A stretch of 64,000 bases of DNA from Rubrivivax sp. Its GTDB lineage: Bacteria; Pseudomonadota; Gammaproteobacteria; Burkholderiales; Burkholderiaceae_C. Under the pieces are notes generated by a model that worked only from the letters and a program-made list of their open reading frames with translations, was not told the DNA's origin and searched no databases. This document shows, one piece after another, positions 1 to 64,000 of this stretch. The stretch lies in the NCBI GenBank assembly GCA_027489455.1, contig JAIXZR010000136.1, positions 1-64,000 on the forward strand, in the 5' to 3' direction. Positions within the stretch are counted from its first letter, which is position 1. Every line of letters starts with the position of its first letter. Position numbers and translations under genes: made by a program.

Positions 1-291
1 GATGGCTGCAGCCAGCGCGCCCGTGGGCTCGCCGCCGCCCTGGGGCTTCATGCAGTGCCAGAAGAAGGTGTGGTTCCAGATCTGCGCGGCGTTGTTGTAG
101 ATGCCGCCACTGCTCTTCTTGATGATGTCTTCCAGCGCCAGGGCCTCGAACTCGGTGCCCTTCTGCAGGTTGTTCAGGTTCACAACGTACGCGTTGTGGT
201 GCTTGCCGTGGTGGAACTCCAGCGTCTCACGGCTGTAGTGCGGGGCCAGGGCGTCGATGGCGTACGGCAGGGCGGGCAGGGTGTGTTCCAT
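1..291 (-). CDS. sodB: Superoxide dismutase [Fe], N-terminal part (runs off window start)
   Basis: Reverse translation [49 protein letters not shown]...[19 protein letters not shown] is typical Fe-SOD. Confidence 0.95.
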
Positions 292-409
292 GGTCGGATC
301 CTCGTGATGGTCGGGGGCCGCTGGGCGCGGCTGCAAGGGGGTGACGGGCACTGCCGCGGCCAGCGGCAGGCCGTCGTCCGGACAACCAGCGGATTGTAGG
401 CAGGGGCCG

Positions 410-1714
410 TCAGCGAGACGGCAGCAGGGGTTCGATGTGCTGCACGGCCATCCCGGCCTGCCCGTCGGCCCAGACTGCGCGAACCGCCTGCCCTGGCTGC
501 AGGCTGTGTACCGATACCACCGGGCGCCCGTCGGCGGCCTCGACCCACGCGTAGCCGCGCTGCAGTACGCGCGAGGGGTCCAGCGCCTGCAGGCGGTGGC
601 CGTGGGCGTCCAGTTGGAGGGCTGCGCGCTGCAGCTGGCGCTGCACGGCCGCCGCCATGCGCCGGGCCCGCAGCGCGGGCTCTTCGGCATGGCGGGCACA
701 ACGGGTGGCCAGCGCCTGGCGCAGCCGCAGCTGCAGCGCGTTCAGGCGTTCGGCCTGGCCCCACAGGGCCCGGCCGGGCTGCCCCAGGCGCAGGCCCAGG
801 GTGTCCACGCGCTGCGCCTGCTGCTGCAGCACGCGCTGCACGGCACGGCGCAGCGCAGCCTGGCGCAGCTGCAGTGCCGCCAGCGCCTCGTCACGCACGG
901 GGGCGGCCAGTTCGGCGGCTGCGGTCGGCGTGGGCGCCCGCAGATCGGCGGCCAGATCGCACAGGGTGATGTCGGTCTCGTGGCCCACGCCGCACACCAC
1001 CGGCAGGGGGCAGGCCGCCACGGCGCGCACCACGCGCTCGTCGTTGAAGGCCCACAGGTCTTCCAGCGGCCCGCCGCCGCGTACCAGCAGCAGGGTGTCG
1101 ACTTCGGCCCGCCGGCCTGCCAGCTGCAGTGCCGCCACCAGCGCAGCCGGCGCTTCGGCGCCTTGCACCAGGCTCGGGTAGACGACCACCGGCACATGGG
1201 GCGCACGCCGCTGCAGCGCCGTCAACACGTCGCGCAGGGCCGCAGCGCCCAGCGAGGTGACGACACCGATGGCGCGCGGCTGCGTGGCGATCGGGCGCTT
1301 GCGCCCCGCGTCGAACAAGCCCAGCGCCTGCAGCCGTGCGCGCAGGCGCAGGAACTCTTCGTACAGGCTGCCGGCGCCCACGCGTTCCATGCTTTCGACC
1401 ACCAGCTGCAGTTCGCCGCGGGCTTCGTAGACGCCCAGCCGCCCGCGCAGATCGACCTGCTGGCCGTCGGCTGGCCGGAAGTCCAGCAGGCTGGCCGCGC
1501 GACGGAACATCGCGCAGCGCAGCACGGCGCTGGCGCCGCTGGCGTCCTTCAGCGTGAAGTAGCAGTGCCCGCTGCTGGCACGCACCAGGCCAGAGAGCTC
1601 GCCGCGCACGGCCACCGCACCAAAGCGCGCCGCGATCGCGTCTCCCGTGGCCAGCAAGAGCGCGGCCACGCCCCAGGGGCTGCGCGCCGGTGGCGCGAAA
1701 TCGGGCTCAAGCAT
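410..1714 (-). CDS. xseA: Exodeoxyribonuclease VII large subunit
   Basis: 434 aa; [35 protein letters not shown] and [17 protein letters not shown]...[28 protein letters not shown]. Confidence 0.95.
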
Positions 1715-2133
1715 GCGGATCGCCAGACGCAGCGCGGGTCGGGAACTCCACAGCCGCGCGGGCGCAGCAGGGCGGGGGCTTTGATGCCGTCATGTTGTTG
1801 TCAAATTCGTGCAAGTCGTTGATTTCAAACAAGAAAAAAGTGCACAAAAATTCAGCAAACCAGCCCGGCGCACGCATTGGCGCGGGTTTGCGAAGCCTCG
1901 GTGGAGCTTACCCACACAGTTGTCCACAGTTTCGGTGGACATCGCAGGTGGTGCCGGCCCGTGTGTCGGCCGGGATCTGGGGGCCAAAGCACCGCTTGTT
2001 GCGGCGGCCGTGGCGGCGGCCGGGCGGATGGCCATCGGACATAATCCGCGGCAGCCGGAACCGGCCCGCCCGCGGCACCGCAAGCCCAGGCCATGCCGGC
2101 CACGACACCCTGCCCTGGCATCAAGAGACAGCC

Positions 2134-2766
2134 TTGTTTTCCATCATACAAGCGGCCGGTTGGCCGATCTGGCCCCTCATCGGCTGCTCCGTCGTGGCCC
2201 TGGCCCTGGTGATCGAACGTCTGCTGCAACTGCGCAGCAGCCGTGTCGCGCCGCCCAGCCTGGTCGACGAGGTCATGGGCGTGTCGCGCACCAGCCTGCC
2301 CGGCACCGACGTGGTGGTGAAGCTGGCCGACAACTCGGTGATGGGCACCGTGCTGGCCGCCGGCCTGCAGAGCGTGATCGCCGAGCCCCGCATCACCGAG
2401 CCGGCCTTGCGCCAGTCGTTCGAAAACGCCGGCCGCCTGGCGGTGCACCGGCTGGAGCGCTACCTCAACGCGCTGGGCACCATCGCCGCTGCGGCACCGC
2501 TGCTGGGCCTGCTGGGCACGGTGGTGGGCATGATCGAGATCTTCGGCGCGCAGGCGCCCACCTCGGGCTCCGGCGGCAACCCGCAGGCGCTGGCTCACGG
2601 CATTTCGATCGCCCTGTACAACACGGCGTTCGGGCTGATCGTGGCCATCCCTTCGCTGATGTTCTACCGCTACTTCCGGGCCCGGGTGGATGAGTTCCAG
2701 CTCGCCATGGAAGTGGCCGCCGAGCGCATGGTGCCGCACCTGATGCGCTTTGCCGTCAAGACCTGA
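2134..2766 (+). CDS. MotA/TolQ/ExbB proton channel family protein (TTG start proposed)
   Basis: LFSIIQAAGWPIWPLIGCSVVALALVIERLLQLR...LGLLGTVVGMIEIFGA; the N-terminal extension in the ORF track is not protein-like. Confidence 0.88.
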   Translation: MFSIIQAAGWPIWPLIGCSVVALALVIERLLQLRSSRVAPPSLVDEVMGVSRTSLPGTDVVVKLADNSVMGTVLAAGLQSVIAEPRITEPALRQSFENAGRLAVHRLERYLNALGTIAAAAPLLGLLGTVVGMIEIFGAQAPTSGSGGNPQALAHGISIALYNTAFGLIVAIPSLMFYRYFRARVDEFQLAMEVAAERMVPHLMRFAVKT

Positions 2767-2783
2767 GCCCGGCAGCCCCGCGC

Positions 2784-3209
2784 ATGAAGTTCAGCCGCCG
2801 CCGCCCCGAAGAACCGGAGATCAACCTGATCCCGTTCATCGACGTGCTGCTGGTGGTGCTGATCTTCCTGATGCTCTCGACCACCTATTCCAAGTTCACC
2901 GAGCTGCAGGTCAACCTGCCTTCGGCTGACGCCGACACGCTGCGCGAGCGGCCGCTGGAAGTGATCGTCTCGGTGTCGGCCGACGGGCGCTACGCCGTCA
3001 ACAAGAAGCCCGTGGACGGCCGCAGCGTGGAAGCGCTGACGGCCGAGATCGCCACCGCCTCGGGCGGCCGCAGCGACAGCGTGGTCGTGGTCTCGGCGGA
3101 CGCGCTGGCCGCGCACCAGGCGGTGGTGAACGTGCTCGATGCCTCGCGTCGTGCGGGCCTGGCGCGGCTGACCTTCGCAGCGCAGACCAGCGGCGAAATG
3201 CCGCGCTAG
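2784..3209 (+). CDS. ExbD/TolR family biopolymer transport protein
   Basis: [35 protein letters not shown], directly downstream of the ExbB-like gene. Confidence 0.93.
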
Positions 3210-3226
3210 CCCGCCTGCGGCCGCCC

Positions 3227-4339
3227 ATGCCCGGGCCCGCCCCTTTGCCTGGCTTGGCTGCGCACCTGGAAGCGCTGCTCAGCCGCCATTGGTGGCGGCC
3301 GCGGCCCAGCGGCCTGGCGCGGCTGCTGCTGCCGCTGGCCTGGGCCTATGGCCTGCTGTTCAGGCTGCAACGCGCACGCCAGGGCGTGCGGCAGCCCACC
3401 CCGGTGCCGGTGATCGTGGTTGGCAATCTGGTGGTGGGCGGCGCCGGCAAGACACCCGTGGTGATCGCCCTGGTGCAGGCGTTGCGCCACGCAGGCTGGA
3501 CGCCAGGGGTGATCAGCCGCGGCTACGGGCGCGCCAGCGACGCTGCGACCAGCCAGCCGGACTGGCGCGAAGTCGCCAGCGACAGCATGGCCAGCGATGT
3601 CGGCGACGAGCCGCTGCTCATTCATCGCCGCACCCGCGCGCCCGTGATGGTGGGCCGCGACCGGGCGGCCGCGGCCCGCGCGCTGTGCCGGCGCCACCCG
3701 GGCCTGAACGTGATCGTCTCCGACGATGGCCTGCAGCACGCAGCCCTGGCCCGCGCGCTGGAGTTGCTGGTGTTCGACGAACGCGGCATCGGCAATGGCC
3801 TGCTGCTGCCCGCCGGCCCGTTGCGCCAGCCGCTGCCAGCGCGGCTGCACGAAACGATGCGCGTGCTCTACAGCGGGCCCGCGGCGCCGCCGTTGCAACC
3901 AGCCCTGCAGCTGCACCGTGCGCTGGGCGCGGCCTGGCCCCTGGCCGCCTGGTGGCAAGGCGATGCCAGCGCCCAGGTGCCATTGGCCGCACTGCGCGGC
4001 CGGCGGCTGCTGGCCCTGGCCGGCATCGCGGCGCCCGAGAAGTTCTTCGCGATGCTGGAAGCCGCAGGCCTGCTGATCGACCGGCTGCCGCAACCCGACC
4101 ACGCGGCCTACCCGCAGGCGCCCTGGCCGGCAGGCACCCGCGAGGTCGTGACGACCGAGAAGGACGCCGTCAAGCTGCCGCCGGCGCTGGTCGGAGCCAC
4201 GCGCGTCTGGGTGCTCGGGCTAGACTTGGCCCTGCCGCCGGATTGGATCGACGGCCTTCTGCCGGCCTTGCGCCCGCCCCACGGCCGCGCTGCCGCACCC
4301 ACCCCGCCGCCGACCCCGCCCGCCCCGCCCCACCCATGA
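3227..4339 (+). CDS. lpxK: Tetraacyldisaccharide 4'-kinase
   Basis: [28 protein letters not shown]...GVISRGYGR...[20 protein letters not shown]. Confidence 0.95.
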
Positions 4340-4557
4340 GCCTGGACCACCGCCTGATCGATCTGCTCGTCTGCCCTGTCTGCAAGGGCCCCTTGACGAT
4401 GAACCGCGACGAGCAGATGCGCCCGGTGGAACTGGCCTGCCCCGCCGACCGGCTGGCCTTCCCGATCCGCGACGGCATCCCGGTGATGCTGGAAGGCGAA
4501 GCCCGCAGCCTGGACGGCCCGGCAACCCCAGCACCCGATACCCGCGCCCCGGCATGA
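4336..4557 (+). CDS. Trm112/YcaR family protein
   Basis: [20 protein letters not shown]...[30 protein letters not shown] overlap with lpxK. Confidence 0.9.
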
Positions 4558-5333
4558 GCTTCACGGTGCTGGTGCCGGCGCGGCTGGCATCCACCCGCTT
4601 GCCCGGCAAGCCGCTGGCCGACATCGCCGGGCTGCCGATGGTGGTGCGCGTCGCCCAGCGCGCCGCGGCCAGCGGCGCAGCCCGCGTGGTGGTGGCGGCC
4701 GACGACGACCGCATCCTGTACGCCTGCGCCCGCCATGGCGTGCAGGCCGTGCTGACGCGGCAGGACCACCCCAGCGGCAGCGACCGCCTGGCCGAAGCCT
4801 GCACGCTGCTGGGGCTGGACGGCGAGGACATCGTCGTCAACGTCCAGGGCGACGAACCGCTGATCGACCCGGCCCTGGTGCGCCACTGCGCGGAACTGCT
4901 GGCCGCCCGCACCGATTGCGTGATGGCCACGGCCGCGCATGCCATCACCGATCTGGCCGACTACACCAGCCCGCACGTCGTGAAGGTGCTGCTGGACGCT
5001 GCGCAACGCGCGCTGATCTTCAGCCGCGCACCCTTGCCGTGGTGGCGCGACGGACATGCCCAGGGCATCAGCGCCCTGCCCCCACAGCCGGCGCCACTGC
5101 GGCACATCGGTCTGTATGCCTACCGCGCGGCCTTCCTGCGCGGCTTCCCGACCCTGCCGCCGGCGCCGCTGGAGCAATGCGAATCCCTGGAGCAACTGCG
5201 CGTGCTCTGGCATGGCCACCGCATCGCCGTACACCTGGCGGCACAGGCGCCGGGCGCTGGCGTGGACACCCCGGAAGACCTGGCGCGGGTGCGCGCCTGG
5301 TTCGAGAAAACCCCTGTCGCGCCCGAGCCCTGA
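4554..5333 (+). CDS. kdsB: 3-deoxy-manno-octulosonate cytidylyltransferase
   Basis: [37 protein letters not shown]...[15 protein letters not shown]. Confidence 0.96.
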
Positions 5334-5391
5334 GCCCAGGCTGCGTCAGCTTGGTGCGAGGGTGTGCGTGCTATTCTCATTCGAGCTCTGA

Positions 5392-6126
<735 letters not shown>

Positions 6127-6152
6127 GGCCAGGCAAGGCAGAAGGCGGCAAC

Positions 6153-6911
6153 GTGGACATCGCAGGCAAGGTATTCATCGTCACGGGCGGGGCTTCGGGG
6201 CTGGGCGAAGGCACGGCACGCATGCTGGCAGCGCACGGTGGCCTTGTCATCGTGGCCGATCTGCAGGAAGACCGCGGGCAGGCCGTGGCGGCCGACATCG
6301 GCGGCCGCTTCGTCAGATGCGACGTCAGTGCCGAGGCCGATGGTCAGGCGGCGGTGGCAGCAGCCACCGCGCTGGGCCCGCTCATGGGGCTGGTGAACTG
6401 CGCCGGCATCGCCCCGGCGGTCAAGACGGTGGGCCGTGACGGTGCGCACCCGCTGGCGGCCTTCACCAAGTGCATCAGCGTCAACCTGGTCGGCAGCTTC
6501 AACATGATCCGCCTGGCTGCCGAAGCCATGGCCAAGAACGCACCCGAAGCCACAGGCGAGCGCGGCGTGCTCATCAGCACCGCCAGCGTGGCCGCCTACG
6601 ACGGCCAGATCGGCCAGGCCGCCTACAGCGCCAGCAAGGGCGGCATCGTCGGCATGACGCTGCCGATTGCACGGGATCTGGCCCGCAACGGCATTCGCAA
6701 CATGACGATCGCTCCCGGCATCTTCGGCACGCCCATGCTGTTCGGCATGCCGCAAGACGTGCAGGACGCCCTGGCCGCGGGCGTGCCCTTCCCCAGCCGC
6801 CTGGGCACGCCGCAGGACTACGCCAAGCTGGTGAAGCACATCATCGAGAACGAGATGCTGAACGGCGAAGTGATCCGGCTGGACGGGGCCATCCGGCTGG
6901 CGCCGAAGTAG
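6153..6911 (+). CDS. SDR family oxidoreductase (3-hydroxyacyl-CoA dehydrogenase type-2-like; GTG start)
   Basis: [30 protein letters not shown]...[36 protein letters not shown]. Confidence 0.9.
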
Positions 6912-6965
6912 CCGCAGCGCTGGCGCCGAGCTGAACCGGTGCCGGGCAGGCCGGTCGGTGCCGGC

Positions 6966-8384
6966 TCAGGCCACCGAGGCGCCGCCCACTGGGCCAGGCA
7001 CGAAGTCGAAGGCCACGCTCATGCGCACCCCTGGCGATGTGTATGGCGTCGTGCCGTGCCACATGTAGGCCGGGAAGAAGACGATGCGGCCTGGCTGGGG
7101 GTCGATGAAGCGTTCGGCCGAGGGCAACGGCACCAGCGGTATGCCGGGCTCGCCGAGCTTGAGCTGCCCTTGACCCGGGCCCAGGGCCGGCGGCGTTTCG
7201 ACGTAGCACGCGGAGGAGATCCATCCTTCCGGGTGAACATGGTTGACGTGCCGGCCGCCCGCCTGCATCCGGATGGACCAGCCGCCCTGGGTGGCAAAGC
7301 TGCCGCGGTTGCGGGCGCGCATGGGATCGCTGCCAGTCCCGAGCCGCCCCAGGTAGCGCCGCAACGGCGCGTCGATCGCCTGGGCCAGCGCCTGCGTGGC
7401 ACGGTGCGTCATCTGCAGGATGTTGGTGAGCTGCGAACCCTGCCGAACCGACTGCTGGAAAGGGTGGGTGCGGTACCGGTGTTCGCCATGCAGCATGCCG
7501 GCGAGCTCGGCCAGGTATTGGGCCAGGTCGTCCCATCCGGCAGGTGTTGCCAGCTCTTCCACCGCCACCAGGGCGTCGTAGTCGTAGAGCTGGCCGTACC
7601 GCGAGTCACCCATCAGCCGCCAGGCCGTGGCCAGCCGGGCCAGCGCATGCTGGTCCAGCGGCGCACGCGCGTGCAAAGCCGTGGCGATCTGCTCGGCGCG
7701 GCCCAGCTCGCCCAGGACGAGCAGCGCATCGATGCGCGCCAACTGGGTTGCCCCCCATTCGGGCGCAAGCGCTGTGGCACGCCGGGCCGCCGCCAAGGAG
7801 TCGCCAGGCAACCCGGCTTCCAGAGCTGCCTGTGCCAAGGCCAGCGCCAGGGTCACGTCGGCTGGCCGGTCCAAGGCAGCAGCCTGCAGCAGGCGCAGGG
7901 CCGCCGCCGCTTCGCCCACTTCCGAGAGCGTCTGCGCCTTCAGGACGATGAGACTGGCTTCCTGCGGGGCGCTCGCCAGTGCTGCATCGATGGGCCCCAG
8001 GGCTGCGGCCACGGCCCCGGTACGCATCCAGTGCAGCTGCGCCAAGTCACGAAGCGCATCGGCATACCGGGGGCGCCTGCGCAGCGCCTGTTCGTACAGG
8101 CCCTGTGCATCGTCCAGCCGGCCTTGGGCCTGTACGGCGCGAGCGCAGACCAGCCACGCCTCGGGCGCGTCCAGGCCCAGTTGCAAGGCACGTGAGGCTG
8201 CAGCCTCCGCCGCCGCTGCATGGCCGAAGTCGCCGAGGATGGCCGCCAGGTTATGGAAGGCCACCGCATTGCCAGGGTAGGCGGCAGTGATGGCCCGGTG
8301 CGCTGCTATCGCGGCGTCCCAGTGGCCTTGCTGCCTCAAGTCATCCGCTGCCCGCGTGGCTTCGCCAATGCCCGCCATGCGCAA
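6966..8384 (-). CDS. TPR protein with C-terminal 2OG-Fe(II) oxygenase domain
   Basis: TPR-like N-terminus; C-terminal GGWSIRMQAGGRHVNHVHPEGWISSACYVETP...RIVFFPAYMWHGTTPY...RMSVAFDFVP. Confidence 0.85.
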   Translation of the reverse strand: MRMAGIGEATRAADDLRQQGHWDAAIAAHRAITAAYPGNAVAFHNLAAILGDFGHAAAAEAAASRALQLGLDAPEAWLVCARAVQAQGRLDDAQGLYEQALRRRPRYADALRDLAQLHWMRTGAVAAALGPIDAALASAPQEASLIVLKAQTLSEVGEAAAALRLLQAAALDRPADVTLALALAQAALEAGLPGDSLAAARRATALAPEWGATQLARIDALLVLGELGRAEQIATALHARAPLDQHALARLATAWRLMGDSRYGQLYDYDALVAVEELATPAGWDDLAQYLAELAGMLHGEHRYRTHPFQQSVRQGSQLTNILQMTHRATQALAQAIDAPLRRYLGRLGTGSDPMRARNRGSFATQGGWSIRMQAGGRHVNHVHPEGWISSACYVETPPALGPGQGQLKLGEPGIPLVPLPSAERFIDPQPGRIVFFPAYMWHGTTPYTSPGVRMSVAFDFVPGPVGGASVA

Positions 8385-8425
8385 CTTCTCGAAATTGGTT
8401 CAGCGGGAATGGGCGATCGCCCGGC

Positions 8426-8755
8426 CTAGCGCCCGCTCGTCGAGCCAGTGCGCTGCTGCAGATCTTGCATCGTCTTGCGCGAGATCTCGCGTTCCAACTC
8501 CCACTGCGCCGCGGTCTTGCAGATGCGGGTGGGAATGAGCGAGCCCACAGGTCGCTCCTGCTTGCAGACCTTGCGGTCGGGGTCGGCTTCAGCCGCCTGC
8601 TGTCCCTTGGCGTTGGCCGCGGGCGTGGCGGGCGCGGCAGCGGCAGCAGGTGCGGCAGAGGCTGCCGCGGCCGGCGCGGTGGCAGCCGTGTTGGCCATGG
8701 CGGCAGCGGTTGCCAGCGACAGCAAGAGGCTCGCAAGGATGGGAAGGGTCTTCAT
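8426..8755 (-). CDS. Small secreted hypothetical protein (signal peptide, Ala/Pro linker, two-Cys C-terminal core)
   Basis: MKTLPILASLLLSLATAAAMANTAA...DPDRKVCKQERPVGSLIPTRICKTAAQWELEREISRKTMQDLQQRTG; 4-nt overlap with the upstream hydroxylase-sulfotransferase gene. Confidence 0.7.
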   Translation of the reverse strand: MKTLPILASLLLSLATAAAMANTAATAPAAAASAAPAAAAAPATPAANAKGQQAAEADPDRKVCKQERPVGSLIPTRICKTAAQWELEREISRKTMQDLQQRTGSTSGR

Positions 8756-10803
8756 GAGGCAATCGCTTCGTGGGTGGGTGGAAAGGGTGGCCGATGGCCG
8801 CGGTTGGACGGCGGCGGGGTGTCCTGCACCGCCTGCACGCCCTGCAGCGCTTCGCTGCCCGGCAAAGCCAGCAAACGGTCCCAGGTGCTCTGCAGCCCGC
8901 CCAGCACAGGCTCGATCAGGTCAGCATTCTTGCGCCACTTGCCCGGCATGGGCCGGGTCTGCGTGTACCTGGAAGGCGGCAGGGGCGAACCCACACGGCT
9001 GCGCAGGGCGTCGTCGAATGCCATGCCGGCGAAATCGCAGATGCGCTGAACGCTGTGCGCCGGGTCGGCCAGAAACGTGCTGTAGCTCAATGACATCCAC
9101 TGTGCTGCAGGCACGGCCTGCAGGTCGTCGAGAGCGATGCGGTTGGTCGTCTCCCACTGGAAGGCGGCGATCTCACCCAGCGACTTGCCGCGCAATGCAC
9201 GCCAGCCCGGGGGCAGGACGAGTGACCAGGGGCCGTCCCAGTCCGGCATCTTCGAATAGGTGACCCAGCCGCCGCTCTTCCAGGCTTCGATGATGCTGCT
9301 GAGGTTCTCGCGCGGGTCTCTCCACAGGAAAACGAAACGCGCGTCGGGGAACAGCCTGGCAAAGAACGGGATGCGCAATGCATTCTTGGGCGTCTTTTCG
9401 AGCAGGCGCAGTGCCTGCGCGTGCGCTGGCAGCGGCTGCTGCGCCGGGCCTTGCAGTCTCTCGATGAGGCGCCGCCGGACCTCGATGCCGATGTCGGGGG
9501 TGGCGTGATGGGCATCGACGCGGTTGTCGTCGATGCCCGGCGCGCCCGGCGAAAGGTGGTCGAAGCCTTCGACCAGCCAATGCGCTTCGCCGCCCACGGT
9601 CCAGAACTGTGGGGTGCAGGCCAGGGTCTCGAACAGCAAGGTGCTGCCCGACCGCGGCGCGGCCATGATGAACACGGGCTGCACAAGCTGGGGCGAAGGC
9701 GATACCGCGGGGGCCACCACGCGCGTGGTGCGGATGGAAGGCGCCGGGGCCGGCGATGGCGCCGGCGCAGGTGCGGACACCGGGGTTTGCACCGCAGCCG
9801 CAGCCGCAGCGGCGGGCACGTCGGGCACGGAGACACGCCCCGGCGCCGACGGCGCCAGCGCTGCCAGTTCGTCATTGAGGAGATAAGCCGCCACGCGCGA
9901 GCCCAGCACGCGCATGGCCGGTATGCGGTTGCTGCGCATGCAGAGCTTGTCGCCCCAGGGCCGCGTGACGTCGCGCAGCGCGCCGGCCAGGCGGCGGAAG
10001 TCGGCCAGGCCTTCGTTGCTGTCGCCATGCAGCAGCCACAGCTGCCGCCAATCTGCGCGGAAGCTGCGCAGCAGGCTCTGGAACTGCACCACGTCCGCCG
10101 GGCCACCGTCCCCCGCAGGGCTGGGCATGAGGTCGTCCGCCAGGTCTTGCAGCAGCTGATCCAGTTCAGCCGGGGGCATGACGCGATAGCTGTTGAACCG
10201 CTCCAGCGCCAGGGTCGAAACAGCACCCGGCCGGTAGGGCACGCTGCGCGGCGCCGGGCCGGTCTGTGCTTCTGCGGCCAGGTTCCAGAACGCGGCACTG
10301 CCAGACGTATCGGCCACCAGGTGGATGCGTTCATGGTCGGTGGCGTTCTCCACGCGGTGCAGCCGCCAGTTGTCGAACAGCCAGGCCTCGCCGGCGGCCA
10401 TGTGCACCACCTGATCGTCGCAATAGAAGCTCACGCCCGGCCGGGTGATCACGGGGATGTGCACCCGCACGCGCGAAAACCAGTGGTAGTTGGTGTCCAC
10501 GTGCTCGGGCACGCAGGCGCCGGGCGCCAGGCGCATCAGCCGCGAACGGCCCCAGACCACGCCGAAGCTCGTCAGCACTTGCTGGATGTACGGGCAGGCC
10601 GCCAGGTGCGGCGTCATCTGCATGTGGCCGCTGACCTCGTCGTTCTCGCCGCCGTCCACCGTGATGAGCCGGGCTGCCGTGTTGCCGGGAAACGAATTGG
10701 GATGGCTCGCCCAGGCCTCGGGCGGCAGGGCGCTGGCTTCATGGGCCAGGCGCTGTGCGTCGAAACGCAGGGGCAGGCGGATGAAAGGGACAGGCAGCTT
10801 CAA
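8752..10803 (-). CDS. Aspartyl/asparaginyl beta-hydroxylase-like / sulfotransferase fusion protein
   Basis: N-term HVDTNYHWFSRVRVHIPVITRPGVSFYCDDQVVHMAAGEAWLFDNWRLHRVENATDHERIHLVADT; C-term PVFIMAAPRSGSTLLFETLA (PAPS 5'-loop), LLEKTPKNALRIPF, FLWRDPRENLSS. TTG 10803 or an upstream start is possible. Confidence 0.85.
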   Translation of the reverse strand: MKLPVPFIRLPLRFDAQRLAHEASALPPEAWASHPNSFPGNTAARLITVDGGENDEVSGHMQMTPHLAACPYIQQVLTSFGVVWGRSRLMRLAPGACVPEHVDTNYHWFSRVRVHIPVITRPGVSFYCDDQVVHMAAGEAWLFDNWRLHRVENATDHERIHLVADTSGSAAFWNLAAEAQTGPAPRSVPYRPGAVSTLALERFNSYRVMPPAELDQLLQDLADDLMPSPAGDGGPADVVQFQSLLRSFRADWRQLWLLHGDSNEGLADFRRLAGALRDVTRPWGDKLCMRSNRIPAMRVLGSRVAAYLLNDELAALAPSAPGRVSVPDVPAAAAAAAVQTPVSAPAPAPSPAPAPSIRTTRVVAPAVSPSPQLVQPVFIMAAPRSGSTLLFETLACTPQFWTVGGEAHWLVEGFDHLSPGAPGIDDNRVDAHHATPDIGIEVRRRLIERLQGPAQQPLPAHAQALRLLEKTPKNALRIPFFARLFPDARFVFLWRDPRENLSSIIEAWKSGGWVTYSKMPDWDGPWSLVLPPGWRALRGKSLGEIAAFQWETTNRIALDDLQAVPAAQWMSLSYSTFLADPAHSVQRICDFAGMAFDDALRSRVGSPLPPSRYTQTRPMPGKWRKNADLIEPVLGGLQSTWDRLLALPGSEALQGVQAVQDTPPPSNRGHRPPFPPTHEAIAS

Positions 10804-12110
10804 GCAGGGTCTCCATGCACGGCGCTGGCGCCGAAGTCTCCCAGCGTTTCCTGCAGCGTACACACCGCCACGCGCTCGGCTTCGCTGAGATCCGGGTGCC
10901 AGACGTCGAAGATCATCACCACGCGGGTCTGGTCGCTGCCGTTCCTGGCTTCATGGGAATAGGTGTCGTCGAAAGCAACGACTTCGCCGAAGCGCCAGTG
11001 GTGCGGCTCGCCGGCCACGTGCAGCACGCAGTCGCGCGGCACGATCAGCGGCAGGTGGCAGACGACGCGGGTGTTGGTCACGCCATGGTGCGGCAGCAGG
11101 TGCGTACCGGGCCCCAGGGTGCTGAAAAGCACCTCGGGCCCGTGGCCGCGCACGCGGGCCAGCGGGAGTTGATCGATCGCCAGGATCGTCTGCGGGCAGC
11201 GGCTGGCGTTGACTTCGTTGCGTTGCCCGTGGCGGTAGAAGTAGTAGCCGTCCCAGCGGGCGGCAGCGCGGTCGCTGCGCAGGTAGCGCGCGGCCAGCTC
11301 GGGGCTGCTGAACACCTGCTCGCGTCCTGCATCCAGGCCCAGCACGGCCTGCAGCTCCGACAGGATGGCCGGGGCCTGTGCCTCGAGCTGTGCCACGCCG
11401 GGTATGCGCTGCTTGTCCAGATAGGGCGACTGCGGCAACCCGGGGAAAGCCATGCCGGTGGGCCTTTGCCGGCTGTCCTGCGGGGCGTAGGCGGCATCAC
11501 CCAGTTGCACGGCCACGAAGTTCGCCACGCGCTGCATGGCGGCACGGCCGAAGCGCTGAACCAGGGGTGCGTAGGCTTGCTCGCACAGTGCGCGCCGGTG
11601 CTGATCCACCAGCGCCATGGCGTGCTGCACGTCGGCCTGCAGCCCGGGCGGCGTGGACGCAGCGCTGAGCCAGCGGCCAGCTTGCTGCGCGGCACGGATG
11701 GCCCGGAAGTACTGCCGCGCAGCAGCGCCGGCATCGCCCGAGGCTTCCAGCAGGCGCGCATAGCCCAGGCGCGTGGCATACAGGCCAGGCTGGCGCTGCA
11801 GCACGTCGCTGTAGGTCTGAAGCGCGGCGGCGGTCTCACCCTGCGCCTGCTGCACCATGGCGAGGTGGTTCAGGCTCAGCACGTCTTCCGGCGCCGCGGC
11901 CAGGGCCGTGGCCAGGTGCGCGCGCGCCGATGCGGCGTCCCCGGCCCGCAGGGAAAGCACGGCCAGGGCGTTGCGCGCTTCCACGTGCGCAGGCTGCGCT
12001 TCGACGAGGGCCTGAAACAGCAACCGCGCTTCGTCCATGCGCCCGGATGCGAACAGGGCACGGGCCTGCCGCAGGGTCAGGTCTGCAACCGCCGGTTCAG
12101 CCGCGGCCAT
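10800..12110 (-). CDS. TPR protein with aspartyl/asparaginyl beta-hydroxylase domain
   Basis: TPR N-terminus; C-term FSTLGPGTHLLPHHGVTNTRVVCHLPLIVPRDCVLHVAGEPHHWRFGEVVAFDDTYSHEARNGSDQTRVVMIFDVWHPDLS. Confidence 0.88.
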   Translation of the reverse strand: MAAAEPAVADLTLRQARALFASGRMDEARLLFQALVEAQPAHVEARNALAVLSLRAGDAASARAHLATALAAAPEDVLSLNHLAMVQQAQGETAAALQTYSDVLQRQPGLYATRLGYARLLEASGDAGAAARQYFRAIRAAQQAGRWLSAASTPPGLQADVQHAMALVDQHRRALCEQAYAPLVQRFGRAAMQRVANFVAVQLGDAAYAPQDSRQRPTGMAFPGLPQSPYLDKQRIPGVAQLEAQAPAILSELQAVLGLDAGREQVFSSPELAARYLRSDRAAARWDGYYFYRHGQRNEVNASRCPQTILAIDQLPLARVRGHGPEVLFSTLGPGTHLLPHHGVTNTRVVCHLPLIVPRDCVLHVAGEPHHWRFGEVVAFDDTYSHEARNGSDQTRVVMIFDVWHPDLSEAERVAVCTLQETLGDFGASAVHGDPA

Positions 12111-12284
12111 GGCGGCCCTCCAGCGCTGCCGGGCCGGTGCAAAGCGCGATTTGCCAGACCTGGCAATGCAGGCCCATCGTGCGCTCGGTGCCACCCAAGC
12201 CACCCGCACGCTGCCTGGGGTCGAGCCCGTCGGTGCCCTTGGGCTGGTTGACGCCGTCGATGCGGCCGTTGCGCGTCACACCAT

Positions 12285-14126
12285 TCATGCCGTGTAGCCC
12301 CAGCGCTGGAGCAGATGCGCCACGTCGGCCTGCAGCGGCAGCAGATGCTGCTGGTAGCGACGCCAGCGGTCCACGGCGCTGCGGCTGACGGGGCGCACCA
12401 CCTGGTGGTAGCTGGGGGTGGCGATGTAGCCCTTGCTGAGTGCATGGCGCGCGGGGTGCAGCATCGCGTCGTGCCAGTCCAGCCCGCAGAAGCCCGCAAT
12501 GCGCCGGGCCTGCGGTTCGAAATCCGTCACGAAGTCTTCGTAGCAGACCTCCAGCACCTTGGGCTGCAGCACTTGGACCTGCTCGTACCAGAAGTCGAAG
12601 ATGCGGGCATAACCCCGCGCCAGGGTGGGCAGGTCGCGACACAGGCGCGCGTAGTCGGGCGCACGGAAGTGCTGGAAGTAGTTGCTCGTGATGACGTCGA
12701 AGGGGTGCCGGATGGCCAGCAGGATGGGCGCGTTCGGCCACAGGCGCTGAATGACCGGCAGGCGCAGCATGTTCAAGGGGTTCTTGTCCAGCAGGCGCTG
12801 GCCTGGCTCGAGCCGTACCTTGGTGCCCACCTGCGCCCAGTAATGCTGCCGCGCCATTTCCAGCTGCTCGGGCGTGGCATCGCCCAGTCCGGCCGGATAG
12901 TCCAGCCCCAGTTGCTGCAGCCGCTCCTGCGCGTCCAGCAGGAAACGCTGCTCGTCCATGGTTTGCAGGCCCGGGTGCGCGTCGAGCATCTGCTCCAGCA
13001 GCGTGGTGCCAGAACGCGGGAACGCGACGATGAACACCGGGCTCTCCTGCAGCGTCGGCGGCACGGGCTCGTGCCAGCGCGCCACGTCGGGAGGGCGGGC
13101 ACCCCGGGCGGTAACGCCCAGGGCGTCCACGGGGTTCGCAGGGCCTGCGGCGGCCGTCGGGGCCGTCACGTCGAAGCCCAGCATCTGCGAGACATGGGCG
13201 GCGGTTGCGGCTTCGAAGGCGTCGTCGTAGAGCCCCGCTGCGTCCAGCGCCTTGGCCAGCGGGAAAAGCGCCTCCTGGCGCGATTCCGGCGACAGCCCAC
13301 GGGCCAGCATCTCGCGGTACAGCGCGATGGCCTGCGCATGCTGTTCGTTGCGGGCGGCAATCTGGGCCTGCAGCCCCAACCAGCGCAACTGCACTTCAGG
13401 CGCCAAATCGCGCAGGGGCAGCCGCTGCAGCCTGGCCACGCGGGCCGTGGCCTCGTCGATGCGATTGGTGCGCTCGAGCATGGTGATCACGCCCATCTCG
13501 ACTTCGGGCGGGTTGTCTTCCGCCGGGGTCAGGCGCTCGAGGATGCCCAGCGCCGCAGCCTGGTCGCCCACCGTCAGCAAAAGCATGCCCATGGCCGCCA
13601 GCCTCTCGGCCGTCCAGCCTTCCCAGTGCTGCCAGCCCGCCAGCGCGTCGCGCAAGGCCGCGGGCTCGCCGCTTTGCATCAGCAGCTGGGCATAGAAACA
13701 CCCGATCTCGGAATCAACCGGCCAGTAGGTGATGGCCTGCGCCAGCTGGTCGCGCGCCTGCTTGAACCGGCCTTGCTGCAAGGCAAGAAGCGCCGTGTTG
13801 TAGAGCAGGTCAGGCGTCCAGCCACCCAGCGCTGCAGCGCGCTCGTAGCCCTGCAGCGCGGCATCCAGGCGCCCGGCCGCGCGCTCGGCCGTGGCCAGGT
13901 TCATCCAGTGCACCGGCTCGCCTGGCTGCAGCTGTGTCAAAGCACGGAAGGCGTCCGCCGCCAAGGCGTAGCGCCCGAGCGCGCTCATCACCACGCCCCA
14001 GGCCAGCACGGCTTCGGGCTCGCGCGGGTCGGCGCGGTAAGCCTGGCTGGCCAGCTGTTCTGCACTGCCGAAGTCGCCCTGCTGGGCTGCGATCAGCGCA
14101 TGGCTGGCGAAAGTTCTTGCGTCCAT
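12285..14126 (-). CDS. TPR-sulfotransferase family protein
   Basis: TPR N-terminus; C-term PVFIVAFPRSGTTLLEQMLDAHPGLQTMDEQRFLLDA...LLDKNPLNMLRLPVIQRLWPNAPILLAIRHPFDVITSNYFQ. Confidence 0.88.
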   Translation of the reverse strand: MDARTFASHALIAAQQGDFGSAEQLASQAYRADPREPEAVLAWGVVMSALGRYALAADAFRALTQLQPGEPVHWMNLATAERAAGRLDAALQGYERAAALGGWTPDLLYNTALLALQQGRFKQARDQLAQAITYWPVDSEIGCFYAQLLMQSGEPAALRDALAGWQHWEGWTAERLAAMGMLLLTVGDQAAALGILERLTPAEDNPPEVEMGVITMLERTNRIDEATARVARLQRLPLRDLAPEVQLRWLGLQAQIAARNEQHAQAIALYREMLARGLSPESRQEALFPLAKALDAAGLYDDAFEAATAAHVSQMLGFDVTAPTAAAGPANPVDALGVTARGARPPDVARWHEPVPPTLQESPVFIVAFPRSGTTLLEQMLDAHPGLQTMDEQRFLLDAQERLQQLGLDYPAGLGDATPEQLEMARQHYWAQVGTKVRLEPGQRLLDKNPLNMLRLPVIQRLWPNAPILLAIRHPFDVITSNYFQHFRAPDYARLCRDLPTLARGYARIFDFWYEQVQVLQPKVLEVCYEDFVTDFEPQARRIAGFCGLDWHDAMLHPARHALSKGYIATPSYHQVVRPVSRSAVDRWRRYQQHLLPLQADVAHLLQRWGYTA

Positions 14127-14127
14127 G

Positions 14128-14159
14128 AAAAAAGGGCCGGCAAAACTTGCACGGCCCTT
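14128..14159 (-). terminator. Rho-independent terminator/attenuator after TBDR1
   Basis: Minus strand AAGGGCCGTGCAAGTTTTGCCGGCCCTTTTTTC: hairpin plus U-tract, abutting the ATG (14126) of the next gene. Confidence 0.75.
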
Positions 14160-14182
14160 GGATCCTAGCGGACCAGGAAAGG

Positions 14183-17008
14183 TCAGAAGCTCTGTTCGAC
14201 GCGGAAGAACCAGCGACGGCCGATGGTGTCGTAGGTCTGCACGTCGACGTTGCCGTTGGTCTGGAACTGATAGGCCAGCGGCGGCTGCTTGTCAGCAACG
14301 TTGTTGACGCCCAGGATCATCTTCGTGTTGCCGAACATCTTCATGTTGTAGGACACGGCCAGATCGTGGTACGTCACCGCGGCCTGCTGGACGAGGATGA
14401 TGCCGCCCGAGGTATCGCCGAAGTTGGAGTCAGCGCTGTTGCTGATGGTCGACTTCGCGATGTGCCGCGCCGACCACTGCACGCCAAAGTCGCCCATGGA
14501 CCAACCCACCTGGCTGGTGGCGCGCAGCTTGGCGAAGTTGCCGTAGCTGGGGTCCAGGCTACCGGCGGCTTCCGTGACCTTGCCGCCACCCAGGTCGTAC
14601 TTGAAGCTGTTCGTGCGAGCCAGGTCCAGACCCACCTGGAAGCGCCCGAAGCTGGTCGGCGGCAGGATGTACTTCACCGAGACGTCCACGCCATCGGTTT
14701 CGATGAACCCGGCATTCAGGTTCGCCAGCCCGATGTTGATGATCTGCCCGGTGCCGGGATCGCGCCGGATACGGTTGCAGAAGGCGTCGCTCGGCGCAGT
14801 CAGGCAGGTCTGCGCGATGACCGTGGGGTCACCCGCAGTGATGGCCTGGTTCAGGCGATACCGCCAGTAGTCGGCCGTGACCGAAAAGCCGCGCAGCAGG
14901 CTGGAGTCGTAGACGAAGCCCAGCGTCGAGACCGTGCCTTCCTCGGGGCTCAGGCTGGGGTTGCCACCCAGGAAGCCCAGGATCTGCGAGTTGGCTTGGC
15001 GGTAGCCGCTGTTGGGCGGGATGAACTGGCAGGCACGCGAATAGCCGGGTTCGCTGCCCGTGGCCGCGCGGCAGGGGTCGATGAAGGTCGGGAAGCTGCC
15101 TTGTTGCGTGGCGAAGCGGTCGCTGATCGTGGGCGCGCGGAAAACTTCAGACCATGTGCCGCGGAACAGCAGGTCGGTGATGGGGCGGTACTCGAGCTTG
15201 AGCGAGCTGTTGGTCGTGTCGCCGAAGCTGTCGAAGTTCGAGAAGCGTGTGCCCAGGGTCAGGTTCAGGGCCTTCACGCCGGGCATGTTGCTCAGCAGAG
15301 GGATGAACAGTTCGCCGAACACTTCCTTGACCTCTTCCGACCCCGACGTAGGCCCGCTGCAGGTCTCGGCGGCCAGCAGGCAGGAAGAGAAGCTGGGCGG
15401 CGTGTACAGCGTCAGGGCGTCGATGCGCGAGTTCAGCCAACCCCGGCGCCAGCTGGCGCCCACGGCAGCCTGGGCCGTGCCACCGGACCACTTGAACGCG
15501 TCGCCCGTCAGGATGCCTTCGACGGTGCGCTGGTTGGTGGTGAAGAAGTTGGTGTAGCCCACCGAGAAAGGCCGCAGGCCTGCCAGCGATGCCTGGCCGA
15601 TCGGCGAGTCGGGCGTGACGTTGAAGACGTTGAAGGCATCGCGGTTCAGTGCGCCCTGCAGCAGGCCCTGGTTGATGTAGCCATCGACGCTGGAGTTCTG
15701 CTTGGTGCCCTGGTAGGTGTAAGACGCGTCCCAGGTCCAGCTGGTGCCCGGGATACTGCCGCGCAGGCCGGTGGTCACCTGCGTCAGCGAGGTTTCCGTC
15801 ACCGACAAGCGGGTGCCCAAGTCAACGGGCCGGAACTGAAGGTTGGTGCCCACCGCTCCGCCGGCACTGGTGGCACCGAAGGAGATGCCGAACGGGTTGT
15901 TCGTGCTGGTGGCAAAGCCGTCGTTGTTGGCCACCAGCGGCAACGGCGCGATCTGGAAGCCCGACTTGGTGTTGTTGTGCAGCGCGGTGGCGTACATCTC
16001 CACGGCGTCATGGATGTTGTAGGCCGCATCCAGGAACACGCTGCCACGCTCCTGCGGCGTCAAGGCCAGGTTCAGCGGCTGGTAGTCGTAGGCGTCGGTG
16101 GCGCTGTTGTAGCAGCGGAAGTCCGCCAGCGACGTGCCAGCGGCACCCGTGCGGCGCGTGAGTACCTGGCTGCCACCCGTGCCGCAGCCGAACTGCGCGC
16201 GCGCGGTCACGCCGTTGGGCAGCACGGTGGTGCTCGGCAGGGTGATGCGGCCCTGCGGGGTTGAGCTGGAGCCCAGCTTCAGGATGTTGACGGCACCGTC
16301 ATAGGTGTACCAGTACAGCGCGCTCTTGGAGAACTCCCGGTCACCGGACTTGACCTCGCTTTGCTTGTTGTAGTTCAGCCCCACCGCAATGCGGCCGCGA
16401 TCGGTGGACAGGCCAAAGCTCAGCTCGACAGCCTGGGTCTTGGCGTCGCCACGGCTGGAACGGCCGGTCTGATAGCCAATGTTGACGCCGTTGACGTCCT
16501 TGCGCGTGATGATGTTGACCACGCCGCCAATGGCGTCGGAACCGTAGGTCGCACCCGCGCCTTGCTTGAGGATGTCGACGCGATCAATCAGGTTCAGCGG
16601 GATCGAGTTGACGTCGAAGCTGGCACCCAGACGGCGCCCATCCAGCAGCGTGAGGGTGCGCTCGGAACCCAGGCCACGCAGAGAGATGGTGGACGCGCCG
16701 TCGCCGCCACCGTTGTTGACCTGCGGGTTGGTGGCAGCACCGGCGATGGAAGGCAGCGCCTGCAGGAGTTCGCCAATGCTGGCGACACCCGAGGTCTGGA
16801 TCTGGTCGCGGCTGACAGTCTGCACTGGCGAGGCGGTCTCCGCCTCGATGCGACGAACGCGCGAGCCGGTGATCTCCACACGCTGACCAGTGCTCGTCGC
16901 AGCCTGCGCGGCCGCGGGGGCTGGCGTCTGAGCGTGCACCGGCAACATCATTGCGCCGCCCAAAGCGGCCAATACCGCTGAGCAAACCTTGGTCCTTGTG
17001 AAAGCCAT
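14183..17008 (-). CDS. TonB-dependent receptor (TBDR1)
   Basis: MAFTRTKVCSAVLAALGGAMMLPVHAQ signal; VEITGSRVRRIEAETASPVQTVSRDQIQTSGVASIGELLQALPSIAG plug; RRWFFRVEQSF C-terminus. Confidence 0.93.
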   Translation of the reverse strand: MAFTRTKVCSAVLAALGGAMMLPVHAQTPAPAAAQAATSTGQRVEITGSRVRRIEAETASPVQTVSRDQIQTSGVASIGELLQALPSIAGAATNPQVNNGGGDGASTISLRGLGSERTLTLLDGRRLGASFDVNSIPLNLIDRVDILKQGAGATYGSDAIGGVVNIITRKDVNGVNIGYQTGRSSRGDAKTQAVELSFGLSTDRGRIAVGLNYNKQSEVKSGDREFSKSALYWYTYDGAVNILKLGSSSTPQGRITLPSTTVLPNGVTARAQFGCGTGGSQVLTRRTGAAGTSLADFRCYNSATDAYDYQPLNLALTPQERGSVFLDAAYNIHDAVEMYATALHNNTKSGFQIAPLPLVANNDGFATSTNNPFGISFGATSAGGAVGTNLQFRPVDLGTRLSVTETSLTQVTTGLRGSIPGTSWTWDASYTYQGTKQNSSVDGYINQGLLQGALNRDAFNVFNVTPDSPIGQASLAGLRPFSVGYTNFFTTNQRTVEGILTGDAFKWSGGTAQAAVGASWRRGWLNSRIDALTLYTPPSFSSCLLAAETCSGPTSGSEEVKEVFGELFIPLLSNMPGVKALNLTLGTRFSNFDSFGDTTNSSLKLEYRPITDLLFRGTWSEVFRAPTISDRFATQQGSFPTFIDPCRAATGSEPGYSRACQFIPPNSGYRQANSQILGFLGGNPSLSPEEGTVSTLGFVYDSSLLRGFSVTADYWRYRLNQAITAGDPTVIAQTCLTAPSDAFCNRIRRDPGTGQIINIGLANLNAGFIETDGVDVSVKYILPPTSFGRFQVGLDLARTNSFKYDLGGGKVTEAAGSLDPSYGNFAKLRATSQVGWSMGDFGVQWSARHIAKSTISNSADSNFGDTSGGIILVQQAAVTYHDLAVSYNMKMFGNTKMILGVNNVADKQPPLAYQFQTNGNVDVQTYDTIGRRWFFRVEQSF

Positions 17009-17331
17009 CTCGAAAACTCCTGGAAAGATAGGGATCAGAGCCAAACGCGCAGGTGCCAAGGCCGCTGCACACGCCATCTGCATTCTCAGTGGCGCACCGT
17101 GCTCTGGCTCAAGGTTTACCCGGTTTGGCCGGCGTTACCCATGTTTTCTGTAGGACAAGTTGCGCCAGTGCGACAGGTTTCGCGACATGTCCTCTGGCAG
17201 TCGAGCTTGCACTGGCGACCGCCGAGCTCTGGCCTGCCTGCCGTCGATGCCCAGGCTGGTGCCTAACCCGGGGGAGCTCCTGCCCGCGTTGGCCCGATGC
17301 CTGCCCTGGAGCCATCACCGGCCCATGCTTG

Positions 17332-18729
17332 TCAGGCCGGGGCGATGTCAAAAGCAATGGTCAGCCGCGGATCGGCACCACTGAACGGTTCGGTGCCATG
17401 CCACATGTAGGAAGGAAACAGCACGACCCATCCCGGTTCGGGCCGCACCCAGTGCTCAGCGGGCAGGGCTTCTCGCAGCGCGAGACCCGGGCGGCCGAAA
17501 CGCAACCAGCCTTCGCGGCCACCGGCGATGACTGCGCCCGGCAGCTCGATGTAGCAGGCCGATGAGATCCACCCGTCCTGGTGCACATGGTCGACGTGGT
17601 AGCCGCCAGGCCGCAGCCAGATCGACCAGCTGCCGACCAGCGCCACGCGCCCGCTGTTGCGCGAGCAAAGAGGCCCGGGCCCCTGCCCTATCTGGGAAAG
17701 ATAAGTCTCTAGCGGCCCGGTGATCGATTGGGGAAAGGCGGCCAACGCCGGGCTCGTGCGGCGCAAGACGTCCGGCAGCTGGCTGCCCTGGCGCAGGGAA
17801 TGGCCAAACGGATGGGTTCTGAACGGATGGGCCGCCTTCAGCTCCGCGGCGAGCGAAGACACGTAGGCCGGCAGGCTCTCCCATCCCGGCGGCACCGCCA
17901 GCGGTTGGGCGCGGACGAATCGTTCGTAGTCGTACAGATCGCGATAGCGCGGGTCGCCCGTCATGCGCCAGGCCACGGCCAGCATGGCCAGCAGATGCTG
18001 GTTGCGTGGGCTCTGGCGGAGCAAGGGCTCCAGGATCCGGGCCGCTCCCGGCGCATCCCCGACAACGAGCCTGGCACGCGCCAGCGCCTCGAGGGCCCCC
18101 GGTTCTTTGGGCGCGTTGTCGACCCCGCGAGCGGCAAAGTCCAGCGCATCCTGTCCACGGCCCAGCTCCGCGCTCAGGTGCGCGGCATAGGCGAGCACGG
18201 CCGACGGGCAGTGCTGATGTGCAGTCTGACTCTGCAGGGCCCGCAGTGCAGCTTCGGCATCCCCCATGAATTCCAGCGCCTGCGCCTTGACCATGGAAAG
18301 CAAGGGATCAGCGCCCCGCTGGCTCAGGGCGGCTTCCAGGCCAGCCAGCGCCTGCTGCCGGTCGCCAGTCGTCATCCAGGTGAGTTGCGCTGCTTCGAAC
18401 TGCGCGGCCAGGGTGTTGGGCTGCCGTCGTAGCACTTCGCGATAGGCGCGGCGCGCAGCGTCGACCTGTCCGCGCCCCTGCTCGGCACGGGCCAGCACGA
18501 GCCAGGTTTCCGGCGCGTCCAGGCCGGTGCGCAAGGCCCGGCTGGCGATCTGGGCCGATTCGGCGTGCCGGCCCAGATCCCCCAGCAGGGCGGCCAGGTT
18601 GTGCAGCGCGATGCCACTGCCCGGGTACCGCTGGACTGCCCGCCCGTACAGGGCCAGCGCCTCGTCCGGACGTCCACGGGCCTTCAGCTGCTCGGCTTCA
18701 AGGAGGAAGGCGTCAAGGGATTCCAGCAT
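17332..18729 (-). CDS. TPR protein with C-terminal 2OG-Fe(II) oxygenase domain (paralogue of 6966..8384)
   Basis: GSWSIWLRPGGYHVDHVHQDGWISSACYIELPG...WVVLFPSYMWHGTEPF...RLTIAFDIAP; start at MLESLDAFLLEAEQLKARG. Confidence 0.86.
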   Translation of the reverse strand: MLESLDAFLLEAEQLKARGRPDEALALYGRAVQRYPGSGIALHNLAALLGDLGRHAESAQIASRALRTGLDAPETWLVLARAEQGRGQVDAARRAYREVLRRQPNTLAAQFEAAQLTWMTTGDRQQALAGLEAALSQRGADPLLSMVKAQALEFMGDAEAALRALQSQTAHQHCPSAVLAYAAHLSAELGRGQDALDFAARGVDNAPKEPGALEALARARLVVGDAPGAARILEPLLRQSPRNQHLLAMLAVAWRMTGDPRYRDLYDYERFVRAQPLAVPPGWESLPAYVSSLAAELKAAHPFRTHPFGHSLRQGSQLPDVLRRTSPALAAFPQSITGPLETYLSQIGQGPGPLCSRNSGRVALVGSWSIWLRPGGYHVDHVHQDGWISSACYIELPGAVIAGGREGWLRFGRPGLALREALPAEHWVRPEPGWVVLFPSYMWHGTEPFSGADPRLTIAFDIAPA

Positions 18730-18760
18730 GCAAGGCCTCGAACGATCGCAACGCAGCCAC

Positions 18761-18793
18761 AAAAAAAGGCGGCGGCCCTTGCGGGCCGCCGCC
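18761..18793 (-). terminator. Rho-independent terminator after TBDR2
   Basis: Perfect 11-bp arms GGCGGCGGCCC/GGGCCGCCGCC, 4-nt loop, 7-T tract on minus strand. Confidence 0.88.
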
Positions 18794-18818
18794 TTGTCCA
18801 GCAGGTACTGACAGGTGC

Positions 18819-21710
18819 TTAGAAGCGGCCGTTCAGACCCACGTAGTAGCGGCGGCCCAGCACATCGTACAGCGACGGGTCGGTGTTGGCCTGCACGTTG
18901 GGCGAGTAGATGCGGGGCTTCTGGTCGGTCAGGTTCGACACGCCAGCACGCAGCGTCAGGCTCTTCGTCAGGTTGTAGGCCACAGCCACGTCGTGGTACC
19001 ACGTCGCTGCCACACCGGTGTTGGTCAGCGGCGAGCTGCCCGTGACGGTGTTGGCGTGCACCATCTTGTCGATGAAGCGGTTCGTCAACGACACGTTCAG
19101 GTCACCCCAGGTGTACGACGTGCCGAAGTTGACGCGCCACTTCGGGGTCGACGAACCCGTCGTGCTGCCAATCGTGCCGGCGAAGTCGTTCACCGGATCC
19201 ACCGACGTCGTCTGCGAGGTGTACTTGTCGGTGTACGTCGCATTGACGTTGAACCGCACCTTGCCGTACTGCTGCAGGCCCAGCGCGTAATCGACGCCCA
19301 GGTCGATACCCGAAACCTTCGTCTGCGCCTGGTTGCGCGACAGCTGCGCCAGGTTGATGATGCCGCCGTTGTTGACATCCCGGCGGAACAGCGAGCACCA
19401 CTGGTTGTTGATGTCGAAGGTCGGGTTGGCACCGTCGCGGTTGTAGCAGCGCTCGATGATGGTCGTCGCGCCCACTGCGGCGATCACGTCCTCCAGCTCG
19501 ATCGACCAGAAGTCGATCGTTGCCGAGAGGTCGCGCACCGGCTGCAGTGCGATACCGGCCGTGAACGACTTCGACTTCTCCGGGCCCAGGCCCGGGTTGC
19601 CGCCGACGAGGCCGGTGGCCTGGCCGGAAGGCTGCACGTAGCTGGCGCCACCGGCAACCACCGACTGCGCGCGGCACAGTGCCAGCACTTGGGCGGCATT
19701 GGGGCCGTTACGGAAACGGGCCGCAATGGTGCCGGACGTGTTGCAGGGGTCACCGCCCGTGATGTTGGGGAAGTTGTTCAGCTGCGGGTCAAACAGCTCG
19801 TTGACGTTGGGCGAGCGGATGGCCGTCTGGTAGCCGCCGCGGAAGCGCACCATGTCGTTGGCCGTCCAGTCCAGCGTCGCCTTGTAGCTGGAATCGTTGC
19901 CGGTGATACTGCTGTCCGTCGTGCGGGCACCCAGCGTCAGGGACAACTTCTTGGCAAAGGCCTGGTTGCTCAGGATGGGAATCACCGCTTCGGTGAAGAC
20001 ATCCTTGAAGCGCAGGCCGCCCTTGACCGGCAGTTGCTCGTTGAAGCCTGCCACCTGGCCCGGCTGCAGGCCGGAGTCCGGCTTGAAGTCGAACGACAGA
20101 TCACGGTAGGCAGCACCCACGACGATGTCGAGCGAACCGGCGGGCAGCTTGGCCACCGGGCCGGTCGCCGTGGCTTCCACCACGCGCTGGATGACGGTCG
20201 TCAGGTTCTTGGCTTCCAGGCTGATGTAAGCCCGGCAGGCATCCGACAGCACCGAGTCACCGAAGGGGTTGAAGCCGCCAGCGCAGAGGGTGCGGCCGCC
20301 GTCGGCAGCGTCGATCAGGGCCTGCACGCGCGGGATGCGGACGTTGCCACCCTGAATTTCGGTCTGCACCGACCGGCCATAGCTGCCGTAGACGTCGTAC
20401 GACCAGCCATCGATCAGCCCGATGTCGCCGGTGGCGCCAGCCACACCTTGCCAAACGTCGTGGTTGTTGGTGCTGGTACGGCCACCCAGCGCGTTGAAGC
20501 GCTTGCTGAACGCCACCGTGGCCGTGGGGTTGGTGCGGCCGGCCAGCAGCTGGCGCGCCTGGGCGCTGAGGAAGGGGTTGGTCACCGGCACGAAGAAGCC
20601 AGTGGTGCCGCCGGCCGGCGTCGGGGCCAGCTGGGATTGGGCGTTGTAGTTGGTGAACTGGAAGCTGGCGTAGGGCCGGAAGTTGTTGTTGACCTCGTAG
20701 TTCACGCTCGAGTAGGCCGTCCAGCGCTCTTGCGGCAGCACCAGCAGGTTGTCGGGCTCGAAGTTGTACGAGAAGAAGTCAGGGAAGAACGCCGTGGCGA
20801 TGTCGCTCGTGGGGCCGCGGTAGTTGACGGCGTCGCGCGGGGTGCCAGCGACACCCGTGCAGAACAGGGTGCCGTCGGGGTTGAAGCCGAAGCCGGTGCT
20901 GCCGCCGTTGGTGTTGCAACGGTCGGCGCCGAAGATCGCGTCCACCGTCGCTTGCGTGGGCGTGTTGGCGCCGACGGAGATCGAGCCGCCGGGGAAGGTA
21001 CCGGTGGCCGTGCTGGCCTGGGCCGCGAAGTCGCGGGCGCCCTTGTAGATCGGGTCACGCTTGAAGTAGCCGCCGCCGAACACGGCCGAGCCACGGCCGC
21101 CGTCGAAGGTGCTGCCCAGGGTGATGGACGCGGAAGTCTCCTTGCCGTCGTTCTTCTCGGTCCAGCGGTGCTGGGCGTCGAGCTCGACGCCAGTGAAGTT
21201 CCGCTTCATGATGAAGTTCACCACGCCGGCCACGGCGTCGGCGCCGTACACGGTGGCCGCGCCGCCGGTGATGACTTCGACGCGTTCGATCAGCGACGTC
21301 GGGATGGTGTTGACGTCAACGACGCCGCCACCCGTGGAGCCCATGCCCCGCTTGCCGTTGATCAGCACCAGGTTGCGGCCAGATCCCAGACCACGCAGGT
21401 CGATGAAGGCACGGCCGTTGGAAGACGGGTTGTTCGACTGCGAGCTCAGCGCCGGCGTCACCTGCGGCAGCGTGTTCAGGAACTGCTCGACGGTGACCAC
21501 ACCGCTCTTCTGAATCTGGTCAGCGGTGACGGTGACGATGGGGCTTTCGGCGAGTGCATCGATACGGGCAATGCGCGAGCCCGTCACGGTGATGGTCTGC
21601 GCCGGGGCTGCGGTGGCAGCCTGCTGCGCGAACGCGGGAGCCGAGCCCATCGCTGCGGCGCCGCCCAGCGCGAGCAGCACCCCGCTGTAAACCTTGGATT
21701 TCTTAAACAT
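18819..21710 (-). CDS. TonB-dependent receptor (TBDR2)
   Basis: MFKKSKVYSGVLLALGGAAAMGSAPAFAQQ signal; ITVTGSRIARIDALAESPIVTVTADQIQKSGVVTVEQFLNTLPQVTPALSSQSNNPSSNGRAFIDLRGLG; RRYYVGLNGRF C-terminus. Confidence 0.94.
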   Translation of the reverse strand: MFKKSKVYSGVLLALGGAAAMGSAPAFAQQAATAAPAQTITVTGSRIARIDALAESPIVTVTADQIQKSGVVTVEQFLNTLPQVTPALSSQSNNPSSNGRAFIDLRGLGSGRNLVLINGKRGMGSTGGGVVDVNTIPTSLIERVEVITGGAATVYGADAVAGVVNFIMKRNFTGVELDAQHRWTEKNDGKETSASITLGSTFDGGRGSAVFGGGYFKRDPIYKGARDFAAQASTATGTFPGGSISVGANTPTQATVDAIFGADRCNTNGGSTGFGFNPDGTLFCTGVAGTPRDAVNYRGPTSDIATAFFPDFFSYNFEPDNLLVLPQERWTAYSSVNYEVNNNFRPYASFQFTNYNAQSQLAPTPAGGTTGFFVPVTNPFLSAQARQLLAGRTNPTATVAFSKRFNALGGRTSTNNHDVWQGVAGATGDIGLIDGWSYDVYGSYGRSVQTEIQGGNVRIPRVQALIDAADGGRTLCAGGFNPFGDSVLSDACRAYISLEAKNLTTVIQRVVEATATGPVAKLPAGSLDIVVGAAYRDLSFDFKPDSGLQPGQVAGFNEQLPVKGGLRFKDVFTEAVIPILSNQAFAKKLSLTLGARTTDSSITGNDSSYKATLDWTANDMVRFRGGYQTAIRSPNVNELFDPQLNNFPNITGGDPCNTSGTIAARFRNGPNAAQVLALCRAQSVVAGGASYVQPSGQATGLVGGNPGLGPEKSKSFTAGIALQPVRDLSATIDFWSIELEDVIAAVGATTIIERCYNRDGANPTFDINNQWCSLFRRDVNNGGIINLAQLSRNQAQTKVSGIDLGVDYALGLQQYGKVRFNVNATYTDKYTSQTTSVDPVNDFAGTIGSTTGSSTPKWRVNFGTSYTWGDLNVSLTNRFIDKMVHANTVTGSSPLTNTGVAATWYHDVAVAYNLTKSLTLRAGVSNLTDQKPRIYSPNVQANTDPSLYDVLGRRYYVGLNGRF

Positions 21711-22107
21711 GCAACCGAGCTCCTGTGATGAGGGTGAACAGATTCAAAAAAACGTTCGGCCAAGCAAGCGTCGTGCCTACAGCCCCTGCACGCGCCCGCT
21801 TTGGCCAGGGCAACCACGCCCTTTGGTGGCGCCGATTGTTGCGTACGCTACTTTCGGGCAGCGCCGCGGGATACCCTTCGCTCGGTGGCCGGCCCGGCCC
21901 CACACCCCGACCGGACGCGGGGTCAATGCAGAAAAAGCCTTTTGCGACAGTCACTTAAGCGCAGTCCCGCACACTCCGCAAAGCCCAGGATCTGGGCCAC
22001 TCCCGGACTTTCCCTAGGGCCTGACCCACCCCATGCGTTGGCATGACGCAACAAACCATGCCCCGCTGCGGCCATCGGGCGTGGGCCACGCGGCCCGGCC
22101 GGACCGG

Positions 22108-23976
22108 TCAGGGGAGTGCCAGACGGGGCACGGCCGCCATCAGATCGCGCGTGTAGGCCTGCTGGGGCCGGGCCAGGACATCGGCGCACCAGCCCTCCTC
22201 TTCGACGCGACCGTTCTTCATCACGGCCACGCGGTCGGCGATGTATTGCACCACCGCCATGTTGTGGGTGATGAACAGATAGGACACGCCCAGCTCGCGC
22301 TGCAGTTCGCGCAGCAGGTTCAGGATCTGCGCCTGCACCGACACATCCAGCGCCGATGTCGGCTCGTCGCAGACGATCAGCCGCGGTTGCACCGCCAGCG
22401 CGCGGGCAATCGCGATGCGCTGGCGCTGGCCGCCAGAGAACTCATGCGGGAAGCGCGCCAGCGCGTCACGGCGCAGGCCCACCTGATCCGCCAGCGCCTG
22501 CACGCGCTGCAGGCGTTCGCCCGCGCCCAGCTCGGGCTGCAGTGCGGCCAGGCCTTCCTGCAGCAGTTCGCCGACGCGCAGTCGCGGATTGAGCGACGCG
22601 AAAGGGTCCTGGAAGATGATCTGCACCTGGCGCCGCGCGGCCTGCAGCGCCGCGCCCTGTAGCGCGAACAGGTCCTGCCCTTCCAGCAGCGCGCGGCCAC
22701 GCACGTCGGCCAGGCGCCGCATCAGCTGCACGATCGCCTTGCCGGTGGTGGTCTTGCCGCAGCCGCTTTCGCCCACCAGGGCCAGGGTCTGGCCCGGCGC
22801 GACCTGGAAGGACACGTCCCGCACGGCGTGGAAGTGGCCGCTGACGCGCTGCAGCAGGCCGCTGCGGATCGGGAAGCTGACGCACAGGCCCTGCACATCC
22901 AGCAGCGGCAGCCCTTGGGCAACGGTGGTCTGCCCGGCCGCCAGCCCTGCGGCGGGGGCCCCGGCGGCGGGCGCCGCAGGCCGGCGTGCAGGGGCCTGCG
23001 GCTCGGCCATCGGCAGCCAGCAGCGCACCTCGTGCTGCCCGGCCAGCGCCTGCACCGGCGGCAGTTCACCGCTACACCGGGGCAGCGCCTGGCCGCAGCG
23101 CGGCGCGAAGCGGCAGCCTTCGAACCGCTGCCACAGCGGTGGCACGGTGCCTGCGATGGCTTCCAGCGCCTGGCCGCGGCGTGCGCTTTCGGGCAGCGCC
23201 CGCAGCAACGCCTGGGCATAGGGGTGACGGGGGGCGTGGAAGAAGTCCCGGGCACGGGCCACTTCCACGATCTGCCCGGCGTACATCAGGGCCACGCGCT
23301 GGGCCATCTGGGACACCACTGCCAGATCGTGGGTGATGAGCAGGAGCCCCAGACCCTGTTCGCGCTGCAGTTCGCGCAACAGGTCCAGGATCTGCGCTTG
23401 GATCGTCACGTCCAGCGCGGTGGTGGGCTCGTCGGCGACCAGGAAATCCGGCTCCGCTGCCAGCGTCATGGCGATCATCACGCGCTGCTTTTGCCCGCCG
23501 CTCATGCGGAAGGGGTAGTCGGCCATGCGGCGCTCGGGCTCGGGGATGCCCACGCGCTGCAGCCAGTGCAGGGCCTTGGCGCGGGCCGCGCTGCCACGCA
23601 ATGCGGTGTGGGTCTCGATGGCCTCGACGATCTGGTCGCCCACGCGCATCACCGGGTTCAGGCTGGTGCCAGGCTCCTGAAAGATCATGCCGATGCGGCG
23701 CCCGCGAATGCGGCGCATGCCGTGCTCCGGCAGGCCCAGCAGATCGAGCGCTGGCGCCCCTGCATCGCCCGCCAGCGTGATGTCGCCCGCCACCACATTG
23801 CCGTTGTCGGGCAAGAGGCGCAACAGGGCCAGGGCCGTCATGCTCTTGCCGCAGCCGCTCTCGCCCACCAGGGCAAAGGTCTCGCCGCGTTCGATAGCCA
23901 GGCTCAGGCCGTCGATGGCGCGCACGATGCCGGTATCGGCGTCCAGCTCCACTTGCAGGGCGTCGATCTTCAGCAT
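22108..23976 (-). CDS. Peptide ABC transporter, fused double ATP-binding protein (YejF/Dpp type)
   Basis: Two Walker A ([30 protein letters not shown]) and two signature motifs ([28 protein letters not shown]). Confidence 0.94.
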
Positions 23977-23977
23977 C

Positions 23978-25435
23978 TCAGCCAGCCTTCGCCGCCGGTT
24001 TCCTGACCCGTCGCCGCGTCACCCGCGCCCGGGGGTCGAAGGCATCGCGCACGCCGTCGGCAAACAGGTTGGCCGCCAGCACCAGCGTCACCATGAAGCC
24101 GAAGGCCGAGGCGAAGGACCACCACACCAGCGGGTCACGGCTCATTTCATTGCGGGCCAGGTTGATCATGCCGCCGAAGCTGTTCATCGACGGGTCCACG
24201 CCCACGCCGACGTAGGACAGCACGGCTTCGTACAGGATGAGCGCCGAGAACTCCAGCACAGTGACGATGAGCATCAGGTGCGCCACGTTCGGGAAGATGT
24301 GCCGCACCAGGATGCGCGTGTCGCTCACGCCGAAAGCATTCGCTGCCTGTACGTAATCCAGTTCGCGCAGCTTCAGGGTTTCGGCGCGCAGCAGCCGGCA
24401 CAGCCCCGCCCAGCCGGTGCCGCCCAGCACCAGGCACAGCAGGAAGAGCTTGATGTCGGCCCGTTCGGCCGCGGTCTCGAAGAGTTCGGGGTGCTTGTCC
24501 AGGAACACCTGCACCATCAAGACGCAGGCCGCGATCAGCAGCACGTTGGGTACCGAAGACAGCACGGTGTAGAAGTACTGCACGGCTTCGTCGACCCAGC
24601 CGCGGAAGTAGCCCGCCAGCAAGCCCAGCACCACGGCCAGCGGCAGCGTGGCGATGGTGGCCAGGGCGCCGATGACGAAGGCGGTGCGGATGCTCTTCAG
24701 GCTCTGGTACAGCACGTCGTTGCCCGTCAGATCGGTGCCCAACAGGTGGTAGGGGCCCGACAAGGCCGTGGCCGGGCCCACGATCAAGGCCAGCGCCCAG
24801 ACCGTGCCCAGCGCCACATGCCAGGGCACCGGGCCCTGGCTTGCACGCACGCGCGCCCAGGCCTGCCCCAGCGGGCTGCGCCCGTGGCGCGCCAGCGCGG
24901 CCAGCAGGGCCAGGCTCAGCACTGCCGCCACGGCTGCACCCCCAGCCAGGCCCACGGCCACGCGCCGGGCGATGTCGCCAGCCCAGTCACGCGCCGGGTC
25001 GGCCAGGTGCGCGCCGCCAAACTGCAGGCGCGGGGCCACGCGCTGCACTTCGCCATCCACCAGCAGCGATTCCTTGGTGAAGCCGACATAGGCCAGCGGG
25101 CGCGAATAGGTGGCTTCGCGCCCGGCCACGAGGTCGGCCAGCACGGCGTCCAGCAGGGACTGCGTGCGGGTGTCGTAGATGGGCGCCGCCCCCGCGGGCG
25201 CGCCGGCGGGCTGCGGCAGCTGCAGCCGGTAGTGCACGCTATCCAGCAGCGTCACGCCCAGGCACAGCAGCAGCACCAGGCTGGAAGCCAGGGCCGGACC
25301 ATCACGGAACACGCGCTGCCAGGTGGCGGCGCGGTCGGGCCGGCGCATCACCGCCACGGCGTAAACCACGCCCGCCAGCACCAGCGCCCAGATGGCCGCG
25401 TCTGTCCACAGCAGCACGAGCTTGGGCGTGTTCAT
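23978..25435 (-). CDS. Peptide ABC transporter permease (YejE/OppC type)
   Basis: TM segments; LLGTDLTGNDVLYQSLKSIRTAFVIGALATIATLPLAVVLGLLAGYFRGWVDEAVQYFYTVLSSVPNVLLIAA. Confidence 0.9.
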   Translation of the reverse strand: MNTPKLVLLWTDAAIWALVLAGVVYAVAVMRRPDRAATWQRVFRDGPALASSLVLLLCLGVTLLDSVHYRLQLPQPAGAPAGAAPIYDTRTQSLLDAVLADLVAGREATYSRPLAYVGFTKESLLVDGEVQRVAPRLQFGGAHLADPARDWAGDIARRVAVGLAGGAAVAAVLSLALLAALARHGRSPLGQAWARVRASQGPVPWHVALGTVWALALIVGPATALSGPYHLLGTDLTGNDVLYQSLKSIRTAFVIGALATIATLPLAVVLGLLAGYFRGWVDEAVQYFYTVLSSVPNVLLIAACVLMVQVFLDKHPELFETAAERADIKLFLLCLVLGGTGWAGLCRLLRAETLKLRELDYVQAANAFGVSDTRILVRHIFPNVAHLMLIVTVLEFSALILYEAVLSYVGVGVDPSMNSFGGMINLARNEMSRDPLVWWSFASAFGFMVTLVLAANLFADGVRDAFDPRARVTRRRVRKPAAKAG

Positions 25436-26415
25436 GACAGCCGCACCCGCGGGTCGACCCAGCTGTAGGCCACGTCGATCAGCACGAAGCTGAAGATGTA
25501 CAGCAGCGAACCCAGGAAGACCATGGTGCGCACGACGGCGAAGTCCTGCTTGCTGATGGCCTCGATCACGTAGGCCCCCAGCCCGGGCAGGCCGAAGAAG
25601 CTTTCGAACACCAGGCTGCCCAGGAAGACATAAGGCAGGTAGCTGCCGGCGCTGGTGATGATGGGGATGAGCGCGTTGCGCAGCACGTGCCGCACCAGGA
25701 CCACGGTTTCAGACAGGCCCTTGGCGCGGGCGGTGCGCACGTAGTCCTTGCCGATTTCTTCCAGGAACATCGCCCGGTACAGCCGCGCTTCGCCGCCCAG
25801 CCGCGCCACCAGCGACAGCAGGATGGGCAGCAGCAGGAACTTGATCGCATCCAGCCCTGGCGCGTAGCCCGACAGCGGGGCCAGCTTCAGCAGGCGCGAG
25901 AAGAAGTACTGGCCGACGATGATGTAGAACAGGCTGCTGATCGACAGCATCAGCACGCAGGCCACCACGCCCCAGAAATCCAGCCGCGAATGCCGGAACA
26001 TCACCAGCAGCAGCGCAAAGGCCGTGCTGGCAATCACCTGCAGCAGGAACAGCGGTAACGCCAGCTGCAGGCTCACCACCATGCGTGACGCCACCTCGGG
26101 CCCGATGTCACCGGCGCTTTCGCCGTCGGCGCGGCCGAACTGCAACGCGAAGAGCGACACGCTGCGTTCCCAGAAGATGGTCTCGGTGATCTGCGCCGCG
26201 CCCTGGGCCTGGGCGTTGAAGTAGAGCGGCTTGTCGTAGCCGCGTTCGCCCTTCCATTTGTCGATGGCTTCCTGCGTCACGCGCTTGCCGCCCAGGTTCA
26301 GGCGCGCCATGTCGTCGGGCGTGTTGACGGTGAAGAAGAGCATGAAGGTGAGCAGGTTCACCCCCAGCAGGATGAGCACGCCGTACATCAGGCGCCGGGC
26401 GATGAAGTTCAGCAT
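25432..26415 (-). CDS. Peptide ABC transporter permease (YejB/OppB type)
   Basis: MLNFIARRLMYGVLILLGVNLLTFMLFFTVNTPDD...DYVRTARAKGLSETVVLVRHVLRNALIPIITSAGSYLPYVFLGSLVFESFFGLPGLG. Confidence 0.93.
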   Translation of the reverse strand: MLNFIARRLMYGVLILLGVNLLTFMLFFTVNTPDDMARLNLGGKRVTQEAIDKWKGERGYDKPLYFNAQAQGAAQITETIFWERSVSLFALQFGRADGESAGDIGPEVASRMVVSLQLALPLFLLQVIASTAFALLLVMFRHSRLDFWGVVACVLMLSISSLFYIIVGQYFFSRLLKLAPLSGYAPGLDAIKFLLLPILLSLVARLGGEARLYRAMFLEEIGKDYVRTARAKGLSETVVLVRHVLRNALIPIITSAGSYLPYVFLGSLVFESFFGLPGLGAYVIEAISKQDFAVVRTMVFLGSLLYIFSFVLIDVAYSWVDPRVRLS

Positions 26416-26425
26416 GGCGCTTGCA

Positions 26426-28660
26426 TCAAGGCGCCTGCAGGCGCCCGCGGGCGTCTGTCAGTTCACGGCGGCGCAGCACGCGGCGGCCGGCCCCGAAGGC
26501 CAGCGCCAGCAGTGCAGCCACGCCGAGCAAGGGCCACCACACCGGGCGGTTCCATTCGGCCTGCGCGGCGCTGCGGCGCGGCAGGTCCAGCCGGATGTAG
26601 CGCCCGAAGTCGCGCACCATCACCGCCGGCTTGTAGTTCTGCACCCAGCCCTGGGTGGCGGCAGACGCATACGGGAAGAAGCCCATGGTCCAGGGCATGT
26701 CCTGCTGCGTGATGGCCACCATCTGGTCGATCAGGGCCTGCTTCTCGGGGCCGTCTTCCAGCACCTTCATGCGCTGGAACAGGCGGTCGTATTCCGGGTT
26801 GTTGTAGTTGGCGACGTTCTCGCCGTCGTACAGCGTCTTGCTGGCCTTGCTGTTGAGCAGGAAGAGGAAGTTCTCGGCGTCGGGGTAGTCGGCATTCCAG
26901 CCCAGCCAGAACACCTGGTACTGGCCCTTGCGCGTCTTGTCCTGGAACTGGTTGTTGTCCGTGGCGCGCACTTCCAGCTGGATGCCCAGCTTGGCGAACT
27001 GCCGCACCACCCAGTCGATCTCGGGCTTGCGTTCCGGCGTGGGCGGGTAGTAGACGTCGTAGTTCAGCATCAGGGGCTTGCCGCTGCGTTCGTCGCGGCC
27101 GTTGGCGTAGCCGGCCTCGGCCAGCAGCTTCTTGGCGTCGGCGATGGACCTGCGCACGGCGCGGCCGCCGGCGGGCAGGCTGGCGTCTTCCACCCAGGTG
27201 TGGGTGACCGGGTTCAGACCGGCACGCGTGCCTTCGCGTGACCCGAAGATGCCCGGCGGCACCGGGCCCATCGCGGCCACGCCGGCTTTCTTCGGGAAGA
27301 TCTTGCTGTACTCCTCCCAATCGATGGCGATGCTGATGGCCTGGCGCAGCTTGCGGCTGCGTTCGCCGTCGGCCGCGGTCTTGCCGTGGCCCAGCACCGG
27401 GTCCAGCATGTTGAAGGCGATGAAGTAGGTGTTGACGTCGCTGTCGCGGTTCAGGCGGAAGCCCTTGGCCTGGTATTCACGGCGCACGTCTTCGCTGTCC
27501 TGCATGGCCACCAGGTAGTCCATGCCGGTGTCCACGCGTTCGAAGACTTCGATGTCGTAGTAGCCCTGGCGGAACTTGCCCCGGCGCGAGACTTCCTCGC
27601 GCTCCACCGCGAATTCCATGCGGTCGATGAAGGGCGTGGGATTGCCGCAGTCGGCCAGCAGGCCGGCGGCGCGGTCGGCGGGCTCGCCATCGCAGGGGTA
27701 GGGCTCGCCCCGGTAATGGGGGTTGCGCGCCATGGCCAGGCGGCGGTCCTTGACGTTCTCGACCAGCATGTACGGGCCCGTGCCCACGGGCCAGCTGTCC
27801 AAGGTGAGGCTGCGTTCGGCAAAGCCCGGGTTGGCATAGAAGGCGTCGGCTTCCCAGGGCACAGGCGCCGTGAAGGTGAGCTGCATCCAGTAGTTCCACT
27901 GCGGGTTCTTGCCGTGCACGCGCAGGCGCAGCAGGTGCTTTTCGGGCGCGGTGGCACCGGCCAGCGGGAACTTGCGGAAGTCCAGGAAGGGCTTGTCCAG
28001 GCTGGCTGGGTCCAGCCCGGCGCGCAAGCGCTGGTCTTCGGTCTTGATGATGGCGGCGTAGTCGCGCAGGCCCACGATCACGTCGGCGAACACGCTGAAG
28101 ATCGGTGCCGTGATGCGCGTGGTGGCCTGGCGCTTGAGCGCGTAGACGAAGTCTTCGGCCACCAGCTCGCGCGTGCCCTGGTGTTCGAAGTCCAGCGGCG
28201 TGCGGCGTTCGCCCAGAGCGCCGGCCGGCAGGCCGTGGTAGCGGTGGCGGCCTTGCTCGTCCAGCGCAAAGGCCGGATGCGGCTGGAAGCGCACGCCGGG
28301 CTTGATGCGCACGTCGTAGATGCTTTCGGCCACCTGTTCGGCGGGCGCGTCGTCGGGCAAGGGCTGGCCCTGGGCGTCGATGTAGCGCGGCTTGGCCACG
28401 GCCACGGCCAGCTTGGGTTCCAGCTGGAAGGGGCGCTTCAGGTAGTGGTAGCCATAGGCCGTCTCGTAGATCTGGTACGTGAACGGCGTTTCGTTGTTCC
28501 AGTAGGAAGCGGTGGGGTCCAGGTGCTTGGGCGAGTTCTCGATCACTGCCGTGAACAGCGTGTTGCCTTCGGCACTGCCGCGCGGCCAGGGGTTGTTGTC
28601 GCAACCCGCCAGCCACCCCGCCAGGGCGGCCAGCAAAAGCCAGCGCGGGGCGGTGCGCAC
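26426..28660 (-). CDS. Peptide ABC transporter substrate-binding lipoprotein
   Basis: Lipobox LAGCDNNPW; SPKHLDPTASYWNNETPFTYQIYETAYGYHYLKRPFQLEPKLAVAV; SBP_bac_5-like. Confidence 0.9.
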   Translation of the reverse strand: MRTAPRWLLLAALAGWLAGCDNNPWPRGSAEGNTLFTAVIENSPKHLDPTASYWNNETPFTYQIYETAYGYHYLKRPFQLEPKLAVAVAKPRYIDAQGQPLPDDAPAEQVAESIYDVRIKPGVRFQPHPAFALDEQGRHRYHGLPAGALGERRTPLDFEHQGTRELVAEDFVYALKRQATTRITAPIFSVFADVIVGLRDYAAIIKTEDQRLRAGLDPASLDKPFLDFRKFPLAGATAPEKHLLRLRVHGKNPQWNYWMQLTFTAPVPWEADAFYANPGFAERSLTLDSWPVGTGPYMLVENVKDRRLAMARNPHYRGEPYPCDGEPADRAAGLLADCGNPTPFIDRMEFAVEREEVSRRGKFRQGYYDIEVFERVDTGMDYLVAMQDSEDVRREYQAKGFRLNRDSDVNTYFIAFNMLDPVLGHGKTAADGERSRKLRQAISIAIDWEEYSKIFPKKAGVAAMGPVPPGIFGSREGTRAGLNPVTHTWVEDASLPAGGRAVRRSIADAKKLLAEAGYANGRDERSGKPLMLNYDVYYPPTPERKPEIDWVVRQFAKLGIQLEVRATDNNQFQDKTRKGQYQVFWLGWNADYPDAENFLFLLNSKASKTLYDGENVANYNNPEYDRLFQRMKVLEDGPEKQALIDQMVAITQQDMPWTMGFFPYASAATQGWVQNYKPAVMVRDFGRYIRLDLPRRSAAQAEWNRPVWWPLLGVAALLALAFGAGRRVLRRRELTDARGRLQAP

Positions 28661-28663
28661 GCG

Positions 28664-30234
<1,571 letters not shown>

Positions 30235-30255
30235 TCAGGGTCGATCAGCCCAGGC

Positions 30256-30723
30256 TCAGGCCAGCTGCTGCCAGGCCTGGCGACGAGCCGCCCGCGCCTG
30301 CTCGTGCTGCTGCCGCATCCGTGCCACCCATGCCCCCAGGTCACCCAGGCCCAGCAGGCCGGCCGCCACAGGCTGCAGGGGCGGGGCCAGCTGCGCCGGG
30401 GCCCGCTTGTCGTAGGCCCGGCCGTACCCATCGCGCTGCAGCCAACCGGCATCGACCAGCCAGCGGCGCAGCTCCACGTGATCGGTGTCCAGCCAGCAAG
30501 CCGGGCCCGCCAGGGCGGCCTTCAGCGCGCGGTTCACATCGGCTTCGCTCAGCGTTTCGGCCGGCAGCACCGCCCATGCGCAACCCAGGGCCCAGGGCAG
30601 CTGCGCCGCCGGCAAACCGCCCAGGTGCACGCCGTCCTTCACGACCAGCCGCTGCAGGCTGGCAATCGGGGGCGAGACCCGGTCAGGCGCAAGGCCTGCA
30701 GGCGGGGCGGCGGGGATGTCCAT
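30256..30723 (-). CDS. DUF2087-like hypothetical protein
   Basis: MDIPAAPPAGLAPDR...LSEADVNRALKAALAGPACWLDTDHVELRRWLVDAGWLQRDGYGRAYDKRAP. Confidence 0.65.
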   Translation of the reverse strand: MDIPAAPPAGLAPDRVSPPIASLQRLVVKDGVHLGGLPAAQLPWALGCAWAVLPAETLSEADVNRALKAALAGPACWLDTDHVELRRWLVDAGWLQRDGYGRAYDKRAPAQLAPPLQPVAAGLLGLGDLGAWVARMRQQHEQARAARRQAWQQLA

Positions 30724-30763
30724 ACGAGCATTGTGCCCGTGCCTACAATCGTCAGCACCGAGT

Positions 30764-30853
30764 GGAAGCGTGGCCGAGCGGTTGAAGGCACCGGTCTTGA
30801 AAACCGGCGACGGCTCATCCCGTCCGTGAGTTCGAATCTCACCGCTTCCGCCA
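30764..30853 (+). tRNA. tRNA-Ser (anticodon TGA), CCA encoded
   Basis: GGAAGCG...cggtctTGAaaaccgg...long variable arm...GTTCGAATC...CGCTTCCGCCA; complementary acceptor stem. Confidence 0.96.
30840..30853 (+). repeat. attL (14-bp tRNA 3'-end core)
   Basis: CACCGCTTCCGCCA, identical to 39700..39713. Confidence 0.85.
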
Positions 30854-30982
30854 CGGCCCCCTATGAGGGGCCTTTTTTTTCGCCTGGTTCCGCCATCCTT
30901 CATAGGAGAGTTCGAAAAATACCGTTGCACGTCGTCTCAGTCCATCGCAGAATCTGATGGTGGAACGGATGGGGGAACCATA

Positions 30983-32218
30983 GTGCCCAAGATCGCCAAG
31001 CCGCTGACGGCCGTCGAGGTCAAGCGCCTGACCGAGCCCGGCTTGCATGCTGTCGGCACCGTGGCGGGCCTGAACTTGATGGTCAAGGCCAGCGGCGCAC
31101 GGTCCTGGGTGCTGCGCACCAAGATCGGCACCAGGCGCGCGGAGCTCGGCCTGGGGGGCTATCCGACCGTTACCCTGGCCGAGGCCATGGAAGCCGCGCG
31201 CACCGCGCTGCGCAAGATCAAGGACGGCACCGACCCGGCCGCGGAGCGCCGCGCCAGCCGCAGCACGGTCGAATGGACGTTCAAGAAGACCGCCCTGGCC
31301 TACATCGAAGCGCACCGCGCGGGATGGCGGAACGCCAAGCACGTGACCCAGTGGGAAAACACCCTGGAGACGTACGCCTTCCCCGTGATGGGCGCCAAGC
31401 ACGTGCGCGACGTGACGAAGGCCGATGTCCTGGCGGTGATCGAGCCCATCTGGACGACGAAGAACGAGACCGCGGTGCGCATCCGCAACCGCATCGAGCT
31501 GGTGCTGGGCTACGCCATGCAGCGCGACTACAGGCCCGAGGGCCCGAACCCGGCCCGCTGGCGGGGCAACCTGGACACCGCCCTGCCCAAGCCTTCGAAA
31601 GTCAACCAGCGCGAGCACTTCGAGGCCGTCGCCATTGATGACCTGTACGCCTTCATGCAGCGCCTGCAGGCTGCTGCTGGCCAGGGCGCCAGGGCACTGG
31701 AGTTCGCCATCCTCACCGCCAGCCGCACCGGGGCCGTGCGCGCCGCGATATGGGACGAGATCGACCTGGCCGGCGCCGTCTGGACAGTGCCAGGGCCGAA
31801 GATGAAGTCAGGCCGCGTGCACCGCGTACCGCTGGCGCCGCGCGCCATCGAACTGTTGCAGGCCCTGCCCCGGTTCGAGGTCGAGCCCGGAGCGCCTGAC
31901 CTGGTCTTTCCGGGCGCCAAGGGCAAGCCCATGTCCGACATGAGCCTGACGGCCGTCATGCGCCGTATGGGCCTGTCAGCCGTGCCCCATGGGTTCCGAA
32001 GCGCCTTCAGCGACTGGTGCGCCGAACGCACCGCCACGCCGGCCGAAGTGCGGGAGATGGCGCTGGCGCACGCCATCGGCGACAAGACCGAGGAAGCCTA
32101 TCGGCGCGGCGACCTGTTCGAAAAGCGCCGGGAGCTGATGGCACTGTGGGCCAGGTTCCTGGCCACACCGCCGGCAGCCGACAACGTGGTCAAGATGAAG
32201 AACCGCGCCGCCCGGTAG
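30983..32218 (+). CDS. P4-type tyrosine recombinase/integrase (GTG start proposed)
   Basis: MPKIAKPLTAVEVKRL...AVGTVAGLNLMVKASGARSWVLRT...ELGLGGYPTVTLAEAMEAARTALRKIKDGTDPAAER; R...HGFRSAFSDWCAE...ALAH...EEAYRRGDLFEKRRELM. Confidence 0.94.
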   Translation: MPKIAKPLTAVEVKRLTEPGLHAVGTVAGLNLMVKASGARSWVLRTKIGTRRAELGLGGYPTVTLAEAMEAARTALRKIKDGTDPAAERRASRSTVEWTFKKTALAYIEAHRAGWRNAKHVTQWENTLETYAFPVMGAKHVRDVTKADVLAVIEPIWTTKNETAVRIRNRIELVLGYAMQRDYRPEGPNPARWRGNLDTALPKPSKVNQREHFEAVAIDDLYAFMQRLQAAAGQGARALEFAILTASRTGAVRAAIWDEIDLAGAVWTVPGPKMKSGRVHRVPLAPRAIELLQALPRFEVEPGAPDLVFPGAKGKPMSDMSLTAVMRRMGLSAVPHGFRSAFSDWCAERTATPAEVREMALAHAIGDKTEEAYRRGDLFEKRRELMALWARFLATPPAADNVVKMKNRAAR

Positions 32219-32315
32219 GCGGCAACCCGCGCCGCAGGGGCCCTGCGGCAAGGCGGGCCGGAAGCTGCGGACACAGCAACCGGCCCTGGCCAAGTGCAAC
32301 CCTAGGAGAAGCACC

Positions 32316-32825
32316 ATGGTTCCATCTATTGTCGGCCAACAGCAACTGAAGACCGACCAGGCGCCGCGTGAGTTAACGATCCAGATCTTGCAGGATGCTT
32401 CCGCAACTTACACCGGCACGGCGGCGCAGCTGGTGGCCGAAGGCCTCATACCACAGGAGTTCAGCTGGCCGAAAGCTACTGTCTGCAGATACTGGGAGGC
32501 GGGCGGCTTTAAGTTTGAGCTGCGCCGCACTCGGCCCGAGGGCCATAAGGGGCCGATGCGTTCCTGGCTGGAATTGGATAACTGGTCAGTTGAAGTGAGG
32601 GTGATCGGCCGCAACGTGCACTGGCAGACGCGCCGCCGCTTAGAGCGCCAGTCGGCAGCGTTGAAAGCCGAGTACTGGCGACAAACCGCAGAGGGCGCGC
32701 GCGAATGGAACGCGGCGTGGAACCGCTATTGGCAGACCAAGACTGATGAGCGTTTTCAGGCCTTCAAGGCCTTGATACCCAGCCTGGTGCGGCCAAAACG
32801 CGGGCGCAAGCCCAAGGCAGAGTAA
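32316..32825 (+). CDS. Hypothetical protein (satellite accessory ORF 1)
   Basis: Good RBS (ctaggagaagcaccATG); 169 aa, no family recognised; basic C-terminus VRPKRGRKPKAE. Confidence 0.6.
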   Translation: MVPSIVGQQQLKTDQAPRELTIQILQDASATYTGTAAQLVAEGLIPQEFSWPKATVCRYWEAGGFKFELRRTRPEGHKGPMRSWLELDNWSVEVRVIGRNVHWQTRRRLERQSAALKAEYWRQTAEGAREWNAAWNRYWQTKTDERFQAFKALIPSLVRPKRGRKPKAE

Positions 32826-33475
32826 TGACGAAGGGAAAGGCCAGGCCGGAAAGCCTGGCCACCTCGAAAGGCGCTGCTGCAACGTCGGGAGGCGTGGGAG
32901 GCGGCACAGTTGCATTCGACCCTTTCACAGCAACGATGGACGAAGCAACGGCCCAGCCTCACGCCCACGCGATACGCGGCCCTGTCCTCCAGTGGGTTTC
33001 AGCGCGCATGCTCGAAGACTGGCGGGCACGAATCGAAGGTGGCGATGGGTTCGACGTGCTGCAGGGTGTTGCGTGGTGCGCCACGAATGGACTGAAGATT
33101 CCTGATTGGCTGGCAGACATGTTTCTCCAGAGATATCGGCGGGTTCAGCAGTTGCACGTGTCGTCGTGGGACGACCCGACCGCGTTCGGCAGGCCGTATC
33201 CCCCTCGCGTTGACTTGGCTGTGGGGCGCCTTCGCCGAGAAAAGCGAATCGAACTGGAGGTGTTCTTTTCCGAGACGCGGACGCCGCGCACGAAGGCCGG
33301 CTTTGCCGCTGCAGCGAAGGCACTCGGCATCACTACGAGGCAAGCCAGGGACTGGACACCCAAAACCCGGAGGAACACTAAGGGGCACAAGCCATACAAG
33401 TCCCGGCGGGAGGTCGAGAAGGTCGAAGGCCCATCTGCGAGCGATCCCTTCGGCCTGAAGCACAAACCCCGCTGA
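32825..33475 (+). CDS. Hypothetical protein (satellite accessory ORF 2)
   Basis: TAATG overlap with the preceding ORF; 216 aa; no family recognised. Confidence 0.6.
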   Translation: MTKGKARPESLATSKGAAATSGGVGGGTVAFDPFTATMDEATAQPHAHAIRGPVLQWVSARMLEDWRARIEGGDGFDVLQGVAWCATNGLKIPDWLADMFLQRYRRVQQLHVSSWDDPTAFGRPYPPRVDLAVGRLRREKRIELEVFFSETRTPRTKAGFAAAAKALGITTRQARDWTPKTRRNTKGHKPYKSRREVEKVEGPSASDPFGLKHKPR

Positions 33476-33498
33476 AGCCGCTATAGAGCGGGGCTTTG
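33467..33498 (+). terminator. Possible intrinsic terminator
   Basis: CCCCGCT...AGCGGGG followed by ctttgt; weak U-tract. Confidence 0.4.
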
Positions 33499-33575
33499 TA
33501 ACTTGACCGCAGATTCTCAAAACTCGCCCAACACCGCCTAGCGCCGTCGCGCAGGGGTGCAAATGGGATGAGTTC

Positions 33576-33791
33576 ATGCAACCCCGTTACATCAGAATCC
33601 GTGAGCTGGCCACGACGCCAGCCACCCGCGACAAGCCTGGCCGGCAAGGCCGCTACCCCGTGGCGCCTGCGACCATCTGGCGCTGGGTCAAGTTGGGCAA
33701 GTTTCCGCCACCCGTCCCACTGGGGCCACAGACCACCGCATGGGCAGTGGAAGACCTGGACGCGTGGGATGCCCAGCGGAGGCCGGAATGA
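33576..33791 (+). CDS. AlpA-like transcriptional regulator/excisionase
   Basis: MQPRYIRIRELATTPATRDKPGRQGRYPVAPATIWRWVKLGKFPPPVPLGPQTTAWAVEDLDAWDAQRRPE. Confidence 0.8.
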   Translation: MQPRYIRIRELATTPATRDKPGRQGRYPVAPATIWRWVKLGKFPPPVPLGPQTTAWAVEDLDAWDAQRRPE

Positions 33792-33955
33792 CCCGGCACA
33801 CCAAAGCGCGTAGGCGGCTTGAGCTGCTGGAGATTGTGCGCACGCCGTGCCCGCTAGATTACCCCACGGCACCGCAGAACCGTCTGCAGCGCCGAGTGCT
33901 TGAGAAGGCGCTGAGGAGCCAGGCAAGGGGGCGCCAGAAGGCGCCAATCCGATGA
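33788..33955 (+). CDS. Small hypothetical protein (55 aa)
   Basis: ATGA overlaps with both neighbours; MTRHTKARRRLELLEIVRTPCPLDYPTAPQNRLQRRVLEKAL. Confidence 0.55.
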   Translation: MTRHTKARRRLELLEIVRTPCPLDYPTAPQNRLQRRVLEKALRSQARGRQKAPIR

Positions 33956-34800
33956 CTGCCTCAGAGCGCACCGCAGGTGCCGTGCTGGGCTTCTTGCAAG
34001 CCATGTGCGCTGCTGGCATCGAGCCCCACGAATCCATCGAGCTGTCACCTGGTGAACTGGTGCGCTTCCGCATCAAGGGCGACAAGCCGGGCAGCAAGAA
34101 CGGCGCGGCCGTGTGGTTCGCCGAGCCCATCCCCGCCGGCTGGTTCGGGTCCTGGAAAACCGGCTTATCTCGCACCTGGTGCGGTGTCGCTTCCAGCGCC
34201 CTGACAGCCACGGAACGCGATGCGGTGCGGGCACAGATGGCGAGGGCGCGGGAGTCGCGCGCCGCTGCGCAGCGTGAAGTGCAGACGTCTGCACGCGAGC
34301 GTGCCGCACGCCTGTACCGCATGGCCAGGCCAGCCACGAACGCCCACCCTTACCTGCAGCGCAAGGGCGTGCCGGCCTATGGCATTCGCCAGCTCCATGC
34401 CGCGCTCGTGGTTCCAGCGCGCGACTCCGCGGGCGAGCTGCACACCCTCCAGTTCATCCAGCCAGACGGGACAAAAACCTTCCTGACAGGCGGGCGCGTG
34501 CGCGGCTGCTTCTACGGCATCGGCAGGCCGAAGGCGCGGCTGCTGATGGCCGAAGGGCTGGCGACGGCTTCGACACTGCACCAGGCCACGGGCGATGCGG
34601 TGGCCTGCTGCTTCAACGCGGGCAATCTGCTGCCCGTGGCGCAGTCATTGCGCGCGAAGTTTCCGCAGCTGCCCATCGTGATCGTTGCGGACAACGATGC
34701 GGCCACCGAAGGCAATCCTGGCGTGACACAGGCCAGCGCCGCGGCACGGGCAGTCGGTGCGCTGCTGGCGGTGCCGTGCTTCGATAAGGTGCCGTCTTGA
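33952..34800 (+). CDS. Toprim-domain primase-like protein
   Basis: HPYLQRKGVPAYGIRQLHAALVVPARDSAGELHTLQFIQPDGTKTFLTGGRVRGCFYGIG...LLMAEGLATASTLHQATGDAVACCFNAGNLLPVA...IVIVADNDAA. Confidence 0.88.
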   Translation: MTASERTAGAVLGFLQAMCAAGIEPHESIELSPGELVRFRIKGDKPGSKNGAAVWFAEPIPAGWFGSWKTGLSRTWCGVASSALTATERDAVRAQMARARESRAAAQREVQTSARERAARLYRMARPATNAHPYLQRKGVPAYGIRQLHAALVVPARDSAGELHTLQFIQPDGTKTFLTGGRVRGCFYGIGRPKARLLMAEGLATASTLHQATGDAVACCFNAGNLLPVAQSLRAKFPQLPIVIVADNDAATEGNPGVTQASAAARAVGALLAVPCFDKVPS

Positions 34801-36272
34801 CCTTGCCCAGCGATGCCAACGACCTGGCCGCGCTCCGCGGCTTGCGCGCAGTGGCCGACCTGGTGGACGGTGCCAAACCCTTGGACCCCGCCGGGCCTGC
34901 AGACGGCGCTGCAGATGCGAACGTGGTGGGCATCGAAGTTGCGCGCCGTGCGCATCGCCAAGCCGCTGCAGAGGCGCCCGACGCGTCACACCATGTACTG
35001 GGGCACGCCTGGTGCGATGCGCAGTCCCTGGGGGCGTTCCGGCCCGCCTACACGAACGGTTCGTTCTACGTGCCAGGTGCCGACAGCCTGTGGCACCGGC
35101 TGAGCCACGAGGCGGTGCAGGTGGGCGTGGCCGAGTCCTTCCCGGGCCGCAAGCTCTGCCGAAAGAACAGCGACTTCAAGCAGATCGCCGACCACATCGC
35201 CGCGCTGTGCGAGGTGGAGGGCTTCTTCGATGACACGCCGCCCGGTGTGGTGTCGGCCGCAGGCTTCCATGTCATGACGCCCGAAGGCATCCAGACCGTG
35301 CCGCTGGCCCTGTCGCACCGGCAGACCTTCGCCCTGCCCTACTGCCCCGACTTCGAGGGCGAGGCGCCGCTGATGTCTGCCGTCCTGGCCGCAGCCTTCG
35401 AGGGCGATGATCCCGCTGGCCAGGTTGACCTGTGGTGGCAGACCGTGGGCGCGGCCATCTTCGGCATGATGCCGCGGCTGCAGGTTGTGCTGCTGATGTT
35501 GGGCCGGGAGCGCAGCGGGAAGAGCCTGCTGCAGCGCATCCTCGAACGCATCTTCCCCGAGTCCGCTGTCGGCGCCATCTCGCCCGCCAGCTGGGGCCAT
35601 GAGTACCACGCAGCTGGCCTGGCGGACAAGCGGCTGAACGTGGTGGGCGAGCTGGCAGACGATGCGCCGATCCCGGCCGCAGCGTTCAAGAACGTCACGG
35701 GGCAGAACCTGGTGGCCGCGCGCCACCCCACACACCGGCCGTTCAGCTTCCGGTGCAACGCGGCCCACGTGTTCGCCTCCAACGTGCTGCCCCCCACCAC
35801 CGATCGCAGCGAGGCCTTCTATCGGCGCTGGCGTGTGCTGCGCTTTGCCAACACCGTACCGGCCGACCGGGTGGACCCCGACCTGTGCGAGAAGATCGTT
35901 GCGGCTGAGATGCCCGCCATCCTGGCCGAGGCGTTCCGCGGTGCTGAACGTGTGGCGCGCGCGGGCAGCATCCGCACGACCCAGGCCCACGCCGCCGTGC
36001 TTGAACGCTGGCGCCTGTCGGCCAACCCGCTGCAGCAGTTCCTGGCCGATGACGAGTGGGTCGAGCTGGACCCCGAGGAGCGCACGCACACGCCGGCCAG
36101 CGTGTACGAAGCCTATCGGCGCTGGGCTGCTTCGACGGGCTTTCGGAACCCGTTCGGCCGCAATCACTTCCTGGAGCTGCTGGAGGCTACGGGCGCCACG
36201 CGCGGCATCGCCATCAAGCGCGTGGGCACACGCCACGTCGTCGTCGGGCTGCGCCTGCTGGCCCGGCCATGA
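34797..36272 (+). CDS. Phage/plasmid replicative helicase (D5/P4-alpha/DUF5906-like)
   Basis: MMPRLQVVLLMLGRERSGKSLLQRILERIFPESAVGAISPASWGHEYHAAGLADKRLNVVGELADDAPIPAAAFKNVTGQNLVAARHPTHRPFSFRCNAAHVFASNVLPPTTDRSEAFYRRW. Confidence 0.85.
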   Translation: MTLPSDANDLAALRGLRAVADLVDGAKPLDPAGPADGAADANVVGIEVARRAHRQAAAEAPDASHHVLGHAWCDAQSLGAFRPAYTNGSFYVPGADSLWHRLSHEAVQVGVAESFPGRKLCRKNSDFKQIADHIAALCEVEGFFDDTPPGVVSAAGFHVMTPEGIQTVPLALSHRQTFALPYCPDFEGEAPLMSAVLAAAFEGDDPAGQVDLWWQTVGAAIFGMMPRLQVVLLMLGRERSGKSLLQRILERIFPESAVGAISPASWGHEYHAAGLADKRLNVVGELADDAPIPAAAFKNVTGQNLVAARHPTHRPFSFRCNAAHVFASNVLPPTTDRSEAFYRRWRVLRFANTVPADRVDPDLCEKIVAAEMPAILAEAFRGAERVARAGSIRTTQAHAAVLERWRLSANPLQQFLADDEWVELDPEERTHTPASVYEAYRRWAASTGFRNPFGRNHFLELLEATGATRGIAIKRVGTRHVVVGLRLLARP

Positions 36273-36392
36273 GGCTTTGCATGCTTTACCCGCTTTCACG
36301 GGACCACTCCCCCCCTCGTGTGCGCGCACGCGTCACGCGCGCATGCATGAAGGGGGGAGGCATACGCCGAAACCATGAAAAGCATGCAAGCC
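36273..36392. repeat. Concentric inverted-repeat structure (candidate ori/packaging/regulatory site)
   Basis: Three nested arm pairs about 36332-36333: GGCTTTGCATGCTTT/AAAGCATGCAAGCC, CTCCCCCC/GGGGGGAG, TGCGCGC/GCGCGCA. Confidence 0.6.
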
Positions 36393-36925
36393 AGCGCTGC
36401 GCCAGCGACTGGCCGCCTGCAGGAAAAAAGCTCGAAACCCATCCGCGCAGGAAAGTGGCTTCGAGATCGGTCCGGCTTGAGGGCCAGCCAGGCATCTGCA
36501 CGCCCCCCGCCCCGCTGCCATGGTCAACGGCCAGGGTTCAGGCCGGGGGGGCAGAAATCTTCAGGGCCTGTTCAGGCAGGACCGATCCCCTAACCGCTTT
36601 TCTGCGCGCGGGAATTTCAGGGGGGGGGGGTCAACTGCTCATGAAAAGCATGCAGTCGCATCGCGGCGCTAACGGCGCACGCCAGCTGCGAGCTGGCCTT
36701 CCTGGCCACTCATCTTCGACACGCCGGGCACTGCTGCGGCGAGTTCGAGCCCGGCTTCCCCTCTGGTGCGTCTTCGCCTCCTGGCCGTGCGAATCGCGCT
36801 CTTGCCGACGACGGGCAGCAGCGCAGCCTTCCGCAGTTCAGAGGCTGTGCTGGCGCCCGCGGCCACCCTTGGCCTTGACTTCCGACCCTAGCCCCTTAGA
36901 CCGACCCAACCACAAGGACACCGCC

Positions 36926-37198
36926 ATGACGAGCCCGGCCGCCTCTGACTCCATCCTCTTCGACTTCATGCAGGCAGCTGCGGCGCTGGTGGAAGACGCC
37001 ATCGCCAGCGCAAGCCAGGCCGATCCCGCTGGCACGCTGGGGCTGGCAAAGGCCATGCAAGCCGGCGCCATGCTGGTCCTGAGGGCGACACTGACCACCA
37101 CAGGCCTGGCCAGCGTGGCCATCGATGTGATGGCGCCGTCTGGTGACGCCTTGGGATCACTCATGAGCTGCGAGCTGCAGCGCAAGGTGCAGCAGTGA
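36926..37198 (+). CDS. Hypothetical protein
   Basis: aaggacaccgccATG; MTSPAASDSILFDFMQAAAALVEDAIASASQADPAGTLGLAKAMQAG...LQRKVQQ. Confidence 0.6.
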   Translation: MTSPAASDSILFDFMQAAAALVEDAIASASQADPAGTLGLAKAMQAGAMLVLRATLTTTGLASVAIDVMAPSGDALGSLMSCELQRKVQQ

Positions 37199-37389
37199 TG
37201 GCCTTCGTGTACCTGCTGCAGCTGGCGCGCGCCTGGTGGGCGCGCCACTGCACGCGGGCAGGACGACTGGCCATGGCGAAGCGCCAGCGCGAGCGCGAGC
37301 TGCGCCGTGCAGGCGTTGACCGAAAGACCGCCAGGCTGGCCGCTTCGCGCATGGTGAACGCCAGCAAGCCCGATAAGGTGGTGCGATGA
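37198..37389 (+). CDS. Small basic hypothetical protein
   Basis: TGATG overlap; MAFVYLLQLARAWWARHCTRAGRLAMAKRQRERELRRAGVDRKTARLAASRMVNASKPDKVVR. Confidence 0.55.
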   Translation: MAFVYLLQLARAWWARHCTRAGRLAMAKRQRERELRRAGVDRKTARLAASRMVNASKPDKVVR

Positions 37390-37793
37390 AGGCCACTAGC
37401 TCAGCGCATGAGCGAGTGGCAGAATCTGACGCGGCAGGGCACGCGGGATGCGTGACTGCGCCCGGGGAGGCTGGCGCGGGATGCGCAGGGGCCACGGGTG
37501 ACGAAGGCCTAGCTGGTGCGCCATCGCCCAGCGCAGACGTCTGCACGGGATGTGCGGCGCCAGCGCCTGGCAGCGAAGACACGCCCAAGGCCACGCCGCC
37601 GGCAACCGTGCGGGAGTTCGAGCGCGCGCTGCGCGGCTTGGGCTTCACGCGAGCGCAGGCACAAGCCATCGCCCGAAAGGGATTCAGCGGGGCATCTGCT
37701 GCGGCAGAGCCCGAGCCCGATCCACCGACGAGCGAACCCCCTCAATTGCACGCAGCCCTTCAGCGGCTGCAAGCAGCCCTCTCGAAAGACTGA
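37386..37793 (+). CDS. Hypothetical protein immediately upstream of capsid gene
   Basis: ATGA overlap; C-term TVREFERALRGLGFTRAQAQAIARKGFSGA. Confidence 0.6.
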   Translation: MKATSSAHERVAESDAAGHAGCVTAPGEAGAGCAGATGDEGLAGAPSPSADVCTGCAAPAPGSEDTPKATPPATVREFERALRGLGFTRAQAQAIARKGFSGASAAAEPEPDPPTSEPPQLHAALQRLQAALSKD

Positions 37794-37794
37794 C

Positions 37795-39093
37795 ATGAAC
37801 ACGACTTCCCAAATGAACCGCAACGCCCTGGCGCTGGCCGCCAAGATGATGTTGCACCCCAGTGCCATGGAGCGGCGCAATGCGCCCGACCTGGCGGGCG
37901 CCATCGACCGTATCGCCGACAGCTTTGCGCAGCACAGGCAGCGCAGCGAGGCCACCATCAACGAACTGCGCGGCCAGGTCGAGCGCCTGGACACCAGGCT
38001 GTCGCGCCCTGGCGCGCTGCACGAGCCCGGGCCTGCGGCCGAAGGCGCCCAGCCGGCCTGGACCGTCAACGGCAAGAGCGTGCAGCTGCTGCGCACGCCG
38101 GCAGAGATTCGCAGCCACTACGAGCGCCGCAGCGACGAGCGCGGGCAAATCGGCATGGCCGACTTCATGCGGGGCGTGGCCGGCATGGGCGCATCGCCGG
38201 AAGCCCGCGCCGTGCTCTCTGTCGGCACGGACGCCGATGGTGGCCACCTGGTGCCGTCGCGCCTCATGGCTGGCGTGCTGTCGGCCCTGGTGCCTGAGTC
38301 GTCTGTGCTGCGCGCAGGTGCTGGCATCCTGTCCTTGGAGCCCGCCGACTTCGGCGCCAAGACGTTCACGGTGGCCGCGACCGACACGGTTCCGTCTGCC
38401 GCCTGGCGCGCAGAGAACGGGTCGGTGGCCGAAAGCTCGCCCGGCTTCCGCGCGGTGACGATGACGCCACGCTCTCTGTCGTTCTACTTCAAGATCAGCC
38501 GGGAGCTGTTGGCTGATGCTGCAGGCATCGATGCCACGCTGATGCTGGCCATCGCGCAGGCATTCGCCAAGGAGCTGGACCGTACAGCTCTGTTCGGGAC
38601 TGGCACTGCGCCTGAGCCGCGCGGCATCGTCAACACGTCCGGCGTAATCGCAGTGACCAACGGCGCGAACGGCGCCAGCTTGGCCACAACGCGCTACGCC
38701 AACATGTTCACCGGCATCCAAGGCATTTTGGAGGCCAACGGGCCGATGCCGGATGCAGCCATCATGTCCCCTCGTTCGCGTGTGGTGCTGGGTGGCCTGT
38801 TGGACAGCACCGGCCAGCCGCTGCAAGTGCCTGACATGCTGCGCCGCATGGATTTCCTGCACTCTTCGCAAGTGCCCAACAACCTGACGGTGGGCACCAG
38901 CTCAGACTGCAGTTCGATCGTCGTGGGCGACTTCTCGAAGATGGTCTTCGCGATGCGCGAGCGTATGAGCGTCCAGCTGCTCAGCGAGGCCTTCGCCACC
39001 AACGGCCAGGTGGGCTTCATTGCGCACTGCCGCTGCGACATCGGCGTGATGTACCCCAAGGCATTCGCCGTCGTGACTGGCGTGCGCCCGTAA
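37795..39093 (+). CDS. HK97-family major capsid protein
   Basis: Coiled-coil N-term (IDRIADSFAQHRQRSEATINELRGQVERLDTRL); SVGTDADGGHLVPSRLMAGVLSALVPESSVLRAGAGIL...SRELLADAAGIDATLMLAIAQAFAKELDRTALFGTGTAPEPRGIVN...MRERMSVQLLSEAFATNGQVGFIAHCRCDIGVMYPKAFAVVTGVRP. Confidence 0.9.
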   Translation: MNTTSQMNRNALALAAKMMLHPSAMERRNAPDLAGAIDRIADSFAQHRQRSEATINELRGQVERLDTRLSRPGALHEPGPAAEGAQPAWTVNGKSVQLLRTPAEIRSHYERRSDERGQIGMADFMRGVAGMGASPEARAVLSVGTDADGGHLVPSRLMAGVLSALVPESSVLRAGAGILSLEPADFGAKTFTVAATDTVPSAAWRAENGSVAESSPGFRAVTMTPRSLSFYFKISRELLADAAGIDATLMLAIAQAFAKELDRTALFGTGTAPEPRGIVNTSGVIAVTNGANGASLATTRYANMFTGIQGILEANGPMPDAAIMSPRSRVVLGGLLDSTGQPLQVPDMLRRMDFLHSSQVPNNLTVGTSSDCSSIVVGDFSKMVFAMRERMSVQLLSEAFATNGQVGFIAHCRCDIGVMYPKAFAVVTGVRP

Positions 39094-39219
39094 GGGGCCG
39101 AGTGCCGTGCCTGGCGGATGCGCTGGGCTCCCGGCCGGGCCGTCCATAGGTCCGCACTCCATGAGGCGGGCGCCTTCCCCAAGGTGCCCGCCTTCTTTCC
39201 TTGGTGGGCGGGTCAGCGC

Positions 39220-39597
39220 ATGAGCCATCAGACCGAAGATCGACGAGTACGCGCGGATCGACCGCGCTGCCGGCCAGGCCGGCCGCGGGGGGAAGTAGCT
39301 CAGGCGCTGTTGGGTGCTGCAGCCGCAGCGCCTGGCACCGCCCTGCAGCTGGCCGCGCGCGCGCATGTCGGGCGTCGAGCTGCAGCCTATACCTGCAGCC
39401 GCCTGGTCAGCGCAGGCCTGCTGGTCGAGCTGTCCAAGGATGTGGCCAGTAGGCGCGGCCGCGCGCCGGCAGTAATGGCGCCACCGAAGGCCGAAGTACC
39501 GACGCAAGGGCTTGAGCTAGCCGCAGCACTTGGCGCCTGGTTCGGCGCGCCCCAAGGGTTTGAGGCGCCCGCGCCCAAGGACCAAGGGGCCGCTTGA
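39220..39597 (+). CDS. Putative winged-helix-like DNA-binding protein
   Basis: GTALQLAARAHVGRRAAAYTCSRLVSAGLLVELSKDVASRRGRAPAVM resembles wHTH. Confidence 0.5.
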   Translation: MSHQTEDRRVRADRPRCRPGRPRGEVAQALLGAAAAAPGTALQLAARAHVGRRAAAYTCSRLVSAGLLVELSKDVASRRGRAPAVMAPPKAEVPTQGLELAAALGAWFGAPQGFEAPAPKDQGAA

Positions 39598-39699
39598 CGC
39601 GCTAGCATTGCGATAAGCACCTACCTTGAAGGCGGGACGGATGGGGGAACCGCTGCAAAATGGTCTAGAAACCCGCGTAAGTGCCAGCGATACGAAGGA

Positions 39700-39713
39700 C
39701 ACCGCTTCCGCCA
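39700..39713 (+). repeat. attR (14-bp copy of tRNA 3' end)
   Basis: CACCGCTTCCGCCA, identical to 30840..30853. Confidence 0.85.
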
Positions 39714-39742
39714 AGCTGTCCGCCCCGTGATGGCCGTGCCCC

Positions 39743-40522
39743 ATGCCTGCTGAGCAGCCCTTGCGCCACGCCATCGACCGCCGCCTGGGCCTGCTGCGTT
39801 CTTGGTGCGTGTACCGCGCCATCCCCTGGCGCGGGCTGCAGTTGCGGCGCTTCTACCGGCGCTTCGTACCCGCGGGCGGGTTGGCTTTTGATGTCGGCGC
39901 CCATGCCGGCAATCGCGTGGCAGCGTTTCGCGGGCTGGGGGCGCGGGTGGTGGCGCTCGAGCCGCAGGCGGATTTCGTGCGCCTGCTGCAGCGGCGCTTC
40001 GGCAGCGATCGCGATGTCACCGTGCTGCCGCAGGCCCTGGGCCGTGCGCCCGGGCAGGCCCAGCTGCTGGCCAGTGCGCGCACGCCGACGGTCAGTACGC
40101 TGTCGGCCGACTTCACGCGCCGCGCCGGCAGCAGCGCGTCTTTCCGCGGCGTGCAGTGGGCGCCGGGACCGGTGGTGGACGTGACGACGCTGGACGCGCT
40201 GATCGCCCGCCACGGCCGCCCGGACTTCTGCAAGATCGACGTCGAGGGCTTCGAGCACGAGGTGCTGCTGGGCCTGAGCCAGCCGCTGCCAGCGCTGTCG
40301 TTCGAGTTCCTGGTGCCGGTGCGGGACGTCGCCCTGGCCTGCATCGACCGGCTGGAAACGCTGGCTGCCGGCGGGCCGCAGCGCTACCGCTATGCCGTGT
40401 CTCTGGGTGAAAGCCAGCGGCTGCTTCAGCCCCAGGGCCTGGACGCTGAGGCCTTGCGCGGCTGGCTGCTGGCGCTGCCGCCGCAGGCGCCCTCGGGCGA
40501 TGTGCATGCCTGGTGGGGCTGA
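39743..40522 (+). CDS. FkbM family methyltransferase
   Basis: GLAFDVGAHAGNRVAAFRGLGARVVALEPQADFVRLLQRRF...DVTTLDALIARHGRPDFCKIDVEGFEHEVLLGL. Confidence 0.9.
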   Translation: MPAEQPLRHAIDRRLGLLRSWCVYRAIPWRGLQLRRFYRRFVPAGGLAFDVGAHAGNRVAAFRGLGARVVALEPQADFVRLLQRRFGSDRDVTVLPQALGRAPGQAQLLASARTPTVSTLSADFTRRAGSSASFRGVQWAPGPVVDVTTLDALIARHGRPDFCKIDVEGFEHEVLLGLSQPLPALSFEFLVPVRDVALACIDRLETLAAGGPQRYRYAVSLGESQRLLQPQGLDAEALRGWLLALPPQAPSGDVHAWWG

Positions 40523-42255
40523 CGGTCGCCCCGGCCCGGGCCTGGCCCGGCCGCGGCCAGCGCGCGCAGGATCTGCGGCAGCAGCCCGTGCATCGGCCCT
40601 TGCGCATCGGCCGGCAGCTGCAGGCCGGGCGTGAAGCCCTGGGCCTGGAAGGCCTGCAGAAGCTGCGGGCTGCTGCTGATGACGTGCACCGGCACGTCCC
40701 AGCTGGCCCCGGCACCGGCCACCAGGGCGGGGGGCTGGTGGTCGCCGACGATCACCCACAGCAGATCGCAAGGTGCGCGCTGGCGCAGGTAGCCGGCCCA
40801 CCAGCCGAACTGGTAGCGCAGCGCGTCGATGTGCCCCGCCAGCGGCTGCTGCAGCGCCAGAGGCTGCGCCAGCGCAGCCGCCGCGTCGCCCGGGCTGTAG
40901 GCCAAGGCGGCCCGGGGCCCGGACAGCGCCGCCCAATCGGCCACCAGCGGCGGCAGCGGGTGGAAGGGCGCGTGCGTGCTGATGGTGGGGAAGACGACCA
41001 GCCGCGGCGGCCTGTCTGGCGATGCGCTGGCGCCAGCGGCCAGCTCCTGGTCGTGCAGCGCCGCCATCGCTGCCTGGTCGGGGATGCGCCAGTAGCCGAA
41101 ATCCGGCCCCGTGTAGCCAATGGCGGCGTCGTCGGCCACGCGGCTGAAGCCGTAGAACGCGCCCTCGGGCCAGGCGCGCTTGAGGCCGGGCATCCAGGCC
41201 ACCGTGCGGTAGCCGCGGGCGGCCAGGTGGCTCACCAGGGTCGGCCGGCGGCTGGCCAGCAGCAGGGCGTGGTGGCCGGGGTCGGCCATCGGCAGGCCGG
41301 CCAGCAGGCTGGCATGGGCCAGCCAGGAGCCGCCGCCGAAGGTGGGCGAGCGCACGCGCGCCGTCACCACGCCGCGGCCGCTGTCGGCGATGGCGCGCGC
41401 CAGCTCGGCACGCGGTGCCGCCAGGGCGGCGGCCACGGCGGGCAGATCGCTGCTGACGGCGCCGTAGCTTTCGGCAAACATCAGCAGGATGTCGGGGGCC
41501 CGCGCCGCGCCATGCCCCGGCCGGGCCGGGCAGTGGCCCCCGGGGGAGGGACCGGCGGCAGGCCCGCCCGGCCCGAGCGGGGGCAGTGCCGCCAGTGGCG
41601 CGTCCAGCCCGGGCACCGGCGCCAGCACCGCGTCGCCCTGGCCGGGCACCAGCACACGCCACATCAGCAGCGCCTGCTGCTGCAAGGTGGGCGCCAGCGG
41701 CAGGGCGAAGAACCAGCGCGTGTCGCGCCCATCCGGCACATAAGCCGCAAAGCACAGCACCAGCGCGGCCACGGTGGCCACCAGCGGCCGCCGGGCCGGC
41801 GCCCAGGCCAGACAGCGGGCCAGCGCCTGGATCGCGACGCGCACCAGCACCGTCAGCGCGACCGCCGCCAGCAGGGCGGCGGTGGCCACGGCCGCCAGCT
41901 GCGCGGCCGACAACGATGCGGCCAGCACCTGCAGCAAATCCAGCGCATGGCGGCCGTCCCAGTAGATGTTCACCGGCCGGCCCAGCACGGCCGGGGCGGT
42001 GACGTCGGCATAGCGCACCGCGACCAGCGCCATGAAGCCCAGCGCCAGCGCCGTGGCCGCGCGTGCGCGCAGCGGCCCGCGCCAGGCCACCCAGCCCAGC
42101 AGGGCCAGCACGCCCAGGCAGAGCTCGAAGGACAGCCGCGGGTTCAGGTGCACGCCGAAGCCGGGCCAGCGGTTTTCGAAAGTCAGCAGCGCATTCAACA
42201 GCGCAAAGGCCAGCCCGAAGCGCAGGCCCCAGGCCACCGGCGCGGGCAGGTTCAC
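40426..42255 (-). CDS. Membrane sulfatase/alkaline-phosphatase-superfamily protein (LTA synthase-like; GTG start)
   Basis: N-terminal TM helices; DILLMFAESYGAVSSDLP...FGGGSWLAHASLLAG...VVFPTISTHAPFHPLPPL...LLWVIVGDHQPP. Confidence 0.8.
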   Translation of the reverse strand: MNLPAPVAWGLRFGLAFALLNALLTFENRWPGFGVHLNPRLSFELCLGVLALLGWVAWRGPLRARAATALALGFMALVAVRYADVTAPAVLGRPVNIYWDGRHALDLLQVLAASLSAAQLAAVATAALLAAVALTVLVRVAIQALARCLAWAPARRPLVATVAALVLCFAAYVPDGRDTRWFFALPLAPTLQQQALLMWRVLVPGQGDAVLAPVPGLDAPLAALPPLGPGGPAAGPSPGGHCPARPGHGAARAPDILLMFAESYGAVSSDLPAVAAALAAPRAELARAIADSGRGVVTARVRSPTFGGGSWLAHASLLAGLPMADPGHHALLLASRRPTLVSHLAARGYRTVAWMPGLKRAWPEGAFYGFSRVADDAAIGYTGPDFGYWRIPDQAAMAALHDQELAAGASASPDRPPRLVVFPTISTHAPFHPLPPLVADWAALSGPRAALAYSPGDAAAALAQPLALQQPLAGHIDALRYQFGWWAGYLRQRAPCDLLWVIVGDHQPPALVAGAGASWDVPVHVISSSPQLLQAFQAQGFTPGLQLPADAQGPMHGLLPQILRALAAAGPGPGRGDRQPHQACTSPEGACGGSASSQPRKASASRPWG

Positions 42256-42905
42256 TGCCGCACGGCCTCGAACTCGATGATCAGCGCTACCTCGTCGCCC
42301 ACCCAGCCGTTGGCCACGGCGTAGTTCATGCCGAAGCTGCTGCGCTTGAAGCTGCCGCGCGCCGACACGCCCATCACGTAGGGCTTGCGGCCGATGCCGC
42401 CGATCGGCGATTCGGCGCTCTTGTTCCAGGTGGCCTGCAGCGTCAGCGGCTGGGTCTTGCCCAGCAGCTGCAGCTGCCCGGCGATCTCGAACGTGCGCTC
42501 GCCCGTGCGGCGCGCGGTGTCGGCGGTGAAGACCATGCGCGGGTGCTCGCTGCTGTTCAGGAAATCCGGGCCCTTGAGGTGGTCGTCGCGCTTGCGCTGG
42601 TTGCTGAAGACACTGGCCGTGTCGACTTCGATGCGCACAGCGCTCAGCCGTGCCGTGGCCTCGTCGAAGCTGTAGCTGCCGCGCGCGGTGCGGAACATCC
42701 CCAGCGTCTTGGCGTAGCCGATGTGGTCGACGAGGAAGGCCACCGTCAGGTGGTCGGGGTCGATCTCGTAGCGGGCGGCCTGGGCCTGCGCTGGCACGGA
42801 CGGCAGCCAGGCCGCGGCCAGCGCGACGATGGCCGCGGCGGCGCGGCCCCGCCAGGCGCTGGGCCTGCGGGCCAGGACGATGGGCGAGAGGAAGAAAGCA
42901 GGCAT
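42252..42905 (-). CDS. YceI family protein
   Basis: Signal peptide; ARYEIDPDHLTVAFLVDHIGYAKTLGMFRTARGSYSFDEATARLSAVRIEVDTASVFSNQRKRDDHLKGPDFLNSSEHPRMVF. Confidence 0.93.
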   Translation of the reverse strand: MPAFFLSPIVLARRPSAWRGRAAAAIVALAAAWLPSVPAQAQAARYEIDPDHLTVAFLVDHIGYAKTLGMFRTARGSYSFDEATARLSAVRIEVDTASVFSNQRKRDDHLKGPDFLNSSEHPRMVFTADTARRTGERTFEIAGQLQLLGKTQPLTLQATWNKSAESPIGGIGRKPYVMGVSARGSFKRSSFGMNYAVANGWVGDEVALIIEFEAVRQ

Positions 42906-42907
42906 GG

Positions 42908-43729
42908 TCAGTTCTCCAGGCGGGGGGTGGGTGGGCGTAGCGTGCGCGCCTGTGCCAGCGCCTGCACGTCGATGGCGAACGATGCCCCCAGCAGCGCCAG
43001 GCTGCCGGCGGCCAGGGTGCTGGCCATTGCTGGCGGCAGCACCGGCGCCAGACAGCACACCAGGCTGGTGATCTGCACCACGCACACCGCCTGGCGGCGC
43101 CGGCTGGGGGCCAGCGGCGCGGCCAGCCAGGGCCAGAAGCGGGCGGCCGCGACGAAGGCATAGCGCATCAGCCCGGCGGCCAGCACCCAGGGCCCGGCCT
43201 GCCCGGCCTGCCAGACCAGCAGACACAGCAGCAGGGTGTAGGCGGCGTCGGTTTCCATGTCGAAGCGCGCGCCAAAGGCACTGGCCAGCCCGCTGCGGCG
43301 CGCCAACGCGCCGTCCAGCGCGTCCAGCACCGCCGTCAGCGTGGCCAGCGCCACCACGCCCCAGGCCAGCGTGCTGACGGCACCCGCGGCACCCGCGACC
43401 GGTCGATCCGCGCCCCAGGGGCCCGCCAGCAAGCCGGCCAACAACCCGGCCAGCAGCAGGCGCAGGTAACTCACGCGGTTGGCCGGGCCAAAGCGCGCAT
43501 GCGGGTGCGCGCCCGTACCCAGCCCGCGCCACACCAGCAGGGTCCCGGCGCCGCACCACAGCAAGGCCAGCACGACGAAGCCCGGGCCGAAGCCCCGGGC
43601 CCAAGCGGCGGCCAGGGCCGGCAGCAGCACGATCGCCGCCAGGGCGCCCATGTCGCGCGCCGCGCTGGCCCGCAGGCCGGGCCGGGCTGCAGGCCAGGGT
43701 GACAAAGGGCGGGGCACCGACGCATCCAT
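42908..43729 (-). CDS. CDP-alcohol phosphatidyltransferase family membrane protein
   Basis: DALDGALARRSGLASAFGARFDMETDA matches the DGxxAR...GxxxDxxxD motif. Confidence 0.87.
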   Translation of the reverse strand: MDASVPRPLSPWPAARPGLRASAARDMGALAAIVLLPALAAAWARGFGPGFVVLALLWCGAGTLLVWRGLGTGAHPHARFGPANRVSYLRLLLAGLLAGLLAGPWGADRPVAGAAGAVSTLAWGVVALATLTAVLDALDGALARRSGLASAFGARFDMETDAAYTLLLCLLVWQAGQAGPWVLAAGLMRYAFVAAARFWPWLAAPLAPSRRRQAVCVVQITSLVCCLAPVLPPAMASTLAAGSLALLGASFAIDVQALAQARTLRPPTPRLEN

Positions 43730-43777
43730 CGGCGCGACCGTACCATCAGCCGCTGCCCCCCACCCCGCCTGCCCGTC

Positions 43778-44794
43778 TTGACCTCACCCCCGCTGCCGAC
43801 AAGCCCTGCCCTGGCGCGCGCCTGCTGGACCGTCCGCCCCGGCCACGCCGAGCTGCGCCCCGAGACCCTGCCGCCGCTGGCGCCCGGGCAGGTGCGCGTG
43901 CGCAGCCTGTTCGGGGCCGTCAGCCGCGGCACCGAGGGCCTGGTCTGGCGCGGCGAGGTGCCGACGAGCGAATGGCAGCGCATGCGGGCGCCGTTCCAGG
44001 CCGGTGACTTCCCGGGGCCGGTGAAGTACGGCTACATCAACGTCGGCCGGGTGGAAGACGGCCCGGCGGCGCTGCGCGGGCAAGAGGTTTTCTGCCTGCA
44101 TCCGCACCAGGATGTCTACCAGGTGCCGGCCGACGCCGTGCTGCCCCTGCCCGCCGGCCTGCCCCCGCAGCGCGCCGTGCTGGCCGCGCTGCTGGAAACC
44201 GCCATCAACGCGTTGTGGGACGCCCCGCCGCGCGTGGGCGACCGTGTCGCCGTCGTCGGCGGCGGCGCGCTCGGGCTGCTGGTGGCCTGGCTGGCCGCAC
44301 GCGTGCCCGGCTGCACCGTGCAGGTGGTGGACACACAGCCCGCGCGGGCCGCCATCGCCGCTGCGCTGGGCGCGGGCTTTGCGCTGCCGCAGGCAGCAGC
44401 GGCAACGGCAACGGGCGACGCCGATCTCGTCGTCCACACCAGCGGGCAGGCCGAGGGCCTGGCCACCGCGCTGCAGCTGGCCGGGCAGGAAGCCACGGTG
44501 CTGGAGCTCAGCTGGTACGGCAGCCGCGCCGTGCCGGTGCCGCTGGGCCAGGCCTTCCACGCCCGGCGGCTGGTGCTGCAGAGCTCGCAGGTGGGCAGCG
44601 TGGCCGCGCCGCAGCGCCCGCGCTGGACGCACCGGCGCCGCCTGGCCCTGGCGCTGCAGCTGCTGGCCGCGCCGGAACTGGACGTCCTCGTCACCCACGC
44701 CGCGCCCTTCGATGCCCTGCCCCAGGTGCTGGCGCGCCTGGCGGGCGGCGGCGATGCCGGCGACGTGCTCTGCCACCGCATCGACTACGCCTGA
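43778..44794 (+). CDS. MDR-family (zinc-type alcohol dehydrogenase-like) oxidoreductase, zinc ligands not evident
   Basis: [22 protein letters not shown]...[18 protein letters not shown]...[24 protein letters not shown] start. Confidence 0.8.
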
Positions 44795-44832
44795 AGCCAC
44801 CACCCACCTCACTGCCGGAAAGCCGCCCCGCG

Positions 44833-45282
44833 ATGTATGCCATCAATGTCCGTGACCATTTCATGATCGCCCACAGCTTCCGCGGCGACGTCTTCGGGCC
44901 GGCGCAGCGCCTGCACGGCGCCACCTACGTCGTCGATCTGGAACTGCAGCGCGAAGCGCTGGACGCCGACGGCATCGTCGTCGACATCGGCCTGGCCACG
45001 CAGGTGCTGCGCGAAGAGCTGGCGGCGCTGAACTTCCGCAACCTGGACGAGCTGCCGCAGTTCGCCGGCCGCAACACCACGACCGAGTTCCTGGCGCGCG
45101 AGATCTTCGACCGCATCGCCGCGCGCATCGCCGCCGGCGCGCTGGGCCCGCACGCGCTGCCGGGCCCGGGCACGCCAGGGCTGGCCCGCATGCGCGTGCG
45201 GCTGAACGAATCGCACGTGGCCTGGGCCGCCTACGAAGCGCCGCTGCCGGCGGCCGGGCGCACGGCCAGCGATGGCGGCTGA
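44833..45282 (+). CDS. 6-pyruvoyl-tetrahydropterin synthase/QueD-like protein, divergent
   Basis: [35 protein letters not shown]...[23 protein letters not shown]...[16 protein letters not shown]. Confidence 0.82.
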
Positions 45283-46357
45283 CCGCCAGCTGGCCTTCCT
45301 GCTGCCCGGCGACTGGCACACGCCCACGGGCGGGTACCAGTACGACCGCCGCATCGCCCAGGCCCTGGTGGAAGACGGCTGGCAAGTGGCCCCGCTGCAC
45401 GCCGACGGCGCCTGGCCGCAGCCCGAAGCCGCCACGCTGGCGCAGGCGGCCGCGTTGGTCGACGCCCTGCCCGACGGCCGACGCGTGCTGGCCGACGGCC
45501 TGGCCTACGGCGTGCTGGACACCCTGGTAGCCCGCCATGCCCGCCGGCTGCGCTGGGTGGCCCTGGTGCACCACCCGCTGCACCTGGAAGCCGGCCTGCC
45601 CGCCGCCCGCCGCGCCGCGCTGCAGGCCAGCGAGGCACGCGCGCTGCAGCACGCCCGCCAGGTGGTGGTGACGAGCGCGCACACCGCGCAGGACGTGGCC
45701 GCGCTGGGCGTGCCGGCCGGGCGCATCGCGGTCGTTGAACCCGGCACCGATCCGGCGCCCGCCGCCGCGGCATCGCCGCCGGTCGCGCCGGTCGCAACGG
45801 ACGGCGCCCCAGCCCCGGTGCAGCTGCTGTGCGTGGCCACGCTGACGCCGCGCAAGGGGCACGATCTGCTGCTGCAGGCCCTGGCCGGGCTGGCCGCCCT
45901 GCCCTGGCAGCTGCACTGCGTGGGCAGCCTGCAGCGCGACCCGGCCACGGCCCGGCAGCTGCAAGCCGCAGCGCAGGCCGCCGGGCTGGGCGCGCGCGTG
46001 GCCTGGCATGGCGAGATCGACGCCGCGCAGCTGCAGACGCACTATGCCGCAGCCGATCTGCTGGTGCTGCCTTCACGGCACGAGGGCTACGGCATGGTCG
46101 TGGCCGAAGCCCTGGCCGCCGGCCTGCCAGTGCTGGCCAGCGATGCCGGCGCGCTGGCGCAAACCCTGCCGCCGCAGGCCGGCTGGCATGTGCCGGCCGG
46201 CGACGCCGCGGCCCTGCAGGCGGCGCTGCAGCGTCTGATCACGGACCCCGCGCTGCGCGCTCGCCTGGCTGCAGGCGCCCGCGCCGCCGGCCGCCAGCTG
46301 CCCGGCTGGCCCGCCCAGGCCCGCCGCCTGGCCGCGGTGCTGGACGCCCTGCCGTGA
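45272..46357 (+). CDS. Glycosyltransferase family 4 protein
   Basis: [28 protein letters not shown]...[20 protein letters not shown]...[32 protein letters not shown]. Confidence 0.92.
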
Positions 46358-47400
46358 CGGACAGCGCGGCGGCCAGCGCCCCCGCCGGCTTCAGCGCCCG
46401 CTGGCTGCAGCAGCGCGAAGCCTTCGACGCCCGCGCCCGCGACGCAGCGGCGCCCACGCTGGGCCTGCAGCACCTGCAGGCCTGGCGCGCGCAACGGCTG
46501 GCCGGCCCGGCCCCGGCCACCCCCGCGCTGCCGCCGCTGCGCGTGCTGGACCTGGCTTGTGGCACGGGTGCCAACCTGCGCTGGCTGGCACCGCGGCTGG
46601 GCGGGGCCCAGCAATGGCTGGCCGTGGACCACGACGCCGCGCTGCTGCGGGCCTGGCCGGCGGCGCTGGCGCGCGCGCAAGCCGGGCCGCCGCTGGCGGG
46701 CCATCTCCCCGCGCCGGGGGGCGCCCGCCACGGCATCGGCCACCCGCTGGTGCACGCCGGCCCGGGCTTCCGCGCCGAGATCGTGCGCCAGCAGGCCGAT
46801 CTGTCGCAGTCGCTGGACGCCCTGCCCTGGCACGCCGCGCACCTGGTGACGGCGTCGGCGCTGCTGGATCTGGTGGGCCAGCCGTGGCTGCAGGCGTTCG
46901 TCGCGGCCGCTGCGCGGGCACGCGTGGCCGTGCTGGTGGCGCTGACGGTGGACGGGCGCGACAACTGGGGCCCGGCAGGCATGCCGGCGGCCGGGCGGGC
47001 GACTTCACCCGCGTCACCCGCGTCACCCACGCAGGCCCAGGCGCTGGCGGCTGACGATGCGCATGTCGCCGCCCTCTTTGCGGCCCACCAGCAGCGCGAC
47101 AAGGGCCTGGGCGGCCCGGCCCTGGGGCCGGCGGCGGCCCGGGCGCTGGTGCGGGCACTGCGCCAGGCGGGCTACCGCGTGCAGGCCGCGCGCAGCGACT
47201 GGCAGCTGCCGGGCGCAGGCGACCCCGCCGCCGCCCGCCTGCAGCGCGCGCTGATCCGCGGCATGGCAGGCGCCGCGATCGAGCAATCCCCCGCCGACGC
47301 CGCGCGCGTGCTGGCCTGGCGGCGGCAGCGGCTGGCGGCGGCGCGCCGCTGCACCCTGAGCATCGGCCACCTGGACGTGCTGGGGCTGCCGCCCGATTGA
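46354..47400 (+). CDS. Class I SAM-dependent methyltransferase (GTG start)
   Basis: LRVLDLACGTGANLRWLAPRLGGAQQWLAVDHD; ATG/TGA-type 4-nt overlap with the GT4 gene. Confidence 0.85.
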   Translation: MTDSAAASAPAGFSARWLQQREAFDARARDAAAPTLGLQHLQAWRAQRLAGPAPATPALPPLRVLDLACGTGANLRWLAPRLGGAQQWLAVDHDAALLRAWPAALARAQAGPPLAGHLPAPGGARHGIGHPLVHAGPGFRAEIVRQQADLSQSLDALPWHAAHLVTASALLDLVGQPWLQAFVAAAARARVAVLVALTVDGRDNWGPAGMPAAGRATSPASPASPTQAQALAADDAHVAALFAAHQQRDKGLGGPALGPAAARALVRALRQAGYRVQAARSDWQLPGAGDPAAARLQRALIRGMAGAAIEQSPADAARVLAWRRQRLAAARRCTLSIGHLDVLGLPPD

Positions 47401-47409
47401 GGGCGGCCC

Positions 47410-48459
47410 TCAGCCGCCGGGCGCGGCAGCGGCCCGGTCCGGGGCCAGGGCCAGGTCCAGGTCCAGGTCCAGGTCCAGATCCCAGAGCATGTCGTCGCCC
47501 AGCGCCAGGCGGCGTGCCGGTGGGCGCAGGCAATCGGCCATGCGCAGCGGCGCAGGCTGCTGCAGGCCGCGACGCCCGGCGCCGATGATCACGGGCGCCG
47601 TCACCAGGTGCAGGCGCTGCAGCAGCCCGGCAGCCAGGCAGCGCGACACCGTCACGCCGCCGCCTTCCACCAGCAGCACGCGCACGCCGCGCTGTGCCAG
47701 TGCGGCGAAGGCCAGCGCCAGCTGCGGGCCGGGCCGGGCTGCGGGTGCGCCTTCGGCGGCAGGGCCTGCCGGCAGCAGGCCGTCCACCGCCAGCACTTCG
47801 GCGCCGCCGGGGGCCCGGCGCGCCTGGGCGGCCGCGGCATGCCGGCTGTCGCACAGCCACAGCGTGGGCGCCCGCCCGTCGCTCAGCACCCGCGCCCGGC
47901 CATCCAGCCGGGCAGCCGGGTCCAGCACCACGCGCAGCGGTTGCGGGCCGGGCACGTGGCGGGTCGTGAGCTGCGGGTCGTCGGCCGCCACCGTGCCGGC
48001 ACCCACCAGCACCGCATCGCACAGCGCGCGCAGGCGGTGCAGGTGCACCAGGCTCTGCGGGCCGGTGACGTAGTACGAATCACCGCTGGCCGTGGCCACG
48101 CAGCCGTCCAGGCTCTGGCCCAGCTGGCCCAGCGCCCAGGGCCGGGCGGGCGCAGCCGGGGTGGCCGCATCGTCGGCCGCCCAGCGCGCGGCCAGCAGCG
48201 GCGCGTACAGCGACAGCCAGTCGGCGCTGGCGGGCGTGATCGCATCGGCCAGGCCGTGGGCGCAGGCGCTGGCGTTGCCGGCCGCCCCGCCCGGCTGCCA
48301 GGCCCGCCATGCCGCGCGAGCCGCCGCCCGGCCCGCGGGGCCAGCGCTGCGCGCCTGCAGCAGGACCTGCCAGAGCGCCGGCCAGTCGGCCGGCATGGGC
48401 ACGGCAGGGCTGGCCGGGGCCGGGGCCGGCCCGGGCGGGTGGGGTGGGCGGGACGACAT
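47410..48459 (-). CDS. RibD C-terminal (reductase)-domain protein, no deaminase domain
   Basis: ALGQLGQSLDGCVATASGDSYYVTGPQSLVHLHRLRALCDAVLVGAGTVAADDPQLTTR...GVRVLLVEGGGVTVSRCLAAGLLQRLHLVTAPVIIGAGRRGL. Confidence 0.87.
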   Translation of the reverse strand: MSSRPPHPPGPAPAPASPAVPMPADWPALWQVLLQARSAGPAGRAAARAAWRAWQPGGAAGNASACAHGLADAITPASADWLSLYAPLLAARWAADDAATPAAPARPWALGQLGQSLDGCVATASGDSYYVTGPQSLVHLHRLRALCDAVLVGAGTVAADDPQLTTRHVPGPQPLRVVLDPAARLDGRARVLSDGRAPTLWLCDSRHAAAAQARRAPGGAEVLAVDGLLPAGPAAEGAPAARPGPQLALAFAALAQRGVRVLLVEGGGVTVSRCLAAGLLQRLHLVTAPVIIGAGRRGLQQPAPLRMADCLRPPARRLALGDDMLWDLDLDLDLDLALAPDRAAAAPGG

Positions 48460-48534
48460 CGCCGCATCATCGCAGGCGCGGTGATTCCGGCCCCCCGCCA
48501 GCCAGGGCGGCATCGAGCGGCTATCCTGCCCCCG

Positions 48535-49773
48535 ATGAGTTTGCCTGCCCCCTCCCCTGCCAGCGTCGCGGCCTGGCTGGGCCATGCCACCGATGCCGCC
48601 GCCACGGCCGATGTGCTGCGCGACCGCTGCCGCGTCGAACTTCGCCGCGGCCGCCCGCTGGCGCTGCGCCTGGACGCCGGCAGCGGCTGGCTGCTGCTGG
48701 CCGCGGTCGAGACCCTGGGCGATGCCTGGCTGCAACGCCTGCTGCAGGCCGCACCCGGGCCGCGCTTGCTGCTCAGCGCCGAAAGGCTGCAGGCGATCGG
48801 CCGGCCCACGGCCACACCGCAGGCCGTCCCTGTACCGCCGGGCGCCAGCCTGGCGATGCTGCGGCCCTGGGCCGCGCTGGCGCCGCTGCCGGGGGCTGTG
48901 CCGCCGGGCTTCAGCGCCGCCGGCCCGGCGGAGGGCGAAGCCCCGGCCTGGGCGGCCGCACTGGCGCTGTGCAAGCGCGCGCGGCTGGTGCCGGCGCTGC
49001 TGCTGCAGCGGCTGGACGCCAGCGCCCAGGCCGCGCTGGCGCAGGCCCAGGTGCTGTGCCTGGCCCCGGCCGACCTGGGCGCCCTGGACGAAGCCCTGCC
49101 GCGCGATGCCGGCGCCGCACCCGCGCCACACGCACCGCCGGCGGGCGCCCCGCAGCCGCAGCCCGCACGGCTGCTGCGCGTGAGCGACGCGCACGTGCCG
49201 CTGACGGCCGAGGAAGACTGCACCCTGGTGCTGTTCCGCGAAGCCGATGGCGAGGCCGAGCACCTGGCGGTGATCGTCGGCCAGCCGCCGGCCGACGCGC
49301 CGGTGCCGGTGCGCCTGCATTCGGCCTGCCTGACGGGCGATCTGCTGGGCAGCCTGCGCTGCGATTGCGGCCCCCAGCTGCAGCGCGCAGTGGCGCGGCT
49401 GGCCGAGACCGGCGGCGTGCTGCTGTACCTGGCGCAGGAAGGCCGCAGCACCGGCCTGGCCAACAAGCTGCGCGCCTACCGGCTGCAGGACGAAGGCCTG
49501 GACACGCTGCAGGCCGATCGCCACCTGGGCTTCCGCGATGACGAACGCGATTTCAGCGTCGCCGCCGCGATGCTGCTGGCCCTGGGCCACACGCGCATCC
49601 AGCTGCTGACGAACAACCCGCAGAAGATCGCCGCGCTGCGCCAGGGCGGCATCGAGGTCGTGGATCGCCTGCCCCTGCACGGCCAGGTGAACAGCCACAA
49701 CGAGCGCTACCTGCGCACCAAGCAGCAGGCCGGCCACCTGGGGCTGGACAGCGTGGCCGCTAGCAGCGACTGA
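48535..49773 (+). CDS. GTP cyclohydrolase II-like protein with degenerate N-terminal domain
   Basis: VRLHSACLTGDLLGSLRCDCGPQLQRAVARLAETGGVLLYLAQEGRSTGLANKLRAYRLQDEGLDTLQADRHLGFRDDERDFSVAAAML...LLTNNPQKIAALRQGGIEV. Confidence 0.88.
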   Translation: MSLPAPSPASVAAWLGHATDAAATADVLRDRCRVELRRGRPLALRLDAGSGWLLLAAVETLGDAWLQRLLQAAPGPRLLLSAERLQAIGRPTATPQAVPVPPGASLAMLRPWAALAPLPGAVPPGFSAAGPAEGEAPAWAAALALCKRARLVPALLLQRLDASAQAALAQAQVLCLAPADLGALDEALPRDAGAAPAPHAPPAGAPQPQPARLLRVSDAHVPLTAEEDCTLVLFREADGEAEHLAVIVGQPPADAPVPVRLHSACLTGDLLGSLRCDCGPQLQRAVARLAETGGVLLYLAQEGRSTGLANKLRAYRLQDEGLDTLQADRHLGFRDDERDFSVAAAMLLALGHTRIQLLTNNPQKIAALRQGGIEVVDRLPLHGQVNSHNERYLRTKQQAGHLGLDSVAASSD

Positions 49774-49782
49774 CCGGCAGGC

Positions 49783-50604
49783 TCAGCCCGGCCCGGGCGG
49801 GGGATCCATCGCCGCGGTTTCCGCCAGCAGCTGCACCAGCCGGCCGGCCAGATGGTCCAGCACCAAGGCGCCCTTGGCCGCGCTGGCGGCGGTGGCGTCG
49901 CCGCAGGCGCCATGGGGGTTCAGATCCTGCGTCATCCAGCCGATGCCGACCGGCTTCTCTGCCCCCAGCAGCCCGCCGCGGCGCGCCAGCTCCGCGCCCA
50001 GGCTGGGGAAATCGGCCAGTGCCGGCTGGCGCACCAGATCCGGCCGCAGGTGCAGCAGCAGCGATGTCTCGACCGCGCCGCCGTGCAGGCCGTGGGCCAG
50101 CTCGTCGGCTTCGAACAGCCCGGGCGGCACGCCGAAGGAAAAGCTGTGCGCCCGCACCACCAGCAGGCCATGCGCCACGCGCAGGCGCAGCGCGGCCTGG
50201 TCGACGTGCGCGCGCTGGCCGCCGTGGCTGTTGAAGATCACGAGCTTCTTCACCCCCGCGCGGGCCACGCCGCGGCCCACGGCTAGCCACAGGCCCAGCA
50301 GGTCGTTCAGATCGGCGCTGAGCGTGCCGGCAAAGGCGCTGTGCTCCAGGCTGTCGCCAACGTTCAGCGCCGGCAGCACCAGCACCTGGGCGCTGGCCGG
50401 CAGGCGCTGCAGGGCCTGCGCCACCACGCCCTGGTTGATGATGGCGTCGGTGGCCAGCGGCAGGTGGGGGCCGTGCTGCTCGATCGCGGCCACAGGCAGC
50501 AGCGCGACGGTGCGAGCCGGGTCCACACGCGCGAAATCGGTGGTCGCCAGGTCTTGCCAGTAGCCGCTGGGCAGGGGGGCCGGGATGGCAGGGGGCAGGG
50601 TCAT
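49783..50604 (-). CDS. Creatininase family protein (MftE/ArfB-like fold)
   Basis: VALLPVAAIEQHGPHLPLATDAIINQGV...LVIFNSHGGQRAHVDQAALRLR...ADELAHGLHGGAVETSLLLHLRPDLV...NPHGACGDATAASAAKG. Confidence 0.9.
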   Translation of the reverse strand: MTLPPAIPAPLPSGYWQDLATTDFARVDPARTVALLPVAAIEQHGPHLPLATDAIINQGVVAQALQRLPASAQVLVLPALNVGDSLEHSAFAGTLSADLNDLLGLWLAVGRGVARAGVKKLVIFNSHGGQRAHVDQAALRLRVAHGLLVVRAHSFSFGVPPGLFEADELAHGLHGGAVETSLLLHLRPDLVRQPALADFPSLGAELARRGGLLGAEKPVGIGWMTQDLNPHGACGDATAASAAKGALVLDHLAGRLVQLLAETAAMDPPPGPG

Positions 50605-50643
50605 GGGCACAGTGAAGGAAGCGGAGGAAGGGCGGTCGGGGTT

Positions 50644-51723
50644 TCAACGCCCCGGGGGCTGCAGGTAAGGATCGTCCGGGTCGGCGGCGGCATCGGGCAG
50701 CGCCGGCGCGGCGTCGGGCCAGCCCGTGATGGCCAGCGCCACGGCCAGGGCGGCCGGCACGGCCGCCAGCAGCACCGGCGCCAGCACCGGCCAGCGGCCG
50801 GGGCGGGGCGCGCCCGCGCGCAGGCCGGCCAGCGCCGCGGGGGCCAGGGCGCAGGCCAGCACCAGCAGCACCGCAGCCCGCGCCAGGGTGGGCGTGGGCG
50901 CGGCCAGGGCCCATGTCCAGCCCAGCGCCAGCCAGAACAGGGCCAACACGGCGGTGACGACGCGCAACAGCGGCCCGGCGGCCAGCGCAGGCAGCACGGC
51001 CCGGCCCGACGCCTGCCGCCACCGCGGCCACCGCGGCCAGACGGCGCCCAGCACGACGGCCATGCCGGCCGCCGCCAGCGTGGCGGCCAGTTGCGCCAGC
51101 AGCAGTGACCCCGCCACGGCGCAGACCCCCGCCAGGCCCAGCGCCGCGACGACCAGCGCCAGCGCCGGGGCGGTGGCCGCTGCTGCGGCGGTGCGCAGGC
51201 CGGGTGCGGCGCCAGTGGCATGGCCCCGGCTGCCGCGATCCTTGCCATCGTCATCGTCATTGCCACTCTCCAGGCCACGGCCGGCGCCAGCCGCCAGCAG
51301 GGCCAGCAGTGCCAGGCCCAGACCGGCCACCCCGGCCGTGGCCCAGAGCGGGGCCGCTGGCGGCTGCGCGGTACCCGCCGCCTGCGCCGTGCCGGCTGCA
51401 GGCCAGCCGCCCTGCAGCCACAGCATCGCGCCCAGCCAGGCCACCCCCAGCACCCAGGGCCCCCAGCGCCGCACGGGCCTGGGAGCGCTGCACGCGGCCA
51501 GCAGGGCCAGCAGCAGCGCCAGCACGGCCACCCAGGGCAGCTTCTGCGCCCGCGAGGCCGCCGGCCAGTCCAGCCCCGGCCACCAGGCCAGCGCCAAGAC
51601 CCAGCCCGCCAGCGCGCCCAGCGGCGCCCAGCGCGGCCCCATCCAGGCGCGCAGCGCCAGCAGGCCAGCCAGCGCCAGCAGCAGCGGCAGCACGAGGCTC
51701 TGGGTCAGGGGGTGATGCAGCAT
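50644..51723 (-). CDS. Hypothetical multi-pass membrane protein
   Basis: 359 aa with many Leu/Ala-rich hydrophobic segments and an acidic SGNDDDDGKDRGS loop. Confidence 0.6.
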   Translation of the reverse strand: MLHHPLTQSLVLPLLLALAGLLALRAWMGPRWAPLGALAGWVLALAWWPGLDWPAASRAQKLPWVAVLALLLALLAACSAPRPVRRWGPWVLGVAWLGAMLWLQGGWPAAGTAQAAGTAQPPAAPLWATAGVAGLGLALLALLAAGAGRGLESGNDDDDGKDRGSRGHATGAAPGLRTAAAAATAPALALVVAALGLAGVCAVAGSLLLAQLAATLAAAGMAVVLGAVWPRWPRWRQASGRAVLPALAAGPLLRVVTAVLALFWLALGWTWALAAPTPTLARAAVLLVLACALAPAALAGLRAGAPRPGRWPVLAPVLLAAVPAALAVALAITGWPDAAPALPDAAADPDDPYLQPPGR

Positions 51724-51884
51724 CGGGTGGGCAGGCGGCTGCGCCAGTTGGCGCCGCCGGGCGGCGGCTGCGGTGCATCATCGCCGCAAACGGCGCCCGG
51801 GCGGTTGCCGCCACCTTCGGGCGCCGCTTTCGCCCGGGGTTCTCGCCGCTTGCTCTCACCCCTTGCTCACCCAGGGCCATCGCC

Positions 51885-54296
51885 TTGTCGCCGGACCCCC
51901 GCCCGCCCACCACCGCCACCCCGGCGCCACCCGCAGCAGCGGGCGCAGGCACGCACGCGCAGCCGGATACCGAACCCGACACCGACTACACCGTCGCCGT
52001 GCGCGCGCTGTGCGACTTCACCGCCAAGCAGGGCGATCTGGACCGCCGTTTCACGCCCAGCGCCACCGCGCTGGAAGGCCTGCAGGGCCAGCAGGCCGTG
52101 GCCCGCGCGCGCGGGCCGGGGTACGAGACCGAGATCGCGCTCGAAGGCCGATGGGGCCGGCTGCGCGTGCGCGGCCGTGCCGACGGCTACGACCCGCGCC
52201 GCCAGTGCCTGGAAGAGGTGAAGACGATCCGCGGCCACCCGGACGAGCTGCCGGCCAACCGCCGGCGGCTGCACTGGGCGCAACTGCAGACCTACGGCGC
52301 GCTGCTGTGCCGCCAGCGCGGGCTGGACCAGCTGACGCTGGCGCTGGTGTACTACGACGTCGCCAGCCAGGGCGAAGTGGTGCTGCGCCAGGTCTACGGC
52401 AGCGACGAGCTGCAGGCGCTGTTCGACGACCGCTGCGCCGCCTTCGCCGCCTGGGCGCAGCAGGAAGCCCGGCACCGGGCGGCGCGGGATGCCGCGCTGG
52501 CGCAGCTGGCCTTCCCGCTGCCGCAGTTCCGCCCCGGCCAGCGCGCGCTGGCCGAAGCCGTGTACCGCGCCGCCACGGGCCGCCGCTGCCTGCTGGCGCA
52601 GGCGCCCACGGGCATCGGCAAGACGCTGGGCACGCTGTTCCCGCTGCTGCGCGCGATGCCGGGCCAGGGCATCGACAAGATCGCCTTCCTCACCTGCAAG
52701 GGCACGGGCCGCATCACTGCGCTGGACACGCTGGCCCGGCTGCGCCAGGCCAGCCCGGGCCAGACCTGGCGCGTGCTGGCGATGGTGCCCAAGCGCCAGG
52801 GCTGCGAGCACCCCGACCGCGCCTGCCACCCCGAAGCCTGCCCGCTGGCGCGCGGCTTCTACGACCGCCTGCCCGCTGCACGCGCCGAAGCCGTGGCCCT
52901 GGGCTGGCTGGACGCCGAGGCCCAGCGCCGCGTGGCCCTGGCCCATGGCATCTGCCCCTACCACCTGGGGCAGGAGCTGCTGCGCTGGGCCGACGTGCTG
53001 GTGGGCGACGTGCACCACTACTTCGACCCGGGCGGCCAGCTCTTCGGGCTGATGCAGGCGCTGGACTGGCGCCTGGCGGTGCTGGTGGACGAAGCCCACA
53101 ACCTGGCCGAGCGCGCCCGCGCGATGCACGGGGCCGAACTCGGCAGCGCCGACCTGCAGGCCGCCGCGCAGCAGGCCCCGCCGGCCCTGGCGGGCGCACT
53201 GGGCGCGCTGCAGCAGGCCCTGGCCGGCCTGGCAGGGCCGGCAAACGCCGCCAAGCCCGGCTACACCCTGCTGGACCCGGCGGCAGAAGCCTTCGACGCC
53301 GGCTTCAAGCCAGCCCTGCAGGCCGCGGCCGCAGCGCTGTCGGACCACAGCCACCGCCAGCCGCTGGCCACCGGCGCGCTGCCGGCCCTGCACTTTGCGC
53401 TGCAGCGCTGGCTGCGGCTGCTGGACAAGCTGGGCGAGCATTCGCTGCTGGACCTGCAGGCCCCGGGCCCGCCGGCCGGAGAAGGCGCGCCGCCAGCCGC
53501 AGCCCCGCTGCGGCTGAGCCTGCGCAACGTGCTGCCCGCGCCCTTCCTGCGCCCACGCTGGCAGGCGCTGCACAGCGCGACGCTGTTTTCGGCCACGCTG
53601 GCGCCGCCCGGCCACGCGCGGCAGGTGCTGGGCCTGGCGGACGACAGCGGCTGGATCGATCTGCCCCCGGCCTTCCCGCCCGAGCATCTGCAGGTGCGCG
53701 TGGCGCATGGCCTGTCCACCCGCTACCCGGACCGCGACCGGTCGCTGCTGCGCCTGGTGGACCGCGTGGCGCAGCAGTTCGACCAGCACCCGGGCAACTA
53801 CCTGGCCTTCTTCAGCAGCTTCGATTACCTGGACAAGGCCGCCGCAGCGCTGGCGCTGCGGCGCCCGGACATCCCGCAGTGGCGGCAGGACCGCGCGATG
53901 GGCAGCGAAGCGCGGCAGGCCTTCCTGGCGCGCTTCGAGCCGCAGGGCCGGGGGCTGGGGTTCGCCGTGCTCGGCGGGGTGTTCGCCGAAGGCGTGGACT
54001 TGCCCGGGCCGCTGCTGATCGGCGCCTTCATCGCCACCCTGGGGCTGCCGCCGGTATCGCCCGTGCAGACGGCCGTGCAGGCGCGGCTGGCGCAGCTGCT
54101 GGGCACGGACGGCGCAGGCGCCGACCTGGTGCCGGCGATGCAGCGCGTGGTGCAGGCCGCCGGCCGCGTGCTGCGCACGCCGCAAGACCGCGGCTGGCTG
54201 TGGCTGCTGGACGACCGCTACGCCCAGCCGCGCGTGCGCGATCTGCTGCCGCCCAGCTGGGGCCTGGCCCCGGCGGCGCCGTCAGCAGCGGCCTGA
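51885..54296 (+). CDS. XPD/DinG-type Fe-S ATP-dependent DNA helicase with N-terminal PD-(D/E)XK-like domain (TTG start proposed)
   Basis: GRADGYDPRRQCLEEVKTIRG; QAPTGIGKTLGTLFPLL; GCEHPDRACHPEACPLARGFYDR...HGICPYHLG (four Cys); VLVDEAHNLAERARAM; VLGGVFAEGVDLPG. Confidence 0.88.
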   Translation: MSPDPRPPTTATPAPPAAAGAGTHAQPDTEPDTDYTVAVRALCDFTAKQGDLDRRFTPSATALEGLQGQQAVARARGPGYETEIALEGRWGRLRVRGRADGYDPRRQCLEEVKTIRGHPDELPANRRRLHWAQLQTYGALLCRQRGLDQLTLALVYYDVASQGEVVLRQVYGSDELQALFDDRCAAFAAWAQQEARHRAARDAALAQLAFPLPQFRPGQRALAEAVYRAATGRRCLLAQAPTGIGKTLGTLFPLLRAMPGQGIDKIAFLTCKGTGRITALDTLARLRQASPGQTWRVLAMVPKRQGCEHPDRACHPEACPLARGFYDRLPAARAEAVALGWLDAEAQRRVALAHGICPYHLGQELLRWADVLVGDVHHYFDPGGQLFGLMQALDWRLAVLVDEAHNLAERARAMHGAELGSADLQAAAQQAPPALAGALGALQQALAGLAGPANAAKPGYTLLDPAAEAFDAGFKPALQAAAAALSDHSHRQPLATGALPALHFALQRWLRLLDKLGEHSLLDLQAPGPPAGEGAPPAAAPLRLSLRNVLPAPFLRPRWQALHSATLFSATLAPPGHARQVLGLADDSGWIDLPPAFPPEHLQVRVAHGLSTRYPDRDRSLLRLVDRVAQQFDQHPGNYLAFFSSFDYLDKAAAALALRRPDIPQWRQDRAMGSEARQAFLARFEPQGRGLGFAVLGGVFAEGVDLPGPLLIGAFIATLGLPPVSPVQTAVQARLAQLLGTDGAGADLVPAMQRVVQAAGRVLRTPQDRGWLWLLDDRYAQPRVRDLLPPSWGLAPAAPSAAA

Positions 54297-54518
54297 GCGC
54301 CGGCTGCGCGGCTGCAGCTTGTCCAGCTCGGCCAGCTGCTGCTTCAGCAGCAGCAGCAGCGATCGCGCGTGGTCCACCGGAAGGCGCAGGCAGCTGGCCG
54401 GCATGCCGTCGTCGCGCGGCTTCTGCGGCAGCACCAGCACGTCCAGCCCCAGCTCGACCAGCCCCTTGTCGTGGCGGATGGAACGCAGGCGCTGCACTTC
54501 GATGTCGTAGGTCTTCAC
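54282..54518 (-). CDS. Small hypothetical protein (GTG start)
   Basis: MKTYDIEVQRLRSIRHDKGLVELGLDVLVLPQKPRDDGMPASCLRLPVDHARSLLLLLKQQLAELDKLQP. Confidence 0.6.
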   Translation of the reverse strand: MKTYDIEVQRLRSIRHDKGLVELGLDVLVLPQKPRDDGMPASCLRLPVDHARSLLLLLKQQLAELDKLQPRSRRSGRC

Positions 54519-54588
54519 GGGGGGTCTCCGGGGGAAAGTGGGCCAGCAGGGGCCAGCAGGGGCCTGCCGGCGGCGGCAGGCAGCGCCT

Positions 54589-55317
54589 TCAGGCCTGGTA
54601 ACAGTAGCCGACGCCATAGACCGAGCGGATGCGCTCGCTGCCGGCACCGGCCTGTTCCAGCTTGCGGCGCAGGTTCTTCACGTGGCTGTCGACCGCGCGT
54701 TCGGTGGCGGGCCGGGCTTCGCCTTGCAGCTCGCCCAACAGCTGCGGGCGCGAAAACACCCGGCCCGGCTGTGCGGCCAGCGCGCGCAGCAGGCGGAATT
54801 CATTCGGCGTGAGGTCCAGGTCCTGCGCCTGCCAGCGTGCGCACCAGGCCCGGTCATCGATCTGCAGTGCGGGCTGCGCGGGCCGGGGCGCGGCCACCGC
54901 CGGCGCAGCGGCGCGCGAACGGCGCAGCACGGCCTTCACCCGCGCCATCACTTCGCGCGGGCTGAAGGGGTTCTTGGCGATGTAGTCGTCGGCGCCCAGC
55001 TCCAGCCCGGCCAGGCGGTCCTGCTCGTCGGCGCGTGCGGTCAGCATGAGGATGGGCACCGCCGTCATCGTGCGCAGCTGCCGGCACAGCGACAGGCCGT
55101 CCATGCCCGGCAGCATCAGGTCCAGCAGCACCAGGTCGTGCCGGCGCTCCGTCCACGCGCGCAGGGCCAGGGCACCGTCGGCCACGCATTCGGGCTCGTG
55201 GCCGGCCGCGCGCAGGTAATCGGCCAGCAGCGCGGCAAGCTTGGGTTCGTCCTCGACCACCAGCACGCGGGCCGGGCCCGGGTCCAGCGCCAGGGCGTGG
55301 GGGGCGGGCTCAGCCAA
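54589..55317 (-). CDS. OmpR-family response regulator (BaeR-like)
   Basis: RVLVVEDEPKLAALLADYLRAAGHEPE...LVLLDLMLPGMDGLSLCRQLR...GADDYIAKNPFSPREVMARVKAVLRR; C-terminal wHTH. Confidence 0.92.
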   Translation of the reverse strand: MAEPAPHALALDPGPARVLVVEDEPKLAALLADYLRAAGHEPECVADGALALRAWTERRHDLVLLDLMLPGMDGLSLCRQLRTMTAVPILMLTARADEQDRLAGLELGADDYIAKNPFSPREVMARVKAVLRRSRAAAPAVAAPRPAQPALQIDDRAWCARWQAQDLDLTPNEFRLLRALAAQPGRVFSRPQLLGELQGEARPATERAVDSHVKNLRRKLEQAGAGSERIRSVYGVGYCYQA

Positions 55318-56707
55318 GGGCCGGCAGCGCCACGCGCAGCCACAGGCCGCCCAGGGGCGAGGGCCGGGCTTCGATGCGGCCTTCGTGAGCTTCGACGATG
55401 CGCTGGCAGATCGACAGCCCCAGCCCGGCGCCGCCGCTGCGCCGGCTGCGCGAGGCTTCGGCGCGGAAGAAGCGCTCGAACAGGCGCGGCAGGTGCTCGT
55501 CGCGCACGCCCGGGGCGCTGTCGTGCAGGTCGATCAGCGTCTGCCGGCCTTCCTGGCGCGCCTGCAGGCGCAGCGCGCCGCCGGCATCGGTGTAGCGGCA
55601 GCTGTTTTCCAGCAGGTTGGCAAACAGCTGGCGCAGCCGGCGCGCATCGCCAAAGGCCGGCAGCGGGCCGGCCGGCAGATCGAGCTGCAGTGCCAGGCCG
55701 CTGCTGCGCAGCCGCTCGCCAAAGGCACCGGCGGTGTCGTCGATGATCTCGCGCAGGTCCAGCGTGGCCTTGCGGTAGGACAGCGCGCCCACGTCGGCCA
55801 GCGACAGCTCGTACAGGTCGTCGACCAGCTTGTGCAGCGTCGCGACCTCGGCCTTGAGCGACTTCAGCGCCTGCGCATCGAGCTGGCGCACGCCGTCTTC
55901 CAGCGCTTCCAGCTCGCCGTGCAGCACGCCCAGCGGCGTGCGCAGCTCGTGCGAGACGTCGGCCATGAATTCGCGCCGCATCGATTCATTGCGCTGCAGC
56001 GTCAGCGCCAGCTGGTTGAAATCGCGCGACAGGCGGCCGATCTCGTCGTCGCTGGCGCGCTCGGTCACGCGCGTGGCGTAGTCGCCCGCGGCCAGGCGGT
56101 GCGTGGCTTCGGCCACCCGGCTGACGGGGCGCAGCAGCCGGCGCGACACCCACAGCGCCACGGCCGCGGCCAGCAGCACGGCCGCGCCGCCTACCAGCCA
56201 GCCATTGCGCGCCTGCGCGTCGGCAAAGCGCTTCTCGGCGCCGGAGCTGACGGATTCGAACGGCGTCAGCACCAGCCAGCCCACGGTGAGCCCGTCGACG
56301 ACGATGGCGCGCTCGATGGCATCGGCCGCCGGGCTGGCAAAGCCCACGATGCGGCGGCGATCGGCGTCCAGCAGCGTGAAGCGGCGTGAAGCACCGGCCA
56401 GCTCGGCCGGCGTGGCCGCGGCGGGCGGGCGGGCGGTGATCGGCACGCTGCCGTCGCCTGGCGCCGGGCGCAGCAGCCGGTACCAGAGATCGGGCCGCTC
56501 GCGCAGGAAGTCCCAGCTGCCCTGCTGCCGGTAGCCGGCCTGCACGCTGGGCACGGCCAGGTCCAGCCGGCCGACGGCCTGCTCGTTCAGGAAACCCAGG
56601 AAATCGCGGTTCAGCGCCACATGCGCGCCCACGCCCATCGCCACCGCCACGGCCACGGCCGCGCCCAGCACGGCGGCAAACAGGCGGGTGGCAAGGCTCA
56701 GCTTCAT
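55310..56707 (-). CDS. Sensor histidine kinase (BaeS-like)
   Basis: MKLSLATRLFAAVLGAAVAVAVAMGVGAHVALNRDFLGFLNEQ; HAMP; FMADVSHELRTPLGVLHGELEALEDG; GGAGLGLSICQRIVEAHEG. Confidence 0.92.
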   Translation of the reverse strand: MKLSLATRLFAAVLGAAVAVAVAMGVGAHVALNRDFLGFLNEQAVGRLDLAVPSVQAGYRQQGSWDFLRERPDLWYRLLRPAPGDGSVPITARPPAAATPAELAGASRRFTLLDADRRRIVGFASPAADAIERAIVVDGLTVGWLVLTPFESVSSGAEKRFADAQARNGWLVGGAAVLLAAAVALWVSRRLLRPVSRVAEATHRLAAGDYATRVTERASDDEIGRLSRDFNQLALTLQRNESMRREFMADVSHELRTPLGVLHGELEALEDGVRQLDAQALKSLKAEVATLHKLVDDLYELSLADVGALSYRKATLDLREIIDDTAGAFGERLRSSGLALQLDLPAGPLPAFGDARRLRQLFANLLENSCRYTDAGGALRLQARQEGRQTLIDLHDSAPGVRDEHLPRLFERFFRAEASRSRRSGGAGLGLSICQRIVEAHEGRIEARPSPLGGLWLRVALPALG

Positions 56708-56920
56708 GGCAGGGGCGGGCAGGGTCAGGGCCGGTGGCGGCAAGGCGGGCACGTGCTGCGGCAGGTCTGCAGCCGCCGTGGCCCGGGGTTTACACCAAAC
56801 CCGCCAGGGCCTGCACGGCCGGGCGGGCGTGGCCTTCGCCCAGCCGGGCTCTTCAAGCTGTCTCCACATTGTGCAGGCAGCATCCGACACCGGACATTCT
56901 GATCCTGCCGCTGCCACGCC

Positions 56921-58246
56921 ATGCCCATGCCCGACCACGCCAGCTTTTCCGATGCCACCACCGCCCTGCCCGCTGCAGCCACCCGCCGGGCGCCCACGCC
57001 CCGCGCCACGGCCCGCCGGCAGCGACCGGGGCGGATGCTGGCCGCCGTGCCGGCGACGCTGGGCCTGGTGCTGCTGCTGGCCGCCTGCCAGGACAAGCCG
57101 GCCGCCAAGCCCGGCAGTGGCGGCCCGCCGCCCGCGCCCGAGGTGGGCGTGGTCACCCTGGCACTGCAGGACGCACCGCTGCAGCTGCAGCTGCCGGGCC
57201 GGCTGAGCGCCAGCCAGGTGGCCGACATCCGGCCGCAGGTGGGCGGGCTGGTGCAGCGCCGGCTGTTCACCGAAGGCTCGATGGTGCGCGCCGGGCAGCC
57301 GCTGTACCAGATCGACGCGGCAGCGCTGGAAGCCGAGCGCGCGCGCACTGCCGCGGCACTGCAGAAGGCCCAGGCGCAGCGCGCCGCCGCCGCCACCAAG
57401 GCCCAGCGCGACGCCGAGCTGTTGCGCGCCGACGCCCTGAGCCGCGAAGCCGCCGATGCCAGCGCCGCCGCGCTGCAGCAGGCCGAAGCCGATGTCGCCG
57501 TGGCCCGCGCGGCGCTGGAAGCCGCCCAGGTGCAGCTGCAGCGCGCGCGCATCGTCGCGCCGATCAGCGGCCGCATCGAGGTGTCCACCGTCACCCCGGG
57601 CGCGCTCGTCACCGCCATCCAGACGCAGGCGCTGACGACCATCCAGCAGCTCGACCCGATGCACGTGGACATCGTGCAGAGCAGCGCGGAAATCCTGGCG
57701 CTGCGCCGCCAGCTGGCCGGCCAGACGGGCAGCCCGCAGGTGCAGCTGGTGCTGGAAGACGGCAGCGTGCACCCGCAGACGGCCACGCTGCAGACCAGTG
57801 GCGTGACCGTGGACCGCGGCACCGGCACCGTGACGCTGCGCGCCGTGGTGCCCAACCCGCAGGGCACGCTGCTGCCGGGCATGCTGGTGCAGGCGCGGCT
57901 GCTGGCCGGTGTAGACCGCGGCGTGCTGCTGGTGCCGCAGCAGGGCGTGACGCGCAACGCCACTGGCGACGCCACCGCGCTGGTGGTGGGCGAAGGCGAC
58001 AAGGCCGAGCGGCGCCGGCTGACCGTCACGCGCGCGGTGGGCAACCAATGGCTGGTGACGGCCGGCCTGAAGCCCGGCGACCGGCTGATCGTCGAAGGCC
58101 TGCAACGCGCGCGCGCCGACCAGCCGGTACGGCCGGTACCCGCCGGCAGCGCCGCCAAGGCCGGCGGCAAGGGGCCACCGGGTACGGCCAAGTCCACACC
58201 CGCCCCGGCCCCGGCCCCCGCCCCTGCCAGCGCAGCACCGCGCTGA
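56921..58246 (+). CDS. RND efflux periplasmic adaptor subunit (AcrA/MexA-like)
   Basis: Lipobox LLAACQDKPA; LPGRLSASQVADIRPQVGGLVQRRLFTEGSMVRAGQPLYQIDAAALEAERARTAAAL. Confidence 0.93.
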   Translation: MPMPDHASFSDATTALPAAATRRAPTPRATARRQRPGRMLAAVPATLGLVLLLAACQDKPAAKPGSGGPPPAPEVGVVTLALQDAPLQLQLPGRLSASQVADIRPQVGGLVQRRLFTEGSMVRAGQPLYQIDAAALEAERARTAAALQKAQAQRAAAATKAQRDAELLRADALSREAADASAAALQQAEADVAVARAALEAAQVQLQRARIVAPISGRIEVSTVTPGALVTAIQTQALTTIQQLDPMHVDIVQSSAEILALRRQLAGQTGSPQVQLVLEDGSVHPQTATLQTSGVTVDRGTGTVTLRAVVPNPQGTLLPGMLVQARLLAGVDRGVLLVPQQGVTRNATGDATALVVGEGDKAERRRLTVTRAVGNQWLVTAGLKPGDRLIVEGLQRARADQPVRPVPAGSAAKAGGKGPPGTAKSTPAPAPAPAPASAAPR

Positions 58247-58267
58247 GCCAAGAGCGGAGCACACGCC

Positions 58268-61200
58268 ATGGCATCGTTCTTCATCGACCGGCCCATCTTC
58301 GCCTGGGTCATCGCCATCATCATCATGCTGGCCGGCCTGGGGGCCACGCTCAGCCTGCCGCTGGAGCGCTACCCCGACATCGCGCCCACGCGCGTGAGCA
58401 TCAACACCAGCTACCCGGGGGCATCGGCCAAGACGATCGAGGATTCGGTGACGCAGATCATCGAGCAGAACCTCAAGGGCATCGACGGCCTGCTGTCGAT
58501 CGAGTCGTCCAGCAACGCTTCGGGCAGCGCCAACATCAACCTCAGCTTCGTCGCCGGCACCAACCCCGACACGGCGCAGATGCAGGTGCAGAACAAGGTG
58601 CAGCAGGCGATATCGCGCCTGCCGCAGGCGGTGCAGGCGCAGGGCGTGCGCGTGACCAAGGCCGGCAGCGAATTCCTGATGGTGGCCACCCTCACCAGCG
58701 AGGACCCGGACATCGACTCGGCCGATCTGGGCGACTACCTCAACAGCACGCTGGTGGACATCATCAGCCGCATCGACGGCGTGGGCGACGTCAACGTCTT
58801 CGGCTCGGGCTATGCGATGCGGATCTGGCTCGATCCCGTGAAGCTGCAGCGTTATGCGCTCGTCCCGGGCGACGTGCGCACGGCGCTGCTGGCGCAGAAC
58901 ACCGAGGTCTCGGCCGGGCAGATCGGCGCCCAGCCCGCCCCCGAGGGCCAGCGGCTGACGGCCATCGTCACCGCACGCAGCCGGCTGCAGACGGCCGAGC
59001 AGTTCGCCAACATCGTGCTGCGCGTGCAGGCCGACGGCTCGGCGCTGCGGCTGGGCGACGTGGCGCGCGTGGAACTGGGGCAGGACAGCTACACCACCAC
59101 CATCCGCAGCGGCGGGCGCGCTGCGTCGGCCATGGCCATCTTCCCCGCCAGCGGCGCCAACGCGCTGGCCACGGGCGAAGCGGTCAAGGCCAAGCTGGCG
59201 GAGCTGGCGCCCTTCTTCCCGCCGGGCGTGAAGTCCACCGTGACCTACGACACCACGCCCTTCATCCGCGTCTCGATCCAGGGCGTGGTGAAGACGCTGA
59301 TCGAAGCCATGGTGCTGGTGGTCGTGATCATGTACCTGTTCATGCAGAACCTGCGCGCCACGCTGATCCCGGCCGTGGCGGTGCCGGTGGTGATGCTGGG
59401 CACGATGGGCATCCTGGCGGTGGCGGGCTTCTCGATCAACACGCTGACGATGTTCGGCCTGGTACTGGCCATCGGCCTGCTGGTGGACGACGCCATCGTG
59501 GTGGTGGAAAACGTCGAACGCCTGATGCGCGAGCAAGGCCTGTCGCCGCGCGAGGCCACGCGCAAGAGCATGGGCGAAATCAGCGGCGCGCTGGTGGGCA
59601 TCGCGGTGGTGCTGTCGGCGGTGTTCATCCCGATGGCCTTCTTCGGCGGCTCCACGGGCGTGATCTACCGGCAGTTCAGCATCACCGTGGTCTCGGCGAT
59701 GGTGCTGTCGGTGCTGGTAGCGATGACGCTGTCACCGGCGATGTGCGCCACGATCCTGAAGCCGCACACCGGCCACGACAAGCACGCCGGCCCGCTGGGG
59801 CCGCTGCTGGACCGCTTCTTCGGGGGCTTCAACCGCGGCTTCGACCGCTTCACGCAGCGCTACGTCGGCCAGGTGGGCTGGCTGGCCGGGCGCGGCAAGC
59901 GCAGCTTTGCCGTCTTCCTGCTGCTGGTGGGCGTCACGGCGCTGCTCTACCGCAGCCTGCCCACGTCCTTCCTGCCCGACGAAGACCAGGGCGGCCTGCA
60001 GATCCAGGTGCGCATGGCGCCGGGCGCCACCGCCGAGCGGCTGGAAGGCGTGATGCAGAGCGTCGAGGCCTACCTGGCCGAGCAGCCCGAGGTGCAGTTC
60101 TACAACCTGGTGCGTGGCGATGCTGGCGACCAGGGCTCGGGCCGCGGCTTCATCCGCCTGCAGGACTGGTCGCAACGCCCGGCCGCCAACCAGGCCGCGG
60201 GCGCCCTGGCCGAACGCTTCAGCCGCGAAATGGGCCGGCGGGTGCGCGATGCCAGCGTCTTCGTCGTGCAGCCGCCCACGGTGCGCGGGCTGGGCGGCAG
60301 CGCCGGCGTGCAGTTCTTCCTGCAGGACCTGGGCGGCCTGGGCCCCGAGGCCCTGGCCAAGGCCCGCGACCAGCTGATCGACGCCGCTTCCAAGCGCCCG
60401 GAATTCAGCCGTCCGCGCAACAACAGCCTGACGGAAACGCCGCAGCTGGCCATCAGCTTCGACGACCAGAAGGCCGGCGCGCTGGGTGTCAGCACCGCGG
60501 CCATCAACGAGACCCTGTCGATCGCGCTGGGCGGCAGCTACGTCAACGACTTCATCGACCGCGGCCGCGTCAAGCGCGTGCTGGTGCAGGGCGAAGGCGC
60601 TTACCGCGCCGACCCCGACAGCCTGCGCCACTGGTACGTGCGCAATGCCAGCGGGCAGATGGTGTCGTTCAGCGCCTTTGCCAGCAGCCGCTGGGTCAAC
60701 GGCCCGCGCCAGCTGGTGCGCTACAACGGCAGCGCGGCCTTCGAGATCCAGGCCGACATCGCCCCGGGCGTGAGCTCGGGCGCGGCGATGAAGGCGATGG
60801 AGGAACTGCTGCGCGAGATGCCGGCCGGCATCGGCTACGAATGGTCCGGCCGCAGCTATCAGGAAAGGCTGTCGGGCGACCAGGCGCCGCTGCTGTACGC
60901 GGTGTCGATCCTGTTCATCTTCCTGTGCCTGGCGGCGCTGTACGAAAGCTGGAGCGTGCCCTTCAGCGTGATGCTGGTGGTGCCGCTGGGCATCCTCGGG
61001 GCGCTGGCGGCCAGCCATCTGGGCGGGCAGAACAATGACGTGTTCTTCCAGGTGGGCCTGCTCACCACCGTCGGGCTGAGTGCGAAGAACGCGATCCTGA
61101 TCGTCGAGTTCGCCGAGACCCTGCGCGCCCAGGGCATGGGGCTGCTGGACGCCACGCTCAAGGCCTGCCAGCAGCGGCTGCGGCCGATCCTGATGACGTC

Positions 61201-61432
61201 GCTGGCCTTCGGCATGGGCGTGCTGCCGCTGGCGCTGGCCAGCGGTGCGGGCTCGGGCTCGCAGCAGGCCATCGGCTTCGGCGTGCTGGGCGGCATGATC
61301 AGCGCCACGGTGCTGGGGATCTTCTTCGTGCCGCTCTTCTACCTGTGGGTGAAGTCGCTGTTCTCGCGCTCGCAGCCCCAAGCCGCGCCGCCAGCGGGGC
61401 CGGCTGCGCCGCAAGCCGGGGTGTCGTCATGA
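58268..61432 (+). CDS. RND efflux permease (HAE1 family, AcrB/MexB-like)
   Basis: MASFFIDRPIFAWVIAIIIMLAGLGATLSLPLERYPDIAPTRVSINTSYPGASAKTIEDSVTQIIEQNLKGIDGLL...LAIGLLVDDAIVVVENVERLM. Confidence 0.96.
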   Translation: MASFFIDRPIFAWVIAIIIMLAGLGATLSLPLERYPDIAPTRVSINTSYPGASAKTIEDSVTQIIEQNLKGIDGLLSIESSSNASGSANINLSFVAGTNPDTAQMQVQNKVQQAISRLPQAVQAQGVRVTKAGSEFLMVATLTSEDPDIDSADLGDYLNSTLVDIISRIDGVGDVNVFGSGYAMRIWLDPVKLQRYALVPGDVRTALLAQNTEVSAGQIGAQPAPEGQRLTAIVTARSRLQTAEQFANIVLRVQADGSALRLGDVARVELGQDSYTTTIRSGGRAASAMAIFPASGANALATGEAVKAKLAELAPFFPPGVKSTVTYDTTPFIRVSIQGVVKTLIEAMVLVVVIMYLFMQNLRATLIPAVAVPVVMLGTMGILAVAGFSINTLTMFGLVLAIGLLVDDAIVVVENVERLMREQGLSPREATRKSMGEISGALVGIAVVLSAVFIPMAFFGGSTGVIYRQFSITVVSAMVLSVLVAMTLSPAMCATILKPHTGHDKHAGPLGPLLDRFFGGFNRGFDRFTQRYVGQVGWLAGRGKRSFAVFLLLVGVTALLYRSLPTSFLPDEDQGGLQIQVRMAPGATAERLEGVMQSVEAYLAEQPEVQFYNLVRGDAGDQGSGRGFIRLQDWSQRPAANQAAGALAERFSREMGRRVRDASVFVVQPPTVRGLGGSAGVQFFLQDLGGLGPEALAKARDQLIDAASKRPEFSRPRNNSLTETPQLAISFDDQKAGALGVSTAAINETLSIALGGSYVNDFIDRGRVKRVLVQGEGAYRADPDSLRHWYVRNASGQMVSFSAFASSRWVNGPRQLVRYNGSAAFEIQADIAPGVSSGAAMKAMEELLREMPAGIGYEWSGRSYQERLSGDQAPLLYAVSILFIFLCLAALYESWSVPFSVMLVVPLGILGALAASHLGGQNNDVFFQVGLLTTVGLSAKNAILIVEFAETLRAQGMGLLDATLKACQQRLRPILMTSLAFGMGVLPLALASGAGSGSQQAIGFGVLGGMISATVLGIFFVPLFYLWVKSLFSRSQPQAAPPAGPAAPQAGVSS

Positions 61433-62820
61433 AGCACCTGCGCATCAGCGTGCTGGCCCTGGGCGCCGCGCTCGCCGGCTGCGGCAGCCTGGTCCCGCCA
61501 GCGGCCAGCCCGGCGCCGCAGCTGCGCGAGAGCTTCCGCGACGCCAGCGACCCGCCCCTGTCCACCGCCGCCGGCAGCCACGAATGGGCCGGCTTCTTCA
61601 CTGACGAGCGCCTGCGCCAGGTGGTTGGCCTGGCGCTGGCCGACAACCGTACGCTGCGCGCCGGCATGGCCGCGGTGGAGCGGGCGCGGGCGCTTTACGG
61701 CGTGACGCTGGCCAACGCCGTGCCTGATCTCGATGCCACGGCTTCGGCCAGCCGCCAGCGCAGCAGCGGCAGCAGCGCTGGCACCAGCAGCAGCTACAGC
61801 GTGCAGCTGGGCCTGGCGGCTTGGGAGATCGATCTCTTCAACCGCGTGGGTGCACTGCAGGGGGCGGCGCTGGCCCGCTACCTGGCGCAGGAAGAAACCC
61901 AGCGCGGCGCCCGCCTGGCCCTGGTGGCCGACGTGGCCAATGCCTGGCTGGCCCTGGCCGCCGAAGGCCAGCGCCTGCAGCTGGCGCGGGCCCTGCGCGA
62001 CAGCCAGCAGCGCAGCCTGGCGCTGGCCGAGCGGCAGTACCAGCTGGGCGCGGCATCGGGCCTGCAGCGTGCACGGGCGCAGACCGCCTTCGAAGCGGCG
62101 CGCGCCGAAGCTGCGCGCAGCGCCGCGGCCGTGGTGCAGGCCCGGCTGGCGCTGGAGCTGCTGGTGGGCCAGCCCCTGCCCGCGACGCTGCTGCCCGGGG
62201 GCGAAGCGACCGACGCATCGGCCCTGCCCGATCTGCCCCCCGGCCTGCCGGCCACGGTGCTGCTCCAGCGGCCGGATCTGCGTGCCGCCGAGCAGACACT
62301 GCAGGCGGCGTCTTTCGACGTGGGCGCAGCGCGGGCGGCACGCTTTCCGCGCCTGTCGCTGACGGCCAGCGCCGGCACCCGCAGCGCGGACCTGGACGGC
62401 CTCTTCCGGCCTGGCAGCGGCGTCTTCAGCGTCGTGCCCAGCCTGGTGCTGCCGATCTTCGACGGCGGTGAGCGGCAAGGCCAGGTCGACGCCACCGAAG
62501 CGGGGCGCCGGCAGGCGCTGGCGCAATACGAGGCCGCGCTGCAGACCGCCTTCCGCGAAGTGGCCGATGCCCTGGCCGTGCGCGACAGCCTGGCCGAACG
62601 CCTGGCCGCACAACAGGCCCAGGTGGCGGCCGCAGCGCGCAGTCTGGCGCTGTCGGAGCAGGCCTACCGCCTGGGCGGCGCAAGCCAGCTGGAACTGCTG
62701 GACGCGCAGCGCCAGTTGGCCACCGCCCAGCAAGGCCTGGTGACGCTGCGCCAGACCGAGCAGAGCAACCGCGTGGCCCTGCTGCGCGCACTGGGCGGGC
62801 GCTGGACGCCGGGTGCCTAA
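61429..62820 (+). CDS. RND efflux outer-membrane lipoprotein (NodT/OprM family)
   Basis: Lipobox ALAGCGSLVPP; DNRTLRAGMAAVERARALYGVTLANAVPDLDATAS...VLLQRPDLRAAEQTLQAASFDVGAARAARFPRLSLTAS. Confidence 0.94.
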   Translation: MKHLRISVLALGAALAGCGSLVPPAASPAPQLRESFRDASDPPLSTAAGSHEWAGFFTDERLRQVVGLALADNRTLRAGMAAVERARALYGVTLANAVPDLDATASASRQRSSGSSAGTSSSYSVQLGLAAWEIDLFNRVGALQGAALARYLAQEETQRGARLALVADVANAWLALAAEGQRLQLARALRDSQQRSLALAERQYQLGAASGLQRARAQTAFEAARAEAARSAAAVVQARLALELLVGQPLPATLLPGGEATDASALPDLPPGLPATVLLQRPDLRAAEQTLQAASFDVGAARAARFPRLSLTASAGTRSADLDGLFRPGSGVFSVVPSLVLPIFDGGERQGQVDATEAGRRQALAQYEAALQTAFREVADALAVRDSLAERLAAQQAQVAAAARSLALSEQAYRLGGASQLELLDAQRQLATAQQGLVTLRQTEQSNRVALLRALGGRWTPGA

Positions 62821-62869
62821 GCCGGTGGCGGGCCTGCCGTGGCCGATGCGCCGGCCCGGGCGCGTGCGT

Positions 62870-63562
62870 TCAACGCTCGCGGCGCTGCCGGCGCGCCCAG
62901 CCCAGCGCCGCGGCCAGGCCGCCCAGCAGCAGGCCGGCGCTGGCCGGCTCGGGCACCGCGCTGACGCCCAATTCCAGGTGGTAGACGGCCGTGCCGGTGC
63001 CGGTGTCCTGGATCCAGAAGGCATAGCTGCCGGCGGGCAGCGGCGTGCTGAAGCCGATCGCCCCCGGGCTCGTGCCCATCACGGGCAGGATGTCGCTGCC
63101 GATGTCGTTTTCGCCGTAGTGCCAGTAGCCCAACAAACCCGCCGGGCTGCCCCCGGTGGGGTTGACGGTGACCTGGCTGCCCGCCTGCAGCGCGATGAAG
63201 CTCAGCGCCGAGATGCCCAGCGCGCTGGTGCCCGGCATCACGGTCAGGCTGTCCAGCTGTGCACCGGCGGGCAGCGTGAAGCGGAAGTAGTCGCGGTCGA
63301 CCACGCCATTGGTGCGGCCGGTGGTGCCGATGATAAGGTTGGCGCCGGCCTGCAGGCTGATCTGCGTGGGGCTGCTGCCCAGGTTGGCAAAGTCCCCCTG
63401 GGTGGCTTCGTTCCAGACCGTGGCCGCCTGCACCGCGCCCCATGTGCAGGCGCACAGCAGGCCCAGCGCTGCCTGCCGCAGCCGGTGGGCCGCGGGGGCG
63501 ATCGGGCCCGGGCGCCCGCGCGCGGCGGTGTCGCGGCCCGCGGGCCGGAAGCTTGGATTCAT
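62870..63562 (-). CDS. PEP-CTERM sorting-domain exported protein
   Basis: C-term VSAVPEPASAGLLLGGLAAALGWARRQRRER. Confidence 0.85.
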   Translation of the reverse strand: MNPSFRPAGRDTAARGRPGPIAPAAHRLRQAALGLLCACTWGAVQAATVWNEATQGDFANLGSSPTQISLQAGANLIIGTTGRTNGVVDRDYFRFTLPAGAQLDSLTVMPGTSALGISALSFIALQAGSQVTVNPTGGSPAGLLGYWHYGENDIGSDILPVMGTSPGAIGFSTPLPAGSYAFWIQDTGTGTAVYHLELGVSAVPEPASAGLLLGGLAAALGWARRQRRER

Positions 63563-63711
63563 GGTGCCTTTCGTGTTGATCGTGCCGTGCCGGCGCAGCG
63601 GCCAGCCCATCGTAGGTGCTGCGACGGGCCGCGGGCAAGCCGGGCCCGCCGGAAACCGCTGCTGCACTGGCCCCCCAGGGGTTACATTGGCCTTCACTGA
63701 GCCCGCCTTCC

Positions 63712-64000
63712 GTGCCTTCCGAAACCGCCATCGATAGCGACACAGACCTCCGTCGACTGGCCGCCCTGCACGGCCTGGGTCTGCTGCAGCGTGGCGAAGA
63801 GCCGGTCGCTGCCGGCGACGCGACGGCGGCCGCCGATCCGGCGTTCGACGACATCGTGCAGCTGGCCGCCGCCGGCTGTGACGCACCGGCGGCGCTGTTC
63901 ACCGTGCTGGGCCGCCAGTGGTTGCACTTCCGGGGCCGCCTGGGCCTGGCCGTGGCCGCGGTGCCGCGCGAAGGCTCGTTCTGCGCCGCGGCACTGGCGC
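63712..64000 (+). CDS. GAF-domain sensory protein, N-terminal fragment (runs off window end)
   Basis: LRRLAALHGLGLLQRGEE...PAFDDIVQLAAAGCDAPAALFTVLGRQWLHFRGRLGL...VPREGSFCAAALA. Confidence 0.7.
   Translation, partial: MPSETAIDSDTDLRRLAALHGLGLLQRGEEPVAAGDATAAADPAFDDIVQLAAAGCDAPAALFTVLGRQWLHFRGRLGLAVAAVPREGSFCAAALA

Follow-up and report, generated by a model that had tools for sequence, protein, structure and literature searches.

Five neighboring genes in a 64,000-nucleotide stretch of Rubrivivax sp. DNA (the window) belong to a cassette whose order, TBDR / TPR-sulfotransferase / TPR-AspH / AspH-ST fusion / small secreted protein, is fixed in Burkholderiales, Nevskiaceae and Steroidobacteraceae (three family-level groups). 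Gene content, this conserved order, a single receptor clade, the relatedness of the enzymes and their conserved catalytic residues are established features of the cassette. We lean towards a function in which the core (TBDR1, TPR-ST, TPR-AspH, the fusion and the small secreted protein, SP) would carry out cytoplasmic hydroxylation and O-sulfation of a co-encoded envelope polypeptide before its export. AspH-type hydroxylation and TPST-type sulfation are familiar from work on the secreted proteins of animals, and to our knowledge RaxX is the main bacterial example of a sulfated exported protein. Bacteria too may decorate surface proteins with hydroxyl and sulfate. The cassette, in which the two kinds of enzyme stand together with an outer-membrane receptor and a small secreted protein, supplies defined candidate substrates and a way to ask whether such marks occur on bacterial surface proteins. 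If the proposal is true, some of the many TPR-sulfotransferase genes, which occur in 57 of the 232 class genomes searched, gain a function. A search of the literature found no description of the cassette.

The initial annotation had described a block of eight genes with assigned domains. All eight lie on the minus strand, and Pfam supports the domains of each apart from the 109-aa gene (Table 1). Start positions are all predicted (18729; 16951 or 17083 for TBDR1; 12110; 10803, a TTG codon; and 8378). By coordinates, 4-nt overlaps join TPR-AspH to the fusion and the fusion to the 109-aa gene. The HVDHVH motif that had been read from the block is present in 17332-18729, but 6966-8378 has HVNHVH instead. 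The same-strand run extends past 21710 through genes for an ABC ATPase, permeases, an SBP_bac_5 protein and a peptidase S66.

Table 1. Positions of the genes and of the receptor loop segment in the window
Feature	Position	Strand	Basis or remark
TPR + 2OG-FeII_Oxy_5 oxygenase, add-on gene	6966..8378 (ORF to 8384)	-	Pfam 5.6e-19
Small secreted protein SP, 109 aa	8426..8755	-	no Pfam family
AspH-ST fusion, 683 aa	8752..10803 (TTG start)	-	Asp_Arg_Hydrox 2.7e-16 + Sulfotransfer_3 1.9e-25
TPR-AspH (AspH-like)	10800..12110 (ORF to 12209)	-	TPR + Asp_Arg_Hydrox 2.8e-41
TPR-ST, TPST-like	12285..14126	-	TPR + Sulfotransfer_3 2.6e-35
TBDR1, orthologue of cassette receptor	14183..17083	-	Plug + TonB barrel; 15-member clade
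TBDR1 segment with C-x6-C loop PSFSSCLLAAETCS, candidate modification site	15356..15397	-	cassette-specific
TPR + 2OG-FeII_Oxy_5 oxygenase, add-on gene	17332..18729 (ORF to 19002)	-	Pfam 3.5e-21
TBDR2, separate paralogue	18819..21710	-	Plug + TonB barrel; tree
Oligopeptide-type ABC importer, whole	22108..28660	-	SBP by Pfam, rest by sequence reading
Dual-domain ABC ATPase	22108-23976	-	label by sequence reading
Two permeases	23978-26415	-	label by sequence reading
SBP_bac_5 protein	26426-28660	-	PF00496 8.5e-43
Peptidase S66 (LD-carboxypeptidase family)	28664-29584	-	Pfam; NCBIfam PRK11253 307 bits, below 378-bit cut-off

Conservation was followed at 80 fusion loci; the fusion ORF was callable in 78, which are the basis of the position counts. 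Relative to the fusion, TPR-AspH lies at -1 in 17, TPR-ST at -3 in 14 and a TBDR at -4 in 14 of the 78 callable loci, and this recurrence indicates that the arrangement is not due to chance. Co-conservation across genomes, the absence of which had been named beforehand as grounds for refutation, is therefore present as a recurrent gene order around the fusion. The cassette definition is satisfied by 19 of the 80 loci. Another 19 of the 80 are Xanthomonadales-type housekeeping neighborhoods with no cassette, five of which have a TBDR within six genes, and in other places the fusion adjoins secreted beta-helix proteins. Hydroxylase and sulfotransferase recur as pairs, namely within the fusion, as TPR-AspH with TPR-ST and, in relatives, as a stand-alone AspH beside a sulfotransferase of a second type. 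TPR-ST is common without a TBDR, none being present in the flanks examined at 41 of 52 TPR-ST comparison loci. APS kinase is present in 10/10 genomes examined.

The eight genes are not a single conserved unit as had been proposed, because 2OG-FeII_Oxy_5 genes are rare near the fusion (no more than six genes away in only 3/78 loci) and TBDR2 is a separate paralogue. The Ideonella loci have no OG5-labelled gene at the place of 6966..8378. Both TPR-2OG oxygenases and TBDR2 are add-ons in this window. In the receptor tree, the 15 cassette TBDRs form a single clade (SH-aLRT 100), with those of the window and Ideonella nested beside Hydrocarboniphaga and Solimonas, and TBDR2 falls outside.

Human AspH is the best solved oxygenase relative of TPR-AspH (7e-52 by PDB profile, 1.7e-27 by single sequence) and the closest in fold. 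Foldseek matched the predicted model (pLDDT 94.2) best to 8re6 (6.1e-20), a structure of AspH with a Factor X peptide. In both proteins a double-stranded beta-helix oxygenase comes after a TPR arm; Pfam places the two domains in one TPR-AspH chain, and Foldseek aligned 444 columns with AspH TPR-oxygenase structures. The overall TM of about 0.44 and rmsd of 17, against a TMt of 0.80 for the oxygenase alone (5apa), imply that the two domains stand at a different angle than in AspH. The two-His iron site, the Gly replacing the carboxylate and the 2OG Arg residues, all shared with human AspH, are conserved across 24 rows (H341 in 23, G343 in 24, and R348, H386 and R396 in 23 each). The corresponding description of AspH in PMC6817910 names His679/His725, Arg688 and R735. 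Unlike human AspH, TPR-AspH is bacterial, has no signal or membrane anchor that we could see and sits in an operon with sulfotransferases. It clusters with human AspH at 99/97, the LpxO and OlsC rows standing apart, in a tree of 158 columns whose human branch is long and whose bootstrap is not settled. The window and Ideonella proteins unite (96/93) with L051 beside them (82/93), the deeper forks there being open. LpxO and OlsC share the Pfam family Asp_Arg_Hydrox but fall outside the group of TPR-AspH and human AspH. Judged from sequence, TPR-AspH resembles polypeptide-acting AspH rather than these lipid hydroxylases. An EGF-type motif, sought in the 15 cassette TBDRs, was absent. A disulfide is required in human AspH substrates, according to the substrate description in PMC6817910; the cytoplasm disfavors such a disulfide, which speaks against AspH-like action there.

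For TPR-ST, the best solved sulfotransferases are the TPSTs (2e-29 to 3e-26; 5e-17 in a second PDB search). It shares with TPST1 and TPST2 the PAPS-binding PRSGTT motif, a Glu where the catalytic base lies and conserved Lys and Ser residues, and differs in carrying an extra TPR arm some 280 residues long. Both the PAPS motifs and the putative catalytic Glu are present. This predicted catalytic residue, E392, which from the alignment we take to correspond to Glu99 of TPST2, is invariant (99/99), and R371 (98), G373 (99), K448 (97), S481 (94) and S572 (97) are conserved in the same set. The catalytic positions of the fusion are likewise retained among 80 homologues (H101 and D103 in 79/80; H149, R159, R384, E406 and S503 in 80/80). 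By predicted model with Foldseek and by sequence searches, the closest relative of its hydroxylase domain is L-proline cis-4-hydroxylase, an enzyme that acts on the free amino acid, and CurM and Ols sulfotransferases match its ST domain at least as well as TPST does. We counted these nearest relatives against the polypeptide-modification reading. A bacterial TPST-like enzyme with a co-encoded small exported protein is also found in RaxST/RaxX of Xanthomonas, which we liken by description (PMC6637879); the rax cluster as described there consists of RaxX, RaxST and a type I secretion pair, with no hydroxylase or TBDR named.

The 109-aa protein had been counted as a member of the system, and it proved to be a conserved partner, with homologues after the fusion in 7 other loci. 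Of 15 distinct SP matches in 12 loci, 14 adjoin AspH or ST genes and the remaining one lies three genes off, whereas the 56 TPR-ST comparison loci gave none. A strong copy occurs once per genome, at the cassette, in 7/7 cassette genomes, and that of the window is the only one in its genome. SP-like cores in 5 other genomes (E 4e-10 to 2e-5) never lie beside AspH or ST genes. On these matches, SP is nearly exclusive to the cassettes. By reading, an N-terminal signal-like segment leads into an Ala/Pro-rich linker and a C-terminal core that holds two Cys and C-x-T. No precursor core, leader or cleavage site could be defined in this conserved, co-encoded protein, which we consider a candidate substrate or partner. 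The window's SP contains no Tyr and is therefore not a possible substrate for tyrosine sulfation. The C-x6-C loop of the cassette TBDR is a candidate modification site. It is specific to the linked TBDR clade, and since it marks one clade, phylogeny alone could account for it.

AspH-type oxygenases hydroxylate side chains with the help of 2-oxoglutarate, O2 and Fe(II); TPST-like sulfotransferases transfer sulfate from PAPS onto a hydroxyl. The earlier suggestion that the TPR enzymes point to a polypeptide substrate is strengthened by their relatives, as AspH and tyrosylprotein sulfotransferase act on polypeptides. No export signal is visible in the sequences of the cassette enzymes, which are therefore probably cytoplasmic. 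From these relationships we infer activity, substrate, step order, compartment and physiological role. TPR-AspH and the fusion oxygenase would hydroxylate side chains of a co-encoded polypeptide, and the sulfotransferases would place sulfate on a hydroxyl, perhaps the newly made one; the recurrent pairing of the two enzymes, once fused in one chain, suggests this last possibility. The modified protein would leave by the general secretion route and serve TBDR1, either shaping ligand binding or acting as a receptor partner. Most likely, the substrate is a co-encoded exported polypeptide: SP has about an even chance, the C-x6-C loop of TBDR1 is possible at a distinctly lower one, and any other substrate is doubtful. 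More speculatively, and with little expectation, a bacterial AspH and TPST tandem might resemble the animal ER/Golgi route, sulfated hydroxy-residues on SP and the receptor loop yielding a chemically marked pair.

Some cassettes are flanked by an oligopeptide ABC importer, which makes the modification of a peptide brought in from outside a rival reading. TBDR1 and this importer would take in a peptide that the cytoplasmic enzymes hydroxylate or sulfate for detoxification or use, S66 trimming it. The SBP_bac_5/permease/ABC set lies upstream of the cassette in the window and Ideonella, where S66 adjoins it, as well as in L112 and partly in L074, and downstream in Solimonas L053, Nevskia L068 and partly Hydrocarboniphaga L051. 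We nevertheless consider this unlikely: Steroidobacteraceae cassettes, the majority of the set, have no such importer in the flanks examined, dedicated TPR-armed AspH/TPST-like enzymes would be unusual for peptide catabolism, and SP is left without explanation. The presence of a small secreted protein, modifying enzymes, a receptor and a peptide importer in one stretch would also suit a peptide metallophore or signal, in which an SP precursor is hydroxylated, sulfated, released and retaken through TBDR1 and the ABC importer, like a ribosomal siderophore. Beta-hydroxy-Asp is a ligand of Fe(III). However, SP carries a signal-like segment, neither a leader/core nor a dedicated exporter can be recognized, metal ligands do not stand out and the importer is not present at every cassette, and we give this reading a slight chance. 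Nor did the labelled genes show a dedicated maturation protease; those present include an importer and the S66 peptidase. In favor of this reading, and an independent hint for the main one as well, lasso-peptide genes, an aspartyl beta-hydroxylase and two sulfotransferases carry nearly consecutive cluster numbers in PMC10040529 (Table 2), from which we infer adjacency; in the window we noticed no genes for a lasso synthetase.

Similarly slight is the chance that the AspH-type domains act on acyl chains as LpxO and OlsC do, the hydroxylated lipid, or else a glycan, then being sulfated. The best named NCBIfam models for the TPR-AspH domain are indeed OlsC (5.2e-24) and LpxO (1.5e-19). Membership in either was rejected, as the scores fall far below the curated cut-offs (OlsC 85/450 bits, LpxO 70/500 bits), and both the tree, within the limits given above, and the TPR-oxygenase architecture agree with AspH. 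Least probable is the absence of any functional unit, with several envelope-linked genes having come together by drift in genomes rich in TBDRs. Genes for TPR-ST and AspH-type proteins are common, and TBDRs are many (the window's genome has 18 Plug matches), but the order and strand fixed in three family-level groups, the 4-nt overlaps and the one receptor clade argue against drift.

In the receptor loop, D, N or P stands three residues past the second Cys in 15/15 cassette TBDRs (7 D, 5 N, 3 P); in SP, E, D or N stands three residues past the first Cys in 14/14 aligned rows. These two residues are concrete positions to inspect.

TPR-AspH, TPR-ST and a TonB-type receptor (TBDR) recur at fixed places beside homologues of the AspH–sulfotransferase fusion, and with the fusion and a small secreted protein (SP) they form the cassette of the window. 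All eight minus-strand genes listed by the initial annotation are present with its domain labels, as confirmed by Pfam. Among 300 genomes drawn from the order, the window's own full-length fusion was the only one found, and among 299 drawn from the family there were three (G000, the window's assembly, G550 and G317). An alignment of these three served as the query for a scan of genome contigs, which gave 184 relatives, and the best 80 of the 184, all aligning across most of the query, were used. These loci were collected via the fusion itself and many stop at contig ends; genes were called with a simple codon model and labelled from profiles seeded with proteins of the window and the loci.

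Coordinates of the cassette, its surroundings and minor features in the window
Feature	Position	Strand	Description
Flanking gene	410-1714		Flanks cassette
Flanking gene(s)	2784-6911		Flanks cassette
OG5	6966..8378	minus	TPR + 2OG-FeII_Oxy_5
SP	8426..8755	minus	Small secreted protein, 109 aa
Fusion	8752..10803	minus	AspH–sulfotransferase
TPR-AspH	10800..12110	minus	TPR + aspartyl/asparaginyl beta-hydroxylase-like
TPR-ST	12285..14126	minus	TPR + sulfotransferase
TBDR1	14183..17083	minus	Cassette receptor
OG5	17332..18729	minus	TPR + 2OG-FeII_Oxy_5
Stem	18795-18766		Between TBDR2 and TPR-2OG gene
TBDR2	18819..21710	minus	Second receptor
Importer + S66 peptidase	22108..29584	minus	Peptide-type ABC importer
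tRNA-Ser	30764-30853
ORF	30983-32218		Integrase-like

A fusion ORF was called in 78 of the best 80 of 184 loci. Within six genes of it, these 78 loci held TPR-ST in 25, a TBDR in 23, TPR-AspH in 20, ST2 (a second sulfotransferase type without a Pfam match, labelled by sequence reading) in 19, C5 (a short 2OG oxygenase, Pfam 2OG-FeII_Oxy_3) in 19 and OG5 in 3. In the same best 80 of 184, modal positions relative to the fusion were −1 for TPR-AspH (17 loci), −3 for TPR-ST (14) and −4 for the TBDR (14), with C5 at −2 (15) and ST2 at +1 (13) on the opposite strand. The neighbourhood check supports co-conservation of the core genes, but the reading of all eight genes as one unit is rejected, since OG5 lies near the fusion in just 3 of the 78 loci. 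Rule-based sorting of the best 80 of 184 gave 19 cassettes, 7 loci with a beta-helix neighbour, 19 of Xanthomonadales type, 33 others and 2 uncalled.

A profile search of the PDB with TPR-AspH matched human AspH at 7e-52, with the oxygenase region as the best stretch and TPR-only chains scoring higher, as expected; the single sequence gave 1.7e-27. The AlphaFold2 model of TPR-AspH (pLDDT 94.2) had human AspH throughout its top ten Foldseek matches. NCBIfam hinted at a lipid A or ornithine-lipid hydroxylase, a reading weakened by a 44-row oxygenase tree that joined human AspH to the TPR-AspH rows at 99/97 and set the LpxO/OlsC rows apart; the latter included six full-length LpxO-model matches (one above the cut-off) and one OlsC above its cut-off. 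TPST1/2 are the closest solved sulfotransferases to TPR-ST, and the position aligned with the TPST2 catalytic Glu is Glu in 99/99. In the fusion, both predicted active sites are kept in 79–80 of the best 80 of 184. Its predicted model reaches pLDDT 87.5 (confidence is low in the linker, 319–366) and resembles proline cis-4-hydroxylase and TPST2/Ols/CurM. APS kinase was found in 10/10 genomes tested, so PAPS can be made.

TPR-ST genes occur in 57/232 genomes of the class, and no viral copies were found. The comparison set took the best TPR-ST match from each of 56 non-own genomes, four loci having no called TPR-ST. Of the remaining 52, 8 had a TBDR right next to TPR-ST, 3 had one at a greater distance, and 41 had none in the stretch covered. 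These loci contain 576 genes, 12 of which are TBDRs; about 2 adjacent cases would be expected against the 8 observed, so the link is real. With 41 of 52 loci lacking a TBDR, it is only partly true that the receptor is a general TPR-ST partner. Among L137–L192, from other Gammaproteobacteria, TPR-ST sometimes lies by very large, by eye secreted-looking proteins (L171, 2296 aa; L180, 1474 aa; L148, 1344 aa).

In a tree of 52 TBDRs, built by a quick method and with long branches on several outer rows, all 15 cassette TBDRs cluster together (SH-aLRT 100). TBDR1 pairs with Ideonella, followed by Hydrocarboniphaga and Solimonas, and TBDR2 falls apart from this group with two receptors located near other cassettes. 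An alignment of the 15 with 12 other TBDRs showed a C-x6-C loop (consensus CLLAxETC) in 15/15 cassette receptors and in L149, the nearest non-cassette receptor, which lies two genes from TPR-ST with a C5 gene in between; the other 11 lack it. Clade membership alone could explain this distribution. TBDR1-like receptors at E < 1e-180 occur in 4/276 genomes of the class, own included. That of G735 adjoins TPR-ST and a 2OG gene; those of G612 and G836 lack the CLLAxETC-type loop, and no AspH or ST gene was found in the fetched flanks of these two loci.

SP homologues lie immediately after the fusion in L049, L050, L051, L053, L054, L055 and L058. Related copies adjoin solo AspH/ST2 genes in L055, L057, L058, L065 and L066, and others occur in L054, next to a second TPR-AspH, and in L061, three genes away from the pair. 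Among ten genomes, seven gave strong SP matches, every one at the cassette, and the three non-cassette genomes gave weak matches or none. Across the class, 6/276 genomes had matches, five of them weak and 0/5 of these adjacent to AspH or ST genes. The close SP family is therefore tied to the cassette, with looser kin outside. Two Cys and one Thr are invariant in the 14-row SP alignment. Tyr sulfation of SP is ruled out in the window, since SP has no Tyr.

We propose that an exported polypeptide, with SP and TBDR1 as candidates, would be hydroxylated and then O-sulfated in the cytoplasm; a sequence of steps is favoured mainly because hydroxylase and sulfotransferase are repeatedly paired, once as a fused chain. 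PMC6817910 indicates that a human AspH substrate needs just one disulfide-closed ring, which draws attention to the TBDR1 loop and to SP with its two Cys. No EGF-type hydroxylation motif was found in the 15 cassette TBDRs, and the reducing cytoplasm counts against a disulfide-closed loop or SP as AspH-type substrates. Secreted beta-helix proteins, frequent neighbours of the longer fusions in MAGs of other taxa, again point to exported proteins as substrates: of the nine members of cluster c11, eight come from scan loci and the ninth from G317 (L045), and beta-helix proteins adjoin the fusion in L083 too. An import-side system, with a peptide brought in via the receptor and an ABC importer, retains weight because a peptide ABC importer adjoins the cassette in three arrangements; in the window, the importer and S66 peptidase, which the initial annotation left out of its block, lie upstream of the eight genes on the same strand.

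No description of the cassette was found in the literature searched, which took in few subscription papers. Iyer et al. 2010 is said to cover the comparative genomics of peptide-modifying dioxygenases and may contain an earlier prediction. RaxST is treated in PMC6637879. In Table 2 of PMC10040529, Pontixanthobacter genes annotated as a lasso peptide B2 protein, two sulfotransferases and an aspartyl beta-hydroxylase have cluster numbers that nearly follow one another. We take this gene set to suggest a sulfated, hydroxylated lasso peptide.

Outside the cassette, the fusion is longer in MAGs whose labels, which may be wrong, place them in Acidobacteria, Chthoniobacteraceae, Acidimicrobiia and other taxa; in L075 it has a DUF4915 domain at its C-terminus. 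Secreted beta-helix/CSLREA-like proteins accompany the fusion across distant phyla (L075, L076, L094, L095, L099, L100, L110, L122, L045 and L083), some ending, by sequence reading, in IPTL-type C-termini. In Xanthomonadales-type loci among L078–L125, the fusion stands alone, at times as two adjacent copies, with stable neighbours that read as thiC, tolC and pcm; five Pseudoxanthomonas loci have a TBDR nearby. L105:2-11800 is a dense array of TPR-ST, TPR-2OG, TPR-AspH, AspH-ST and solo AspH genes with no TBDR in the contig piece; in the TPR-AspH of this array, the first of the iron-binding His residues is replaced by R.

The window's assembly (4.47 Mb, 315 contigs) has a completeness of 90.7 and contamination of 7.4. 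Ideonella species are the closest named relatives at the cassette locus. The same genes flank the cassette in the window, L049 and L050, so the site is common to all three and does not reflect recent insertion. The window scan gave 0 sigma-70 promoter-like sites and 8 terminator-like sites against 8.2 in shuffled sequence, i.e. no excess; there is one strong stem between TBDR2 and the neighbouring OG5 gene. Just past the S66/importer operon, the tRNA-Ser gene is followed by an ORF that, by sequence reading, resembles a genomic-island tyrosine integrase.

Follow-up and report, generated by a model that had tools for sequence, protein, structure and literature searches.

What does a bacterium do with a single gene that encodes both a hydroxylase and a sulfotransferase, and on what would such an enzyme act? 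In animals, the AspH-like hydroxylation and the sulfation of secreted proteins belong to textbook knowledge; in bacteria, to our knowledge, they are hardly known, RaxST/RaxX being the example that we found. The gene considered here lies in the window, by which we mean the whole stretch of 64,000 nucleotides of a Rubrivivax sp. contig (JAIXZR010000136.1) that was analyzed.

The preliminary description had placed one polypeptide with both enzyme domains at positions 8752 to 10803 without naming a strand. The plus strand of this interval is non-coding, and a single open frame of 683 residues runs without interruption on the minus strand, from 10803 to 8752; the coordinates and the single polypeptide therefore stand, and the coding strand is to be added as minus. 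The mechanical open reading frame begins with a GTG codon at 10863. Translation probably starts at the TTG at 10803, which shares nucleotides with the stop codon (TGA) of the preceding gene; at its other end, the TGA of the fusion overlaps the start codon (ATG) of the gene that follows. Because homologs begin at the same residue, with MKL..PF, the end coordinate of 10803 was right. The window protein is 41 to 65% identical to the 51 full-length homologs with which it was aligned, and the invariance of the catalytic residues across this set excludes a chance origin of the frame. The fusion is a real, conserved, uncharacterized, predicted bifunctional enzyme.

Both domain assignments were borne out by a Pfam domain search, in which PF05118 scored 60.2 bits (cutoff, 22.6; E value, 2.7e-16) and PF13469 scored 90.8 bits (cutoff, 27; E value, 1.9e-25), and all of the motifs quoted in the preliminary description were found in the protein. 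The AlphaFold2 model (mean pLDDT, 88.4) has two folded parts, and the Pro/Ala linker proposed to join them is indeed modeled as disordered between two well-modeled folds (Table 1). In the alignment of 51 homologs, H101, D103, and H149 (Fe) and R159 (2-oxoglutarate) are invariant in the hydroxylase half. The sulfotransferase half carries a PAPS-binding loop and an R/S 3′-phosphate motif; it has PRSGST at residues 383 to 388, and PRSG (383 to 386), E406, K470, R495, and S503 are invariant.

Table 1. Features of the window locus, in the order of transcription
Feature	Coordinates	Strand	Basis and remarks
TonB-dependent receptor 1	18819..21710	minus	Pfam
Terminator-like hairpin, 13-bp stem, T tract	18766..18795	minus	After receptor 1; consensus scan
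TPR + PF13759 2OG-Fe(II) oxygenase (TPR-2OG A)	17332..18729	minus	Pfam
TonB-dependent receptor 2	14183..17083	minus	Probable start near 17008; ORF list, Pfam, tblastn
TPR + PF13469 sulfotransferase (TPR-ST)	12285..14126	minus	Pfam; nearest solved sulfotransferases are tyrosylprotein sulfotransferases
TPR + PF05118 protein (TPR-AspH)	10800..12209	minus	Pfam; nearest solved relative is human AspH
Fused hydroxylase-sulfotransferase gene	8752..10803	minus	683 aa; open frame, Pfam, homolog starts
PF05118 double-stranded beta-helix hydroxylase domain	10234..10803	minus	Residues 1-190; Pfam, alignment, fold match
Helical subdomain	9850..10233	minus	Residues 191-318; AlphaFold2 model
Disordered Pro/Ala-rich linker	9706..9849	minus	Residues 319-366; pLDDT < 50
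PF13469 sulfotransferase domain	8806..9705	minus	Residues 367-666; Pfam, alignment, fold match
Small secreted two-Cys protein	8426..8755	minus	Directly downstream of the fusion
TPR + PF13759 2OG-Fe(II) oxygenase (TPR-2OG B)	6966..8384	minus	Pfam

The N-terminal half had been described as AspH-like. Its place in the PF05118 superfamily holds, but its fold resembles HxD..H enzymes, L-proline cis-4-hydroxylase among them, more closely than it does AspH: the nearest structures are L-proline cis-4-hydroxylase (4p7w) and a beta-hydroxylase (7v4f), followed by human AspH, and the match to L-proline cis-4-hydroxylase covers approximately 300 alignment columns, reaching into the range of the helical subdomain. 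The center of AspH proper, with two His residues and a Gly replacing the acidic ligand (HxG..H), is absent from the fusion, and PHxG is present in the neighboring TPR-AspH. The folds closest to the C-terminal half are those of the sulfotransferase domains of olefin synthase and CurM, together with human TPST1/2; E406 aligns in sequence with the catalytic Glu region of TPST, and the global match to the CurM/olefin synthase sulfotransferases is equal. Profile searches aligned the HxD..H..R of the fusion with its counterparts in 4p7w, and its PAPS loop, Glu region, and K/R/S motifs with those of TPST, so that both halves look catalytically intact. Neither fold match fixes the substrate. An APS kinase is present in the genome, and PAPS should thus be available to the sulfotransferase half.

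The fusion is old and widespread. One genome scan returned at least 80 full-length homologs among 479 relatives, several of them in MAGs, and the taxa listed comprise Caulobacterales, Nevskiales, Steroidobacterales, Xanthomonadales, Burkholderiales, cyanobacteria, Planctomycetota, Acidobacteriota, Actinomycetota, and Verrucomicrobiota. In three matching RefSeq plasmid records, the fusion is annotated merely as "sulfotransferase." On the Asticcacaulis DW145 plasmid (L232, 9001-10797), the annotated sulfotransferase gene corresponds to the C-terminal half alone, which is likely an annotation artifact, since the frame is continuous.

The two activities also tend to stay together where the fusion itself is missing. 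When a tree was built from the hydroxylase domain, fused proteins made up one side of it, and four hydroxylase-only proteins (L087, L089, L090, and L094), which retain the helical subdomain, are nested within them; this nesting suggests that their sulfotransferase domain was probably lost. Three of the four (L087, L090, and L094) have an adjoining gene for a TPR-sulfotransferase and/or a PF03567 sulfotransferase, and for L089 a sulfotransferase lies ∼5 kb off on a truncated contig. A conserved, divergent sulfotransferase-like gene follows each of five short hydroxylases that are more distantly related (L035, L095, L096, L098, and L101); the four of these genes that were tested match PF13469, one above and three below the curated cutoff. 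No such neighbor was seen for the short hydroxylases L097, L099, and L100. No other observation argues as strongly as this co-retention for a common task of the two activities, and the earlier suggestion of linked hydroxylation and sulfation has gained support from the spread of the fusion, from the nested members, and from the distant pairs. Fusion to unrelated partners, regarded in the preliminary description as speaking against that suggestion, was found to a mild degree, in that one subclass carries a third domain, DUF4915/TIGR03032.

The window locus, flanked by an SDR/adk block on one side and a peptide ABC transporter on the other, consists of eight minus-strand genes in the order receptor 1, TPR-2OG A, receptor 2, TPR-ST, TPR-AspH, fusion, small secreted protein, and TPR-2OG B. 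TPR-AspH matches human AspH with an E value of 2e-27, strongly in the oxygenase and weakly in the TPR part. The count of terminator-like sites in the region was not above that of shuffled sequences in the consensus scan, a promoter scan gave nothing above chance, and boundary repeats were absent at 6.9 and at 21.6 to 22.1 kb. The small secreted protein belongs to a family with two conserved Cys residues and a Gly-Ser motif that is found immediately 3′ of the fusion elsewhere as well (L104 near 12003; L112, 11849-12265; L113, 11790-12239; L116, 5071-5502). It was considered as a substrate and set aside, as what is conserved is the two Cys and the Gly-Ser motif, with no conserved candidate acceptor; it is kept as a neighbor. 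Farther along the window, a tyrosine integrase is followed by phage- or ICE-like genes (30863-34800), and the GC content climbs from about 0.68 to 0.74-0.79 between 40000 and 58000 in this draft assembly, for which contamination is estimated at 7.4%; the right part of the window may therefore differ in origin.

TonB-dependent receptors are recurrent neighbors of the fusion, occurring in 26 of the 80 listed homolog loci (tblastn). Most partners are close and on the same strand, with 30/33 TPR-ST genes and 23/26 receptor genes located within 5 kb of the fusion. About a dozen further loci repeat the series of receptor 2, TPR-ST, TPR-AspH, and fusion in unchanged order (L104, L111-L115, L119, L120, L127-L130), and the order receptor, TPR-ST, (TPR-AspH), fusion is found in Nevskiales/Steroidobacterales and other MAG loci. 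On the annotated Asticcacaulis plasmid, the order is receptor, sulfotransferase family 2, AspH-domain protein, sulfotransferase, and fusion. TPR-ST and TPR-AspH are also recurrent partners in the 80 listed loci, as are a PF03567-like sulfotransferase, a second PF05118 protein, and a small PF13640 2OG oxygenase. For about 46 of the 80 listed loci, some of which are on short contigs, the available sequence shows no receptor and no beta-helix gene; the main examples are the copies in Brevundimonas and those in thiC-linked Xanthomonadales. In the latter (L139, L143, L145, L156, L158, and others), the fusion adjoins thiC, often with tolC and a ferritin-like gene, and no exported partner was seen.

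Some host lineages carry many receptors, so that single adjacencies are weak evidence there; in the genome of the window, just three more genes match this receptor type at E values of ≤1e-10. Of four new places examined in a blind search for receptors resembling receptor 2, one lies beside a TPR-ST gene and three stand alone; the receptor subfamily thus does not require the enzymes. No receptor columns specific to enzyme-linked copies were found at 90%, in a comparison with only three stand-alone controls.

In the genus of the window, the interval between adk-SDR and dpp is a variable hotspot of receptors and TPR-hydroxylases (window 6966-21710; L205, L211-L214, L217, and L226). It holds receptors alone in one genome (G017), receptors flanked by TPR-AspH genes in four (G018, G036, G042, and G028) and similarly in G004:C66 and G088, receptors with TPR-ST in G075, and a TPR-2OG gene in G019. 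Among the other genomes of the genus that were sampled, the fusion was found in just one (G006), at a different place, and the nearest homolog of the window copy, from Hydrocarboniphaga, is 66% identical in the hydroxylase domain. This distribution, in one hotspot variant, one further genome of the genus, and a nearest homolog in Hydrocarboniphaga, suggests that the window copy was acquired horizontally.

Exported partners other than receptors characterize the subclass with the third domain. TIGR03032/DUF4915 is fused to, or adjoins, the hydroxylase-sulfotransferase at L136, L138, L142, L172, L180, L028, and L233, mostly near a choice-of-anchor-Q protein (L172 being cut before that domain); in the Diaphorobacter plasmid it is encoded by the next gene. 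The choice-of-anchor-Q domain resides in an exported beta-helix neighbor at L028, L136, L138, L142, L172, L180, and in the Diaphorobacter plasmid, whose protein also has an IPTL-CTERM sorting signal. POMP/PMP-type repeats occur in the neighbor at L181 and L140, the latter several kilobases off, and no such exported neighbor was seen at L160, also of the TIGR03032 subclass. This subclass, with its choice-of-anchor-Q/beta-helix neighbors, extends across Pseudomonadota, Planctomycetota, Actinomycetota, and Verrucomicrobiota. Beside one two-domain fusion (L134), a beta-helix protein lies a few kilobases off. Three pairs of a short hydroxylase and a divergent sulfotransferase (G562, G644, and G628; L184, 9398-16519; L185, 9059-16282; and L187) are located in giant exoprotein loci, which encode either a LEPR/DUF4347 exoprotein of 2373 or 2407 aa or an Ig-repeat protein, along with export components of the TolC or HlyD kind. 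A tail-collar protein is also encoded among these loci.

The reading that we favor, tentatively and with slightly less than even confidence, is that the fusion is a cytosolic bifunctional enzyme that adds hydroxyl and sulfate groups to an exported protein encoded alongside it. The N-terminal half would act as an Fe(II)/2-oxoglutarate hydroxylase and the C-terminal half as a PAPS-dependent sulfotransferase, jointly with the neighboring TPR-AspH, TPR-sulfotransferase, and TPR-2OG proteins, and side-chain hydroxylation and O-sulfation would precede the passage of the client across the inner membrane. In the window, the client would most likely be one or both TonB-dependent receptors. The data show the domains, the intact and invariant active sites, the operon-like order, the conserved hydroxylase-sulfotransferase linkage, the recurrent linkage to exported proteins, and the APS kinase in the genome; the catalytic activity, the protein substrate, the receptor as that substrate, and the order of the steps are inferred. 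Since fusion genes repeatedly adjoin genes for surface or outer-membrane proteins, the fusion may decorate such proteins before export, and both partner enzymes have protein modifiers as their closest solved relatives (human AspH for TPR-AspH, TPSTs for TPR-ST). Speaking against an exported client are the roughly 46 loci in which no receptor or beta-helix gene was seen, the receptors of the same subfamily that stand without the enzymes, the lack of receptor columns specific to enzyme-linked copies in the comparison with three controls, a hydroxylase fold nearest to free-proline hydroxylases, and the resemblance of the sulfotransferase half to small-molecule and exopolysaccharide-locus sulfotransferases as well.

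The main competing explanation, which we regard as somewhat unlikely, is that a small molecule or peptide, such as a hydroxylated and sulfated metallophore, is made or tailored by the cluster, leaves the cell, and returns through the TonB-dependent receptor. Such receptors usually import metal chelates or nutrients, the N-terminal domain is nearest by fold to enzymes acting on free L-proline, and the sulfotransferase half is close to the small-molecule enzymes CurM and olefin synthase. However, no NRPS, PKS, siderophore synthetase, or RiPP leader-type gene was seen in the window locus, one fusion subclass has no receptor and is accompanied by a choice-of-anchor-Q/beta-helix protein, and the partner enzymes are closest to protein modifiers. 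The varied exported partners of one enzyme pair would be more easily explained by an exported protein as the client than by a small molecule.

Within the exported-protein reading, the most specific version is that one polypeptide hydroxylates a side chain of a receptor or surface protein and then sulfates the new hydroxyl, yielding a sulfated hydroxy-amino acid at the surface by a bacterial route previously undescribed; we consider it unlikely. More doubtful still is that the two halves modify different residues of one client, for example, by Asp/Asn/Pro hydroxylation and Tyr sulfation, with the fusion serving as a tether. Two independent residues are conceivable because the sulfotransferase fold is equally near to tyrosylprotein sulfotransferase, with whose catalytic Glu region E406 aligns; the 48-residue disordered tether permits independent action, and four hydroxylases have probably lost the sulfotransferase domain. 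Nothing bears directly against this arrangement; long retention of the fusion fits one residue or two equally.

Modification of a cell-envelope lipid or exopolysaccharide instead of a protein appears improbable. PF05118 takes in the lipid hydroxylases LpxO and OlsC, both of which TPR-AspH matches weakly (NCBIfam), and stand-alone relatives of the sulfotransferase half are found in exopolysaccharide-type gene clusters; yet the LpxO and OlsC scores are far below the cutoff, the eight-gene locus contains no glycosyltransferase, exosortase, or lipid gene, and exported proteins are the recurrent link. It is scarcely credible that a hotspot of receptor exchange produced the neighbor links as mere by-products without shared function, for although the adk-SDR/dpp interval is variable, with many receptor sets, and several fusion loci lack such partners, the same gene order recurs in other orders and classes, at sites unrelated to this one.

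A literature search that excluded most subscription journals found nothing relevant on the fusion, on receptor-sulfotransferase-hydroxylase clusters, or on TIGR03032, which gains a genomic context through its linkage to the hydroxylase-sulfotransferase. The family unites both activities in one chain in several bacterial phyla, beside TonB-dependent receptors and surface proteins. If exported proteins are modified, these loci would represent an overlooked layer of outer-membrane protein chemistry, with a bearing on receptor specificity and on phage and bacteriocin binding; if the substrate is instead a small molecule, they would lead to sulfated compounds of an unknown class. In both cases, the loci supply their own candidate substrates, and the question is testable.

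Among known systems, human AspH (PF05118 with TPR) shares its oxygenase fold with the fusion and its TPR-plus-oxygenase layout with the neighboring TPR-AspH, which has the PHxGxTNxR, FDDxxxHE, and DxWxP motifs; human AspH has HxG..H, whereas the fusion hydroxylase has HxD..H, no TPR, and a fused sulfotransferase. The best fold matches of the N-terminal half, 4p7w and 7v4f, have an aligned HxD..H..R site, but 4p7w uses free proline, comes without a sulfotransferase, and is 18% identical to the fusion. TPST1/2 and the CurM-type sulfotransferases, the top fold matches of the C-terminal half, align in the PAPS loop, the central Glu, and the K and R/S motifs; unlike the fusion, whose setting is bacterial and cytosolic, they have no fused hydroxylase. 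RaxX/RaxST provides the precedent for bacterial sulfation before secretion: in the RaxX-RaxST-RaxAB system of Xanthomonas, a bacterial sulfotransferase acts on a peptide prior to export and adjoins the export genes (PMC6637879). Neither an adjacent precursor peptide resembling RaxX nor type I export genes of the RaxA/B kind were found in the window locus (ORF list, Pfam), where hydroxylases and TonB-dependent receptors stand in their place.
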